NCBI GenBank assembly: GCA_021802045.1
Contig: JAKABB010000014.1
Span: forward strand, 1-40,683
Origin: a bacterium
Lineage (GTDB): Bacteria; Chloroflexota; Dormibacteria; Aeolococcales; Bog-877
DNA length: 40,683 nt
Direction of reading: 5' to 3'
Part shown: one piece after another, positions 1 to 40,683 of the stretch
Numbering within the stretch: the stretch's first letter is position 1
Layout of the letters: each line of letters opens with the position of its first letter
Made by a program: the position numbers and the translations under genes
Notes under the pieces: model-generated
Told to the model about the DNA's origin: nothing
The model's database searches: none
The model's input: the letters and a program-made list of their open reading frames with translations, nothing else

Positions 1-263
1 CCGGCCCGGCGCCCCGATCGCGGCCCCCGTCCGCGTCCCCAGGCGGCACCACCGCGCCCACCGCGGGGCGGCGCCGGCGCCATCGCGAATCCCTGCCACC
101 GCGACAGGCCGCTCCCGTACGCCCTCATGGACGGCGCCCTCGCTCCGCCCGCCGGAGACCCTGGGGCCCGGCGCCGGCCCCCGAGGTGCCCCGCGACCCC
201 GTCCGGGCAGCCGCCTGGTGCGGGTCGCGCCCCGGCTCCCTGCCGAGGTCTCCGGGACGCCGG

Positions 264-1307
264 TCACCCCGGCGTCGCGGGCCCGGGCTCCGCCGGCGCT
301 GGGGGCTCCGATCGGTCGCGGCGGACCGGGCGCCGGCGCCACCCCCACCAGGCGAGCCCTGCCAGTGCGCCCAGCAGGAGGGCCCAGGGCAGGGCGAACC
401 CGACGGCAACCAGGAACCCCTGACCCGTGACCGTGAGCGCATGCCAACCGGCCCTCAACCCCGACATGAAGCCGGCGGGACGGGCGCGGTGGACGGGGCC
501 CGCCGCGGCGAGGAAGGTGGCGGTCACGGTCGTGAGCTGCGTCTGCCGGGCCAGGACGGCGGCCTGGGCCTGCAGCGACTCGAGGCTCGCCTCCTGGCTG
601 GCCAGGGCGCTCTGGACGGCGAGGACGGCGTCCACGGTCTTGGCCCGGGCGAACAGGGTGCGCAGACGGGCCACGGCCGACTCGGCCGAGGCGACGCGGC
701 TGGTGACGTTGACCACCTGCTGGGTGACGTCCTGGGTCTGCACGCTCTCGGTGACCAGCGTCCCAATCGCGGCCAGGGTGGAGATGGTGGCCTGGAAGCG
801 AGCGGAGGGCACCCTGATGGTGACCGACGCCGACGGCCACCGCCCCGCGCTCCCGCGGCTGGACTGGGCGAACGGCAGGGGCCCGGGTGGGAAGGGCTCC
901 GGGCTGCCGACCTGCTCGGATTCCAGGTAGCCCCCGCCCGACGTGGCCAGGGCCGCGGCCCGGTTGGCCGCGGCCCGGACGTCGCGGACCCGGACCGTGA
1001 GGCTGGCGGTCCGGACCAGCATGCGGTTCGCAGTCAACAGAGGGGTGAGCGTCGAAGGGGCCGTCCTCAGTGGGGCCGATGCCCCCGGCGCGGCGGGCAT
1101 CGAGAGGCCAGCGAACTCGTGCGCGGCCCCGCGCCGGGCTCCCGTCCCGGCGGTCGAGGCGCAACCGACGAGGACCAGCCCGCAGCCGACGGCCAGCGCG
1201 ATCAGCGGCGCGGCCGCCGGGGATCGGCGGAATGCCGGGCCCCTGCCGCCGCCCGCGCCGCCCCGGGCCAGGACCGCGGGCCGGGACCAGATCTGTCCGC
1301 TGCACAT
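264..1307 (-). CDS. DUF4349-domain lipoprotein
   Basis: A 347-residue envelope protein. The start at 1307 is preferred because it follows AAGGGG and places a lipobox (LVGC, Cys49) after a positively charged N-region; upstream in-frame codons give only Arg-rich low-complexity sequence. Residues 95-110 carry the RMLVRTASL-type opening strand typical of DUF4349. Residues 203-257 form a coiled-coil-like helix rich in Ala, Glu and Gln, and residues 297-322 form one membrane segment followed by an Arg-rich tail. This is the usual DUF4349 layout: lipid anchor, outside domain, coiled coil, C-terminal membrane helix. The molecular role of the family is not established. It has no operon partner here. 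Confidence 0.82.
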   Translation of the reverse strand: MCSGQIWSRPAVLARGGAGGGRGPAFRRSPAAAPLIALAVGCGLVLVGCASTAGTGARRGAAHEFAGLSMPAAPGASAPLRTAPSTLTPLLTANRMLVRTASLTVRVRDVRAAANRAAALATSGGGYLESEQVGSPEPFPPGPLPFAQSSRGSAGRWPSASVTIRVPSARFQATISTLAAIGTLVTESVQTQDVTQQVVNVTSRVASAESAVARLRTLFARAKTVDAVLAVQSALASQEASLESLQAQAAVLARQTQLTTVTATFLAAAGPVHRARPAGFMSGLRAGWHALTVTGQGFLVAVGFALPWALLLGALAGLAWWGWRRRPVRRDRSEPPAPAEPGPATPG

Positions 1308-2051
1308 GCCCCTTAGACGCCGGTGGTGCCGGCGTCGGTTCCGGCGCCCTTGGAACTGCTGGGGCCCGAAGCGGGCACGGATCCGTGCCCGGCGGAGGCC
1401 GCCCCCCCGGGCCCGCCGGTGGCTGCCCTGGTCGTCCCGGGGGGACCGGGAGGCGGCCGCCCGCCGACAGGGCGCGGTGGACCGGGCCCGAGGGTGGGGC
1501 CCATCACCCGCCACGGCCTGGCTCCGCCACCGGCTGCCTCCCGCGAGCCACAGGCCCCCGCAGCCCGCGCGAGGCGCCTCCAGCCGGTCCGCCAGCGGTC
1601 ACCGCCACACGGGGGCCCCCCGCCTCCTGGCGCTTGGCCGCTGACGATCCTGAGGCACCCGGGGGCCGTCCCGCGCGCCGGCGACGGTGCCCGACCACCA
1701 CTCCGGTGGCCCTGCAGGCGCACGGGGCCCGGCGCGGCCCCCCACGGGGGCGGGAAGCGCGCCCCCATCAGGTGAGGACCGCGCGTGGCGGACGGCGGGG
1801 ACGGCCCCCGCGGGTCCGCGCGGCGGGGCGCCGAGGACGGTGATGGTGGGCAGCGAGTCCAGGCAGGGCCTGGCCCCTCCCCATGGCGGCGGCCAGCCGC
1901 CACCGTGACCGGCATCACCTGCGCAGCGCCGCTCGAATCGGCGCCGGCCGCAGCGCGCGCCCCGGCTTGCGCCCTGGGATTGCCCGGGCGAAGATACGCC
2001 CAGCGCTGTCCGGATCGCTCCCGGGGGCCGGGGGTTGCTTGGGGGGATGCC
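1308..2051. other. Intergenic stretch without recognisable gene
   Basis: About 740 bases between the divergent DUF4349 and SIMPL genes. Open frames exist on both strands but read as Arg/Pro/Gly-rich low-complexity sequence with no recognisable domain. The promoters of both flanking genes should lie here; I cannot place them confidently. Confidence 0.5.
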
Positions 2052-2720
2052 ATGGAAGGGCCACAGGCGGTCCGGGAAGACCGCGACACCATCACCATGA
2101 GCGGCCTGGGCACGGTCAGCGTTCCTCCAGACCGGGTGGACGTGCGGCTGGAGGTCGTGGGCGAGGACCGTGACAAGGGCCGGGCCTACGATCAGGCCGC
2201 GCGACGCTCCAACAGCCTCATCGCCCTGCTCGACGAAATGCAGGTGCCTGCCCAGCGCCGCATCACCACCGGCATCTGGGTGAACCGGCGCTACGACGGC
2301 CGACGCCTCCCGGAGGGCTACCGCGCCCAGGCGACGGTGCAGGTGCGCATGGACGCCGATGGGCCGCTGGGCACCTTGATCAGCCGGGCGCTGACCGAAG
2401 CGGAGGCCAACGTCGACGGGCCCTACTGGTCCGTCAGCAGCCGCAGCCCGCAGAAGCTTGAGGCGGTGCGGCGGGCCGCCGCCGACGCCCGCCAGCGGGC
2501 CGAGGTCTGCGCACAGACGCTGGGACTGGCGCTGGGGCGACCGATCCGCATTCAGGAACACGGCGACGGCCTCTTCCCCCCTGGCAGCATGCTCGCCAGG
2601 GGTCGGGGGAAGATGGCCCATGCGGCGGCGGCGGGCCCCAGCGAGCTCGATGTCGAGTCGGGCAGCGTCCTGCTGACGGCGGCCGTGACGGTGACCTTCC
2701 TTCTGGCTCCGACGGCCTGA
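2052..2720 (+). CDS. SIMPL (DUF541) domain protein
   Basis: A 222-residue protein covering one SIMPL/DUF541 domain. It has the characteristic opening of a short strand with GLGTVSVPPDRVDVRLEV (residues about 17-34), a central region with YDQAARRSNSL, and a C-terminal strand ending in VTVTFLL. The start at 2052 is chosen because a G-rich ribosome site lies just upstream and the domain begins 15 residues later; longer in-frame starts add only low-complexity sequence. No signal peptide is visible, although many family members are periplasmic or membrane-linked. The family's biochemical function is unclear. Confidence 0.78.
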   Translation: MEGPQAVREDRDTITMSGLGTVSVPPDRVDVRLEVVGEDRDKGRAYDQAARRSNSLIALLDEMQVPAQRRITTGIWVNRRYDGRRLPEGYRAQATVQVRMDADGPLGTLISRALTEAEANVDGPYWSVSSRSPQKLEAVRRAAADARQRAEVCAQTLGLALGRPIRIQEHGDGLFPPGSMLARGRGKMAHAAAAGPSELDVESGSVLLTAAVTVTFLLAPTA

Positions 2721-3310
2721 CCGCGGTCGGCGCCGCACGCAGCGCCCGCCCGACGCCGATCACCCTCTCCCCCAGGCGCCGCCGGCCCCAGCGGCCACCG
2801 GCGGAAGACAGAGGGCCACCCGGGTGCTGCGGAGAGCCCGCCGGAGGGGTGGGACGGCGCCTTCACGGCCACCCGGCTGGGGCTCAGCGGCCCCCGGCTG
2901 AAGGCCATCGGCCAGACCGATTGCTGGAGTCGCCGGTGGGCGTCGCCCGCCGGCGGTGCCGCGACATGAAGCGCTGGCAGCGCGGCGGCATGCGCTCGCG
3001 CTGGGCAGCGGCGGGAGACAGACAGAAGGGAACGTCCCCCCACGGGGATGTCGCCAAGTCGCTCTTGCAGGCACCTGGAAGCGGGGGTGTGAGATGTCTG
3101 ACCTGGATCGGCGGATAAGCGGCTGAGGGAGCCGGCGGCATGGTCGGGACCCGGGGTGTGGGGGCCATGGGCGGTCGGAGGGGCCCGGATGGGAGCCGGA
3201 TGGCGGCGAACGCGGGCCCGATGACGCCAGAGGAGGGGCATCGCCGGGCGGTCGGGCGCGGCGGGGCGCGTGGACAGGACCGGGCCGCGGGCCGCGCGCG
3301 CGCCCGACGG
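2721..3310. other. Gene-free stretch left of IS remnants
   Basis: About 590 bases between the SIMPL gene and the paired transposase remnants. I see no convincing coding region, only Arg/Pro-rich frames. It may be decayed insertion-sequence DNA, but nothing in it is recognisable. Confidence 0.4.
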
Positions 3311-3314
3311 GCGG

Positions 3315-3536
3315 TCAGGGCACCGCGAGGACGCGGAGCCGGGCATAGGTGGCGGTGAAGATCTCCGCCCACCACCAGCCGCGCGGGAGACGCAGGTGGA
3401 GCTGGCGCGCCCCGCGGACCAAGCGGCCGGGCACCGCCAGCAACCAGCGGTGCAGAGTGGGACTGGTGCGGTACGCCGGTGCCCGGTCGGGCCCAAATTC
3501 AGGCGGCACCACGGCCGTGGGCGCCACGTCGCGCAC
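3315..3536 (-). pseudogene. IS1380-like transposase C-terminal remnant, left copy
   Basis: A short frame ending at a natural stop. Its translation (about 50 residues of RTSPTLHRWLLAVPGRLV, then RLPRGWWWAEIFTATYARL) has the pattern of the last segment of IS1380-family transposases: a VPGRLV.. stretch, RLP.gW.W, then an aromatic helix. The catalytic DDE core is absent. The copy on the opposite strand at about 3540-3749 is clearly homologous. The family call comes from recalled C-terminal patterns, not a search; it could belong to another DDE family. Confidence 0.55.
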
Positions 3537-3539
3537 CGT

Positions 3540-3749
3540 GGCCCCGGCGGCCGACGGGCCCCGGACTTCGATCCCGGGCGCCGGCCCGCTTACCGCACCA
3601 GCCCGATCCTGCGGCGCTGGCTGATCGCGGTCCCCGGCCGCGTCATGTGCCGCTCGCGGCAGGTGCAGCTCCGGCTGCCCCGCGGCTGGTGGTGGACGGA
3701 GACCTTCGCGGCAACCGACGCCCGCCTCGGCGCCATCGCCGTCACCTGA
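3540..3749 (+). pseudogene. IS1380-like transposase C-terminal remnant, right copy
   Basis: The mirror partner of the minus-strand remnant. It reads RTSPILRRWLIAVPGRVM and then RLPRGWWWTETFAATDARL before its own stop. By eye about three quarters of the bases match the reverse complement of the left copy. Similarity continues upstream of the coding match to a centre near 3531, so the two copies meet head to head. Neither retains the N-terminal or catalytic part, so neither can be functional. Confidence 0.55.
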
Positions 3750-3990
3750 CGGGCGGCACGCGCCGCACGCCGCCCCGCCCCCCCGGCTGACGTGTCCGCA
3801 CGCCGGCGCACACCTCCCGAGGGGTCGGGCGCACTCCCGCAGGCGTCATCTGGCGCCCTGCGAGCGACCCGCCGGGCCCGTCCCGGCGCCCCAGACACCT
3901 CCGAGCCCCCGGTGGACCCCGTCGGGCACCCGGACGGGCTCTACGCCGGCTTACTCACTGCAATCCGCTCCAGGTCAGATCAGAGCCGCC

Positions 3991-4416
3991 TCACTCCGAC
4001 AGCAGCTCCACCGGCAGCCCCGCGGCCGTCGCCGCGTGCGCGAAGGGCCCATCCAGGGTCCAGACCACCCCACCGAGCCGCTCGGCCAGGCTGACATAGG
4101 CGCAGTCGGTCGCGTGGCGGCGCCGCAGCAGCTGGGCGATCGCCAGCGAGCGAGGTCCGTCCCCCGTGGCCTCAAATGGATGGACCGTGATCCCAAGGGC
4201 GTCCAGGTTGGTCCAAACGACATCCGCCTCGGCCATGGTGAGCGCCCCGGCCCACACCTCCCGGGCGAGGACGTTCATCACCTCGTAGGGCATCACCGCC
4301 GGCGCATGGCGCTCCTCCCCGGCGGCGACCCATCCCCGGTACTGAGCTTGAGCGGCCGCCTGGCGTGGGTCGGGGGTGAACAGGGCGACCACGATCCCGG
4401 CGTCGACGACGACCAC
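3991..4416 (-). CDS. vapC: PIN-domain ribonuclease toxin (VapC family)
   Basis: A 141-residue single PIN-domain protein. The acidic residues expected at the metal site are visible: Asp5 in VVVVDAG, Glu45 in PYEVMNVL, Asp104 in ATDCAYVSLAERL and Asp122 in WTLDGPF. The GTG start at 4416 is chosen because GGAG lies 7 bases upstream and the first strand of a PIN domain starts immediately; the longer ATG version would overlap most of the antitoxin gene with an implausible Arg/Ser-rich extension. It lies 4 bases after the antitoxin stop, the standard antitoxin-toxin order. VapC toxins cleave tRNA or rRNA; the target here is unknown. Confidence 0.88.
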   Translation of the reverse strand: MVVVDAGIVVALFTPDPRQAAAQAQYRGWVAAGEERHAPAVMPYEVMNVLAREVWAGALTMAEADVVWTNLDALGITVHPFEATGDGPRSLAIAQLLRRRHATDCAYVSLAERLGGVVWTLDGPFAHAATAAGLPVELLSE

Positions 4417-4420
4417 CCCG

Positions 4421-4678
4421 CTACTCCGGCTCGCCCAGACCTCGCCGCACCGCGTGGACGAGCTGGACGGCGTCGATCGCGGGCTTCCCTGCCGCGAGGG
4501 CCCCGAGCCGCTCCAGAGCGACGAGCGCCGCCTCTGCCTGCGCCGCTCCGGCCTTGGACAGGGAGCCGTGGAGCAGCACCTTGGCAAGGGTCCCCGGCCG
4601 CATTCCCAGGTTTCTCGCCTCCCCCTCAAGACGCTCGTAGTCCGGTACCTCGAGCCGGATCGTCACTGGCTTGGTCAT
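4421..4678 (-). CDS. vapB: VapB-like antitoxin
   Basis: An 85-residue protein beginning MTKPVTIRLEVPDYERLE, a ribbon-helix-helix-like strand and helix, followed by an Ala/Leu-rich helical tail (residues 45-80) suited to wrapping the toxin. GGAG and AAGGA sit directly upstream of the ATG. It precedes vapC by 4 bases. As in the family, it should neutralise VapC and autoregulate the pair. The exact DNA-binding subtype (CopG/RHH versus another VapB fold) is uncertain. Confidence 0.78.
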   Translation of the reverse strand: MTKPVTIRLEVPDYERLEGEARNLGMRPGTLAKVLLHGSLSKAGAAQAEAALVALERLGALAAGKPAIDAVQLVHAVRRGLGEPE

Positions 4679-4881
4679 TCCTTCTCCATCTTGTCAGCAA
4701 ACGATGCGGAACGCAACGGGCCGTATTCTCTCAGCGAGAATCGCACCCTGGGGCGATCATTCCCCCATCAGTCAATCGCGCCGAGGAGCGGCCACCAGAG
4801 ATCGGGCGTGCGGCCTGGCCACTCCCTCAGCCGATCCCCACCCCGTCCGTCGGCGCGTGGGTGATCTCCAGCCCCGGCCGG

Positions 4882-5383
4882 TCAAGGACCATCCAACTCT
4901 TTCGTGTCCCGCCTGTAGAAGAGTCCGATCACCTCGGTGTCCTGCCCTGGAAGCCGGACCTGCTGGAACTGGTGCCAGTGACCGTGGAGCAGGAGCGGGG
5001 GCTGCGTGGCCTCGGCCACCGCCTGGACCTGCTCGGCACAGGCCAGGGTGCTCGAGGCACACCACGGGGCCCACAGTATCTGGGGGATTGCCCCCCGGGG
5101 CGCATCGTGGGCCAGGAGCACGTCGGCCGACACCGCCGGCCATGGCGGCCGCGGCCTGGGCGGCCGTGATCGTCTCCTCCTCGAACCACTCCCACCGCCC
5201 GGAGTTCAACGTGCGCTCGCGTCGGTCGATGGAGTAGGCCCCGCCGAGGGCCAGGAAGCGGACGCCCACCAGGTCCAGCGCTGGGCCCGGGGCGCCCAGC
5301 AGATGCGCGGGGTGATCGGTACGAAGCCGTCGCGTCGAGCCGAGAACTGGCGCAGCGCCAGGTGATCCTCACCCTCTGTGTCA
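4882..5383 (-). pseudogene. Metallophosphoesterase remnant, truncated and frameshifted
   Basis: Three minus-strand frames join into one calcineurin-like phosphoesterase C-terminal two-thirds. First comes HLALRQFSARRDGFVP with TPRICWAP (about 5375-5280), then GVRFLALGGAYSIDRRERT with FEEETITAAQAAAAMAGG (about 5270-5135), then ADVLLAHDAPRGAIPQ and LLLHGHWHQFQQV down to the stop at 4882. The GHWH and HDAP motifs are metal-site motifs of this superfamily. The N-terminal metal motifs (GDxHG, GD, GNH) are missing upstream of about 5383. Two frame changes, near 5270 and 5133, together with the missing start make a pseudogene most likely; sequencing errors could explain the shifts but not the truncation. 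Confidence 0.7.
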
Positions 5384-5668
5384 AGATGGAGTGAGACAGG
5401 ACACGGAGTGCCCGTGGCGGCTGCGCCCCTCTGGGCGGCAGGGCGACGCCACCGCTTGACGGTGGGCCGGCCGGCCCGTGGCGCCCTCAGCTACCCCTTC
5501 GCTCACCAGATCCCCCTTCTTCGCCGCCCTGCCCCACCGGTGGAGGTGGCCCACCTGCTTCGCTCAGCCCTGACGATACGTCTTGTCCTGGGGCAGGACA
5601 CAGAGGGTGGTGAGGCAGCGGGGCCCCGGGTGCCGCGCTTCGGCGAACTGTGCGGTGCCCTACGGCTG
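5384..5668. other. Non-coding scar between two truncated genes
   Basis: About 285 bases separate the N-terminally truncated phosphoesterase from the C-terminally shortened CoA-transferase. Frames on both strands are open but resemble no family I recognise. The position suggests an old insertion or deletion junction; this is inference. Confidence 0.35.
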
Positions 5669-6595
5669 TCATCTGGGGTATGTCGGTTCTCCGCGGTGTG
5701 AGGAAGGGGGTTCGCCGGCTGCGGGGCCGCTTGCGCCGCTCGGAGCACACACCGCGGCCAGAGGCAGGTCGCGCTCGGCAGCCCACTGCGCCCAGTAGGC
5801 CGTCGGCTGGGTTTGCAGCGCAGCGGCCACGACATCGGCTCGACCCTCGACGCCGAGTTGGCTGAGAAGCCGCTGCCAGAAGTGCGGCTCAAGAGCCGCG
5901 ACTGCGACGTACCCATCCAGGGTGCGGTAGATGCGGTAGCCGGGATGGCCGCCGCCGAGCATGCCTCCCGGCCGGGTGAGTCCTCGCCGGAATGGCTCCG
6001 CAAAGTCTTCCGCGACCTCAGCCAGCGCAACCTGAGCGTAGCCGGAGCCGTGCCCTCGGCTGCGGGCCAGGAGCAATGCGGCGGCTTCGGTGGCGGCCCT
6101 CTCCGCTCCGGCCAGGTCTGCGATCAGCACCAGGGGCATGTGCGGCGGGCTGAGGATCCCGGCACCCGCCTGATAGGTCAGGTCGTGCCCGGGGACGTTC
6201 TCCCCACCTGCGCCGTGCCCGACGATCGCCACCTGGCACAGGCGCGGGAAGGCGGTGTGCAGGCGGCCCCACGACAAGTTCAGCCGTGCGAGAGCGGCGG
6301 GCCGGCTGGCGGTGAGCAACAGATCGGCCTGGGCCAGGCGCCCGTCAAGGCGGTCGCGATCACGCAACTCTTTCAGATCCAAAGTCACCACCTCCTGGCC
6401 AGCGACGAGATCGCCATACCAGCCCTGACTGATGCTGGCAGCCGGATCACCGGTGGGTGGTTCGATCTTGGTCACGGCCGCCCCCAGGGACTGCAGCCGT
6501 GCGCTCGCCAGCGGGCCGGGAAGATTCACAGCCATCGAGACGACGCGGACGCCGTTCAGCGGCCCAGGGCGGTGGCGGCGATCGATGACCATCAC
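5669..6595 (-). CDS. CaiB/BaiF (class III) CoA-transferase or racemase, probably C-terminally truncated
   Basis: A 308-residue protein of the family III CoA-transferase/alpha-methylacyl-CoA racemase group. It shows the N-terminal GVRVVSMAVNLPGPLAS nucleotide-binding segment, KIEPPTGDP (residues 43-51), the GHDLTYQAGAG motif with the catalytic-type Asp138, and GGGHPGYRIYRTLDGYVAVA followed by ALEPHFW. This last block resembles racemase-like members. Similarity stops near RDLPLAAV; the final 30 residues are Pro/Gly/Ser-rich and unlike the family, which usually continues for tens of residues. Truncation at the adjacent scar is likely, so activity is doubtful. It is co-directional with the catabolic operon but separated from it by about 850 bases. 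Confidence 0.72.
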   Translation of the reverse strand: MMVIDRRHRPGPLNGVRVVSMAVNLPGPLASARLQSLGAAVTKIEPPTGDPAASISQGWYGDLVAGQEVVTLDLKELRDRDRLDGRLAQADLLLTASRPAALARLNLSWGRLHTAFPRLCQVAIVGHGAGGENVPGHDLTYQAGAGILSPPHMPLVLIADLAGAERAATEAAALLLARSRGHGSGYAQVALAEVAEDFAEPFRRGLTRPGGMLGGGHPGYRIYRTLDGYVAVAALEPHFWQRLLSQLGVEGRADVVAAALQTQPTAYWAQWAAERDLPLAAVCAPSGASGPAAGEPPSSHRGEPTYPR

Positions 6596-7450
6596 CCGCC
6601 GGATCGGGAGCCAGGACTGCCGCGAAGGCGGCCCCCGCTGGTCTGCCCTGCCGCGACGAGCCTGATGCCGGGGAGCCCCTCCACCCAGATCTCCCTGGTC
6701 ACCAGCGGCTTGCGCACGGCCTCGCTGGCGAGGCGATCCGCTGACCCGCCAGCCACTACGGCGGCTCGACGGCGCTCATCGCTCGCGGCGCCAACACGCT
6801 CGCGGCGGCGAGCGGGGACCGTCCCATGGCACGGCGCGCCGCGCCGCAGTTCCGCTCCTCGTGCCCGGCCGTGAGCACCCGGCGCTCCTGCATCCGCCCC
6901 TGCCGACCGTCCCCCACCGTCCCGTCCCCCGGGCCCAGGAGAATTCTCGGCGGGCATCCCTCGGGCGGCAGGGCCCTGGGAGGTCAGCCCGTGCTCTTGG
7001 GCCAAGCCTTGCCCGGTCCGGCCCGCCCCGATGACAGTTGCGGCAGGGCCACCAATCCTCCTCGACGGCACACCCTCGGCACGCGCAGGGCCTCGGTCAA
7101 CCCTGGGCCCCAGCAGGTGCGGTTGGGGGAATCCACGTTCCGGGGCCGCCGCTGGCCCTCGCGAAGCGGCGGGTTCGTGCTCCGGCGGCCCCTCAGGGCG
7201 GTCCTCGTCACCGACGCCGCCGCCGCCGAGCCAGCCCACGGCCATCCCCGGTGGAGCGACCACAAGACGCGGGGGCAGTTGACGCCAGGCCCCCGTCCCG
7301 CACAGCGAGCCGGCGGTCAAGTCGAGCCCCCACACTCGTCGAGACTGCCCACGTCCATGGTTCCCGGCCCTGGTGGCGATGGCCCAACTCGCGGCGCCGC
7401 TGATCATGGCCAGCTCGCGGAGGCACGCGCCTGCACCCCCCCGGTCCTGC
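6596..7450. other. Gene-free 855-base stretch
   Basis: No recognisable gene. The longest minus-strand frame spans the whole interval but is Gly/Arg/Pro-rich without domain features. Only a short segment near its end (TREIWVEGLPGIRLVAAG) looks protein-like, and I cannot assign it. It may be a decayed gene downstream of aacS. Confidence 0.4.
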
Positions 7451-9478
7451 TCACGACGACCGTTCCCGTCCAAGGTCGACGAAGTAGTCGATCAGTGACG
7501 GGTCGTCGATGGCCCCCAGGCTCAGAGCGCTGGCCACCGGGCTGCCCTGGAGCAGCCTCTTCACGGGGACCTCGAGCTTCTTGCCCGTCAGGGTGTGGGG
7601 CACCCCCGCCACGACGAGGATCTCATCGGGTACGTGCCGCGGGGAGGCCCCGCTCCGGATCGCGTCATTGATCCTCTGGCGGAGTGCATCGTCCAGAATG
7701 CAGCCCGCTTCCAGGGCCACGAACAGCGGCATCCAGTAGCCACCGTCGGGCTGCTCCACCCCTATGACGAGCGCCTCTCGCACCTCGGGCAGCCTCTCCA
7801 CCGCCTCGTAGATGTCGGAAGTCCCCATTCGCACCCCCATGCGGTTGAGGGTGGAGTCCGAGCGACCATGAACTATCGCCGTCCCTCGCTCGGTAATGGT
7901 GATCCAGTCACCGTGGCGCCAGACCCCGGGGAAGGTCGCGAAATACGCGTCGCGGTAACGACTGCCGTCCGGGTCGTTCCAGAAGTAGAGTGGCATCGAG
8001 GGCATGGGCCGGGTGACCACCAGCTCGCCGACTTCGCCGACGATCGGCTGACCGTTCTCACTCCAAGCCTCGACGCCGGCTCCCAGCGCCCTCGCCTGGA
8101 TCTCTCCCTCCCACACCGGGAGGGTCACCGCCCCTCCCACCAGCGCCCCCGCGATATCGGTGCCACCGCTGATCGAGTAGAGCCACACGTCGGGCTTCAC
8201 CGCTTCGTACACCCACCTGAAGCCGCTCGGTGGAAGCGGAGAACCGGTTGAGCCGATCGCGCGGAGCGACGATAGGTCACACCGCTCGCCCGGGCGCAGA
8301 CCCGCCTTGGCGCAGGCGAGGATGAATGCCGCACTGGTACCGAACGAGCTGATCCTGCACTCCTCGACCAGCCGCCACAGCCGGCCGATGTCGGGGTGCA
8401 TCGGGCTCCCGTCATAGAGGACGCTCGTGGCGCCCACCAGCAGGCCGGCGACCACCAGGTTCCACATGACCCAACTCGTGCTGGTGAACCAGAAGAAGCG
8501 GTCCTCGGAGGTCAGGTCCGCCGCCAGGGCCACCACCTTCATGTGCTCCAGCAGCACCCCCCCATGGCTGTGGACGATGCCCTTGGGCAAGCCTGTTGTG
8601 CCGGAGGAGAACAGGACCCACAGTGGATGGTCCGCGGGCACTGGACTGAACACCGGCTCCCCCTCGCCTGCGGCCATCTCCTCGAACATCACCGTGTCGA
8701 TCCCCTGGGGCGGGGCCAGCCCCAGATGGGACACGAACACGGTGTGCCGCAGCGACGGCAGCTGGGACCTGAGTTCCACCAGCACCTCCCGCCGATCATG
8801 GTCGCGGCCACCGTACCGGTAGCCGTCCGCCGCCACCAGCACCGCGGGCTCGAGCTGGCGAAACCGATCCACCACGCTCCGCGTCCCGAAGTCCGGCCCA
8901 CACACCGACCAGACGGCGCCGATGCTGGCCGAAGCCAGGAACGCCACCACCGCCGCGGGAATGTTGGGCAGGTAGCCGACCACCCGCTCGCCGGGCTGGA
9001 CACCCATCTCCCGCAGCGACGAGGCCACCGCACCGACCTGGCGCCGCAACTCTGCCCAGGTCAACTCCGAAGCGGCGCCGTGCTCGCTGGTGAATATCAC
9101 GGCCGGCTGGTCGTCGCTCCCATGCCGGAGGGCATGCTGGGCGAAGTTCAGGCGGGCCCCGGGAAACCAGCGCACGCCGGGCATCGAGGTTCCCACGAGG
9201 ACCCTCTCGTAGGGTGCCGAGGCTTGGATGTCGAAGAAATCCCACAGGGACCCCCAGAAGTCCTCCGCCCGATCGACCGACCATCGCCAGAGATCGTCGT
9301 AACCGCCGAATGCAAGGCCCCGGTTCTCCTTGAGCCACCGCAGGTACCGCGTGATCCCCGCAGCCGCCAGCCGCTCCGCAGAGGGCCTCCACAGCACTGC
9401 GGGCTCCACCTCGCCCGTCCTGCCGGCACCGGTCGGCTCGTGGGGCACCGGCCCTGCCTGATGGCTCGGGGTCCTCAC
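7451..9478 (-). CDS. aacS: Acetoacetyl-CoA synthetase
   Basis: A 675-residue adenylate-forming ligase expected to convert acetoacetate, ATP and CoA to acetoacetyl-CoA in the cytosol. The N-terminal cap motif (DFWGSLWDFFDIQ, residues 73-85) and MPGVRWFPGARLNFAQ are typical of the acetoacetyl-CoA synthetase branch. The P-loop SSGTTGLPKG lies at 291-300. The C-terminal TLTGKKLEVPVKR (Lys633) supplies the adenylation lysine, also the usual acetylation site. Length matches the family. It starts with GTG in a GTGA overlap with the upstream ligase stop, so it is translationally coupled as the last gene of the operon. It probably recovers acetoacetate made by the pathway. Confidence 0.92.
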   Translation of the reverse strand: MRTPSHQAGPVPHEPTGAGRTGEVEPAVLWRPSAERLAAAGITRYLRWLKENRGLAFGGYDDLWRWSVDRAEDFWGSLWDFFDIQASAPYERVLVGTSMPGVRWFPGARLNFAQHALRHGSDDQPAVIFTSEHGAASELTWAELRRQVGAVASSLREMGVQPGERVVGYLPNIPAAVVAFLASASIGAVWSVCGPDFGTRSVVDRFRQLEPAVLVAADGYRYGGRDHDRREVLVELRSQLPSLRHTVFVSHLGLAPPQGIDTVMFEEMAAGEGEPVFSPVPADHPLWVLFSSGTTGLPKGIVHSHGGVLLEHMKVVALAADLTSEDRFFWFTSTSWVMWNLVVAGLLVGATSVLYDGSPMHPDIGRLWRLVEECRISSFGTSAAFILACAKAGLRPGERCDLSSLRAIGSTGSPLPPSGFRWVYEAVKPDVWLYSISGGTDIAGALVGGAVTLPVWEGEIQARALGAGVEAWSENGQPIVGEVGELVVTRPMPSMPLYFWNDPDGSRYRDAYFATFPGVWRHGDWITITERGTAIVHGRSDSTLNRMGVRMGTSDIYEAVERLPEVREALVIGVEQPDGGYWMPLFVALEAGCILDDALRQRINDAIRSGASPRHVPDEILVVAGVPHTLTGKKLEVPVKRLLQGSPVASALSLGAIDDPSLIDYFVDLGRERSS

Positions 9479-11103
9479 GGCAGGTGGACCCAGGACCCGG
9501 CCTCCCCAGGCCGGCCAAAGCGTTCACGGAGGTCGGTCTTCATCACCTTCCCACTCGCGTTGCGCGGGAGCTCGTCCACCATGACCACCGCGCTCGGCTT
9601 CTTGTAGGACGCGAGCCGCTCCTTGCAGTACGCGATGATCTCGTCACCGGTTGGAGGGTCGGCCGAGTCTGCGGGGACGATCACGGCCACCGGCGTCTCC
9701 CCCCATCGGGGGTCGAACACGCCGATGAGCGCGACCTCCCTCACCTTCACGTGACCCTCGATGACGGCCTCGACCTCAGCACAGTAGATGTTCTCGCCGC
9801 CGGAGATGATCATGTCCTTCTTGCGGTCGACCACCGCGATGTACCCCTCCTCGTCCATCCGGCAGAGATCACCCGAATGGAACCAGCCGCCGGTGAATGC
9901 CTCCTCGGTCTCCGCGGGCCTGCCCCAGTAGCCCTGCATCACCGTCGGCCCCCGGTAGACGATCTCCCCGACCTCCCCCTGGGCCACGTCCGCCATCTGG
10001 TCATCGACCAGGCGGACCTCCACGTTCACTACAGGCCTGCCGACCGAGTGGATCTTGCGGATGGCGTCCTCGCCCCTGAGCACGCAGGTGACCGCGCTCA
10101 TCTCCGTCTGGCCGAACCCGTTGTAGATGGGAGTGCCCGGGAAGGTGTCCGCCATGGCCCGTATCACCGAAGGCGGAGCGATCGAGCCCCCCGTGAGGAT
10201 GCGGCGGAGCTTGAACGCTCGCTCCTTGACCCCAGGCACCGCGCAGATGGCCTGCCACTGCGCCGGAACGAACAGGCACGCCGTCGCCTCCTCGCGAACG
10301 AGCGACTCCACCGCGGAGAGTGGATCGAACTGTCCCGACGGCAGTATCACCGATGCTCCCCCGACCATGAGATAGGGCAGGAAGCCGTCCAGGCACCCGA
10401 CGTGGAACAGGGGCAACCCCGACAGCCAGACCCGGTCCTCACTCTCCATGCTCATGGCGCTCATCATGTTGAAGGTGTTCATCATCAGGTTGTAGTGCGA
10501 CAGCACGGCCCCCTTCGGTCGTCCGGTGGTGCCCGAGGTGTACATGATGAACGCCGGTGCGCTCTCCGCCACGTCGACCTCAAGGGGTGCGGGGGACGAG
10601 GCACCGATCAACGCCTCATAGTCTTCGCAATCATCGCCGACCTGCTCCGGAGCACCCCCGACCATCACGCATCCGATGGGCGGGCCGCGGTGTGCCACCC
10701 GTCCTCGCGCCGCCGCCGCCAGCGTGGCCAGCTCGGAGTCCACCACCAGGATCCTGGCCCCCGAGTCCTCCAGGATGTAGGCCACCTCGTCCGCGGCCAG
10801 CCTGAAGTTGACAGGGACGGCCATGGCCCCGAGCCGGCACGCGGCCAGATAGGACTCGATGACCTCGATGCGATTCATCATCAGGACCGCCACTCGATCC
10901 CCATAGCCAACGCCGCGCTCCGACAGCGCCCTGGCGAGCCGCGTGACCCGATCCTCCGCCTCGGCGAAGTCGATCTCATGCCCCTCGCAGCGAAAGGCGA
11001 CCTGGGAGGGCGTGCGGCGCGCCGCCCGGGCCAGCTGCTCTCCCAGCGACATCCGGCGCGCAGCCGCCAGGAGCCTTGCCGCCGCGGTCTCGCTTGGCAT
11101 CAT
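9475..11103 (-). CDS. Acyl-CoA synthetase (FadD-like ligase) 1
   Basis: A 542-residue class I adenylate-forming enzyme, about the usual length for FadD-like carboxylic acid-CoA ligases. P-loop MYTSGTTGRPKG lies at 188-199, the A5-type GFGQTEMS motif follows mid-protein, then FHSGDLCRMDEEGYI and DRKKDMIISGGENIY in the hinge region, and the C-terminal NASGKVMK (Lys519) adenylation lysine. All core motifs are intact. A GGAGGG site lies 3 bases before the first ATG and 6 before the second (11100), so the second may be the true start. It overlaps aacS by 4 bases. The substrate cannot be read from sequence. Confidence 0.88.
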   Translation of the reverse strand: MMPSETAAARLLAAARRMSLGEQLARAARRTPSQVAFRCEGHEIDFAEAEDRVTRLARALSERGVGYGDRVAVLMMNRIEVIESYLAACRLGAMAVPVNFRLAADEVAYILEDSGARILVVDSELATLAAAARGRVAHRGPPIGCVMVGGAPEQVGDDCEDYEALIGASSPAPLEVDVAESAPAFIMYTSGTTGRPKGAVLSHYNLMMNTFNMMSAMSMESEDRVWLSGLPLFHVGCLDGFLPYLMVGGASVILPSGQFDPLSAVESLVREEATACLFVPAQWQAICAVPGVKERAFKLRRILTGGSIAPPSVIRAMADTFPGTPIYNGFGQTEMSAVTCVLRGEDAIRKIHSVGRPVVNVEVRLVDDQMADVAQGEVGEIVYRGPTVMQGYWGRPAETEEAFTGGWFHSGDLCRMDEEGYIAVVDRKKDMIISGGENIYCAEVEAVIEGHVKVREVALIGVFDPRWGETPVAVIVPADSADPPTGDEIIAYCKERLASYKKPSAVVMVDELPRNASGKVMKTDLRERFGRPGEAGSWVHLP

Positions 11104-11130
11104 GAACCCTCCATCACCTGGCCAGCAGCA

Positions 11131-11928
11131 TCACTCGTTCCGAAACACCGGCCGCCGCTTCTCCTTGAACGCCGCTGGCCCTTCCCTGGCATCGTGCGAC
11201 GCGAACACCTCCGCCCCGATCCCCAACTCGACCAGGAACGCCTCTGCCTCCGGCAAGCCCATGCATGCCAGCACCGATCGCTTGATCGCCTGCACAGCGA
11301 CAGGTCCATTGCCAGCGATCCGGTCGGCGATCTCCCGGGCCACGGCCATCAGCTGCGGCGCCTCCACCACCCGTCCGATCAGCCCGCAAGCCAGGGCCTC
11401 TCCCGCGCTCAACATCCGAGCCGTGAGCAGGATGTCCATGGCGTGGGTGAAGGGAATCTGCCGGGGCAGCCTGACGGTCGAGCCCCCGGCCGGAAACAGC
11501 CCCCACCGCGCTTCCTGCAGGGCAAACCGGGCGTCTGGTACCGCCAGGCGGATGTCGGTCGCCTGCAACAACTCCAGCCCCCCCGCCACGCAGTACCCGT
11601 TCACCGCGGCGATGACGGGCTTGGACAGCGGCTGCTTCAGGAAGGCTTCCCCAATCACGGGCATCGCCCCCAGCGCCGCCCCGGCATCCGGCGCCGCCGC
11701 GACCTCCCCGGTGATGGCTGGGATCAGCGAGCCCAGATCCGCCCCGGAGCAGAACGCACGTGATCCCGCCCCTGTCACGATTGCCACGTAGCAGGTGGCA
11801 TCGTTCTCCACCGCGCCCCACGCAGCGGCCAGCTCCCCCAGGTCGCTCAGGGTCAGGGCGTTCAACGTCCGCGGCGAGTCCAGGGTGACGGTAGCCACAT
11901 GACCGTCAAGCTGGTAGTGCACCGGCAT
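11131..11928 (-). CDS. Enoyl-CoA hydratase/isomerase (crotonase family)
   Basis: A 265-residue crotonase. The start at 11928 follows GGGAGAG and gives the normal family length. The oxyanion-hole segments are SRAFCSGADL (residues 56-65) and VAGGLEL (114-120). Both glutamates used by hydratases appear to be kept: Glu119 in AGGLEL and Glu139 in ALQEARWG. It should add water across a 2-enoyl-CoA formed by the neighbouring dehydrogenase. It lies 27 bases upstream of the next ligase and 20 downstream of another. Isomerase or lyase activity cannot be excluded in this broad family. Confidence 0.88.
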   Translation of the reverse strand: MPVHYQLDGHVATVTLDSPRTLNALTLSDLGELAAAWGAVENDATCYVAIVTGAGSRAFCSGADLGSLIPAITGEVAAAPDAGAALGAMPVIGEAFLKQPLSKPVIAAVNGYCVAGGLELLQATDIRLAVPDARFALQEARWGLFPAGGSTVRLPRQIPFTHAMDILLTARMLSAGEALACGLIGRVVEAPQLMAVAREIADRIAGNGPVAVQAIKRSVLACMGLPEAEAFLVELGIGAEVFASHDAREGPAAFKEKRRPVFRNE

Positions 11929-11948
11929 CCCGGCTCTCCCCGCCGTCC

Positions 11949-13472
11949 CTAGCTCGACCCGCCCAGCTCGGCCCGCAGCGCCGGCTTGAGGACCTTGCCA
12001 GTGGCGCTGCGCGGGAGGGCGTCGACGAAGACCACCGATCGGGGCACCTTGTACGATGCTATCCGCGAGCGCAGGAACTCCAACAGGCTGTCGCCGTCCA
12101 CGGCCAGCCCGGGGCGTCTCACCACCACCGCCAACGGCACCTCCCCCCACTTCTCGTCGGCGACGCCGATCACCGCCACCTCCGCCACGGCCGGATGGCC
12201 TTCGAGAATCCGCTCCAGCTCCGCCGGGTAGATGTTCTCACCGCCGCTGATGACCATGTCCTTCTTGCGGTCAACCAGGTAGTAATAGCCTTCCTGGTCG
12301 CGGTAGCCGATGTCCCCCGTCTTGAACCATCCGTCCACGATCGCGTCTCGGGTGGCCTCCGGGTTCTTCCAATAGGCCTGGAAGACGTGTGGGCCTCGCG
12401 TCAGCAGCTCCCCACGCTCTCCCGGCCCCAGCTGCCGTCCGTCCTCGCCGGCAACGCACACGTCCGAGTGAAAGACCGGCAATCCCACCGACCCCAGCTT
12501 GCGGGTCGCGTCCTCCATCGGGAGCAGTGTCACGAACGGGCTTGTCTCCGTCAGGCCGAATCCCTGCGCGAGCGCCACCCCGCGGGTCTCGTAGGCCTCA
12601 ATCACACTGAGCGGGCACGGAGCCCCGCCGACGAACAGGAAGCGCAGCGAGGTCAGGTCGGCACTCGACCAGTTCGGTGCCTGCAGCATCATCTGGAACA
12701 TCGTGGGCGGTCCGAACATCGTCGTCACGTGCTCCCGCTCTATGGCCTCCAAGGTCCGCACCGGGTCGAACGCCCGCTCCAGGAACACCGCTCCTCCTGC
12801 ATGGATGGTGGGGGTGGTGAAGATGTTCAAGGCGCCCATATGGAACAGGGGTGCCGCCACGTAGGTGGTATCAGTGGAGAGGATCGGATAGGCCAGGTGG
12901 CCGTTGACCGAGTTGAAATAGGTGTTGCCGTGGCTGATCACCGCTCCCTTGGGCCGGCCCGTCGTGCCCGAGGTGTACATGATCAGCTGATAGTCGTCCA
13001 GGGTCACGTCGTCCGCCGGTTCCGTCTCCTCTGCCCCGCTGAGAAGGCCCTCGTAGCCACTCCCGTCTCCACCCCCACTCCCACCGACCCCCACCAAGCG
13101 CACGCCTGGGACCGCGACCCCCATCTGGCCCGCGGTCGCAGCCAGCCCCCCGTCGTGGAAGAGCACTCGGGCGCCGCAGTCCGCCAGGATGTATGCCGCC
13201 TCGGACGGGGCCAGGCGGAAGTTCACGGGCACGAAGATGGCCCCGATCTTGGCGCAGGCGAAGTACACCTCCAAGAACTCGGCGCCGTTGTAGAGGAGCA
13301 CGGCCACCCGGTCGCCCTTGGCCACTCCTGCCCCTCGGAGCGCGGACGCCACCCGATTCACTCGCCGATTGGCCTCGGAGTACGAGTAGCTCCGTCCGCC
13401 AGAGGTCCACACCGTATGGTCTGGTCTGACCTCGGCCCACTTGCGAATCCATGATCCGGTTCCGGAAATCAC
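11949..13472 (-). CDS. Acyl-CoA synthetase (FadD-like ligase) 2
   Basis: A 507-residue adenylate-forming ligase. The start is a GTG at 13472 in a GTGA overlap with the dehydrogenase stop; longer in-frame starts would run deep into that gene with nonsense sequence. P-loop MYTSGTTGRPKG lies at 165-176, FGLTETSPF is the A5 motif, then FKTGDIGYRDQEGYYY, DRKKDMVISGGENIYPAELE, and SATGKVLK with Lys493. Motifs are complete. It resembles ligase 1 in the hinge, suggesting paralogy, but the two differ enough to expect different substrates. Translational coupling to the dehydrogenase hints that its product is that enzyme's substrate. Confidence 0.88.
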   Translation of the reverse strand: MISGTGSWIRKWAEVRPDHTVWTSGGRSYSYSEANRRVNRVASALRGAGVAKGDRVAVLLYNGAEFLEVYFACAKIGAIFVPVNFRLAPSEAAYILADCGARVLFHDGGLAATAGQMGVAVPGVRLVGVGGSGGGDGSGYEGLLSGAEETEPADDVTLDDYQLIMYTSGTTGRPKGAVISHGNTYFNSVNGHLAYPILSTDTTYVAAPLFHMGALNIFTTPTIHAGGAVFLERAFDPVRTLEAIEREHVTTMFGPPTMFQMMLQAPNWSSADLTSLRFLFVGGAPCPLSVIEAYETRGVALAQGFGLTETSPFVTLLPMEDATRKLGSVGLPVFHSDVCVAGEDGRQLGPGERGELLTRGPHVFQAYWKNPEATRDAIVDGWFKTGDIGYRDQEGYYYLVDRKKDMVISGGENIYPAELERILEGHPAVAEVAVIGVADEKWGEVPLAVVVRRPGLAVDGDSLLEFLRSRIASYKVPRSVVFVDALPRSATGKVLKPALRAELGGSS

Positions 13473-14629
13473 TTGGCGACCCCCTGCTCTCCAACAAGAC
13501 CGAGCCTGCGCGCGATTACTTCCTTCTGAATCTGCGAGGTGCCGCCCCCGATCGTCATCACGCGCGCATCTCGGTAGAACCGCTGCACGTCGCTGTCCAT
13601 CATGAACCCATAGCCGCCATGTATCTGGATCGCGTCCCCGGTCACCCGATTCACCATCTCCCCGGCGACATAGCGGGCCATCGAGGACTCCAGGGTGCAG
13701 CTCTCCTCCCTCTGCAGCTTCCATGCGGCCTCGTAGGTCAACAGTTGGGCCGCGCGCCACCTGGCCTCCATGTCGACGATCATGAAGCGAATGTCCTGAA
13801 ACGACGCGATCGGCTGTCCGAACTGCCTGCGGGCGAGCGCGTAGCTCTTGGCCTGCTCCAGCGCCGCCCGAGCCAGGCCCACACAGTCCGCGGCCATCAC
13901 GATCCGCTCCAGGTTCAGGTTCTCCATGAGGTAGTAGAAGCCCCGCCCGGCTTCCCCGATCAGGGAGCCCGCTGGCACCCTGCAGTCCTCGAATAGCAGC
14001 TCCGCCGTGTCCGAAGCGCGCCAGCCGAGCTTGTCGAGGTGCCGAGCCACCTTGAAACCGGGGCTGCCGGCATCCACGATGAACAGACTGATCCCGCGGT
14101 GACCGGGTCCGCCCGTCCGGGCAGCGACCACGACGAAGTCGGCGATGCAGCCGTTGGTGATGAATACCTTGGTCCCGTTGAGGACATAGCCGTCCCCATC
14201 AGGACGAGCCGTGGTGCCGATGGAGGCGACATCCGACCCTGCGTCAGGTTCGGTCATCGCGATGGCCCCAATCATGTCCCCGGAGGCGGCCGGGGGCAGG
14301 TAGCGCGCGCGCTGCTCCGCCGAGCCGAACCTGTAGATGGGGTTGACGGCGATCACGGAGTGGACCAGGAGCGAGGCGTCGATGCCGCTGGAGGCGTAGG
14401 CCATCTCCTCCGCCGCCACCACCAGCATCATCACATCCGCCGAGGCGCCGCCGTATTGCTCCGGTAGCTGGATACAGAGGTATCCGTGCTTCCCGAGCGA
14501 CCTCAGTACCTGGACGGGGAACTCCCCAGCCCTGTCCGCGGCGGCGGCGATAGGCGCCACCTCGTTCTCCACGAACCGCCGGTACTCGCGGCGGAACAGT
14601 TCATGCTCGCCATCGAAGTAGATGCTCAC
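13469..14629 (-). CDS. Acyl-CoA dehydrogenase with IVD/LCAD-type catalytic base position
   Basis: A 386-residue FAD acyl-CoA dehydrogenase of normal length. AMTEPDAGSDVASI (residues 124-137) and KVFITNG (154-160) are the flavin/substrate signatures, and ARRQFGQPIASFQ and IQIHGGYGFMMD complete the fold. At the usual glutamate position before GTSQIQ there is Gly (IGGGTSQIQ, 360-368). Glu241 in LNLERIVMA sits where isovaleryl-CoA and long-chain dehydrogenases carry their base, so catalysis is expected from there, which fits a branched or bulky substrate. It is 8 bases downstream of the TetR gene and overlaps ligase 2 by 4 bases. Confidence 0.9.
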   Translation of the reverse strand: MSIYFDGEHELFRREYRRFVENEVAPIAAAADRAGEFPVQVLRSLGKHGYLCIQLPEQYGGASADVMMLVVAAEEMAYASSGIDASLLVHSVIAVNPIYRFGSAEQRARYLPPAASGDMIGAIAMTEPDAGSDVASIGTTARPDGDGYVLNGTKVFITNGCIADFVVVAARTGGPGHRGISLFIVDAGSPGFKVARHLDKLGWRASDTAELLFEDCRVPAGSLIGEAGRGFYYLMENLNLERIVMAADCVGLARAALEQAKSYALARRQFGQPIASFQDIRFMIVDMEARWRAAQLLTYEAAWKLQREESCTLESSMARYVAGEMVNRVTGDAIQIHGGYGFMMDSDVQRFYRDARVMTIGGGTSQIQKEVIARRLGLVGEQGVAK

Positions 14630-14637
14630 GGCGGCAG

Positions 14638-15306
14638 CTATCCCGCGTTGCCGCGTAGCATCGCGACGATCTGCTGACCATACTGGCGGCTCAGGTCATC
14701 CAGGCTCTGGCCTCGCCCCGGGACGTACCAGGTCGCCGTCCAGATCAAGCCGCCGAGGATGAGGTTCCTGGTGCTCGACACCTCACACGGCGCGAACTCA
14801 CCGGAGCTGACTCCATCGCTGAGCAACCCGTCCACCAGGTGCTCGTACCGATGTCGCAGGGCCTTGATCTCCACCCGGTACTCGTCGGGGAGGCGGCGGT
14901 CCTCCTGGATGAAGAACCATGCCAGGGGGAACTCCTCGATCAGGAAGCGAAGGTGAGCCGCAACCCAGACCCGGATCCGATCGGCGGAACTGGCGTGGCT
15001 GCAGCCGGAGAGCTGACTGCTCACCCGGTCGTAGGCGAGCTCGGTGGCAGCTCTCTCGCAGGCGTAGAGCAACTCATCCTTGCTCCTGAAGTAGTTGTAG
15101 AGGTTGCCTCTGCTCATCTCAACCCTGTCGGCCAGGTCCTCCACCCGGAATCCTTGATAGCCCTTCTCCGCCAGCAGCCCTGCCGCCTGGCGCAGGATCT
15201 CCCTGGTCTTCGTCTGCCGCCTCTTGGCCGGGTAGCCCTTGGATCGGGCCGACCGCGCCTTGGGCGCGTCCTCCAGAGGAGCCACCTGCCGTTCCCCCGA
15301 CCTCAT
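14638..15306 (-). CDS. TetR/AcrR-family transcriptional regulator
   Basis: A 222-residue repressor-type regulator. The N-terminal basic stretch (residues 20-35) precedes a TetR helix-turn-helix (about 38-80) with FRVEDLADRVEMSRGNLYNYFRSKDELLYA, and the rest is an all-helical ligand-binding domain. It lies inside the operon between a ligase and the dehydrogenase, so it probably controls its own transcription by sensing an acyl-CoA intermediate; that ligand is inference from fatty-acid and steroid regulators of this family. Upstream in-frame sequence gives no better start; the ribosome site is weak (G-rich only). Confidence 0.88.
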   Translation of the reverse strand: MRSGERQVAPLEDAPKARSARSKGYPAKRRQTKTREILRQAAGLLAEKGYQGFRVEDLADRVEMSRGNLYNYFRSKDELLYACERAATELAYDRVSSQLSGCSHASSADRIRVWVAAHLRFLIEEFPLAWFFIQEDRRLPDEYRVEIKALRHRYEHLVDGLLSDGVSSGEFAPCEVSSTRNLILGGLIWTATWYVPGRGQSLDDLSRQYGQQIVAMLRGNAG

Positions 15307-15361
15307 CGCCCCGTCACCGCTGGGCCCCGTCCATTGCTGGTCACACCTCGGGCCGAGGGCC

Positions 15362-16891
15362 TCACTTGTAGATCCTCCTCAGGGTCACCTTGTCGACCTT
15401 GCCCGTGGCCAGGGTGGGCATTGCCTCCACCAGAGCTATCCGCTGGGGCTTCTTGTAACTCGCCATTCGGGAGCGGCAGTGCTCGATCAGCTCCTCCTCT
15501 CGGGCGACGCTGCCGGGGCGGAGCACCACCACCGCCATCACCGCCTCGCTCCACTTCTCATCAGGCACCCCGATGACGGCGGCCTGCACCACATCCGGAT
15601 GCTGGGTCAAGACCTCCTCCACCTCAGCCGCATAGATGTTCTGGCCCCCGGACTTGATCATGTCCTTCTTGCGGTCCACGAAATACAGCGCCCGCCCGCT
15701 GTCGAAGCGCCCCAGGTCGCCGGTGTAGAGCCATCCGTCGCGAAGGCCCTGGGCCGTGGCCTCCGGGTTGTTCAGATAGCCGCTGAACACATTGGGCCCA
15801 CGTACGATGATCTCGCCCACCTCGCCGATCGGGAGCTCCCGGCCGGCATCGTCGACGATGCGCACCTCCACCGTCACCGCCGGCTTGCCCACCGATCCCG
15901 GATACCTGAGGGCATCCTCCCGGATCAGCACGCTGACCAGCGGGGCAGCCTCCGTGAGGCCGTAGGCGTAGAGGAGCGGCTCCCGGAGGACCTCGGCGAG
16001 CCGCTTGACCGTGGTCCCCGCGACCACCCCCCCGGCCGCCAATGGCAGGCTCAGGCTCTGGAAGTCGTAGCCGTCGAGGCCTTCCAGATGGGCCAGCGCG
16101 GACCACATCGTGGGCGCCATGTAGACGAATCGCACCCGCTCGGCCTCGATGGCCCGGGCCAACACAGCCGCATCAAAGCCGCCGGCAGTGGGAATGATCA
16201 CCACCTTGCCGCCTTCCACCAGGGTCGGGAAGGTGTTGGTCTGGACCCCGGCGGTGTGGAAGAGCGGCACGGCACAGGCGTTCACGCGCAGGTTCTCGGC
16301 AGAGAGGGTGGAGATCATCGCCATCGCGTTCCAGAGCCAGTTGCCGTTGGTCAGCAGTGCCCCCTTGGGCTGGCTGGTGCTTCCCGAGGTGTACATCACG
16401 GCCTGGACATCGTCCAGGCCGGGCTCAAGCGCTCCGCGACGACCGTCCCCCTTCTCGCTCTCCATGAGCGCGTCGTAGTCCACCGCCTGGCTCCACTGCC
16501 GTCCCCCCACGGCCAGGAAGTGGGCCAGGCCGGAGCAACGCTCGGCGCAGCGGACGACGGTGCCTTCGTACCTCGCGTCATAGACCACCACCAGCGCCGC
16601 GGAATGGGTCAGGAAGAAGGTCAGCTCATCGGCGGTCAGCCGCGTGTTCAGGGGAACACACCACGCCCCCAGGCGCGCCAGGGCGAAGTAGACTTCCAGG
16701 AACTCGATGGAGTTGTCCATCAGCAAGGCGACCCGGTCGCCCTTGCCAATGCCCAAGTGCCGCATCAGGCTGGCGGCGGTCGCCACCCGTCGGTCGAGGG
16801 CTCCGTAAGTGACCCGGCGCTCTCCACAGACCAGGGCCTCGCGCTCCGGATAGCGCTCCGCCCATCGCTCGATCACCGTGGCGACATTCAC
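15362..16891 (-). CDS. Acyl-CoA synthetase (FadD-like ligase) 3, variant P-loop
   Basis: A 509-residue ligase with the full set of AMP-forming motifs: P-loop MYTSGSTSQPKGALL (166-180), YGLTEAAPLVSV (A5), LYTGDLGRFDSGRALYFVDR, KKDMIKSGGQNIYAAEVEEV, and ATGKVDKVTLRR with Lys498. The P-loop has Ser-Gln where neighbours have Gly-Arg (SGSTSQPKG versus SGTTGRPKG), an uncommon but tolerable change. It starts 18 bases after the DUF35 stop. It is the most upstream ligase in the operon and may activate the entry substrate. Confidence 0.86.
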   Translation of the reverse strand: MNVATVIERWAERYPEREALVCGERRVTYGALDRRVATAASLMRHLGIGKGDRVALLMDNSIEFLEVYFALARLGAWCVPLNTRLTADELTFFLTHSAALVVVYDARYEGTVVRCAERCSGLAHFLAVGGRQWSQAVDYDALMESEKGDGRRGALEPGLDDVQAVMYTSGSTSQPKGALLTNGNWLWNAMAMISTLSAENLRVNACAVPLFHTAGVQTNTFPTLVEGGKVVIIPTAGGFDAAVLARAIEAERVRFVYMAPTMWSALAHLEGLDGYDFQSLSLPLAAGGVVAGTTVKRLAEVLREPLLYAYGLTEAAPLVSVLIREDALRYPGSVGKPAVTVEVRIVDDAGRELPIGEVGEIIVRGPNVFSGYLNNPEATAQGLRDGWLYTGDLGRFDSGRALYFVDRKKDMIKSGGQNIYAAEVEEVLTQHPDVVQAAVIGVPDEKWSEAVMAVVVLRPGSVAREEELIEHCRSRMASYKKPQRIALVEAMPTLATGKVDKVTLRRIYK

Positions 16892-16909
16892 GACATCCCA
16901 CTCCCACCC

Positions 16910-17386
16910 TCACGCGAGCCTGAAGTGAAAGTCGGTGATCAGCCCCTCTCGGGGATCGGCAAACACAGCCTCGACCCTGTTCCCCAGCGCCAACCGCTGC
17001 GCCGCCGCCGCCGGGACTGACAGGTCCACCCCGGTCACGAAGTTGGCCATGGCGGTGCTGGCCCCGTCGAGGGTCACGTAGGCCACCACGTAGGGTGGCC
17101 GAGGCAGTCCGTCGAAGGGCTCGTAGACGATGGTGAAGGCCTCGATCGTGCCCAACGGGCCCACCTCGACCCAGTCGGTGGTCTTGACGAAGCAGCGTTC
17201 GCAGTACGCCCGGGGCGGCACCAGGACCGCCTGGCAGCCGGGACAGCGGCGGCCCATGATCCTTGCATGGTCGCGCAGGTCCGTGAAGAACTGCCTGGCG
17301 GTGTCGCCCACCGCGTAGTCGTAATGTATGTTCCACTGACCGGGATGGATCAGCGGCTGCCCGGCCGGCGCCCCGTCACTCACCAT
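16910..17386 (-). CDS. DUF35 Zn-ribbon/OB-fold acyl-CoA-binding protein
   Basis: A 158-residue DUF35 protein. The rubredoxin-like Zn ribbon is Cys48-x2-Cys51...Cys62-x2-Cys65 (RRCPGCQAVLVPPRAYCERC), followed by an OB fold from about 75 to 150 containing GPLGTIEAFTIVYEPF and ending GLITDFHFRLA. AGGAAGGGG precedes the ATG. DUF35 proteins pair with thiolase-fold enzymes and often carry the CoA site; the steroid aldolase Ltp2 needs such a partner. It follows the two Cys-less thiolase-fold genes, which supports a complex with them. Confidence 0.88.
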   Translation of the reverse strand: MVSDGAPAGQPLIHPGQWNIHYDYAVGDTARQFFTDLRDHARIMGRRCPGCQAVLVPPRAYCERCFVKTTDWVEVGPLGTIEAFTIVYEPFDGLPRPPYVVAYVTLDGASTAMANFVTGVDLSVPAAAAQRLALGNRVEAVFADPREGLITDFHFRLA

Positions 17387-17459
17387 AACCCCTTCCTGCT
17401 GCCTGACATGGCTAATGCCTCAGAACGCGCTCCCCTAGAGAAGCCCCGTCGATCCGTCC

Positions 17460-18641
17460 CTACATGTCACTGGCCAGGACCATGCATGTGTGGAACTGGA
17501 GGGTTCCGCCGATGCCGGTCGCGACCGCCCGCCGCGCCCCGGGGACCTGCCTCGCTCCGGCATCTCCCATCACCTGCAAGGCGGCTTCGGCCACGCGGGC
17601 CAGGGCCGTCGCCGAGATCGGGTTGGCGCTCAGAACGCCGCCCGAGGGATTGACCGGCATCGGTCCATCCATGGCGAACATTCCCTGCTCGCTCAGCAAG
17701 CCACCGCGGCCCTTGTCACAGAAGCCCAGGGCCTCCACCGCGGCGATCTCGGTGCAGGTGAAGGGCGCGTAGATCTCGGCGACATCGATCTGCGCCAGCG
17801 GGTCGCTGATGCCGGCCCGTCTGTAGGCCGTCGCCGCCGCAAGGGCCAGTTCGTCCCAGTCCGCGTGATCAGTGCGGCGGCCGGGGCCCATCTTGTCACC
17901 CATGTAGATGGTGTTGCTGGTAGCGCCCATCCCCCTGATCCAGGCCGCGCGGGTGTGGCCTGCCGCCACCACCGACTCGGCCGCCATGATGACGGCGCAA
18001 GCGCCCGACGAACGAGGGCAGCAGTCGAGCAGCTTCAGCGGCCAGCAGACATAGCGAGATGAGAGAACCTCGTCCAGCGTGACCGGCCGCCTCAGGTGGG
18101 CATGGGGGTTGGCGCCTGCATTCTGCCGGCTTCGCACCGCCACCGACGCCAGCTGGTGCTCGGTAAGACCGTACTGCTGCATCTGCCGGACTGCCTGGAA
18201 GGAGCACATGTTGATGGCATTGAGGGCGATGCTCCGCTCGTAGACCGGGTCCATCGCGGTGTTCAGGACCCACTGGGCGTCCGGGCTCTCGGAGACCTTG
18301 TCGGCGGCGACCACCATCACGGTGCGGACCATGCCCGATGCCACGTGCACGTAGCCGGCCTGGGCGGCCGCCGCGCCGGTTGTGCCGCCGGTGTTGACCC
18401 GGAGCTGGGGTCGAGGAGCCACACCCAGTGCCTGGCCCATCCACCTGTCGACATTGTCGATCCCGATCAGGGCGTCCGGCGCCACCCCCAGGACGAAGGC
18501 GTCTATCTCGCCCATCTCCATGCGGGCGTGCGCCAGAGCCTTTGCCGCCGCCTCTTGGGTCAGCTCCTGGATGGTCACGTCGGTCCGCTTGAACCGGTAG
18601 TCGGTCTGGCCGACTCCGACAATGGCTGTTCTAGTGGGCAT
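17460..18641 (-). CDS. Thiolase-fold protein without catalytic Cys (Ltp/SCP-x type) 1
   Basis: A 393-residue thiolase-superfamily protein starting at the ATG at 18641, which has GGAG 7 bases upstream; an ATG at 18656 would overlap the previous stop by one base but lacks a ribosome site. At the nucleophile site the sequence is VNTGGTTGAAAAQAG (about 82-96), with no Cys. NPSGGVLSANPISATALAR is kept but the usual C-terminal Cys motif is replaced by ATGIGGTLQFHTCMV. This is the pattern of lipid-transfer-protein thiolases that act as retro-aldolases with DUF35 partners rather than as thiolases. It probably forms a heteromer with the upstream paralogue. Confidence 0.82.
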   Translation of the reverse strand: MPTRTAIVGVGQTDYRFKRTDVTIQELTQEAAAKALAHARMEMGEIDAFVLGVAPDALIGIDNVDRWMGQALGVAPRPQLRVNTGGTTGAAAAQAGYVHVASGMVRTVMVVAADKVSESPDAQWVLNTAMDPVYERSIALNAINMCSFQAVRQMQQYGLTEHQLASVAVRSRQNAGANPHAHLRRPVTLDEVLSSRYVCWPLKLLDCCPRSSGACAVIMAAESVVAAGHTRAAWIRGMGATSNTIYMGDKMGPGRRTDHADWDELALAAATAYRRAGISDPLAQIDVAEIYAPFTCTEIAAVEALGFCDKGRGGLLSEQGMFAMDGPMPVNPSGGVLSANPISATALARVAEAALQVMGDAGARQVPGARRAVATGIGGTLQFHTCMVLASDM

Positions 18642-18655
18642 CCGGCTGCTCCACA

Positions 18656-19810
18656 TCAGGAGTTGCGCATGACGAAGACGGCATGGCTCTGCGCCGGGTA
18701 GGTGGTGGCGCCATGGGCCAGACCCTGTGCCGGTGCGGCGAGCTGAACCGGACCCGCCCGGTGGCTGAGCTGGAGATACGCCTCCAGGATCCGGCTCAGC
18801 CCCGAGGCGAAGCGGAGATTGGCCGACTGGACCCCGCCGGAGGGATTGACCGGGCAGGCCCCCCCTCGGGCAGAGCTGCCATCGAGGGCGAATGCCGGCC
18901 CGCCTCCCGCCGCCGCCAAGCCCAAGGCCTCATAGGCGAGGATCTCGTGATACGGCGTTCCGTCGAATACCTCCGCGAAGTCCAGCTCCCGTCCCGGGTC
19001 CCTGATCCCCGCTCTCGCGTAGGCCATCGCTGCGGCGGCCCGGAGACCGCCGAACTCCGCCGGGACCTTGGCGCCCACGCCGTAGTCCCCCGTACCCCAG
19101 CCGAAACCCTGTATCCAGACCGGGGGACGGGCGGACCGGAGGGCACGCCGTTGCGAGCCAAGGACCAGGGCCACCGCGCCGTCGCAGGCCTGGGGCACCT
19201 CCGCCCGCCGGATCGGGTAGGCAACATAGCGACTGCTGGAGACGGCTTCTGGGGTGATCGCCTCCCGGAGGAAGGCCCGGGGGTTGGCCGCGCCGTTGCC
19301 ACGGTTCTTGGCCACCACCACTGGCGCCGCCTCGGCCAGGTCTCCCCGGGGACCGGCGTAGCTGCTGGCCACGGCCGCTGCCTCGACCACGTCGTTGAAC
19401 GCCAGGGGGCGATGGTAGAACGGATCGTAGGACAAGGTGGAGATCAGGTCGTAAGGACCTTCCGAGGTCTTGCTCCACGTGATGGCCAGCGCCGTCTCGA
19501 ACTCCCCCGACAGGATCCGCAAGCAGGCCAGCACGGCTGCGTAGCTGCCCTCGACCGTCGTCCGGATCTCGTCCTTGAGATAGGCACCGGCCGGGCAGGC
19601 CGCCATCATCGATGAGATCGAGCGGCCGTCCATCTGGTCGGCACCGGCCATCACGATGGTGTCGAGCTCGTCACGGACCATGCCCGCGTCCGCCAGGGCG
19701 GCCCGGGCGGCCTCGAACACCAGCTCCTCCAGGCGGACATCGTCCCGGCGCCCCACCAGCGCCGTCTGGGCTCCGCCCAGGATACCGACCCGTTGTGACA
19801 CCATGTTCAA
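18656..19810 (-). CDS. Thiolase-fold protein without catalytic Cys 2
   Basis: A 384-residue paralogue and the first gene of the operon. The nucleophile region reads TTVEGSYAAVLACL (84-97), lacking the active Cys. The AEVHDCFT-type motif of true thiolases is replaced by AEVFDGTPYHE (279-289). VNPSGGVQSANLRFASG is kept. A TTG start (19810) has GGAGAG 7 bases upstream; the ATG two codons later (19804) is the alternative. With gene 17460-18641 and the DUF35 protein it probably makes an acyl-CoA-binding or aldolase complex. Which subunit, if either, is catalytic is unknown. Confidence 0.8.
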   Translation of the reverse strand: MNMVSQRVGILGGAQTALVGRRDDVRLEELVFEAARAALADAGMVRDELDTIVMAGADQMDGRSISSMMAACPAGAYLKDEIRTTVEGSYAAVLACLRILSGEFETALAITWSKTSEGPYDLISTLSYDPFYHRPLAFNDVVEAAAVASSYAGPRGDLAEAAPVVVAKNRGNGAANPRAFLREAITPEAVSSSRYVAYPIRRAEVPQACDGAVALVLGSQRRALRSARPPVWIQGFGWGTGDYGVGAKVPAEFGGLRAAAAMAYARAGIRDPGRELDFAEVFDGTPYHEILAYEALGLAAAGGGPAFALDGSSARGGACPVNPSGGVQSANLRFASGLSRILEAYLQLSHRAGPVQLAAPAQGLAHGATTYPAQSHAVFVMRNS

Positions 19811-19844
19811 GATCTGACTCTCCGTTCACCGCGTCTCGCGTCCT

Positions 19845-19873
19845 GTTATATTCCTGATGTGGCTTGGTGTCAA
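19845..19873 (-). promoter_or_regulatory. Near-consensus housekeeping-type promoter of the catabolic operon
   Basis: On the minus strand TTGACA (19873-19868) is followed by a 17-base spacer and TATAAC (19850-19845). This is a near-perfect sigma70-type promoter in a GC-rich background. Transcription would start about 19838 and leave a leader of about 28 bases before the TTG start at 19810. It would drive the whole run down to aacS. Confidence 0.8.
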
Positions 19874-20618
19874 GGATCGAGCCGGGCAGGTGTTGCCCAG
19901 CGGCCGCAGCCTGCGGTGGGCTCTGCCCGGGCGTCGGCCGACCGGGTGCCCGGGAGGCCGTCCGCGGCTCCGCACGACAACCACCTGCTCCGCGATCACC
20001 GAGGGCCGGGCCACTGGGGCGCCCCGACCCTGGCCCCCAGCCTCGACGGCTTCGGGGCCGCGCACCTCCCAAGCCTCACCGCCGTCGGCCCGGCCACCCG
20101 AGCCGCTCCGCTGGGCCTCCGGGCTCGCCGCTCCACCTGGTCGGTACCCTCGTGCGCCGCGAGCTCGCTGGCGCGGCCGCTGTGGTGCCGGCCCTGCTCC
20201 CGAGCGGGGGGACATCCCCTTCCCTGCTCCTTGCCCTCGCACGGACCGGTGGCGTCAACGCAGCTGCCGCCGGGATCGAGACCTCGGCCCCCGGACCACC
20301 CGAGGTCCTCGGTGCCGCAGCCATGGCGCTGCCCGGCGAGGTCATGGACGCGCGGGAGCGGCGGTTGGCGCTCCCGCGCGGGTCCGGCGACGGCCCGGGC
20401 TCTCACCTGGTGGTCCCGGTCACAGCCGACCAGGGGGGCGCATCCCCCGAGGCACCTGAGCGCACCCGGCTGCGGGGGCCATGCCCCGCAGGCCGGTGGG
20501 CCCGATCATGGAAGCGGAGCCATGCTGGCGAGCAGAGCCGCACAGGGCCGCGTGAGCGGACCCGCCGTCCTGCGCCTGCCACGCACACGGACCTGATGGC
20601 CCCGAGGGAGACCCCCCG
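19874..20618. other. Divergent intergenic region without recognisable gene
   Basis: About 745 bases between the operon promoter and the HMG-CoA-synthase-like gene. Frames on both strands stay open by composition only. A plus-strand frame ending at 20622 has a mildly protein-like middle but no family match and runs into the next gene. It presumably holds the plus-strand promoter and any TetR operator; I could not identify either. Confidence 0.45.
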
Positions 20619-22046
20619 ATGAAGAGGGGCATCGTGGCCTACGGGGCCTATCTCCCCTATTGGCGGCTCGCCCGCTCCAGCATCACCGCAGCCCTTGCGA
20701 CACCCGCCGGCCGGGGAACCAGAGCGGTTGCTTCCTACGACGAGGACACGACGACCATGGCGGTCGAGGCTGCCCGCATCGCCCTGGCAGCAGCCCCGGA
20801 AGGAGTGCGCCCCCACGAGGTGGTGCTCGCCACGGCCGCCCCGGCATATCTGGACAAGACCAACGCGGTCGCCGTCCACGACGCCCTGGGGCTCGCTCGG
20901 TCGGCCGCGGCGTTCGACATGAACGGCTCGGTGCGTTCAGGCAGCGCCGCGCTGCGCTACGCGGCCAACGCCACAGCACCGGTGCTGGCCGTGCTCTCGG
21001 ATATCCGCACCGGGCTCCCCGGCGGTGCCGACGAGCGCGACGGAGGCGACGCGGCGGCGGCGTTCCTGTTCAGCTCCGGGTCCGAGGTCGTCGCCGAACC
21101 CATCGCCCAGGCCTCGGCCACCTCGGAGTTCCTCGATCGCTGGCGGCTTCCTGGAGAGACGACCTCACACCAATGGGAGGAGCGTTTCGGCGAGCACGAG
21201 TACCTGCCCCTGGCCGAAGAGGCGATCGCGGCCACCCTGGAGGAGGCCGGTGTCACGGCCGCCGAGATCGACCACTTCATCGTGACCGGGGTTCACACCC
21301 GCGCGGTCCGGGCGGTCCAGCGCAGTGCCGCGGTACCCGCGGGCGCCCCCGCCAAGGACCTCTCCGCGGTTGTCGGCAACACCGGCACCGCTCATCAGGG
21401 CCTGGTGCTCGCCAGCGTCCTCGACTCCGCCGCGCCCGGAGCACTCATCCTGACGGTGTCGTTGGCCGACGGCGCCGTGGCGACCGTTCTGCGGGTCGGT
21501 GAAGCGATCCTCCAGTACCGCCAGCGGCGCCCAGCCGGCGGTACGGTGGCCGCCCAGGTTTCAGCGGGCCGCGGGGAGCTGCCGTACACGACGTTCCTGA
21601 CCTGGCGGGACCAGCTCCGACGTGAGCCACCGCGGCGACCCGAGCCAGCCCCTCCCGCCTCGCCCCCTGCGGCCCGGCACCGGGCCTGGAAGTTCAGCTT
21701 CGCGGCGAGCCGGTGCGGCATCTGCGGCATGCGCTTGGTACCGCCGGGGCGGGTCTGCATCGGGTGCGGAGCACTCGGCCAGATGACCCAGGAGCGGCTT
21801 GCCGATGTGCCGGGCGTCGTGGCCACGTTCACTGCCGATCGGCTGGCCTTCACACCGAACCCGCCGATGGTCGTCGCGGTGATCGACTTCGACGGTGGAG
21901 GTCGCTTCCGCTGCGAGCTCACCGATGTGGGTCCTGATGCGGTGGTGATAGGGACCCGTGTCGAGATGACATTCCGGAAGATGTCAACATCGCAGACGAT
22001 CCACAACTACTTCTGGAAGGCCCGACCGGTCCGCGAGGAAGCATGA
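20619..22046 (+). CDS. HMG-CoA-synthase-like domain fused to DUF35
   Basis: A 475-residue fusion. Residues 1-300 have the HMG-CoA synthase/ketoacyl-synthase-III fold (GIVAYGAYLPYWRL at the start; VVGNTGTAHQGLVLASVLD at 251-269). Residues 355-475 are a DUF35 unit with Zn ribbon Cys366/369/380/383 and an OB fold. The active-site Cys of HMG-CoA synthases (ACxAG) aligns with Val105 in NGSVRSGSAAL, and the Glu site reads ATAAPAY, so HMG-CoA synthase chemistry is unlikely. The C-terminal domain probably binds CoA. It overlaps the downstream thiolase by 4 bases, echoing the archaeal thiolase/HMGCS/DUF35 complex. Starts at an ATG with GGGAG 9 bases upstream. Confidence 0.82.
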   Translation: MKRGIVAYGAYLPYWRLARSSITAALATPAGRGTRAVASYDEDTTTMAVEAARIALAAAPEGVRPHEVVLATAAPAYLDKTNAVAVHDALGLARSAAAFDMNGSVRSGSAALRYAANATAPVLAVLSDIRTGLPGGADERDGGDAAAAFLFSSGSEVVAEPIAQASATSEFLDRWRLPGETTSHQWEERFGEHEYLPLAEEAIAATLEEAGVTAAEIDHFIVTGVHTRAVRAVQRSAAVPAGAPAKDLSAVVGNTGTAHQGLVLASVLDSAAPGALILTVSLADGAVATVLRVGEAILQYRQRRPAGGTVAAQVSAGRGELPYTTFLTWRDQLRREPPRRPEPAPPASPPAARHRAWKFSFAASRCGICGMRLVPPGRVCIGCGALGQMTQERLADVPGVVATFTADRLAFTPNPPMVVAVIDFDGGGRFRCELTDVGPDAVVIGTRVEMTFRKMSTSQTIHNYFWKARPVREEA

Positions 22047-23251
22047 CAATGGCCGCCAGAGGGATTCGCGACCAGGTGGCGATAGTCGGGATGGGGTGCA
22101 CGCGCTTCGGTGAGCACTGGGACAAGGGGGCCGAGGACCTGCTCATCGACGCCGCTACGGAGGCCTTCGCCTCGGCGGGGGTGTCCAAGGAGGATGTCGA
22201 CGCCTACTGGCTGGGGACCATGGGGTCGGGGATATCTGGACTCACCCTGTCGAAGCCGCTCTGCCTTGACTACAAGCCTGTGACGCGGGTCGAGAACATG
22301 TGCGCCACCGGTTCCGAGGCCTTCCGCAACGCCTGTTACGCAGTCGCATGTGGTGCCGTCGACATGGCCATGGCCATCGGTGTGGAAAAGCTGAAGGACA
22401 GCGGCCTATCTGGTCTGGTTCTCCCGTCGGCGCCCGCGGATGGCACCGCTTCGGAGCTCACCGCACCGGCCCTCTTCAGCCTGCTGGCACCCGCCTACGA
22501 GCGGAAGTACGGAGTGGACCCCGCGGCGCTCAAGGACGTCCTGACGCGCATTGCCTGGAAGAACCATCACAACGGCTCTCTGAACCCGCGCGCGCAGTTC
22601 CGGCGAGAAGTCGACAAGGCCACCATCGCCTGCAGCCCGATCGTGGCGGGACAACTTGGCATATTCGACTGTGCCGGTGTGGCCGACGGCTCCGCGGCGG
22701 CCATCATCGTGCGCGCTGCTGATGCCCACCGCTACACCGACAAGCCGGTCTTCGTGAAGGCCCTGAGCTTCGTGGCTGGACCGGCGTCTGGCACGGCCGA
22801 CCCGGCCTACGACTACACGACCTTTCCCGAAGTGGTGCGGGCGGGACGCAACGCCTACATGGAGGCGGGGGTCGAAAACCCTCGGGCAGAGCTCGCCATG
22901 GCCGAGGTGCATGACTGTTTCACTCCCACGGAGCTGGTCATATACGAGGACCTGGGTTTCGCCGAACGTGGCCAGGGATGGAAGGAGGCCCTGGCCGGCA
23001 CCTTCGACCTCGACGGGGATCTCCCGGTCAACCCCGACGGAGGGCTCAAGGCCTTCGGGCATCCCATTGGGGCCAGCGGGCTGCGGATGCTATTCGAAGC
23101 CTGGCTCCAGCTGCGGGGCGAGGCGCCGCCGGAACGCACCATCAGGTCGATCGCCCAGGGACGGAAGCTGGCCCTCACCCACAACCTCGGCGGCGCCCCC
23201 GGGGAGTGCGTGAGCTTCGTCTCCATCGTTGGCAGGGAACCCACGGCGTAG
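22043..23251 (+). CDS. Thiolase (SCP-x/acetyl-CoA acyltransferase type), catalytically intact
   Basis: A 402-residue thiolase with all expected residues: nucleophile Cys87 in ENMCATGSEA, His290 in EVHDCFTPTE, His340 in AFGHPIGASG, and the C-terminal THNLGGAPGECVSF. It should cleave 3-ketoacyl-CoA or condense acyl-CoAs. GAGGAAGC precedes the start, and the ATGA overlap couples it to the HMGCS-like/DUF35 fusion, its probable partner. It is the only thiolase in the cluster with a nucleophile, so it probably does the pathway's thiolysis while the minus-strand pair does something else. An ATG two codons in is an alternative start. Confidence 0.9.
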   Translation: MTMAARGIRDQVAIVGMGCTRFGEHWDKGAEDLLIDAATEAFASAGVSKEDVDAYWLGTMGSGISGLTLSKPLCLDYKPVTRVENMCATGSEAFRNACYAVACGAVDMAMAIGVEKLKDSGLSGLVLPSAPADGTASELTAPALFSLLAPAYERKYGVDPAALKDVLTRIAWKNHHNGSLNPRAQFRREVDKATIACSPIVAGQLGIFDCAGVADGSAAAIIVRAADAHRYTDKPVFVKALSFVAGPASGTADPAYDYTTFPEVVRAGRNAYMEAGVENPRAELAMAEVHDCFTPTELVIYEDLGFAERGQGWKEALAGTFDLDGDLPVNPDGGLKAFGHPIGASGLRMLFEAWLQLRGEAPPERTIRSIAQGRKLALTHNLGGAPGECVSFVSIVGREPTA

Positions 23252-23690
23252 AAGCCCGGGAGTCCGCCGAACCGCGCGGTGAGCGCCCGTGGCAGGGCGC
23301 CGTCCTTGACGCGGGCGCGCGCGCGCGGCGGCCCCAGGAACCGCCGCCCCTGTGCCGTGAGGGCCGACCCCACACTGGCACCCAATGCGGGCCACTGGAC
23401 ATGGCGGCTCAGGCAGCCCGCTCGGAAGCGTGGACTGCGACCTCGCAGCTGACGGCGGGTGGGCCGGGGAAGGTGGCGCCGAGCCGACTCAGCGCAGCGC
23501 AGAGGCCGCACAGAGCCCTCCGGTAGATGGGTGTGGCATGCCGCCGATCTCGCCCACCGCGGCATCGTGTGGCACCTCACCCAGGAACTCTCCCCGGAGG
23601 CGTGGCGCCCCACGCCCTGGGCGGCCCCCGGAGTCCCCCGCGCACCGTCTCCCATACGTCGTCGAGAACTTGGGGCGTCAACTCGGCCTG
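23252..23690. other. Gene-free stretch before integrase remnant
   Basis: About 440 bases after the thiolase stop. No gene is recognised; there is a 13-base alternating GC run at 23315-23327. A left attachment site, if one survives, could be here, but I see no tRNA end or matching repeat. Confidence 0.4.
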
Positions 23691-24750
23691 GTGTGATCCG
23701 GCGCTGCAACGGCGAGGGGTCGATCTCCCGGACGACCGCCGGGCGGTGGGTCGCCGCGATCACGTGGTCAACTGGGCGGCGACAGGAGTGGTACGCGAAG
23801 TGCCGGACCGAGGCGGCCCAGCGCCTCGCGGAGGCGCTCCACTCCCAGGGCATGGGCGGATAGGGCGCTGGCCTGCGCCCGCGCCTGCGAGCAGACGCCT
23901 GCTTCAAGCAGCGGCCGGAAGCGGTGGAGCCAACCACGCGGTCTCGCACCTGGCAACGGTATGAGGAACTCGCCCAACTCCACGCCATCCCATCGCTCGG
24001 GTGCATTCCCTTGGCGCGCCTCGGTCCCAGGACCTTCGACGCCGCTGTGCGGCTGCAGCGGCTCGTGGGCCGAGCCCGCTGAGCGTTCGCTGGCTCCATA
24101 TGGTCCTGCACCAGGCGCTCCGGCAGGGGGAGCAGTGGCGGATCCTCCCCCGGGCCCCGGCCGCCCTCGTCGACCCGCCCAGGGCCCCGCGAACTGAAAT
24201 GCGCGTGCTGGATCCAACCCAGGTGCACACGCTGCTCGACGCGGCCCACGGGAAGCGTCTGGAGGCCCTGCCCGTCCTGGCCCTGGCAGCGGCACGCGCC
24301 AAGGGGAGCTGCTCGGCCTGCACCGGCGCGCCGTAGACCTCGACCGCGGGGTCCTGGCGGTCACGGGAACGCTCCGGATGCCACCTGGGCCGGCTGGGAT
24401 CGGGTGCGGTCGGGGCACTCCGCCAGCACCGGACCGCTCAGGCGGCCGACCGCCTCCGAGCCGGTTCTGCACGGGCGGGCGAGGACCTGGCGTTCGCGAG
24501 CCAACTGGGGCGGCGGCAGGATGCCCATGAGATCGGGCCCACGTTCGCGCGCCCACTTCGCGCCGCCCGGCCCCCCCGGATCAGGCTCCACGACTCTCCG
24601 GCACGCCGCAGCGACACTCCTCCTGGGGCAGGGGTCCATCCGGCGGCCACCCTCGACACCCGCTCGCGCGTGGCAGCCGGGATGCACCGGATGGCGGCCG
24701 ACACCCTCGGTACGGTGCTCCGCCCGCTCCCCTCCGGGACGGCCCGGGGA
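23691..24750 (+). pseudogene. int: Degenerate tyrosine recombinase (phage/ICE-type integrase)
   Basis: Pieces in different plus frames line up in order along one integrase. The arm-binding domain is GEGSISRTTAGRWVAAIT with TEAAQRLAEALHSQ (about 23700-23860). The core-binding domain is SRTWQRYEELAQLHAIPSLG and LHMVLHQALRQGEQWRILPR (about 23940-24150). The catalytic start is RVLDPTQVHTLLDAAHGKR (24200 onward), then, in another frame, RQGELLGLHRRAVDLDRGV (about 24297). ADRLRAGSA and LRHAAATLLLGQG follow, then MHRMAADTLGTVLRPLPSG near 24740. At least four frame changes are needed. The nucleophile segment reads TLDTRSRV where functional integrases have TxDTYSHV, so the Tyr is Arg. Non-functional. 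Confidence 0.8.
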
Positions 24751-24916
24751 GCGCGTTGCTCCACAGGCCGCCTGGGGGTTGGGCGCCCGCATGGGTCCAC
24801 GGCGCGGCGGCGCTCATGATTCCCATCTTCTTGAAGTGCGGGAGGCGAGGGGAACGATCCCTCCGGGGACGCGAGGACCGCGCCCCCCATCGATTTTGAA
24901 GATCGAGTTTCCAGCA

Positions 24917-25016
24917 GTCGCCACCCGTCGCCACAGGTCGTACGAGATCACTTCGCGCCCCGAAGTGGTCGTCCCAGTGCGCCCCCCGTCGCCCAGTTGT
25001 CGTACCAACTGTCGTA
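24917..25016. repeat. Phased direct repeats and two hairpins upstream of the xis-like gene
   Basis: GTCGCCAC occurs at 24917-24924 and 24927-24934, and GTCGTAC at 24937-24943, so GTCG recurs three times at exactly 10-base spacing. GTCGTAC recurs at 24999-25005 and GTCGTA at 25011-25016. Between them GATCACTTCG (24946-24955) and CGAAGTGGTC (24961-24970) form an inverted repeat with one mismatch and a 5-base loop. CAGTTG/CAACTG (24994-24999/25006-25011) is a second, perfect one. Helically phased repeats suggest a protein-binding array, perhaps an attachment or excisionase site, an origin or a transfer origin. No protein-coding signal is seen between 24751 and 25225. Confidence 0.5.
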
Positions 25017-25132
25017 GACGCCACTCCCTGGCCCCCGCTCTCCGTTCGGCAGCGGGCTGCGGCTCGCGCGGGCGGCTGACGGAGCGGAGCGGCGAATGAC
25101 GGCGGCAAACGTGGTAGGGTAAGAGGCAGCTG

Positions 25133-25149
25133 GCTCGCGACTGGCGAGC
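25133..25149. repeat. Short perfect inverted repeat GCTCGC-N5-GCGAGC
   Basis: A 6-base stem with a 5-base loop about 77 bases upstream of the xis-like start. There is no T-run, so it is not a typical terminator. It may be an operator half of the regulatory block upstream of the replication module. Confidence 0.4.
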
Positions 25150-25198
25150 AAGCAGCCAATACGCCCTGGCCAATCGCAGAGGCCACCGGCTCCCTCAG

Positions 25199-25224
25199 GC
25201 CCAATCCGCTGCGAGGGATTGGGC
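25199..25224 (+). promoter_or_regulatory. Perfect 9-base inverted repeat enclosing the ribosome site of the xis-like gene
   Basis: GCCCAATCC (25199-25207), an 8-base loop, then GGATTGGGC (25216-25224), ending one base before the ATG at 25226. The only good ribosome site (GAGGG, 25213-25217) lies partly in the loop and partly in the 3' arm. In RNA this hairpin would hide it; in DNA it is a symmetric operator suited to the encoded HTH protein. Either would give autoregulation. Confidence 0.6.
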
Positions 25225-25225
25225 T

Positions 25226-25435
25226 ATGGCTAACGAGCAAGACCTCCCACGGCTGCTTTGGCGCCCGGACGAAGCCTGGCAGATATTGGGCATCGGGCCC
25301 ACCACGGGCTGGAAGTTGGTGCGCTCCGGCGAGCTCGAAGTGGCCCGGATCGGCGGTTGCACCCGGATCCATGATATGGAGCTCCGCCGATTCGCGGCAG
25401 AGCAGGCTGGCCTCGCGATTGAAGAGGTTGGCTGA
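25226..25435 (+). CDS. Excisionase/AlpA-like helix-turn-helix protein
   Basis: A 69-residue single-domain DNA-binding protein of the MerR-like HTH_17 class: RPDEAWQILGIGPTTGWKLV (residues 13-32) is the HTH, and SGELEVARIGGCTRIHDMEL with a final helix forms the wing. Such proteins serve as excision or directionality factors or as copy-control regulators in integrative elements. Its stop overlaps the next gene's ATG by one base, so it is coupled to the replication ATPase. The perfect inverted repeat just upstream is its likely target. Confidence 0.82.
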   Translation: MANEQDLPRLLWRPDEAWQILGIGPTTGWKLVRSGELEVARIGGCTRIHDMELRRFAAEQAGLAIEEVG

Positions 25436-26685
25436 TGAGGCCGCGAACAGCCAGCGAGCCAAGCTGGGCCGACCTGGACAGCCAGGCACTCGTCGGGGCC
25501 GATGGCTCCGGGGCCCGACCGAGTCCGGACCTGGCCGTCACCGCCGAGGACTTCTGCGTTGTCGCCGCCGACGAGCTGGTAGAGACCATCCTGCCGGCGC
25601 TCGGGCTGGTCGCGGGCGCGATCACCGACATCGACGGCGCACCCAAGGTGGGGAAAACGACCCTTGTGCTCGCCGCGGTGCGCGCCATCACCACCGGCGG
25701 GCAGTTCTTGGGCGATCCCTGCCAACCGGGGGCCGTCGTGCTGCTCTCCGAGGAGGGCCCGGCGACCCTCCGCGAGGGCTTGACCCGGGCTGGGCTGCAT
25801 CACTCCCACGATCTGTACGTGGTCGCCGGGATGGCCGCCCGCCGCTGCCCGTGGCCAGAGCTGATGACGCAGGCCGTGGCCTTCGCTCAGCGGGTCAGCG
25901 CGACGGTCCTGATGGTGGACACCCTCCATGGCCTGGCCGGGCTGGACGCCGACGCCGAGAATGACTCGGGCGCGGCCCTGGCCGCGATGGCCCCGCTGCG
26001 GTCGGCCGCCGACGCCGGGCTCGCGGTGCTGATGCTGCGGCACCAGCGGAAGTCGGGCGGAGCCGTTGGCGAGTCCGGGCGAGGATCGTCCGCCTTCGCC
26101 GGGGCGGTGGACACGATCGTCGCCATGTCCCGGCCGGCGGGGGTAACCAACCCAAACGTCCGACGGCTGACCGCCGTGTCCCGCTTTGAGGGGGTGCCTC
26201 CAGAGCAGGACATCACGTGGCGGGGTGGAGAGTTCGTTGCGCTGGGTGTGCCGGCCCAGCACGAGGCGCGGGAGGTCGAGGTCGCGATCCTGGCTGCCAT
26301 CCCGGGCACCGCCGCCGACGCGGTGACCGCTGGGCAGGTGGCGGATGCCATCCCGCGGCTCTCGGTCCGCCGGGCCAAGGAGCGGCTCGAAGAACTGTTC
26401 CGGCGGGACCGCATCGGGCGCCTCGGGTCGGGCGTCAAGGGGTCGCCCCACAGCTACTACCGCCCCGACCAGCACTTGCCTGCGAAGTTTCCTGCGACCA
26501 GCACCGCAGGCTCGCAGGAAACGCCAGGGTTGATCTCACAAATACCTGCGGGAGCCGTTCCGCAGGCATCCGCAGGAAAACCAGGCCCTCGGTTTCATGC
26601 GGCGGGGGCCCCCCCTACGGGGGGAACCCCACGCCCGCAGGAAACCTCCCGGGGTGGCCTGTCCGGCGGCCAGGTGGAGTTGTGA
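25435..26685 (+). CDS. RepA-like AAA (RecA-fold) ATPase, putative replication protein
   Basis: A 416-residue protein. Residues 45-270 form a RecA/DnaB-type ATPase of the AAA_25/RepA group: Walker A GAPKVGKTT (68-76), LLSEEGP (103-109), Walker B VLMVD (158-162) and a sensor-like MLRHQRKSGG with GRGSSAFAGAVD. Residues about 285-350 look like a winged-helix domain (VADAIPRLSVRRAKERLEELF). The last 65 residues are Pro/Gly/Ala-rich and disordered, and their DNA is full of CGCAGG repeats. Plasmid RepA proteins of this group are replicative helicases. It follows the HTH gene directly. A role in replication of an integrative element or integrated plasmid is inferred. Confidence 0.82.
   Translation: MRPRTASEPSWADLDSQALVGADGSGARPSPDLAVTAEDFCVVAADELVETILPALGLVAGAITDIDGAPKVGKTTLVLAAVRAITTGGQFLGDPCQPGAVVLLSEEGPATLREGLTRAGLHHSHDLYVVAGMAARRCPWPELMTQAVAFAQRVSATVLMVDTLHGLAGLDADAENDSGAALAAMAPLRSAADAGLAVLMLRHQRKSGGAVGESGRGSSAFAGAVDTIVAMSRPAGVTNPNVRRLTAVSRFEGVPPEQDITWRGGEFVALGVPAQHEAREVEVAILAAIPGTAADAVTAGQVADAIPRLSVRRAKERLEELFRRDRIGRLGSGVKGSPHSYYRPDQHLPAKFPATSTAGSQETPGLISQIPAGAVPQASAGKPGPRFHAAGAPPTGGTPRPQETSRGGLSGGQVEL
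26479..26645. repeat. Iteron-like cluster of CGCAGGAAA in the 3' end of the RepA-like gene
   Basis: The core CGCAGG (or CCTGCG) occurs eight times in 167 bases. Four copies carry the extended CGCAGGAAA: minus at 26488-26496, plus at 26513-26521, 26571-26579 and 26636-26644. The first pair forms a perfect 11-base inverted repeat (GTTTCCTGCGA at 26487-26497, TCGCAGGAAAC at 26512-26522). CCTGCGG/CCGCAGG (26545-26551/26560-26566) forms another. Copies fall in different reading frames, so protein repetition does not explain them. This is what an iteron replication origin would look like, placed inside the initiator-like gene. Confidence 0.6.
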
Positions 26686-26821
26686 CCCCGACGGAGCGGG
26701 GGCGGCTTGAGAGAGAGAAGGCGCGGCGCGGCGCGCCCGAGGTCCGAGCGCCCCACCTCATTTCCTCTCGCGTCCCCTTGGCCAATGTGGGCCCCGACGG
26801 ACCTGAAAAGGAGGGCGTGAG

Positions 26822-27211
26822 ATGAACCCCGAGGCCTTGCTCACTCGTCTGTCGGCCCTGGGGTTGAAGGTCGAGCCCAGCCAGCACCCTGGCATGGTCG
26901 TGGTTTCTCCCGCCGAGCGGTTGACACCAGACCTGATGGAGGAGATCGCCGCCCACAAGGCCGAGCTGTTGGCCCTCCTGGCTGCGCGGCAGCCCCCGCT
27001 GCCCGCCCCCGTGGCGTGGCGGGTGACGGCCATGCGGCCACAGCTCCCGCCCTTCCCCCGGCCGGCGCCGCTCCTGCTGGCCCGCGACAGACCCTACGCG
27101 CCCGGCCAGTGCCTGTCGTGCGGCGATCCGATCCCCGCCCCGCGATGCGCGCCCTGCCAGGCGGCCGCGGCCCTGGTCCTCGCGGAGTGGCGGCGCGGTA
27201 GCCCTGGGTGA
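26822..27211 (+). CDS. TubC_N-like domain protein with C-terminal Cys cluster
   Basis: A 129-residue protein with a strong AAGGAGG site. Residues 3-52 (ALLTRLSALGLKVEP, then AERLTPDLMEEIAAHKAELL) match the TubC N-terminal docking-domain pattern that also appears as a small domain in plasmid and ICE replication modules. Residues 98-115 carry a CLSCGDPIPAPRCAPC cluster likely to bind zinc. It follows the RepA-like gene by 136 bases. A helper role in replication or DNA processing is inferred from context only. Confidence 0.7.
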   Translation: MNPEALLTRLSALGLKVEPSQHPGMVVVSPAERLTPDLMEEIAAHKAELLALLAARQPPLPAPVAWRVTAMRPQLPPFPRPAPLLLARDRPYAPGQCLSCGDPIPAPRCAPCQAAAALVLAEWRRGSPG

Positions 27212-27353
27212 TCGCGACGCCGCGACAGCGGGGCCACTCGTGGCGGGACGCAATTTCCGCGCTTGGACGCTCGCTTTCTTTGTCGTTTTTCTGTCGCTCC
27301 TGGTCGGCTACGGTGAGCGAATGAGAACCGTTACGCCTACGCCCGTCGCGAGG

Positions 27354-27587
27354 TCAGTCCGCGCCCCGCTCCCGAGCCTGGATCAGCTCGGCCACGATCT
27401 TCTCCGTGGCCTCGCCCCGCAGCCGGCCCAGGGCCAGCCGGACGACGGCACTGGTGCCGACCCCGAGCGCGCCACCGCGCCGGGCGTCCGCCAGAACGCC
27501 GTCCAGCCAATGGGCGTCGTCCTCCCTCAAGACGATCGACGCCCGCCGCTCGTCGGGGCGGGGCTTCGGGTGACTGATTCTTGCCAT
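27354..27587 (-). CDS. Small ribbon-helix-helix-like DNA-binding protein
   Basis: A 77-residue protein on the opposite strand from its neighbours. RRASIVLREDDAHWLDGVL (residues 14-32) followed by TSAVVRLALGRLRG suggests a ribbon-helix-helix fold: a short strand, then two helices. It is divergent from the lipoprotein gene that opens the transfer region, and its candidate start region shares a short AT-rich segment with that gene's promoter. It is a plausible repressor of transfer genes. No clear ribosome site precedes the ATG and no toxin partner is seen. Confidence 0.6.
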   Translation of the reverse strand: MARISHPKPRPDERRASIVLREDDAHWLDGVLADARRGGALGVGTSAVVRLALGRLRGEATEKIVAELIQARERGAD

Positions 27588-27623
27588 GCGCGAACTCTAG
27601 CACAGGGACGCCGCCAGATTGGG

Positions 27624-27665
27624 ATATTGTGACGCTTGCATATTGTAATTCCCCCGTGCTATACT
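27624..27665 (+). promoter_or_regulatory. Promoter of the transfer-region operon with ATATTGT direct repeats
   Basis: TTGCAT (27636-27641), an 18-base spacer and TATACT (27660-27665) form a good promoter in an unusually AT-rich patch. ATATTGT is repeated at 27624-27630 and 27640-27646 (16-base period), the second overlapping the -35 box. On the minus strand TACAAT (27647-27642) could be the -10 of the RHH gene. The overlapping divergent arrangement fits repression by the RHH protein. Confidence 0.6.
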
Positions 27666-27695
27666 ATGCCTATGGACCGACATAGAGGTGCTGGC

Positions 27696-28388
27696 ATGAC
27701 CCGGACCCCCTTCGGCGCGGCGGTGATCGCGGCCGGCCTGGCCCTGGCGGCCTGCGGGCCGACCACCACTCCGCCGCCGCCGGCGCACGCTTCTGCGTCG
27801 CCGACGGCCCGCACGACCGCTAGCCCCACCCCTCGACCCCTCTCGGCGGTCGCCGCCGACGCGCAGGGCTTCGCCGCCTGGGAGCGGTCGTTCGTGGTGC
27901 TGACAGGGCCGATCCCGCCCAGCTCCCGCCCCGCCGCCGCCCGCGAGCTGATCGTGCTGGGCCGCACGTTCGCCCCGCCCGGGGTCCGCCGGGCGGTTGG
28001 CTCCGGCCATCCCCTCGTCGAGACTCCGGCGGGGTGCACAGCGACTGTGTGGCACGTCGCCGGCGCGTTTAGGGCGCCCGCCCTCGCCCCGCGTCTGGCG
28101 GGTGCCGGGCCGATCGCCCTCGTCGTGCGCGGTGCCGGCGCCTGCCGGACAGAAGCCGGCGGGGTGGTCTACATGGCGGTCCCCGCTGACGCCGCGCCCG
28201 CGACCTGGGTGGTGCTCGGGGGTCTCGTCCGGCTCCCGCGGGTGCCGGGAGTCGCTGGGCTCCCCGCCCTGGTCTGGCGGCCGATGGATCTGGCGACCTG
28301 CTCGACCAGCTGGGTGTCGTACGCCGCGGCGGCGTTCGGCACGGCGGCTGATCCCACTGGGAGGGTCCCTGGATGCCCCGCCGGCTGA
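27696..28388 (+). CDS. Secreted lipoprotein of the conjugation region
   Basis: A 230-residue protein. The start at 27696 (GAGGTG upstream) gives a classical lipoprotein signal: MTRTPFGAAVIAAGLALAAC with lipidation Cys20. A Pro/Ala/Thr/Ser-rich spacer (21-50) follows, then a Cys-containing outer domain (about 55-230) that I do not recognise. Lipid-anchored small proteins are common in T4SS operons (VirB7-like roles), but no homology shows that here. It is the first gene after the promoter and overlaps the next gene by 16 bases. Confidence 0.7.
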   Translation: MTRTPFGAAVIAAGLALAACGPTTTPPPPAHASASPTARTTASPTPRPLSAVAADAQGFAAWERSFVVLTGPIPPSSRPAAARELIVLGRTFAPPGVRRAVGSGHPLVETPAGCTATVWHVAGAFRAPALAPRLAGAGPIALVVRGAGACRTEAGGVVYMAVPADAAPATWVVLGGLVRLPRVPGVAGLPALVWRPMDLATCSTSWVSYAAAAFGTAADPTGRVPGCPAG

Positions 28389-29488
28389 GTCTCGCCGCCG
28401 CCGCCCTGCTCGCGGCCAGCGCGGTCGTCTGGGCGGCGCCCCCCGTCACGGCCGCGACCAAACGGACACCCCCCTGCACCAGCCTGGGTGGCACCTGCTG
28501 GTCCCCTACCTCCTCCACGGTGAGCGCAGCCGCGGGCATCCCGGGCAGGCCGCCGCTCGACCCGCCCGGGACCAGGTCGGTGCCGACCGGGACCGTGGTG
28601 GTCCCGCCGAGCTGCCCGACCACGCAGTGGGTGGGCGAGCCGGTGAATGTCGTCGCGCGGGCCGCCGTCTGGACCAGCCCCACCGGGCAGACCGGGCTCA
28701 TCCACATCCCCCCTGGCCAGGAGAGGGTGACTGTCGGCCCCTGGCCCCTTGGGGAGTACAGCGTCGTGATGGAGTACTCGCGGACGCGGACCGCGCGCCA
28801 CCCCTGCACCTACTCCTTGTGGGTGGCGCAGGGGTTCGTGGGGGTGCCCATCGCCTTCCCGTCGCCGACGGCCAAGACCCCGGGGGTCGCTGCGGCCCTC
28901 AAGGGCCTGCGGGCGAAAGTGTTGAAGCACCTCATTGGTGGCCACGTCGAGACCGCCCCGCCCCTCCACGCCCTGGTCTGGTTGCCCACATTCGTGTGGA
29001 TCGCCGGCGCGAACCTGCCGGCCCAGGGGCTAGCCGACACCCTGGGCACCGACACCAAGACCGTCCTCGGCCCACCCGAGGCGGGCGGCCGCCGCCTGGT
29101 CTTGACCGTCGCACTCTCGTTGGTGCGAGCGGGCGTGGTCTGGTGCTGGGGCGAGGTCGGTGGCTGCCAGTTCGTCGCGTCGCCGGGGTCCATAGGCCAG
29201 CCCTTTGTGTATCCGGGGACGGGCGGCCTCTCGCACACGTACTACCAAGTGAGCGTGCACGGGGCGCGCGTGAGCCCCTACCCCGTCGTGAACCCGCAGG
29301 ACGAGATACCCATCTCTGCGCGGCAGATACTGGTGGCGCGCGCGTGGGTCGTGTGGACCGACGCGTTCGGCCGCCACGTCGCCCCCCTGGGGTCGCTCCA
29401 GCTGTCGTTGAGCGCCGGCCCCCACTGGATTGTCATCGGCCAGGTGGAGGGCGTGCCCTACTGCCCGAGCACGACAAGTTGCGGATAA
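28373..29488 (+). CDS. Secreted protein of unknown function
   Basis: A 371-residue exported protein. Residues 1-27 form a Sec signal peptide (RRLSLAAAALLAASAVVWA, cleavage near TAA-TK). The mature part is beta-rich with eight or more Cys, Gly/Pro-rich turns and repeated WV/VW strands, like surface Ig-type domains, but I recognise no family. GGAGGG sits 8 bases before the start, inside the end of the lipoprotein gene, so the two are coupled. Its place in the transfer operon suggests a surface or mating-contact role. Confidence 0.65.
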   Translation: MPRRLSLAAAALLAASAVVWAAPPVTAATKRTPPCTSLGGTCWSPTSSTVSAAAGIPGRPPLDPPGTRSVPTGTVVVPPSCPTTQWVGEPVNVVARAAVWTSPTGQTGLIHIPPGQERVTVGPWPLGEYSVVMEYSRTRTARHPCTYSLWVAQGFVGVPIAFPSPTAKTPGVAAALKGLRAKVLKHLIGGHVETAPPLHALVWLPTFVWIAGANLPAQGLADTLGTDTKTVLGPPEAGGRRLVLTVALSLVRAGVVWCWGEVGGCQFVASPGSIGQPFVYPGTGGLSHTYYQVSVHGARVSPYPVVNPQDEIPISARQILVARAWVVWTDAFGRHVAPLGSLQLSLSAGPHWIVIGQVEGVPYCPSTTSCG

Positions 29489-29508
29489 GCGGATAAGAGG
29501 AGCAACCA

Positions 29509-29670
29509 ATGCCCGTGAAGATACTGGCGGTGTGGGACTGGGCTGGCCGCGTCGAGGCCACCATCGAGGACCACCTGGCGCGCGGCATCGCGTGGGTCAA
29601 CGACCATCGGCTCCGGCCCGTGCCCGACACCATCACGGGTGCCGGTGGCCCCCCGGGGGCTACGCAATGA
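29509..29670 (+). CDS. Small 53-residue protein
   Basis: A short gene supported by an AGAGGAG ribosome site, a start 21 bases after the previous stop, and an ATGA overlap with the next gene. The product (MPVKILAVWDWAGRVEATIE at its start) is soluble and mixed helical, ending in a Gly/Pro tail. No family is recognised. Confidence 0.6.
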   Translation: MPVKILAVWDWAGRVEATIEDHLARGIAWVNDHRLRPVPDTITGAGGPPGATQ

Positions 29671-29828
29671 CCGGCCTCGTTCGAGCGATCCGCCGCGTGT
29701 GGTGGCTGTGGGGCCGGTGGCCGGAATGGCTCGTCGAGCGGGGGACGGCGCGAGCCACTCGCGCCATCGCGTGGGCGTTTCCGCCCGTGGGTCCGCCAGA
29801 CCCGCGGCACGCGGAGGATGCGCGATGA
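29667..29828 (+). CDS. Small 53-residue Trp-rich basic protein
   Basis: Starts in the ATGA overlap with the preceding small gene and ends in an ATGA overlap with the next, so translational coupling supports it despite its size. The N-terminal half is amphipathic and Trp/Arg-rich (RAIRRVWWLWGRWPEWLVER), which may be peripheral at the membrane. Unknown function. Confidence 0.55.
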   Translation: MTGLVRAIRRVWWLWGRWPEWLVERGTARATRAIAWAFPPVGPPDPRHAEDAR

Positions 29829-30517
29829 GCGCCAGCGCCGCGGAGTGGCGCTTCGCGTTCGGCGACTCCAGCCGCCCCACGCTGCGCCCCACGCTGCGCG
29901 ACGCGCTGCTGGCTGGCGGCGAAGCGCCGCTGTTGACCAGTTTTCACCGGGAGGACCGTCGCTGGAAGCAGGACGCACAGCTTGACGCGAGCGACTTGCT
30001 ACGCCGCGTGGCGGTAGAAAATTGGGACAGGTGCGACGCGTGCTGGAGCGCCGCCGCCAACGAGATGCCGTCGCTCGGCGTGGCTGCCCTCGACGCCCTG
30101 CTGGCGTGGTGGTCAGAGGCGTCCGACACGGGCACCGCCGCCCGGCGCGTGGCCCTATGTGGGATCGCGGCCCGAGAGCGGGCGGACACCATCGCCGCGC
30201 AGCCCGCCGCCGCCCCCGAGGACCCTCTGATCTACCACCACCTGGCGCGCATGTGCGTCCCCGACCCCGTGGTGGCGGCTCAGGCGGCGCTGGCGGCCAC
30301 ACTCGCCGTCGCCGCCGCCGTCGGAGTCGGCCCCCGTGAGCATATCGAAGGATGGCAGGAGGACCGGCTGCGCTTCCTCCTCGTCCTCGGCCCGGACCTC
30401 GGTGTGGCGCTGCCACCAACCGATGGCCTCCGCCCCGACCTTGCCGTCCGCGCGCACATCCTCGCGAGGAAGTACCTAGTCGGCCACGCCCCGCTGTACC
30501 CCGCCGAGGCCGCGTAA
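29825..30517 (+). CDS. Hypothetical helical protein of the transfer operon
   Basis: A 230-residue soluble, Ala-rich, predominantly helical protein beginning MSASAAEWRFAFGDSS at an ATGA overlap. It has a CDACW pair near residue 72 and many Trp and Arg residues, with no membrane segment and no motif I know. The position just before the TrbL-like gene suggests a cytoplasmic helper of the transfer system. Confidence 0.6.
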   Translation: MSASAAEWRFAFGDSSRPTLRPTLRDALLAGGEAPLLTSFHREDRRWKQDAQLDASDLLRRVAVENWDRCDACWSAAANEMPSLGVAALDALLAWWSEASDTGTAARRVALCGIAARERADTIAAQPAAAPEDPLIYHHLARMCVPDPVVAAQAALAATLAVAAAVGVGPREHIEGWQEDRLRFLLVLGPDLGVALPPTDGLRPDLAVRAHILARKYLVGHAPLYPAEAA

Positions 30518-30522
30518 CCCTC

Positions 30523-32349
30523 ATGTTTTCCTGGCTGGACTCCGTCGGCAAGATCATCAGCGGGCTCGTCTACCAGCTGTTCAACCCCCATGGCTTCGTT
30601 CACGATCCCGTTGGGGTCCTGTGGGCCTTCTTCCTCCACACCTTCCTGGGCAGTGTCCACAACCCCAACTCGCCCCTGGGGTTCATCTTCCAGACGATCA
30701 CGGGGACGCTCAACCCCGTCGATTACAAGGTGATCCCCAAGCTCTACGCCGTCATGGTGCCGGTGGCCCTGGCGGCGATCACGGTCGCGACCGCGGCGCG
30801 GTACTTCACCTTGATGAAGGACTCCAAGATGGCGCCGGGCATGGCCCTCTTCGACGTGCTGCCACGGTGGCTCATCTGCACGCTCCTGCTGGCCCCGGGG
30901 ACCAACTTTGCCTTCGCGTTCTACGGGTTCGTCGTAGGCGCGTTCTCCCAGATGTTCGGAGCGATCACCGTGGCGCTCCTGTCCGTGAACGCCGCCGGGG
31001 GCCTGGTCACCACCGCGATCAGTGCCCTGCTGGCGGATGTGGCCACGGGCGTGGCAGCCTTCCTCATGCCGGGAATGCAGCCCGTCGCGAGCGTGCTGCT
31101 CATCCTCGCCATCTCCCTCCTCGCGCTCATCCTCTGGCTGGGCGGGCTCTTGCTCATGCGCACGGTGTCCCTCATCTTCGGGCTCATCTTTCTGCCGCTG
31201 GCGCTCGCCGTGGGCGTGTACGACACGCGCAACGGCTTCTTCCAGTGGTGGCTGGGGAGCGTGATGGGGGCCTTGGTGGCGGGATTATTCGGTGGGGTGG
31301 GCTTCGCGGTGTCGTTGGACGTGGCCGTGAACGCGCCCGGTGGGGTGAGCCCGTTCCATGCGTTGATTGCCATCTTCCTCATGGATGCTGGGCTGTTCGT
31401 CTCGATCAAGGCCGTGCAGGCCGCCGAGGGCGGCGCCTTGCATGGCGCAGGCATGGGCATCGCGGGTCTCGTGGAGATCGCGGCGCTGAGCCCGCGCGCG
31501 CTCCGCAACGTGGTCGGGGATCGTATCGGCCAGCGCCCGGGCGCGGCGTGGCCGAGCCGGCGCGGCCGTCAGGCGGCCGCAGGCGACGGAGGGACGGGTG
31601 GCCCACCCGGCGGCGGGGGCGGAGCCGGCGGTGGCGGTGGTGGCGGCGGGGGCTTCGGCGCGGGACGGAGGGGTTTCGTGGGCCTGCTGACGCCGCGCCA
31701 CAACGTGTTCGCGGATGGCGTCGGGGTCGCGATGACCGCCGGCGTCGGCGCGGCCAAGGGGGCGCTGCGCCCCGGGGAAGGCGGCCGCCCTCGGAGCGTG
31801 GTTCGCGGCCTGCAGCAGGGCTACCGGACCGGCCTGGGTCGCGGCACAGTCGAGGATTCCGAGGCCCTGTTCGCGAAGAGGACGGGGGCTGGACGCCGGC
31901 AAACGGCCGGCATCGACGCGCGGCTGGCCGGAACCGAGAGCGCGATGAAGCAGCGCCACGCGACGATCCTGGCCCAGGCGCAGACGAGCGCCGCCGCCGC
32001 CCGGGCCGGGTCCCGCGACCCCGAGGTCGGTGCTTGGGCCTCCTCCCAGGGCCTCGCGGGCCCACCCGCGGATCACCGGGCGCGCTTCGCTGACGCGCAG
32101 CTCGCGGTAGCCGAGGGCCGGGTCGAAGCGGAGCGCTCGGAGTTCACCGCCGCCGCGGGCCACATCCGCCACGGGGTCGCCGGGCAGAACCTCAGAAACG
32201 ACCAAGGCCACGTCCACCCGGGCCTCCCCGGCCGGCTCGGGCGCCTGAGCCCGGCCCAGGAAGCGGCCCTCAAGCAGCGACTGACCGAACTCGACCACCG
32301 GTACGGCGCGGGGGACGGTCGGGCTCCCACCGAGGGGGAGAGCCCGTGA
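30523..32349 (+). CDS. TrbL/VirB6-like polytopic membrane protein of a type IV secretion system
   Basis: A 608-residue protein. The first about 330 residues hold seven or eight hydrophobic helices (for example LYAVMVPVALAAITVA, VASVLLILAISLLALIL and FHALIAIFLMDAGLFV), the layout of TrbL/VirB6 inner-membrane channel components. A Gly-rich linker at about 360-385 (nucleotides 31600-31670) joins a hydrophilic, Ala/Arg/Gln-rich, probably helical C-terminal domain to about 608. Start at the ATG at 30523, six bases after the previous stop; the ribosome site is weak. The family call is by topology, size and context, not a sequence signature. Long soluble tails are known in Gram-positive VirB6 proteins. 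Confidence 0.7.
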   Translation: MFSWLDSVGKIISGLVYQLFNPHGFVHDPVGVLWAFFLHTFLGSVHNPNSPLGFIFQTITGTLNPVDYKVIPKLYAVMVPVALAAITVATAARYFTLMKDSKMAPGMALFDVLPRWLICTLLLAPGTNFAFAFYGFVVGAFSQMFGAITVALLSVNAAGGLVTTAISALLADVATGVAAFLMPGMQPVASVLLILAISLLALILWLGGLLLMRTVSLIFGLIFLPLALAVGVYDTRNGFFQWWLGSVMGALVAGLFGGVGFAVSLDVAVNAPGGVSPFHALIAIFLMDAGLFVSIKAVQAAEGGALHGAGMGIAGLVEIAALSPRALRNVVGDRIGQRPGAAWPSRRGRQAAAGDGGTGGPPGGGGGAGGGGGGGGGFGAGRRGFVGLLTPRHNVFADGVGVAMTAGVGAAKGALRPGEGGRPRSVVRGLQQGYRTGLGRGTVEDSEALFAKRTGAGRRQTAGIDARLAGTESAMKQRHATILAQAQTSAAAARAGSRDPEVGAWASSQGLAGPPADHRARFADAQLAVAEGRVEAERSEFTAAAGHIRHGVAGQNLRNDQGHVHPGLPGRLGRLSPAQEAALKQRLTELDHRYGAGDGRAPTEGESP

Positions 32350-32873
32350 CCTCCGCCGCGCCGCGATGGCCGCTCGGACTGATCCCGACCAGCGCCTGGG
32401 GGTCGGCGGGCCGGACAGGCATCCCCCCGGAGGCATGGGGCGTGGTGCGCCGAGCCTGCTACGCGCGTGCCCACCACCGCTGTGAGGCGTGCGGGGCGAA
32501 CGGCCGCCTCGAGGCGCACGAGTGGTATCAGTGGGATGACGCTCGGGGGATTCAGCGCCTCGGGCGGATCGCGGCGGCCTGTCCCACCCACCACGCCGCA
32601 GTCCACCTCGGCCGGACCCGCTCCCTCAGCGGCTCGGATCGGGCTGCGCGCGAGGCGCTGGCTGAGCTGGCGCAAGCCAACGGCTGGAGCGTGCCCCAGG
32701 CGGCCCTTTACGCAAGACATGAACTGGCGCTGTGCGCCGCGCGGTCGAAGCGCCGCTGGACCCTCGACCTCTCGGCCTTGGCGGAGTTTGGGATCGCGAT
32801 CCCCCCCGTGCCGGGAGGCCGTCACGGCGGCCAGCGCGGCTGGCTGGCTCGGCTCCTCGGAGGGGGAAGATGA
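32346..32873 (+). CDS. HNH-type endonuclease or HNH-like Zn protein
   Basis: A 175-residue protein starting with GTG in a GTGA overlap. The His-Me finger is visible: Cys46-x2-Cys49 (RCEACG), EAHEW with His58/Glu59, and CPTHHAAVHLGR (79-90), which gives the second metal ligands and active-site His residues. EAHE followed by YQWD and a CP-x-HH segment resembles a group of HNH proteins in actinobacterial mobile elements. It may nick element or recipient DNA, or act in defence; relaxase-like nicking by an HNH protein is known in some elements but not shown here. Confidence 0.75.
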   Translation: MTSAAPRWPLGLIPTSAWGSAGRTGIPPEAWGVVRRACYARAHHRCEACGANGRLEAHEWYQWDDARGIQRLGRIAAACPTHHAAVHLGRTRSLSGSDRAAREALAELAQANGWSVPQAALYARHELALCAARSKRRWTLDLSALAEFGIAIPPVPGGRHGGQRGWLARLLGGGR

Positions 32874-33316
32874 GCCGCCCGCCGGTGCCGAAGGCGGGCC
32901 ACTCCCAGCATTGGGCCGACAAGCTCGCTATCTGGCTGATGGCCGCCGTCGGGGCCGTGTGGGCCGCCGGCTGGGTGGTGTTGACCCTGGCCGGCGCGCG
33001 GCCCCAGCCCAACCCGCTCGGCGCGATCGTGAGACTGGCCCACGCCGCCCGGGCCGCGGTGCTCAGCCGCCCCACCCCTGGGGGCTGGGTGGCGATCTGG
33101 TGGGCGCCGGCGCGGCCTGTGTCCGAGCCGGGGGTCGCGGTGGTGATCGCCGGCCTGCTCCTGGCCGCGCTGACCGTGGCCTGGCTCGTGCGCCGCGTGA
33201 CGAAGTGGTGGGAGGCGCGCCGGGGGGGGGGCGGTGGGTCCACCCCGGGGTCCGTCACCGGGACCGGCCAGTCGCTCGACGAGTGGCTCGCCGAGCAGCA
33301 GGGGGCCGACTCGTGA
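32870..33316 (+). CDS. Two-helix membrane protein, possible anchor subunit for the coupling ATPase
   Basis: A 148-residue protein with GGAGGGGG upstream and ATGA/GTGA overlaps on both sides. Membrane helices lie at about 20-43 (LAIWLMAAVGAVWAAGWVVL) and 85-104 (VAVVIAGLLLAALTVAWLV), followed by a cytoplasmic tail with a Gly5 run encoded by ten consecutive G bases (33222-33231). VirD4-type proteins normally begin with two such helices separated by a short outside loop; here the ATPase (37149-38756) lacks them, so this gene may be the split-off anchor. That is an inference. Confidence 0.65.
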   Translation: MSRPPVPKAGHSQHWADKLAIWLMAAVGAVWAAGWVVLTLAGARPQPNPLGAIVRLAHAARAAVLSRPTPGGWVAIWWAPARPVSEPGVAVVIAGLLLAALTVAWLVRRVTKWWEARRGGGGGSTPGSVTGTGQSLDEWLAEQQGADS

Positions 33317-36300
33317 CCCGCGCCCGCTCCGTCCTCGGCGTCGGGCTCCTCGCGGGTGGGGTGGCCAGCCTGCTCGCCCTCGGGAGCGCTCCCCCCGCGC
33401 GGGCTGCGCTGCTGACGCCCGCGACCGCCACGGCCTGCGGCTGGAACGGCAGCACCTGCACCAAGGGGAATCCGCGCGGCTGGAGCTTCGCGGATCACTC
33501 CAGCCACCCCTACCAGCGGTACGGGCCGACGACGAACTCGGCGTTCAACCCTGAGGCCCTCACGCTCTACCCGACCGCGTCCGGCACCTGCGGAAGCTAT
33601 TGGTACGTGTACGTCATCGGCGACTTCGGTGGCGGGACCACCAACCATTGGGTGTACATCGGCTGGACGGCCCCCGGCACCAGGAACCCCCCGTGGCACT
33701 TTTCACAGAAGTCCCCGGACTTCGCCTCGGGCCATCCCAGCCCGTTCTGGTCGGCGAGCGGCAATCCCGGGGCCAACCCCCTGGGGGCCACGGACCACCT
33801 CGGCGGCTCCGTGCAGGGGCACATCACGATCTGGACGGGCTTCACCGAGGCGTGGAGTGGTAACTGCCTGCAGCTGCCGGATCGCACGATCTGGGCTGAC
33901 AAGTACCCGACCGGTGCGGCGACCATGGACCTGTATACGGACACCAGTCCACCCGCGACCCCGGCCCCCCGGGTGACCACCGAGCGGGCGAATGGGGCGA
34001 CGTTCACCCTCCCCGGCCAGACCGACCCGGGGAACGGGGGCGGCGCCAACGCCTACGCGGCGGGCATGAACCAGTGGCAGGTGTGCTGGTGGTCACAGCC
34101 GACCGGACCGGGCCCGTCATCCCTGGGCGGCTGTCCGAGCTGGGCCCCGCCCCATACCCTGGACGCCGGCAACGGGGTCAACGCCGTCCAGAGCGCCCCG
34201 CGGGCGGCCGGGGACTGGCTCGTGCTCTGTGCGCAGGCGTGGGACAACCTCTGGAACACCACGGGGGTGATGGGCTGCACGGCCTCGCCGCCCCCCTCGC
34301 CGTCGCCCCCGACCCTGACCGCCGCTCCGGCCTCCCCAGTCGCCGTCGTCACCACCGTGACCCTCACCGGCACCCTGGGAAGCGGCATCCCCTCGTCCAC
34401 CTGGGGCCAGTGGGCCCTCGCCATCGTCCCCGCGCAGAGCACGGCGCTCCCCGCCGACTGCCCCACCCTGCCGTGGGCGCTCGCGAGTGCGGGGTCGATC
34501 ACGAAGATGGTCACGGCCAGTGTGCCGACCGACACCACCTACGTGGTGGTGGAAACCCCGGTCGGGCACGGCAGTGAATGCACGCCGGGGAACCCGGTCA
34601 CCGTCCAGTGGCGGGCGCTCCCACCCGAGCCAGGGGCCGGGCCCACGATCGGGGTCCAGACCGGCCCGTACACCCCAGCCCCCGCCGATCCCCTGGCCAT
34701 CACCGGCCTGCCGCAGAACTTCTGGGTCACGCACCCACCCGCCCGCGTGGTGACCACCACGGTGGGCTACGACGGGACGCTCTATCGCCTCACCTACACC
34801 CCCACGGCCATCACGTGGAGCTTCGGGGACGGGGGGACGGCGACCTTTGCGGGGAGCCAGCTCGCCGCCGGCTGGGGCGCGCGGCCGTCCGGCTCGTCGG
34901 TGTCCGCGGTCCAGCACAGCTACCAGACGGCCACGGAGACGGAGAGCGTCTCGGGGAGCGTGGTGACGGTCCACCCCAACCCCCTGACGTTTGCGGCGAC
35001 GGCCACTTGGTCCGTGGCCTGGCGGGAGGAATCGACGGGGCTCTCCGGCACCTACGGGTCGCCGGTGACGAGCGCCGGGTCGAGCACGGTGGCGGTCCAG
35101 CAGCTCCAGTCGGTCTACGGCGGGTGCGGCGCGCTGACCGCGACTCCGGCATCGCCGGAGCCCGCCGGGACCACCGAGACGCTGACCGTGGCCGGCGGCA
35201 CGTGCGTGCCGGCGGGCTCACCGTACCTCTTCGTAGTGTTCCCGCCCGGCAGCAGCTCGGGCCGGGTCATCACCTCGGGGTCGAGCCCGAGCGCCACCTG
35301 GGCCACGGCCGGGCTGACCCCCGGGGCCTACACGCTGCAGGTCCAGATCGAGCCGCCCGGGGCGACGCAGTGGCAGCTCCTGGCGACCGCGCCCTTCGCG
35401 TTGACGGCGCCCGTCTGCACGGGGCCGACCCTGACGGACGCCCCCGCGGGCAACGTCCCCGTGGGGGGGACCACCGACCTGCTCGGGGCCGCGATCTGCC
35501 CCGCGGGTGCGACCCCCTCCTATCGGTTCACGGCCACGGCGGTCACGGGCACGGTCACGACGATCAAGGACTGGGGCCCAGCCTCGCACACGGCCTGGAA
35601 CACCACCGGGCTTGCCGCCGGGAGCTACACCGTGACCATGACGGTGGCCACCGCCCCGGGCGGACAGGGGCCGACCACCACGGCGTACCTCGGCGTGGAC
35701 GTGGTGGCACCGAGCTGCACCGGGGCGACAATCACCTCGGGCAGCGGACCCTCGCTCCTCCGGGCCACGGCGGATGCTCTCTCGGCCAGAGCCACCTGCA
35801 CGGTTCCGTCGCTGGTGACCTACCAGTGGACGGCCAACCCGCCGGGCAGCGCCACGTGGCTGATCCTGGGCACGACCACGTCCCCGACCTTTGCGTGGAC
35901 CCCCGGGGCCACGGGCCTGGGGGGCTACACCCTGGGGGTCACGGTCCGCGATGGGACCGCCGATCCCGGGACCAGTGCCACGAGCTCGGTCTTCGTCTAC
36001 GACAACCCGGGCCTGTTCGTCCCGGTGTCCGCCTTCCGGGCCTGTGACACCCGCCCGAACTCCGGCTATCAATGCGCGGGGCAGGCCCCGGGCCCCGAAG
36101 GGACGCTGACCGTCCAGATGACCGGCCGGGGCATTCCGTCCGCGAACGTCGCGGCCGTCGCCGTCAGCGTGAGCCTCATCGCTGGCGGAAGCAACACGAA
36201 CGTGGCCATCTACAACCCGGCGGTCCCGGTGACCTCGACCCTCAGCGCGACGGCGGCGGCCCACACGGTCACCAGCACCTTCGAGATCGTGCCCGTCAGC

Positions 36301-37152
36301 CCAAGCGGGACCATCGCCCTCACGAACAATGCCCCGACGACCACGCAGATCATCATCGACGTGGAGGGCTGGTACGCGGCAGCCCCGACGGCCACCTACA
36401 CGAACGCGGGGCGGCTCGTCCTGGTCACGCAGGGGCAGATCGCCGGCTTTCAGGCCACCACCGCCGCGTCGGCGGTGCCGGTCCTGGGCCAGGGCGGCGT
36501 GCCCACCACCGGGGTGTCCGCCGTGCTGCTGGACGTGTACGCCACCACGGCGCCGAGCGCCTGCCCGGCGACAGCGGACCCTGCCGGGGGATCGGCGGGC
36601 ATCTCGACCATGCTGTACGAGAACACGGGAGTGCCGGCCACGGCCGAGATGCTCGTCCCCGTCGGCGCCAACGGGCAGATCCTCTGGAAGAACTGCGCGA
36701 ACGGGGCGTGGGTCGGGGTGGCCGTCCAAGGCTATGTCGAGTCGGGGGCCGCCGCCGGATACAGCAACGCCGGGCTGTACCAGGCCGCGTCGCCCACCCA
36801 GGTGACCTCGAGCTGGTCGTACAACAACCTCCGGCCGGGCCAGAGTTGGAGCGTGCCCGTCGCGGGGGCCGGTGGCATCGCGCCGATTGGGGCCTCCGCC
36901 GTCGTTGCCACCGTGGTGGCCCAGGCGGACTGGGCGGCGGGCCCCGTGCGCTGGGGCCCCAGTGGCGGAACCACGAACTATGCCATCGACCTCTACGGCT
37001 CCCGGGTTGGGTGGCTCACCGGGTCGGGCGCCATCATCCCGCTCGGGGTGGGCGGCCAGGCCGCGGATATCTACGACGCCGGGTCCCGGGGGGCGGTCAA
37101 CGTGGCCGTGTTCACCAGCGGGTGGTTCACTGGCCGGGCGGGGCCGCCATGA
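33313..37152 (+). CDS. Giant secreted multidomain (PKD/Ig-like, triple C-terminal module) protein
   Basis: A 1279-residue exported protein starting with GTG in a GTGA overlap. The Sec signal covers residues 1-31 (cleavage near ARA-A). The N-terminal 220 residues are rich in Trp, Gly and Cys. A PKD-like domain holds WSFGDGG (502-508). Three tandem Ig-like units of about 98 residues each begin at Cys605, Cys702 and Cys802. From about 902 three modules of about 120-125 residues follow, ending in VEGWYA, VAVQGYVES and FTSGWFTG and starting with FVPVSAFRACDTRP; this type occurs in large surface proteins of high-GC bacteria. There is no LPXTG or C-terminal anchor. It probably works as an adhesin or mating-contact protein. 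Confidence 0.78.
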   Translation: MTRARSVLGVGLLAGGVASLLALGSAPPARAALLTPATATACGWNGSTCTKGNPRGWSFADHSSHPYQRYGPTTNSAFNPEALTLYPTASGTCGSYWYVYVIGDFGGGTTNHWVYIGWTAPGTRNPPWHFSQKSPDFASGHPSPFWSASGNPGANPLGATDHLGGSVQGHITIWTGFTEAWSGNCLQLPDRTIWADKYPTGAATMDLYTDTSPPATPAPRVTTERANGATFTLPGQTDPGNGGGANAYAAGMNQWQVCWWSQPTGPGPSSLGGCPSWAPPHTLDAGNGVNAVQSAPRAAGDWLVLCAQAWDNLWNTTGVMGCTASPPPSPSPPTLTAAPASPVAVVTTVTLTGTLGSGIPSSTWGQWALAIVPAQSTALPADCPTLPWALASAGSITKMVTASVPTDTTYVVVETPVGHGSECTPGNPVTVQWRALPPEPGAGPTIGVQTGPYTPAPADPLAITGLPQNFWVTHPPARVVTTTVGYDGTLYRLTYTPTAITWSFGDGGTATFAGSQLAAGWGARPSGSSVSAVQHSYQTATETESVSGSVVTVHPNPLTFAATATWSVAWREESTGLSGTYGSPVTSAGSSTVAVQQLQSVYGGCGALTATPASPEPAGTTETLTVAGGTCVPAGSPYLFVVFPPGSSSGRVITSGSSPSATWATAGLTPGAYTLQVQIEPPGATQWQLLATAPFALTAPVCTGPTLTDAPAGNVPVGGTTDLLGAAICPAGATPSYRFTATAVTGTVTTIKDWGPASHTAWNTTGLAAGSYTVTMTVATAPGGQGPTTTAYLGVDVVAPSCTGATITSGSGPSLLRATADALSARATCTVPSLVTYQWTANPPGSATWLILGTTTSPTFAWTPGATGLGGYTLGVTVRDGTADPGTSATSSVFVYDNPGLFVPVSAFRACDTRPNSGYQCAGQAPGPEGTLTVQMTGRGIPSANVAAVAVSVSLIAGGSNTNVAIYNPAVPVTSTLSATAAAHTVTSTFEIVPVSPSGTIALTNNAPTTTQIIIDVEGWYAAAPTATYTNAGRLVLVTQGQIAGFQATTAASAVPVLGQGGVPTTGVSAVLLDVYATTAPSACPATADPAGGSAGISTMLYENTGVPATAEMLVPVGANGQILWKNCANGAWVGVAVQGYVESGAAAGYSNAGLYQAASPTQVTSSWSYNNLRPGQSWSVPVAGAGGIAPIGASAVVATVVAQADWAAGPVRWGPSGGTTNYAIDLYGSRVGWLTGSGAIIPLGVGGQAADIYDAGSRGAVNVAVFTSGWFTGRAGPP

Positions 37153-38756
37153 CCCTGCGGGAGCGGTGCGCCCAGCTCGCCGACCAGCTCCGCGGCCGCC
37201 CGCCGGACCCGAGCGCCCGGACGGCCGACGGCGTGCTGCTCCCGCCCCCGGGCGTCCACGCGTCGAACCTGGGGCTGTTCCTTGGGTGGAGCAAAGACGC
37301 GCGATGGGACGCGACGGGCCGACCCCGCCGGGCCGAGTGGTGGCTGGATGGCGTCTTCGGCGGCGCGCGCCAGGTCGGGAACGTCTCGACCGTGGAAGCC
37401 ACCGCGGGGGTCATCGCCGGCCCCGGCGGCGGGAAGTCCGCCGGCTGGCTGGCCGGGGTGGTCGGCCTGATCCCGTGGCCGGGCCCGGTGGTGGTGTGCT
37501 CGACGAAGATCGACCTGGCCCAGTGGACGGCGCCCGCCCGCGCGCGGCTGGGCCCGGTCGGCGTGCTGGACTGGCGGGGGTCCCAGGCCGCGGCGCTGCC
37601 CTGGCCGCGGGTCCGGTGGTCGCCGCTGGACGGCTGCGCGGACGAGGACCTCTGCCTCGACCGGATCGAGTCGATGGTCGAGACGACCGAGCTGGGCGGC
37701 CCACGCGGGGAGGAAGTCTGGCGGGCCAACGCCGTGAGCGTGGTGGCCGCCTACGTCCACGCGGCGGCCCTGGAGGGCAGCGGCGTGGAGCGGGTGGTGG
37801 GCTGGCTCCGCCGGGACGAGCTGGAGGAGCCCCAGCGGATCATCGCCGCCGCTGGCTCCCGGGCCGGATTCGGCCAGACCCTGCAAGCCTTCGCCGGCAA
37901 GGCCGAGGAGACGCGGCAGAGCATCATGCACACCGCCCGGCCAGCCCTGGCCGCGCTGGACTCGTCCACGGTGGTGGACGCCTGCACGCCGGACCCGAGC
38001 GATCGCTTCGACATCGACCGCTTCCTCAACTCGTGCGGCACCTTGTATATCTGCGACAAGGGCGGCAAGGCGACCGTGAGCAAGAACGCACCCCTGACGG
38101 TCGCCGTGTTGAACGCGATCCTCGAGCGCGCTGAGCAGCGGGCGGAAGCGACGCCCGCCGGTCCGGGCCGGCTTGCCGGCCGCGCCGATCCGCCCCTCCT
38201 GCTCGTGCTCGACGAGATGGCCCAAATCTCGCCCCTTCCGAACTTGACCCAGGTGCTCAGCCAGGCCCGCGGCCGGGGCATCACGGTGGCCTGGGGGGTC
38301 CAGAGCTGGAGCCAGCTAGAGCGCTGGGGGGAGGCGGGCGCGCGGGCCATCTGGGACACGACGGCGTACCGGCTCATCGGCGCCGGGTTGCAGGACATGG
38401 ACTTCCTGACCGCCGTCAGCAAGAGTCTCGGGGAGCGGCAGGTGTGGCGGCCCTCGGTCGGCTCGACGAAGCACGGCGGCTCGGGGAGCGGCGGCAGCAG
38501 CTCGGGGAAGTCCGAGAGCCACACGTTGGTGGAGACGCCCGAAGTGAAGGCCAGCACGCTGGCGAAGTGGCCCGCCGGCGCCGCGGTCCTGCTGGGTCGG
38601 GAGGGCTGGCGGCCAGTCCTGCTGCCGGCCCTGCCGGCGCTGGAGCCCTTCCGCTCGCGGATGGGGGCGGGCGCGCCGCCGGCCCCGGCCATCGCCCCCC
38701 CGCTCGACCCGGCGGAGGGTCCCGAGGACGAGCCGGCGGTGGAGGAACCGGCATGA
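37149..38756 (+). CDS. TraG/VirD4-family type IV coupling ATPase lacking membrane helices
   Basis: A 535-residue ATPase. Walker A GPGGGKS lies at 91-97, followed by VVVCSTKIDLAQWT, where VirD4/TraG proteins have their conserved post-Walker segment. Walker B LLLVLDEMAQ (350-359) continues as ISPLPNLTQVLSQARGRGIT, typical of the TraG C-terminal box. GVQSWSQLERWGEAGARAIW follows. A Gly/Ser linker and Pro-rich acidic tail end the protein. No N-terminal membrane helix is present. The ATGA overlap couples it to the giant secreted protein. It should recruit DNA-protein substrate to the transfer channel; its relaxase partner is not in this window. Confidence 0.85.
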   Translation: MTLRERCAQLADQLRGRPPDPSARTADGVLLPPPGVHASNLGLFLGWSKDARWDATGRPRRAEWWLDGVFGGARQVGNVSTVEATAGVIAGPGGGKSAGWLAGVVGLIPWPGPVVVCSTKIDLAQWTAPARARLGPVGVLDWRGSQAAALPWPRVRWSPLDGCADEDLCLDRIESMVETTELGGPRGEEVWRANAVSVVAAYVHAAALEGSGVERVVGWLRRDELEEPQRIIAAAGSRAGFGQTLQAFAGKAEETRQSIMHTARPALAALDSSTVVDACTPDPSDRFDIDRFLNSCGTLYICDKGGKATVSKNAPLTVAVLNAILERAEQRAEATPAGPGRLAGRADPPLLLVLDEMAQISPLPNLTQVLSQARGRGITVAWGVQSWSQLERWGEAGARAIWDTTAYRLIGAGLQDMDFLTAVSKSLGERQVWRPSVGSTKHGGSGSGGSSSGKSESHTLVETPEVKASTLAKWPAGAAVLLGREGWRPVLLPALPALEPFRSRMGAGAPPAPAIAPPLDPAEGPEDEPAVEEPA

Positions 38757-39040
38757 GGGCCAACCCCGAGGGCCGAGCGGCCCGGCCCGGCCTCCCCCGC
38801 CGGACCACGGCCCGCGTAGCGCGGAACGAAACCCGCCCCGCCACCTGTGCCGTCTGTGCCGGCCCCCTCGGGCGTCGGCCCGGGCCCGGCCGGCCCCGGC
38901 GCACCTGCTCCAGCGCCTGCCGCCAGGCGGCCCAGCGTCGCCGGGACCGCGGACTGGCGGAGTCCACGCCGCTGGTCCAGAGCCGGGGCCGCCGGTCTCT
39001 GGCCGCCCTCGTCGCCGACCGCCAGGCGGCGCGCGCATGA
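38753..39040 (+). CDS. Small Zn-finger-like basic protein
   Basis: A 95-residue Arg-rich protein overlapping the coupling ATPase by 4 bases. CAVCAGPL and TCSSACRQAAQRRR (C-x2-C...C-x3-C, about residues 32-59) match the small Cys4 motif seen in many actinobacterial mobile-element proteins of the CPxCG...YCSxxCRxxAxRRR kind. Probably nucleic-acid binding; exact role unknown. Confidence 0.68.
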   Translation: MRANPEGRAARPGLPRRTTARVARNETRPATCAVCAGPLGRRPGPGRPRRTCSSACRQAAQRRRDRGLAESTPLVQSRGRRSLAALVADRQAARA

Positions 39041-39243
39041 GCCGCCCGAGCGGCTGCGTGGCGGGCCTGGTGGTGGGGGTGCTGCTGGGGGCCGCCGGAG
39101 TGGTGGCCGGGCCGCCGGTCGTGCGGAGCGGCCTCCGGGCCGCCGTGCCCGTTGTGGAGACCGGCATCCATGAGGCCGTGAAGACGGTGGAACACCTGGC
39201 GCCGACGGCGCCGCCCAAGCCGGGGAGGAAGGCGCATGGATGA
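39037..39243 (+). CDS. Small single-pass membrane or exported protein
   Basis: A 68-residue protein with a hydrophobic segment at 8-29 (VAGLVVGVLLGAAGVVAG), then a short amphipathic helix and a basic Pro-rich end. The ATGA overlap upstream and 8-base overlap downstream place it firmly in the operon. No family recognised. Confidence 0.6.
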   Translation: MSRPSGCVAGLVVGVLLGAAGVVAGPPVVRSGLRAAVPVVETGIHEAVKTVEHLAPTAPPKPGRKAHG

Positions 39244-39850
39244 GCACGAGAGCGGCCCGGAGGGGGAAGAGGCCGCGCCGCCGTCCCCCGCCTGGTCCCC
39301 ATGGAGCGACCTCCCGCCCGCGTCCCGACCCCGCGCCCACGGGGCCTTGATCGCCTGGGTGCGGGACACGCTGCAAGCGGGGTGGCCGGAGCCGGCCGTC
39401 CCCCTCCAGCCCTGCTGGCCCGCCCACGCGGACGCCGTGGCCGACTGCCGGGCGCTGAAGGCCAAGCTGGACGCCGCCCAGGCCCCGCCGGTCAAGGACG
39501 GCCGGATCGGCGCGGCTCCGGTCGGGCGGTGGCTCGACTGGGCCGTGGACCTGGAGCGGGCGTCGGACCGCTGGCGGACCAGCTTCAAGCGCTGCAGCCA
39601 GGACACCTGCTACCGGGCCACGCCGCCCGATCACGTCGCGCTGGAGGCCGCCCAGGCGGGCGTGGCGACCCCGGCGGCGGCGCAGGCGGCCTGGGGCGTG
39701 GTCCCGGTGGAGCCCGAGGCTGGGCCGGAGCCCTGGGAGGTGGCGGCCGTCGCCGCCGCCGTGGCGCGCCAGGCACAGACCGCCACCGGACCCGAGGAAG
39801 CGGAGGCCGGGGCGGATGCGGCCCCGGCGGACCTGGCGGAGAGCTGGTGA
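39236..39850 (+). CDS. Hypothetical acidic helical protein (possibly DUF4913-like)
   Basis: A 204-residue protein. The central part contains CWPAHADAVADCRALKA and RWLDWAVDLERASDRW, then FKRCSQDTC. The Trp/His/Cys spacing recalls DUF4913, a family of unknown function found next to transfer ATPases in actinobacterial plasmids, but the match is weak. The N-terminus and last 60 residues are Ala/Glu/Pro-rich and probably disordered. Overlaps its upstream neighbour by 8 bases. Confidence 0.55.
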   Translation: MDEHESGPEGEEAAPPSPAWSPWSDLPPASRPRAHGALIAWVRDTLQAGWPEPAVPLQPCWPAHADAVADCRALKAKLDAAQAPPVKDGRIGAAPVGRWLDWAVDLERASDRWRTSFKRCSQDTCYRATPPDHVALEAAQAGVATPAAAQAAWGVVPVEPEAGPEPWEVAAVAAAVARQAQTATGPEEAEAGADAAPADLAESW

Positions 39851-39935
39851 GAAGCGGCCCGCGTGCGCGCCCAAGGATTTGTCCACGGCGGCGAGGGCGG
39901 AGAGTGGGGAGCGGACTCGTTCAGGAGGATGAACC

Positions 39936-40463
39936 ATGAGCTTGGAGATCACGCCGATCCTGGCGCCGCCGCCGGCCATGGACCCGGCGGACCAATGCGT
40001 CGAGGTCGGGCTGGTCGGGATCGTCGAGCCGTGCTATCGGTGCGGCAAGCCCCGGCGGGCCATCGCGGGCGTCGTCGTGGAGAAGGACGCCGCGCAGGCC
40101 TATCTCGGCCTCGGGGACGATCTCTTCCTCGACTTCGAGTCCGTGGCGGCCGCCTTGGAAGACGTGCTCGATCCCGCTTGGCTGAAGCAGCAGCAGATCG
40201 GCCCCCTGAAGGTCCGGCGGTCCCGCCAGCGGCCCGACGGGTACCTCGCGAACGGCTGCGTCTGGTGCGACACCATCATCGGCTCGTACCCGCTCAGTGA
40301 GGCGGTCGGGGCGATTGGCATGGACCGCTTGCCCGAGCACGTCTTCGCGCGCGCCCTGCTCCCGCTCGACGCGCTGCGCCAAGCGGCGAGCCCGTGGCTC
40401 GGCCAGGGCGGCTGCGGCCCGGACTGTGACTGCGGGGCCAACGCTCGGGCCGACCACTCGTGA
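39936..40463 (+). CDS. Hypothetical protein with Zn-ribbon motifs
   Basis: A 175-residue protein with a strong AGGAGG site. Three Cys groups are visible: CYRCG (33-37), GCVWC (about 106-110) and CGPDCDCG near the C-terminus (about 159-166). The YLANGCVWCDTIIGSYPL pattern looks like a family of plasmid and phage proteins of unknown function. It starts 85 bases after the previous gene, the largest gap in this part of the operon, and couples to the next gene by a GTGA overlap. Confidence 0.65.
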   Translation: MSLEITPILAPPPAMDPADQCVEVGLVGIVEPCYRCGKPRRAIAGVVVEKDAAQAYLGLGDDLFLDFESVAAALEDVLDPAWLKQQQIGPLKVRRSRQRPDGYLANGCVWCDTIIGSYPLSEAVGAIGMDRLPEHVFARALLPLDALRQAASPWLGQGGCGPDCDCGANARADHS

Positions 40464-40683
40464 GCGGCCCGAGCGCCGGCGAGCTGGAACTGCTGCGCGC
40501 GGCACGCGACGCCGCGTGGCGGACCCGCGAGGGCTGGGTGGCGGCTCAGGTCGGCAGCCTGGGCCGCTCCCTCGGCGACGTGGCCGCCGACCCGCGCGGG
40601 CGGGAGATCGAGGCCGAGGCGGCCACGGCGGCGCGCGCCTACCGGGCCGCCTGCCGCCGCCGGTGGCCGGCCCGCCGGCGGAC
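40460..40683 (+). CDS. Hypothetical protein, partial at right edge
   Basis: An open frame beginning with GTG in a GTGA overlap with the preceding stop and continuing to the end of the window (74 codons visible). The visible part is Ala/Arg-rich and helical, with no motif. Translational coupling is the main support. Confidence 0.55.
   Translation, partial: MSGPSAGELELLRAARDAAWRTREGWVAAQVGSLGRSLGDVAADPRGREIEAEAATAARAYRAACRRRWPARRR

Follow-up and report, generated by a model that had tools for sequence, protein, structure and literature searches.

A candidate heteromeric retro-aldolase made of two Cys-less thiolase-fold proteins and a stand-alone DUF35 protein

Three adjacent genes in the stretch of DNA analysed here (40,683 nucleotides, hereafter the window) encode two different thiolase-fold proteins, A and B, and a DUF35 protein, which together may form one heteromeric retro-aldolase acting on 3-hydroxyacyl-CoA, with B as the catalytic subunit and A and the DUF35 protein as its partners. 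We give this reading about an even chance. We infer the activity, the substrate, the complex and the residue roles of the trio from what the analysis itself displays, namely the gene set, the losses of residues, the invariant residues of B, the co-divergence of A and B, purifying selection and synteny.

The genes follow each other on the minus strand in the order A, B, DUF35, and the reading frames of A and B overlap at TGATG (Table 1). B may start at position 18641, where an in-frame ATG agrees better with the orthologs. The DUF35 protein directly after the pair and the true thiolase on the opposite strand (VENMC), both pointed out in the earlier note, were recovered as described. The former combines a rubredoxin-like zinc ribbon (C-x2-C-x10-C-x2-C) with an OB fold, its N-terminal stretch resembles SSO2064, and it matches 3irb (E 4e-15; profile E 3e-24). 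AlphaFold models of A and B (pLDDT 82 and 77) both have the thiolase fold according to Foldseek and VIA-align, and the nearest solved fold to both is 6esq_A (VIA-align Z 54.0 and 45.4).

Table 1. The trio and the neighbouring genes of its cluster; percentages are identities to syntenic orthologs.
Feature	Coordinates	Strand	Description
A	18656..19810	-	384 aa; Cys-less thiolase-fold subunit; Pfam Thiolase_C_1; probable partner subunit
B	17460..18656	-	398 aa; Cys-less thiolase-fold subunit; Pfam Thiolase_N + Thiolase_C_1; probable catalytic subunit
Stand-alone DUF35 protein	16910..17386	-	158 aa, single domain; Pfam zf-ChsH2 + OB_ChsH2_C
Cys-bearing thiolase	22043..23251	+	PRK06157 583 bits, cut-off 403; VENMC, HDCF, GHP; syntenic 85-87%
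HMG-CoA-synthase-like (HMGS-like) protein fused to DUF35	20619..22046	+	syntenic 68-75%
LIG1, AMP-forming acyl-CoA ligase	15362..16891	-	syntenic ortholog 75-78%
TetR-family regulator	14638..15306	-	syntenic
ACAD, acyl-CoA dehydrogenase	13469..14629	-	syntenic 80-84%
LIG2, AMP-forming acyl-CoA ligase	11949..13472	-	open frame to 13760; syntenic 72-77%
ECH, crotonase-type enoyl-CoA hydratase	11131..11904	-	best NCBIfam EchA19, below cut-off; syntenic 72-76%
LIG3, AMP-forming acyl-CoA ligase	9475..11103	-	syntenic 71-72%
Acetoacetate--CoA ligase	7451..9478	-	TIGR01217 890 bits, cut-off 521; with trio in three other genomes
CoA-transferase family III protein	5669..6595	-	70% counterpart in L127, sole other contig seen reaching there

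Neither thiolase-fold protein has the nucleophilic Cys, as had been claimed from a first look at the sequence. The column that holds Cys in the plus-strand thiolase is occupied by Gly91 in B (RVNTGG) and by Gly88, which follows Glu87, in A (RTTVEG). The HDCF motif is replaced by YAPF in B and FDGT in A, and GHP by ANP and ANL, respectively; the three hallmarks of SCP2-type thiolases, nucleophilic Cys, HDCF and GHP, are thus all absent from both proteins. Across the alignment, Gly is found at the Cys site in 35/35 B rows and 10/10 Ltp2-like rows, and Cys in 12/12 thiolases. Gly91 forms with Pro298 and Asn345 a signature that is invariant in all 35 B rows, window B included, and that is present in 12/12 B-type genes among 71 survey loci, a set that partly overlaps the alignment rows. 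Tyr296 of B aligns with the base position of the studied aldolases, Ltp2 Tyr294 (numbering verified on 6ok1) and Sal Tyr302. This position is Tyr in 25 of the 35 B rows and Phe or Gln in the other 10, while Tyr is present at 296 or 299 in 33 of them, two rows having neither. Unlike this invariant set of B, the residues of A vary across rows, and window A has Phe at the Tyr-base position. Asp or Glu precedes the Cys position in 29/34 A rows in one alignment, from which eight YDxF rows were left out, and in 23/34 in another; around the nucleophile the Ltp4 rows are placed differently in the two.

The loss of every canonical catalytic residue from A and B would also suit a non-catalytic role, in which the two proteins, as CoA-ester carriers or scaffolds, would use DUF35 to serve the Cys thiolase and the HMGS-like protein encoded in the divergent operon. 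That operon is co-conserved within the window clade, some family members bear the name of lipid-transfer protein, and the Cys-less PhlA probably takes no direct part in the acyl transfer by PhlABC, according to passages of PMC6392133. We nevertheless find this role improbable, as the signature of B is invariant and the evolutionary rate of B is about as low as that of the true thiolase (A evolves two to four times faster), and most of the trio loci read are devoid of the HMGS-like fusion, which was seen only in the window clade, in L113 and, with the trio absent, in L118. In both PhlABC (5m3k) and the archaeal thiolase/HMGS/DUF35 complex (6esq), DUF35 bridges two different thiolase-superfamily subunits. 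There, however, a Cys-bearing subunit is paired with an HMGS-like one, whereas A and B are both SCP2-thiolase-like and both Cys-less. The closer parallel to PhlABC is the plus-strand module of the window, made of the thiolase and the HMGS-like-DUF35 fusion, in which the synthase Cys is substituted (NGSVRSGSAAL), like in PhlA.

A catalytic role for B, as in the retro-aldolase reading, finds its models in two studied aldolases. The Ltp2-ChsH2 aldolase (6ok1) resembles B in its thiolase fold, Gly in place of Cys, Tyr at the base position and DUF35 partner, but it has one kind of thiolase-fold subunit, a YDHF motif and Tyr344, and it belongs to a separate clade. The Sal-Shy aldolase (9myr) likewise has Gly for Cys, as also reported in passages of PMC12329534, Tyr302 as the base and a DUF35 partner; the latter is part of a MaoC-DUF35 protein, according to the same passages, unlike the stand-alone DUF35 of the window. 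The acid of Sal is Cys304 of YDCY, where B has Pro298. B is therefore devoid of the second catalytic residue of both enzymes and has N345-P346 and P298 instead, so that the chemistry of Ltp2 or Sal cannot simply be copied onto it. The active-site comparison with Ltp2 proposed in the earlier note thus holds for Gly91 and Tyr296 and fails for Tyr344.

In a 91-row tree, a branch with 100/100 support sets apart all A- and B-type proteins, including window A and B, each beside its partner and DUF35, and Ltp2-like proteins group with Cys thiolases (100/100). Joining B with the Ltp2-like rows was rejected (p-AU 1.6e-5), in a tree from which Sal itself was absent. The Ltp2-ChsH2 logic invoked earlier accordingly survives as a proposed function, a DUF35-partnered aldolase being the best reading, and not as descent. 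In the phylogeny against Ltp2, Ltp3 and Ltp4, neither protein came out in a clade for which thiolase activity is proven. The Ltp4 rows are nested in the A group and the Ltp3 rows in the B group, as separate 100/100 subclades with window A and B outside them; the monophyly of the A and B groups taken separately has moderate support (65/89 and 64/90). The truncated A of L043, the L114 pair, L035 and the B genes of L082 and L086 were omitted from the tree, and the eight YDxF rows were chosen by hand.

The nearest precedent for A/B is Ltp4/Ltp3, which likewise consists of two different Cys-less thiolase-fold proteins encoded side by side with DUF35, in the A-B-DUF35 build, and Ltp3 and B have a Y-x-P-F motif and N-P in common. 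The reaction proposed for that pair, which serves in the trimming of plant sterols, is aldol cleavage of C24-branched sterol intermediates. From protein sizes, and consistent with the gene neighbours, Rv3522, Rv3523 and Rv3521 probably represent the Ltp4, Ltp3 and DUF35 families. PRK07937 and PRK08313 score over cut-off in the Ltp4/Ltp3 rows (L046, L047, L072); window B reaches 339.5 bits against PRK08313 (cut-off 514) and window A 101.3 against PRK07937 (cut-off 419). In the window genome (86% complete), neither Ltp2 nor HsaA was found over cut-off. Passages of PMC6678751 already term Ltp3-Ltp4 a heteromeric aldol-lyase, and the combination of two different Cys-less subunits, earlier presented as a variant, is therefore not new. 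Ltp3 and Ltp4 are also cited as aldol lyases in parts of PMC6678751 and PMC6593523, the basis of this naming being genetics, as cited there. Our literature search found neither a mechanism nor a partner structure for Ltp3/Ltp4, nor biochemistry for any A/B-type protein. Another A/B-type pair with DUF35 is PRK06066/PRK06065 (in L110, B 643 bits, cut-off 455; A 491 bits, cut-off 516), which forms separate A and B subclades and has two DUF35 genes; when these two families were used to look for an archaeal origin, each was over cut-off in 1/14 control genomes.

The A-B-DUF35 trio is found in Actinomycetota, Betaproteobacteria, haloarchaea and HRbin37. It is kept in four actinobacterial MAGs (identity 70-74% for A, 81-84% for B, 72-78% for DUF35) and in HRbin37 (41, 55 and 57%, respectively), and it is under purifying selection, with dN/dS values between L009 and L010 of 0.12 for A, 0.03 for B and 0.09 for DUF35, which argues that the arrangement is not due to chance. 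The distances of A and B correlate (r 0.855 for 34 pairs; r 0.74 for 17 thinned pairs), with 0/5000 permutations as high in either case. The trio loci were collected by similarity to B, and the rule that B always stands beside A holds for that sample. In the 71-locus survey, from which identical sequences and any match of <=250 residues were removed, 10 of the 12 distinct B-type genes have A in the same locus; for the remaining two, the A of L015 is listed under L079 and that of L081 lies ~850 bases upstream (L111). DUF35 is single in the window trio and double in the Ltp4/Ltp3 loci. The tree contains 34 trios; the pair is accompanied by a single DUF35 domain in 16 of them and by two in 18, and the sharing of one DUF35 by both subunits, correctly noticed at the window, is a lineage feature.

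The gene neighbours, ligases, ACAD, hydratases and TetR regulators, are catabolic in kind in the window clade and at most trio loci. A 12-gene cluster that includes ligases, dehydrogenase, hydratase, acetoacetate-CoA ligase, HMGS-like-DUF35 fusion and thiolase is syntenic in 3/3 other contigs of sufficient length, from three other genomes. In the proposed pathway, an acyl-CoA ligase would activate an acid, probably beta-branched, the acyl-CoA dehydrogenase would desaturate it and the enoyl-CoA hydratase would add water. The trio would then break the resulting 3-hydroxyacyl-CoA between C-alpha and C-beta in a retro-aldol reaction, the type of cleavage also put forward for the sterol pair Ltp3-Ltp4. 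B, with Gly91 replacing the nucleophile and Tyr296 probably acting as the base, would split the hydrated compound, releasing a short acyl-CoA together with a ketone, aldehyde or keto acid. A, as a diverged partner, may give the complex its shape or stability, and DUF35 would tether the subunits and help hold CoA. No 3-hydroxyacyl-CoA dehydrogenase was found among the 13 named genes of the cluster, nor does the cluster contain an aldehyde dehydrogenase or other product-specific gene. The genes downstream of the HRbin37 trio (CofD, amine oxidase, methyltransferase, NMT1-like) do not point to a pathway.

The acetoacetate-CoA ligase, syntenic with the trio in 4/4 genomes whose contig reaches that far, brings up a special case of the retro-aldolase reading, which we hold to be unlikely. 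The trio would cleave a 3-hydroxy-3-substituted glutaryl-CoA-like substrate by HMG-CoA-lyase-type chemistry on another fold, and the ligase would re-activate the beta-keto acid set free for thiolase. The conservation of the thiolase and the HMGS-like-DUF35 fusion beside the trio is in line with this idea, and the reviewed Ltp3-Ltp4 pathway too gives a carboxylate needing thioesterification (passages of PMC6678751). On the other hand, the cluster has no carboxylase gene, and 30/30 other trio-type loci have no clear homolog of the acetoacetate-CoA ligase, only weak matches to other ligases, so that we gave up the idea of a ligase that accompanies the trio in general. Furthermore, a canonical HMG-CoA lyase is encoded elsewhere in those four genomes (G000, G414, G415 and G417) and in G416 (PRK05692 over cut-off), leaving no gap for the trio to fill. 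The trio had been considered as an HMG-CoA-lyase replacement since the exact signature pattern of that enzyme, GLGGCPYA (later searched with Phe allowed), occurs in 0/6 window-clade genomes vs 7/14 others, and this was abandoned when the PRK05692 family search proved the absence a false negative.

More tentatively, A, B and DUF35 may represent a distinct and ancient class of heteromeric lyases that act on C-C bonds of acyl-CoAs, with an active site independent of Ltp2 and Sal. This class would extend far past sterol metabolism, being present in haloarchaea and soil actinobacteria, and in the window clade it would feed acetoacetate-CoA ligase and thiolase. If so, the separate origin of the B site (Gly91, Pro298, Asn345 and Tyr at 296/299) would make it a third thiolase-fold route to an aldolase. 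Ltp3/Ltp4 are members of a broader family of obligate pairs in which one subunit has a sharply conserved set of residues, and the trio, read as an aldolase, would extend the thiolase-fold aldolases beyond steroids. A/B-type proteins are named thiolases or acetyl-CoA acetyltransferases in annotations, while the usual Cys mechanism is impossible for them.

Retro-aldol reactions are reversible, and synthetic DUF35-thiolase complexes exist too, namely PhlABC and the archaeal thiolase/HMGS complex. The trio might thus work in biosynthesis or detoxification and form a C-C bond through an aldol condensation or a decarboxylative one, which we deem very unlikely given the catabolic type of its neighbours. 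The trio of S. clavuligerus (L046), which adjoins a terpene synthase gene, would fit such a condensing role.

Purifying selection acts on the thiolase-fold proteins A and B, which form a genuine and conserved pair. They are most plausibly a non-sterol branch of the Ltp3/Ltp4 type, B being the putative catalytic subunit. In the window genome (G000:C29, a draft of 3.01 Mb, 86% complete) their genes overlap within TGATG. As the earlier note had claimed, both proteins lack the nucleophilic Cys, a DUF35 protein follows the pair, and a true thiolase lies on the opposite strand. The latter, encoded on the + strand, carries the Cys, HDCF and GHP, to which RVNTGG (at the nucleophile site), YAPF and ANP correspond in B, and RTTVEG (same site), FDGT and ANL in A. 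The DUF35 protein retains four zinc Cys in its sequence. Past its gene, the - strand encodes, in order, the acyl-CoA ligase LIG1, a TetR regulator, an acyl-CoA dehydrogenase (ACAD), the ligase LIG2, an enoyl-CoA hydratase (ECH), the ligase LIG3, acetoacetate-CoA ligase (AacS) and a CoA-transferase III.

Features of the window
Feature	Position	Strand
A	19810..18656	-
B	18656..17460	-
DUF35 protein, 158 aa	17386..16910	-
HMG-CoA-synthase-like protein fused to DUF35, next to Cys thiolase	20619-23251	+

The order AacS-LIG3-ECH-LIG2-ACAD-TetR-LIG1-DUF35-B-A, together with the divergent synthase-DUF35 fusion and thiolase, is kept at L127/L128 (G417), L129 (G415, where the contig end cuts AacS) and L131 (G414), with one additional ligase separating the cluster halves in G417 and G415. 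Because 3-hydroxyacyl-CoA dehydrogenase is absent among the 13 window genes, a retro-aldol step fits. The presence of acetoacetate-CoA ligase would be consistent with a keto acid as product, although a normal HMG-CoA lyase in the genomes with this cluster counts against that fit. Set beside PhlABC, the divergent genes resemble PhlA and PhlB joined in one chain plus a counterpart of PhlC; the synthase Cys is missing from the fusion, where NGSVRSGSAAL aligns to EFACKAGTAGI (archaeal enzyme) and QFAGKSGTSAL (PhlA). Genes for such a fusion and a Cys thiolase also occur beside an A-B-DUF35-DUF35 set (L113, G404) and without the trio (L118, G188). At G000:C200 8389-9742, one more Cys thiolase is accompanied by a DUF35 gene of its own, the sole DUF35 place in the genome besides the window. 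At 25435-38756 (+), large unassigned frames separate genes for an AAA_25 ATPase and a TraG/TraD-type coupling protein; we label this a conjugative or plasmid-like stretch adjoining the catabolic cluster.

Orthologous A-B-DUF35-LIG1-TetR-ACAD runs are carried by four actinobacterial MAGs (L008-L011; L010 ends inside ACAD), and HRbin37 (L012) has ACAD-A-B-DUF35. On plasmids, tblastn with B, A and DUF35 queries reached annotated trios in Rhodococcus, Streptomyces, Tsukamurella, Simplicispira, Haloterrigena and Natronosalvus, and trios without annotation in Nonomuraea, Nocardia, Cupriavidus and Natrinema. When 350 genomes of the phylum were searched with a profile, 111 had some match at 1e-50, mostly other thiolase-fold proteins; 15 stretches found in this way were read further. 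The 1.7-1.9 Mb genomes G404 and G334 hold two or three A/B/DUF35 sets apiece (L106, L107, L108, L113), in several of which a DUF35 gene flanks the pair on both sides. The earlier proposal that the pair shares one DUF35 holds for the window but not for the 18 of 34 trios with two, present as a double domain in the Ltp loci and L074 and as two genes elsewhere. Since the other 16 (window clade, Simplicispira, haloarchaea, Rhodococcus sets) have a single domain, the single shared DUF35 is a lineage trait.

A tree of 91 proteins (35 B-type, 34 A-type, 12 Cys thiolases, 2 Ltp2, 8 other Cys-less YDxF proteins) parts A+B from the remainder at 100/100, with supports of 64/90 for B, 65/89 for A, 99/91 for Cys thiolases, and 100/100 both for Ltp2+YDxF and for these plus thiolases. 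A single clade of B with Ltp2+YDxF was rejected (delta lnL 47, p-AU 1.6e-5). Window A and B group with L008-L011, L012 and L044 (100/98 and 96/91, respectively). Patristic distances of A and B are correlated (r 0.855, 34 pairs; r 0.740, 17 thinned pairs; 0/5000 permutations for either set). Tree placement and these distances suggest an ancient pairing of A and B, which would have diverged jointly and separately from the Ltp2/Sal aldolase line. Within A, the six Ltp4 rows make up a subclade of their own at 100/100, as do the six Ltp3 rows within B; the members checked at L046, L047 and L072 exceed NCBIfam cut-offs, and the L072 contig also bears an Ltp2 over cut-off, with an EchA19-like hydratase near the pair. 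By the tests made, the window pair belongs neither to Ltp3/Ltp4 proper nor to Ltp2/Sal. Ltp3-Ltp4 is termed a 'heteromeric aldol-lyase' in an excerpt of PMC6678751; among the titles and abstracts of the matches listed, neither the A/B family as such nor a biochemical study of Ltp3-Ltp4 was found, and subscription literature may hold more. In the library searched, a single paper mentions Ltp3 together with DUF35.

In B, Gly91 (the thiolase Cys site), Pro298 and Asn345 occur in 35/35 rows, and position 296 is Tyr in 25, Phe in 9 and Gln in 1; 8 of the 10 rows with Phe or Gln have Tyr at 299. At these positions Cys thiolases have Cys91 (12/12), His296 (12/12), Cys298 (10/12) and His345 (12/12), and Ltp2-like rows Gly91 and Tyr296 (10/10 each). 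Excerpts of PMC12329534 name Tyr294/Tyr344 for Ltp2 and, for Sal, Tyr302/Cys304 with Gly in place of the thiolase Cys; in 6ok1 numbering, Tyr294 aligns to B Y296 and Tyr344 adjoins N345-P346. The 34 A rows have no invariant residue set like that of B; Asp or Glu stands directly ahead of the former Cys position in 29. The two B proteins with Tyr at neither 296 nor 299 are those of L052 (Rhodococcus) and L055, both with FNPL, and the L052 DUF35 partner lacks the zinc-ribbon Cys in the alignment. Another adjacent thiolase-like pair with DUF35 ahead (L114, G252:C84 6539-8834) has odd Cys-site residues, NAENASPSA and NLENDSCSG, and keeps GHP.

AlphaFold models from 16-row alignments had pLDDT 82.0 (B; low-confidence stretches 125-144, 249-259 and 342-346, around N345) and 77.3 (A). 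The nearest solved fold to B was 6esq_A (Z 54.0, rmsd 1.8, 374 aligned), against Z 46.0 for Ltp2 6ok1_C and 45.2 for Sal 9myr_A; for A, 6esq_A (45.4) and 6ok1_C (40.8) were nearest. The predicted fold by itself does not decide between thiolase and aldolase.

Nei-Gojobori dN/dS was 0.123 (A), 0.028 (B) and 0.090 (DUF35) for L009-L010, and 0.088, 0.037 and 0.098, with 0.033 for the thiolase, for L009-L011; dS was saturated between the window and L008. None of the three genes is decaying, and the selection on B resembles that on an enzyme core, the selection on A and DUF35 that on partner proteins.

Follow-up and report, generated by a model that had tools for sequence, protein, structure and literature searches.

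The window, which is the whole stretch of DNA that was analyzed (40,683 nucleotides), is the entire contig C29 of a 3.0-Mb metagenome-assembled genome in 206 contigs. The genome is probably that of an uncultured member of Dormibacterota/Chloroflexota from an acid-mine-type source. Its genes are chromosomal in appearance up to about 23.2 kb, and include a pair encoding a PIN-domain-like toxin and an antitoxin-like protein (3991-4678), recognized by sequence only. Beyond that point lie an integrase remnant, replication-type genes, and transfer genes (Table 1). The largest object among them is a stop-free frame that runs from GTG 33313 to TGA 37152 and encodes a protein of 1,279 aa, here called the giant. 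This ORF has the top coding score within the window, and its GC content by codon position is 0.61/0.65/0.92. The N terminus, MTRARSVLGVGLLAGGVASLLALGSAPPARA/A, reads as a Sec/SPI-type signal, and we predict export by Sec from this signal peptide. The frame stays open 5' of position 33313; we place the start at GTG 33313 because of the overlap with the upstream gene and the signal peptide. A chance ORF is ruled out by the length, the codon signal, and the signal peptide, and the exported protein given in the preliminary description is intact.

Table 1. Features of the transfer region (positions in the window unless a locus is named)
Feature	Position	Strand	Basis or remark
Tyrosine integrase, degenerate: split over two reading frames, with an eroded catalytic region	23882-24732	+	tblastn of L101 integrase: 60% then 44% identity, E 8e-51
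AAA_25 (RepA/DnaB-like) ATPase, replication module of the element	25435-26685	+	PF13481 1.4e-17
Lipoprotein-like protein, kept in sister element	27696-28388	+	50% identity to L057 14060-14698
Secreted 371-aa protein with the PKD-like core of the giant	28373-29488	+	Kept in sister element (48%)
Conserved operon protein of unknown function	29825-30517	+	34% identity to L057 homologue, E 6e-11
Polytopic membrane protein; resembles TrbL/VirB6 in topology and position only	30523-32349	+	8 predicted TM
HNH-like protein (pattern C..C..HE..C..H..H), overlapping both neighbors by 4 nt	32346-32873	+	Kept in the other two elements, 52% and 44% identity
Two-TM protein preceding the variable slot	32870-33316	+	34% to L057 9350-9832, E 2e-8
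Giant, 1,279 aa, predicted Sec export, slot before TraG	33313-37152	+	ORF, coding score, signal peptide
Signal peptide, residues 1-31 of the giant	33313-33405	+	Sequence
N-terminal ~580 residues of the giant	33406-35148	+	34% identity to G057:C22 protein
PKD-like core, GLPxxFW...ITWSFGDG...HSY...WSVAW...VQQLQ, residues ~445-612	34645-35148	+	Family in 37/110 class genomes
Three Ig-like units, one Cys pair each, residues 605-896	35125-36000	+	Related region in G059:C49, E 6.5e-23
C-terminal triplet of ~125-aa beta modules, residues 900-1273	36010-37131	+	Module search, alignment, structure prediction
VirD4/TraG-type coupling ATPase, soluble form, no N-terminal TM predicted	37149-38756	+	PF12696 2.7e-26, PF02534 1.1e-16, Walker A GPGGGKS
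Conserved element protein downstream of TraG	39236-39850	+	50% to L057, 37% to L058 homologues
Conserved element gene running off the contig	40460-40683	+	64% identity to L057 6522-6731
VirD4/TraG-like ATPases of tad-type operons in relatives	L106:6789-8099, L107:7504-8823, L108:4176-5498, L109:10990-12306, L112:10097-11866, L113:4053-5837

The giant gene is joined to both of its neighbors by 4-nt overlaps, GTGA at 33313-33316 with the two-TM gene and ATGA at 37149-37152 with the ATPase gene. Two further overlaps of this length lie upstream (32346-32349 and 32870-32873), and the overlap-coupled run comprises five genes, beginning at 30523. These junctions had been taken to mean that the giant is translationally fused into the operon and made in near-stoichiometric amounts with its neighbors. 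However, nothing is fused; the genes merely overlap. We found the identical 4-nt overlap in 16 of 122 same-strand neighbor pairs on sampled contigs of the window's genome. Because such overlaps are common in this genome, they mark an operon and not a stoichiometry.

The two transfer functions assigned to other genes of the operon fared differently in profile searches. The product of 37149-38756 passed them as a VirD4/TraG ATPase, with TraG-D_C and T4SS-DNA_transf domains and Walker motifs in an aligned Walker region. No N-terminal TM anchor was predicted in this protein, nor in its homologues in genomes G011 and G012. The product of 30523-32349 has its eight TM segments followed by a soluble C terminus, and is 50% identical to its counterpart in the sister element described below. 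A polytopic membrane protein with a long soluble tail in a transfer operon is a TrbL/VirB6 trait, so the topology fits the earlier TrbL call. However, Pfam, NCBIfam, and PDB profiles gave low complexity only (NCBIfam 0.12, under the cutoff), and we therefore do not regard the protein as a certain TrbL.

The locus is part of a MobF transfer element. The final 29 nt of the window, within gene 40460-40683, are the reverse complement of the final 29 nt of contig C21 from the same genome. C21 encodes a MobF relaxase (TrwC, 1.3e-64) and an AAA ATPase, both homologous to genes of two sister elements. Their order and orientation are those of the sister element in G011:C40. The relaxase of an integrative and conjugative element is accordingly present on the adjoining contig and in both sisters. 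The G011:C40 element (about 43.8 to 78.7 kb), from a genome of the same family, is complete. It has an intact integrase (at L101; PF00589 1.5e-25), a TrwC relaxase, a DnaB-type helicase, and the gene order of the window. Its 63-bp direct repeats lie 34.8 kb apart, and one of them overlaps a tRNA-SeC gene. The repeats are at L101:3748-3810 and near 18.7 kb of L057, with selA/selB-like genes adjoining. In contrast, the integrase of the window element is degenerate. The gene order at this remnant is that of the circular form of the sister element and not of its integrated form, so the insertion history differs. A third element with a TraG of this subfamily lies in G012. The subfamily has only these three members in 110 genomes of the class, and the next matches are far weaker. 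A single-sequence TraG search of genome contigs gave no match, nor did viral-contig searches with TraG and with the giant. Six further TraG-D_C loci in the window's own genome (G000 contigs C5, C13, C35, C12, C108, and C141) are several transfer-type elements or remnants.

The order of HNH-like gene, two-TM gene, and TraG gene is common to the window, G011, and G012, where the two-TM gene of G012 was matched by position and topology. The HNH-like genes of the sisters are at L057:9829-10344 and L058:10723-11250. The TraG of the syntenic sister is 57 to 58% identical to that of the window. In the window, the slot between the two-TM gene and TraG is occupied by the giant gene; its occupant in G011 is a lipoprotein-like gene of 136 aa. 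In G012 the slot is empty, and the two-TM gene overlaps TraG directly. The giant is therefore an optional part. Its absence from these two elements led us to reject a role as essential T4SS machinery.

The PKD-like domain, the three Ig-like units, and the three C-terminal modules named in the preliminary description could all be located (Table 1). By sequence comparison, the giant is a chimera of a chromosomal-type secreted protein, Ig-like units, and three ~125-aa modules. Residues 32 to 612 align throughout with a stand-alone secreted protein of ~420 aa (e.g., G057:C22, L082:3325-4584) at 34% identity, with ~100 extra residues inside the giant. This stand-alone PKD-like protein resembles the first ~580 residues of the giant but has neither Ig units nor triplet, and its gene is chromosomal, between housekeeping genes of related genomes. 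The PKD-like core itself matched PF18911 at only 0.42. Genes of the core family lie beside tad pilus genes in two cases (G045:C126 and G160:C63, with T2SSE, T2SSF, and TadE matches). The core also occurs in the conserved operon gene 28373-29488, as an iterated profile built without this gene finds its G011 (L057) orthologue at 3e-6. A two-sequence profile-profile comparison of the core alignments was not significant, and plasmid searches with the core and with the 371-aa protein gave no significant match. The Cys pairs of the Ig-like units are C605/C631, C702/C729, and C802/C829. Pfam and NCBIfam searches found no curated adhesion domain in the giant, whether thioester, polymer-adhesin, or other known adhesin domain. 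A single-sequence AlphaFold model of the N-terminal 312 residues was unusable (pLDDT 34).

The C-terminal module follows a rule of three. In the window's genome and related genomes, 53 proteins each carry exactly three strong copies of it. A named-genome set (Actinomycetes, Acidimicrobiia, Dormibacterota, Micromonospora, and others, with five genomes also among the relatives) gave exactly three modules in 47 of 60 ORFs. Several of the exceptions are cut by contig ends, and one has six modules. Module matches were also found in Candidatus Dormiibacterota. The partner domains of the triplet include GH18, C39-like peptidase, pro-kumamolisin, A4 peptidase, TIG, BACON, and fn3. In the giant, modules 2 and 3 have diverged and have lost the DTR motif of the family.

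No Pfam or NCBIfam model covers the module. For the triplet, AlphaFold2 with 39 sequences predicted one confident, all-beta superdomain (pLDDT 88.2, pTM 0.88). Among PDB folds, the globular head of C1q in its single-chain form ranks first (E 3.3e-6), and the trimeric fiber tip Bd2133 of Bdellovibrio is among the lower matches (3.5e-3, prob 1.00). Viral fold matches include phage C1q-domain proteins. Compared with a C1q/TNF-like trimeric head, the model has three confident all-beta modules (E 3e-6, prob 1.00), but the whole-model TM is only ~0.25. Therefore, the module fold is supported, a relation to C1q heads is based on the fold of the single module, and a trimer-like packing is conjectural. 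The constant number of three copies is what would be expected of a single-chain pseudo-trimer. It had been said that the giant has no wall anchor. The C terminus (...TSGWFTGRAGPP) indeed has no LPXTG motif and no hydrophobic or TM tail. However, the triplet is also joined to a wide range of secreted enzymes and is the strongest candidate for a head that attaches the protein to a surface.

Relatives of the giant lie mostly outside transfer loci, an outcome that the preliminary description had named as refuting its reading. A TraG-like gene is present in only 2 of the 69 module loci that we fetched, the window and L060, and the N-terminal ~600 residues match the stand-alone chromosomal protein. 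At L060:339-6725 (G008:C10), a gene for a 1,407-aa secreted triplet protein with fn3 and He_PIG domains is divergent from the TraG gene. On plasmids, Curtobacterium pW21 (L221:9341-15054) encodes a 1,069-aa triplet protein of the cutinase family two genes after TraG and near the relaxase gene. Paenarthrobacter pB (L222:11776-16275) encodes a triplet-RHS protein close to mobC and a relaxase gene. The Streptomyces plasmids examined gave no such clear link between triplet and transfer genes. This plasmid proximity is suggestive only, because small plasmids put any gene near transfer genes by chance.

We favor, at about even confidence, the view that the giant is an accessory surface protein or adhesin of a MobF-type integrative transfer element and aids contact. 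Probably, it is an adhesin added on to the transfer machinery and not a new component of it. In this scenario, the giant would be translated within the coupled operon that ends in the VirD4-type ATPase, from a slot that varies between sister elements, and would be exported by Sec. The N-terminal and Ig-like part would form a stalk. The triplet may fold as one chain into a three-module beta head, whose ligand on the cell surface would probably be a glycan. The ligand-bound head could hold the giant on the producing cell or bridge to its neighbors, and such bridging would raise contact with recipients or surfaces while the transfer operon is expressed. It had been suggested that the giant may be a mating-contact device or a surface part of an undescribed T4SS. 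Our results support a large, secreted, surface-type protein encoded in a transfer operon directly before a real VirD4-type ATPase, with MobF relaxases in the sisters and on the adjoining contig; they do not support a core part of an undescribed T4SS. Several observations speak against the favored view. The complete syntenic sister does without the giant, and the majority of triplet proteins are encoded on chromosomes and have no connection with transfer. The lack of a curated adhesion profile, the low whole-model TM, the broken integrase, the chance proximity of genes on small plasmids, and the lost DTR motif of modules 2 and 3 also count against it.

A rival idea is that the giant is a passenger, a surface protein of the host lineage that was captured into the operon. 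It would then serve the host in attachment, biofilms, or on nutrient surfaces and have no role in transfer. Every part of the giant is frequent outside transfer loci in the host clade, and the slot is empty or otherwise filled in the sisters. However, the gene lies within a transfer operon of tightly overlapping genes and has kept both of its junctions, and the sister has retained the paralogue of the giant's PKD-like core (28373-29488) in the same operon. In addition, actinobacterial plasmids repeatedly carry genes for similar proteins next to T4CP or relaxase genes. We regard a passenger as possible but on the unlikely side.

Some features of these elements leave room for an unusual envelope machine. 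No VirB4 was found in them: PF03135 gave no match, and PF12846 and a plasmid ATPase query gave weak matches elsewhere in the genomes, with the window element incomplete at the contig ends. The third element carries CpaB/RcpC, Tad/TadG, TadE, and CAAX-protease-like genes (L058:1162-8221). Next to these is a gene for a 783-aa membrane protein whose N-terminal domain is a lipoprotein signal peptidase (Peptidase_A8; L058:8223-10574). VirD4/TraG-like ATPase genes also end tad-type operons (TadZ, TadA/CpaF with a T2SSE domain, TadB, and TadC) in order-level relatives, which suggests that the coupling-type ATPase of those operons works with the Tad machine. Because VirB4 was not found, Tad-like genes lie in the third element, and both the PKD-like core and VirD4-like ATPases occur with tad operons, one could imagine a VirB4-less system. 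Here, the MobF relaxase and the soluble VirD4-type ATPase would act with a Tad-pilus-like or unrecognized envelope machine, and the slot would supply interchangeable contact heads. The giant would be a dedicated head that ends in an undescribed single-chain, three-module adhesive domain. The case is weak, since the window element is incomplete, and we consider this system doubtful.

The varying slot beside the coupling ATPase, with secreted or lipoprotein-like products in two elements, would also suit a surface or entry exclusion factor. Such a protein would coat the cell and block redundant mating or rival elements, and would for that reason vary fast. Exclusion proteins are usually small, in contrast to the 1,279 aa of the giant. 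The giant has no homology to any exclusion protein, and the slot of the third element is empty. We consider this role distinctly improbable.

The broken integrase raises the question of decay. The window copy of the element may be decaying, and the two-frame integrase remnant and the divergence of modules 2 and 3 would fit a non-functional operon in which the giant has no present function. However, the giant, TraG, relaxase, and operon genes are intact with a strong codon signal, which makes a functionless giant very unlikely. Least likely of all, and hardly to be expected, is a structural role in a mating channel or an undescribed T4SS: the giant gene adjoins and overlaps the T4CP gene, and the failure of PF03135 and PF12846 to find VirB4 implies that some machinery is unrecognized, but the syntenic sister has the 136-aa gene instead, the third element has nothing, and homologues of the giant are mostly chromosomal.

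If the favored reading as a contact-aiding accessory adhesin is true, adhesins in transfer operons, already known from a few Gram-positive plasmids, would extend to an uncultured lineage, and the element would swap surface modules in one slot by the coupling ATPase. The exact-triplet head, for which no family model exists, occurs widely and is confidently predicted; once named and tested, it would allow many surface proteins of Actinomycetota and Dormibacterota to be annotated.

The same exact three-module unit is found on secreted proteins of those two phyla; they are mostly chromosomal, and modules 2 and 3 of the giant have diverged from theirs. The predicted fold of the triplet resembles the beta-sandwich heads that come in threes in the mosaic adhesive trimer (MAT) fiber tips of Bdellovibrio and in the single-chain C1q head (PDB 8ond and 5hzf). 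However, the three modules are in one chain here, there is no sequence similarity, and the low whole-model TM applies to this comparison too. MAT proteins of Bdellovibrio are surface located, one member binds prey glycans, and Bd2133 is a trimeric adhesive fiber (PMC10769870). A large, secreted, multidomain protein in a transfer operon is a trait that the giant shares with two conjugation proteins. TIE-pLS20 (p34) of Bacillus subtilis pLS20 likewise has Ig-like folds and is encoded in a conjugation operon; it lacks a sortase signal, and how it attaches is unexplained (PMC8092201). The giant differs from it in having no recognized thioester domain, in its other domains, and in not being kept in sister elements. 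The aggregation substance PrgB of Enterococcus pCF10 is also large, has Ig-like domains, and is encoded on a conjugative plasmid. PrgB is an LPXTG wall-anchored surface adhesin (PMC10588982), whereas the giant has no LPXTG signal and its domains are unrelated. We claim no membership in either family; TIE-pLS20 and PrgB are the nearest working analogues of the giant.
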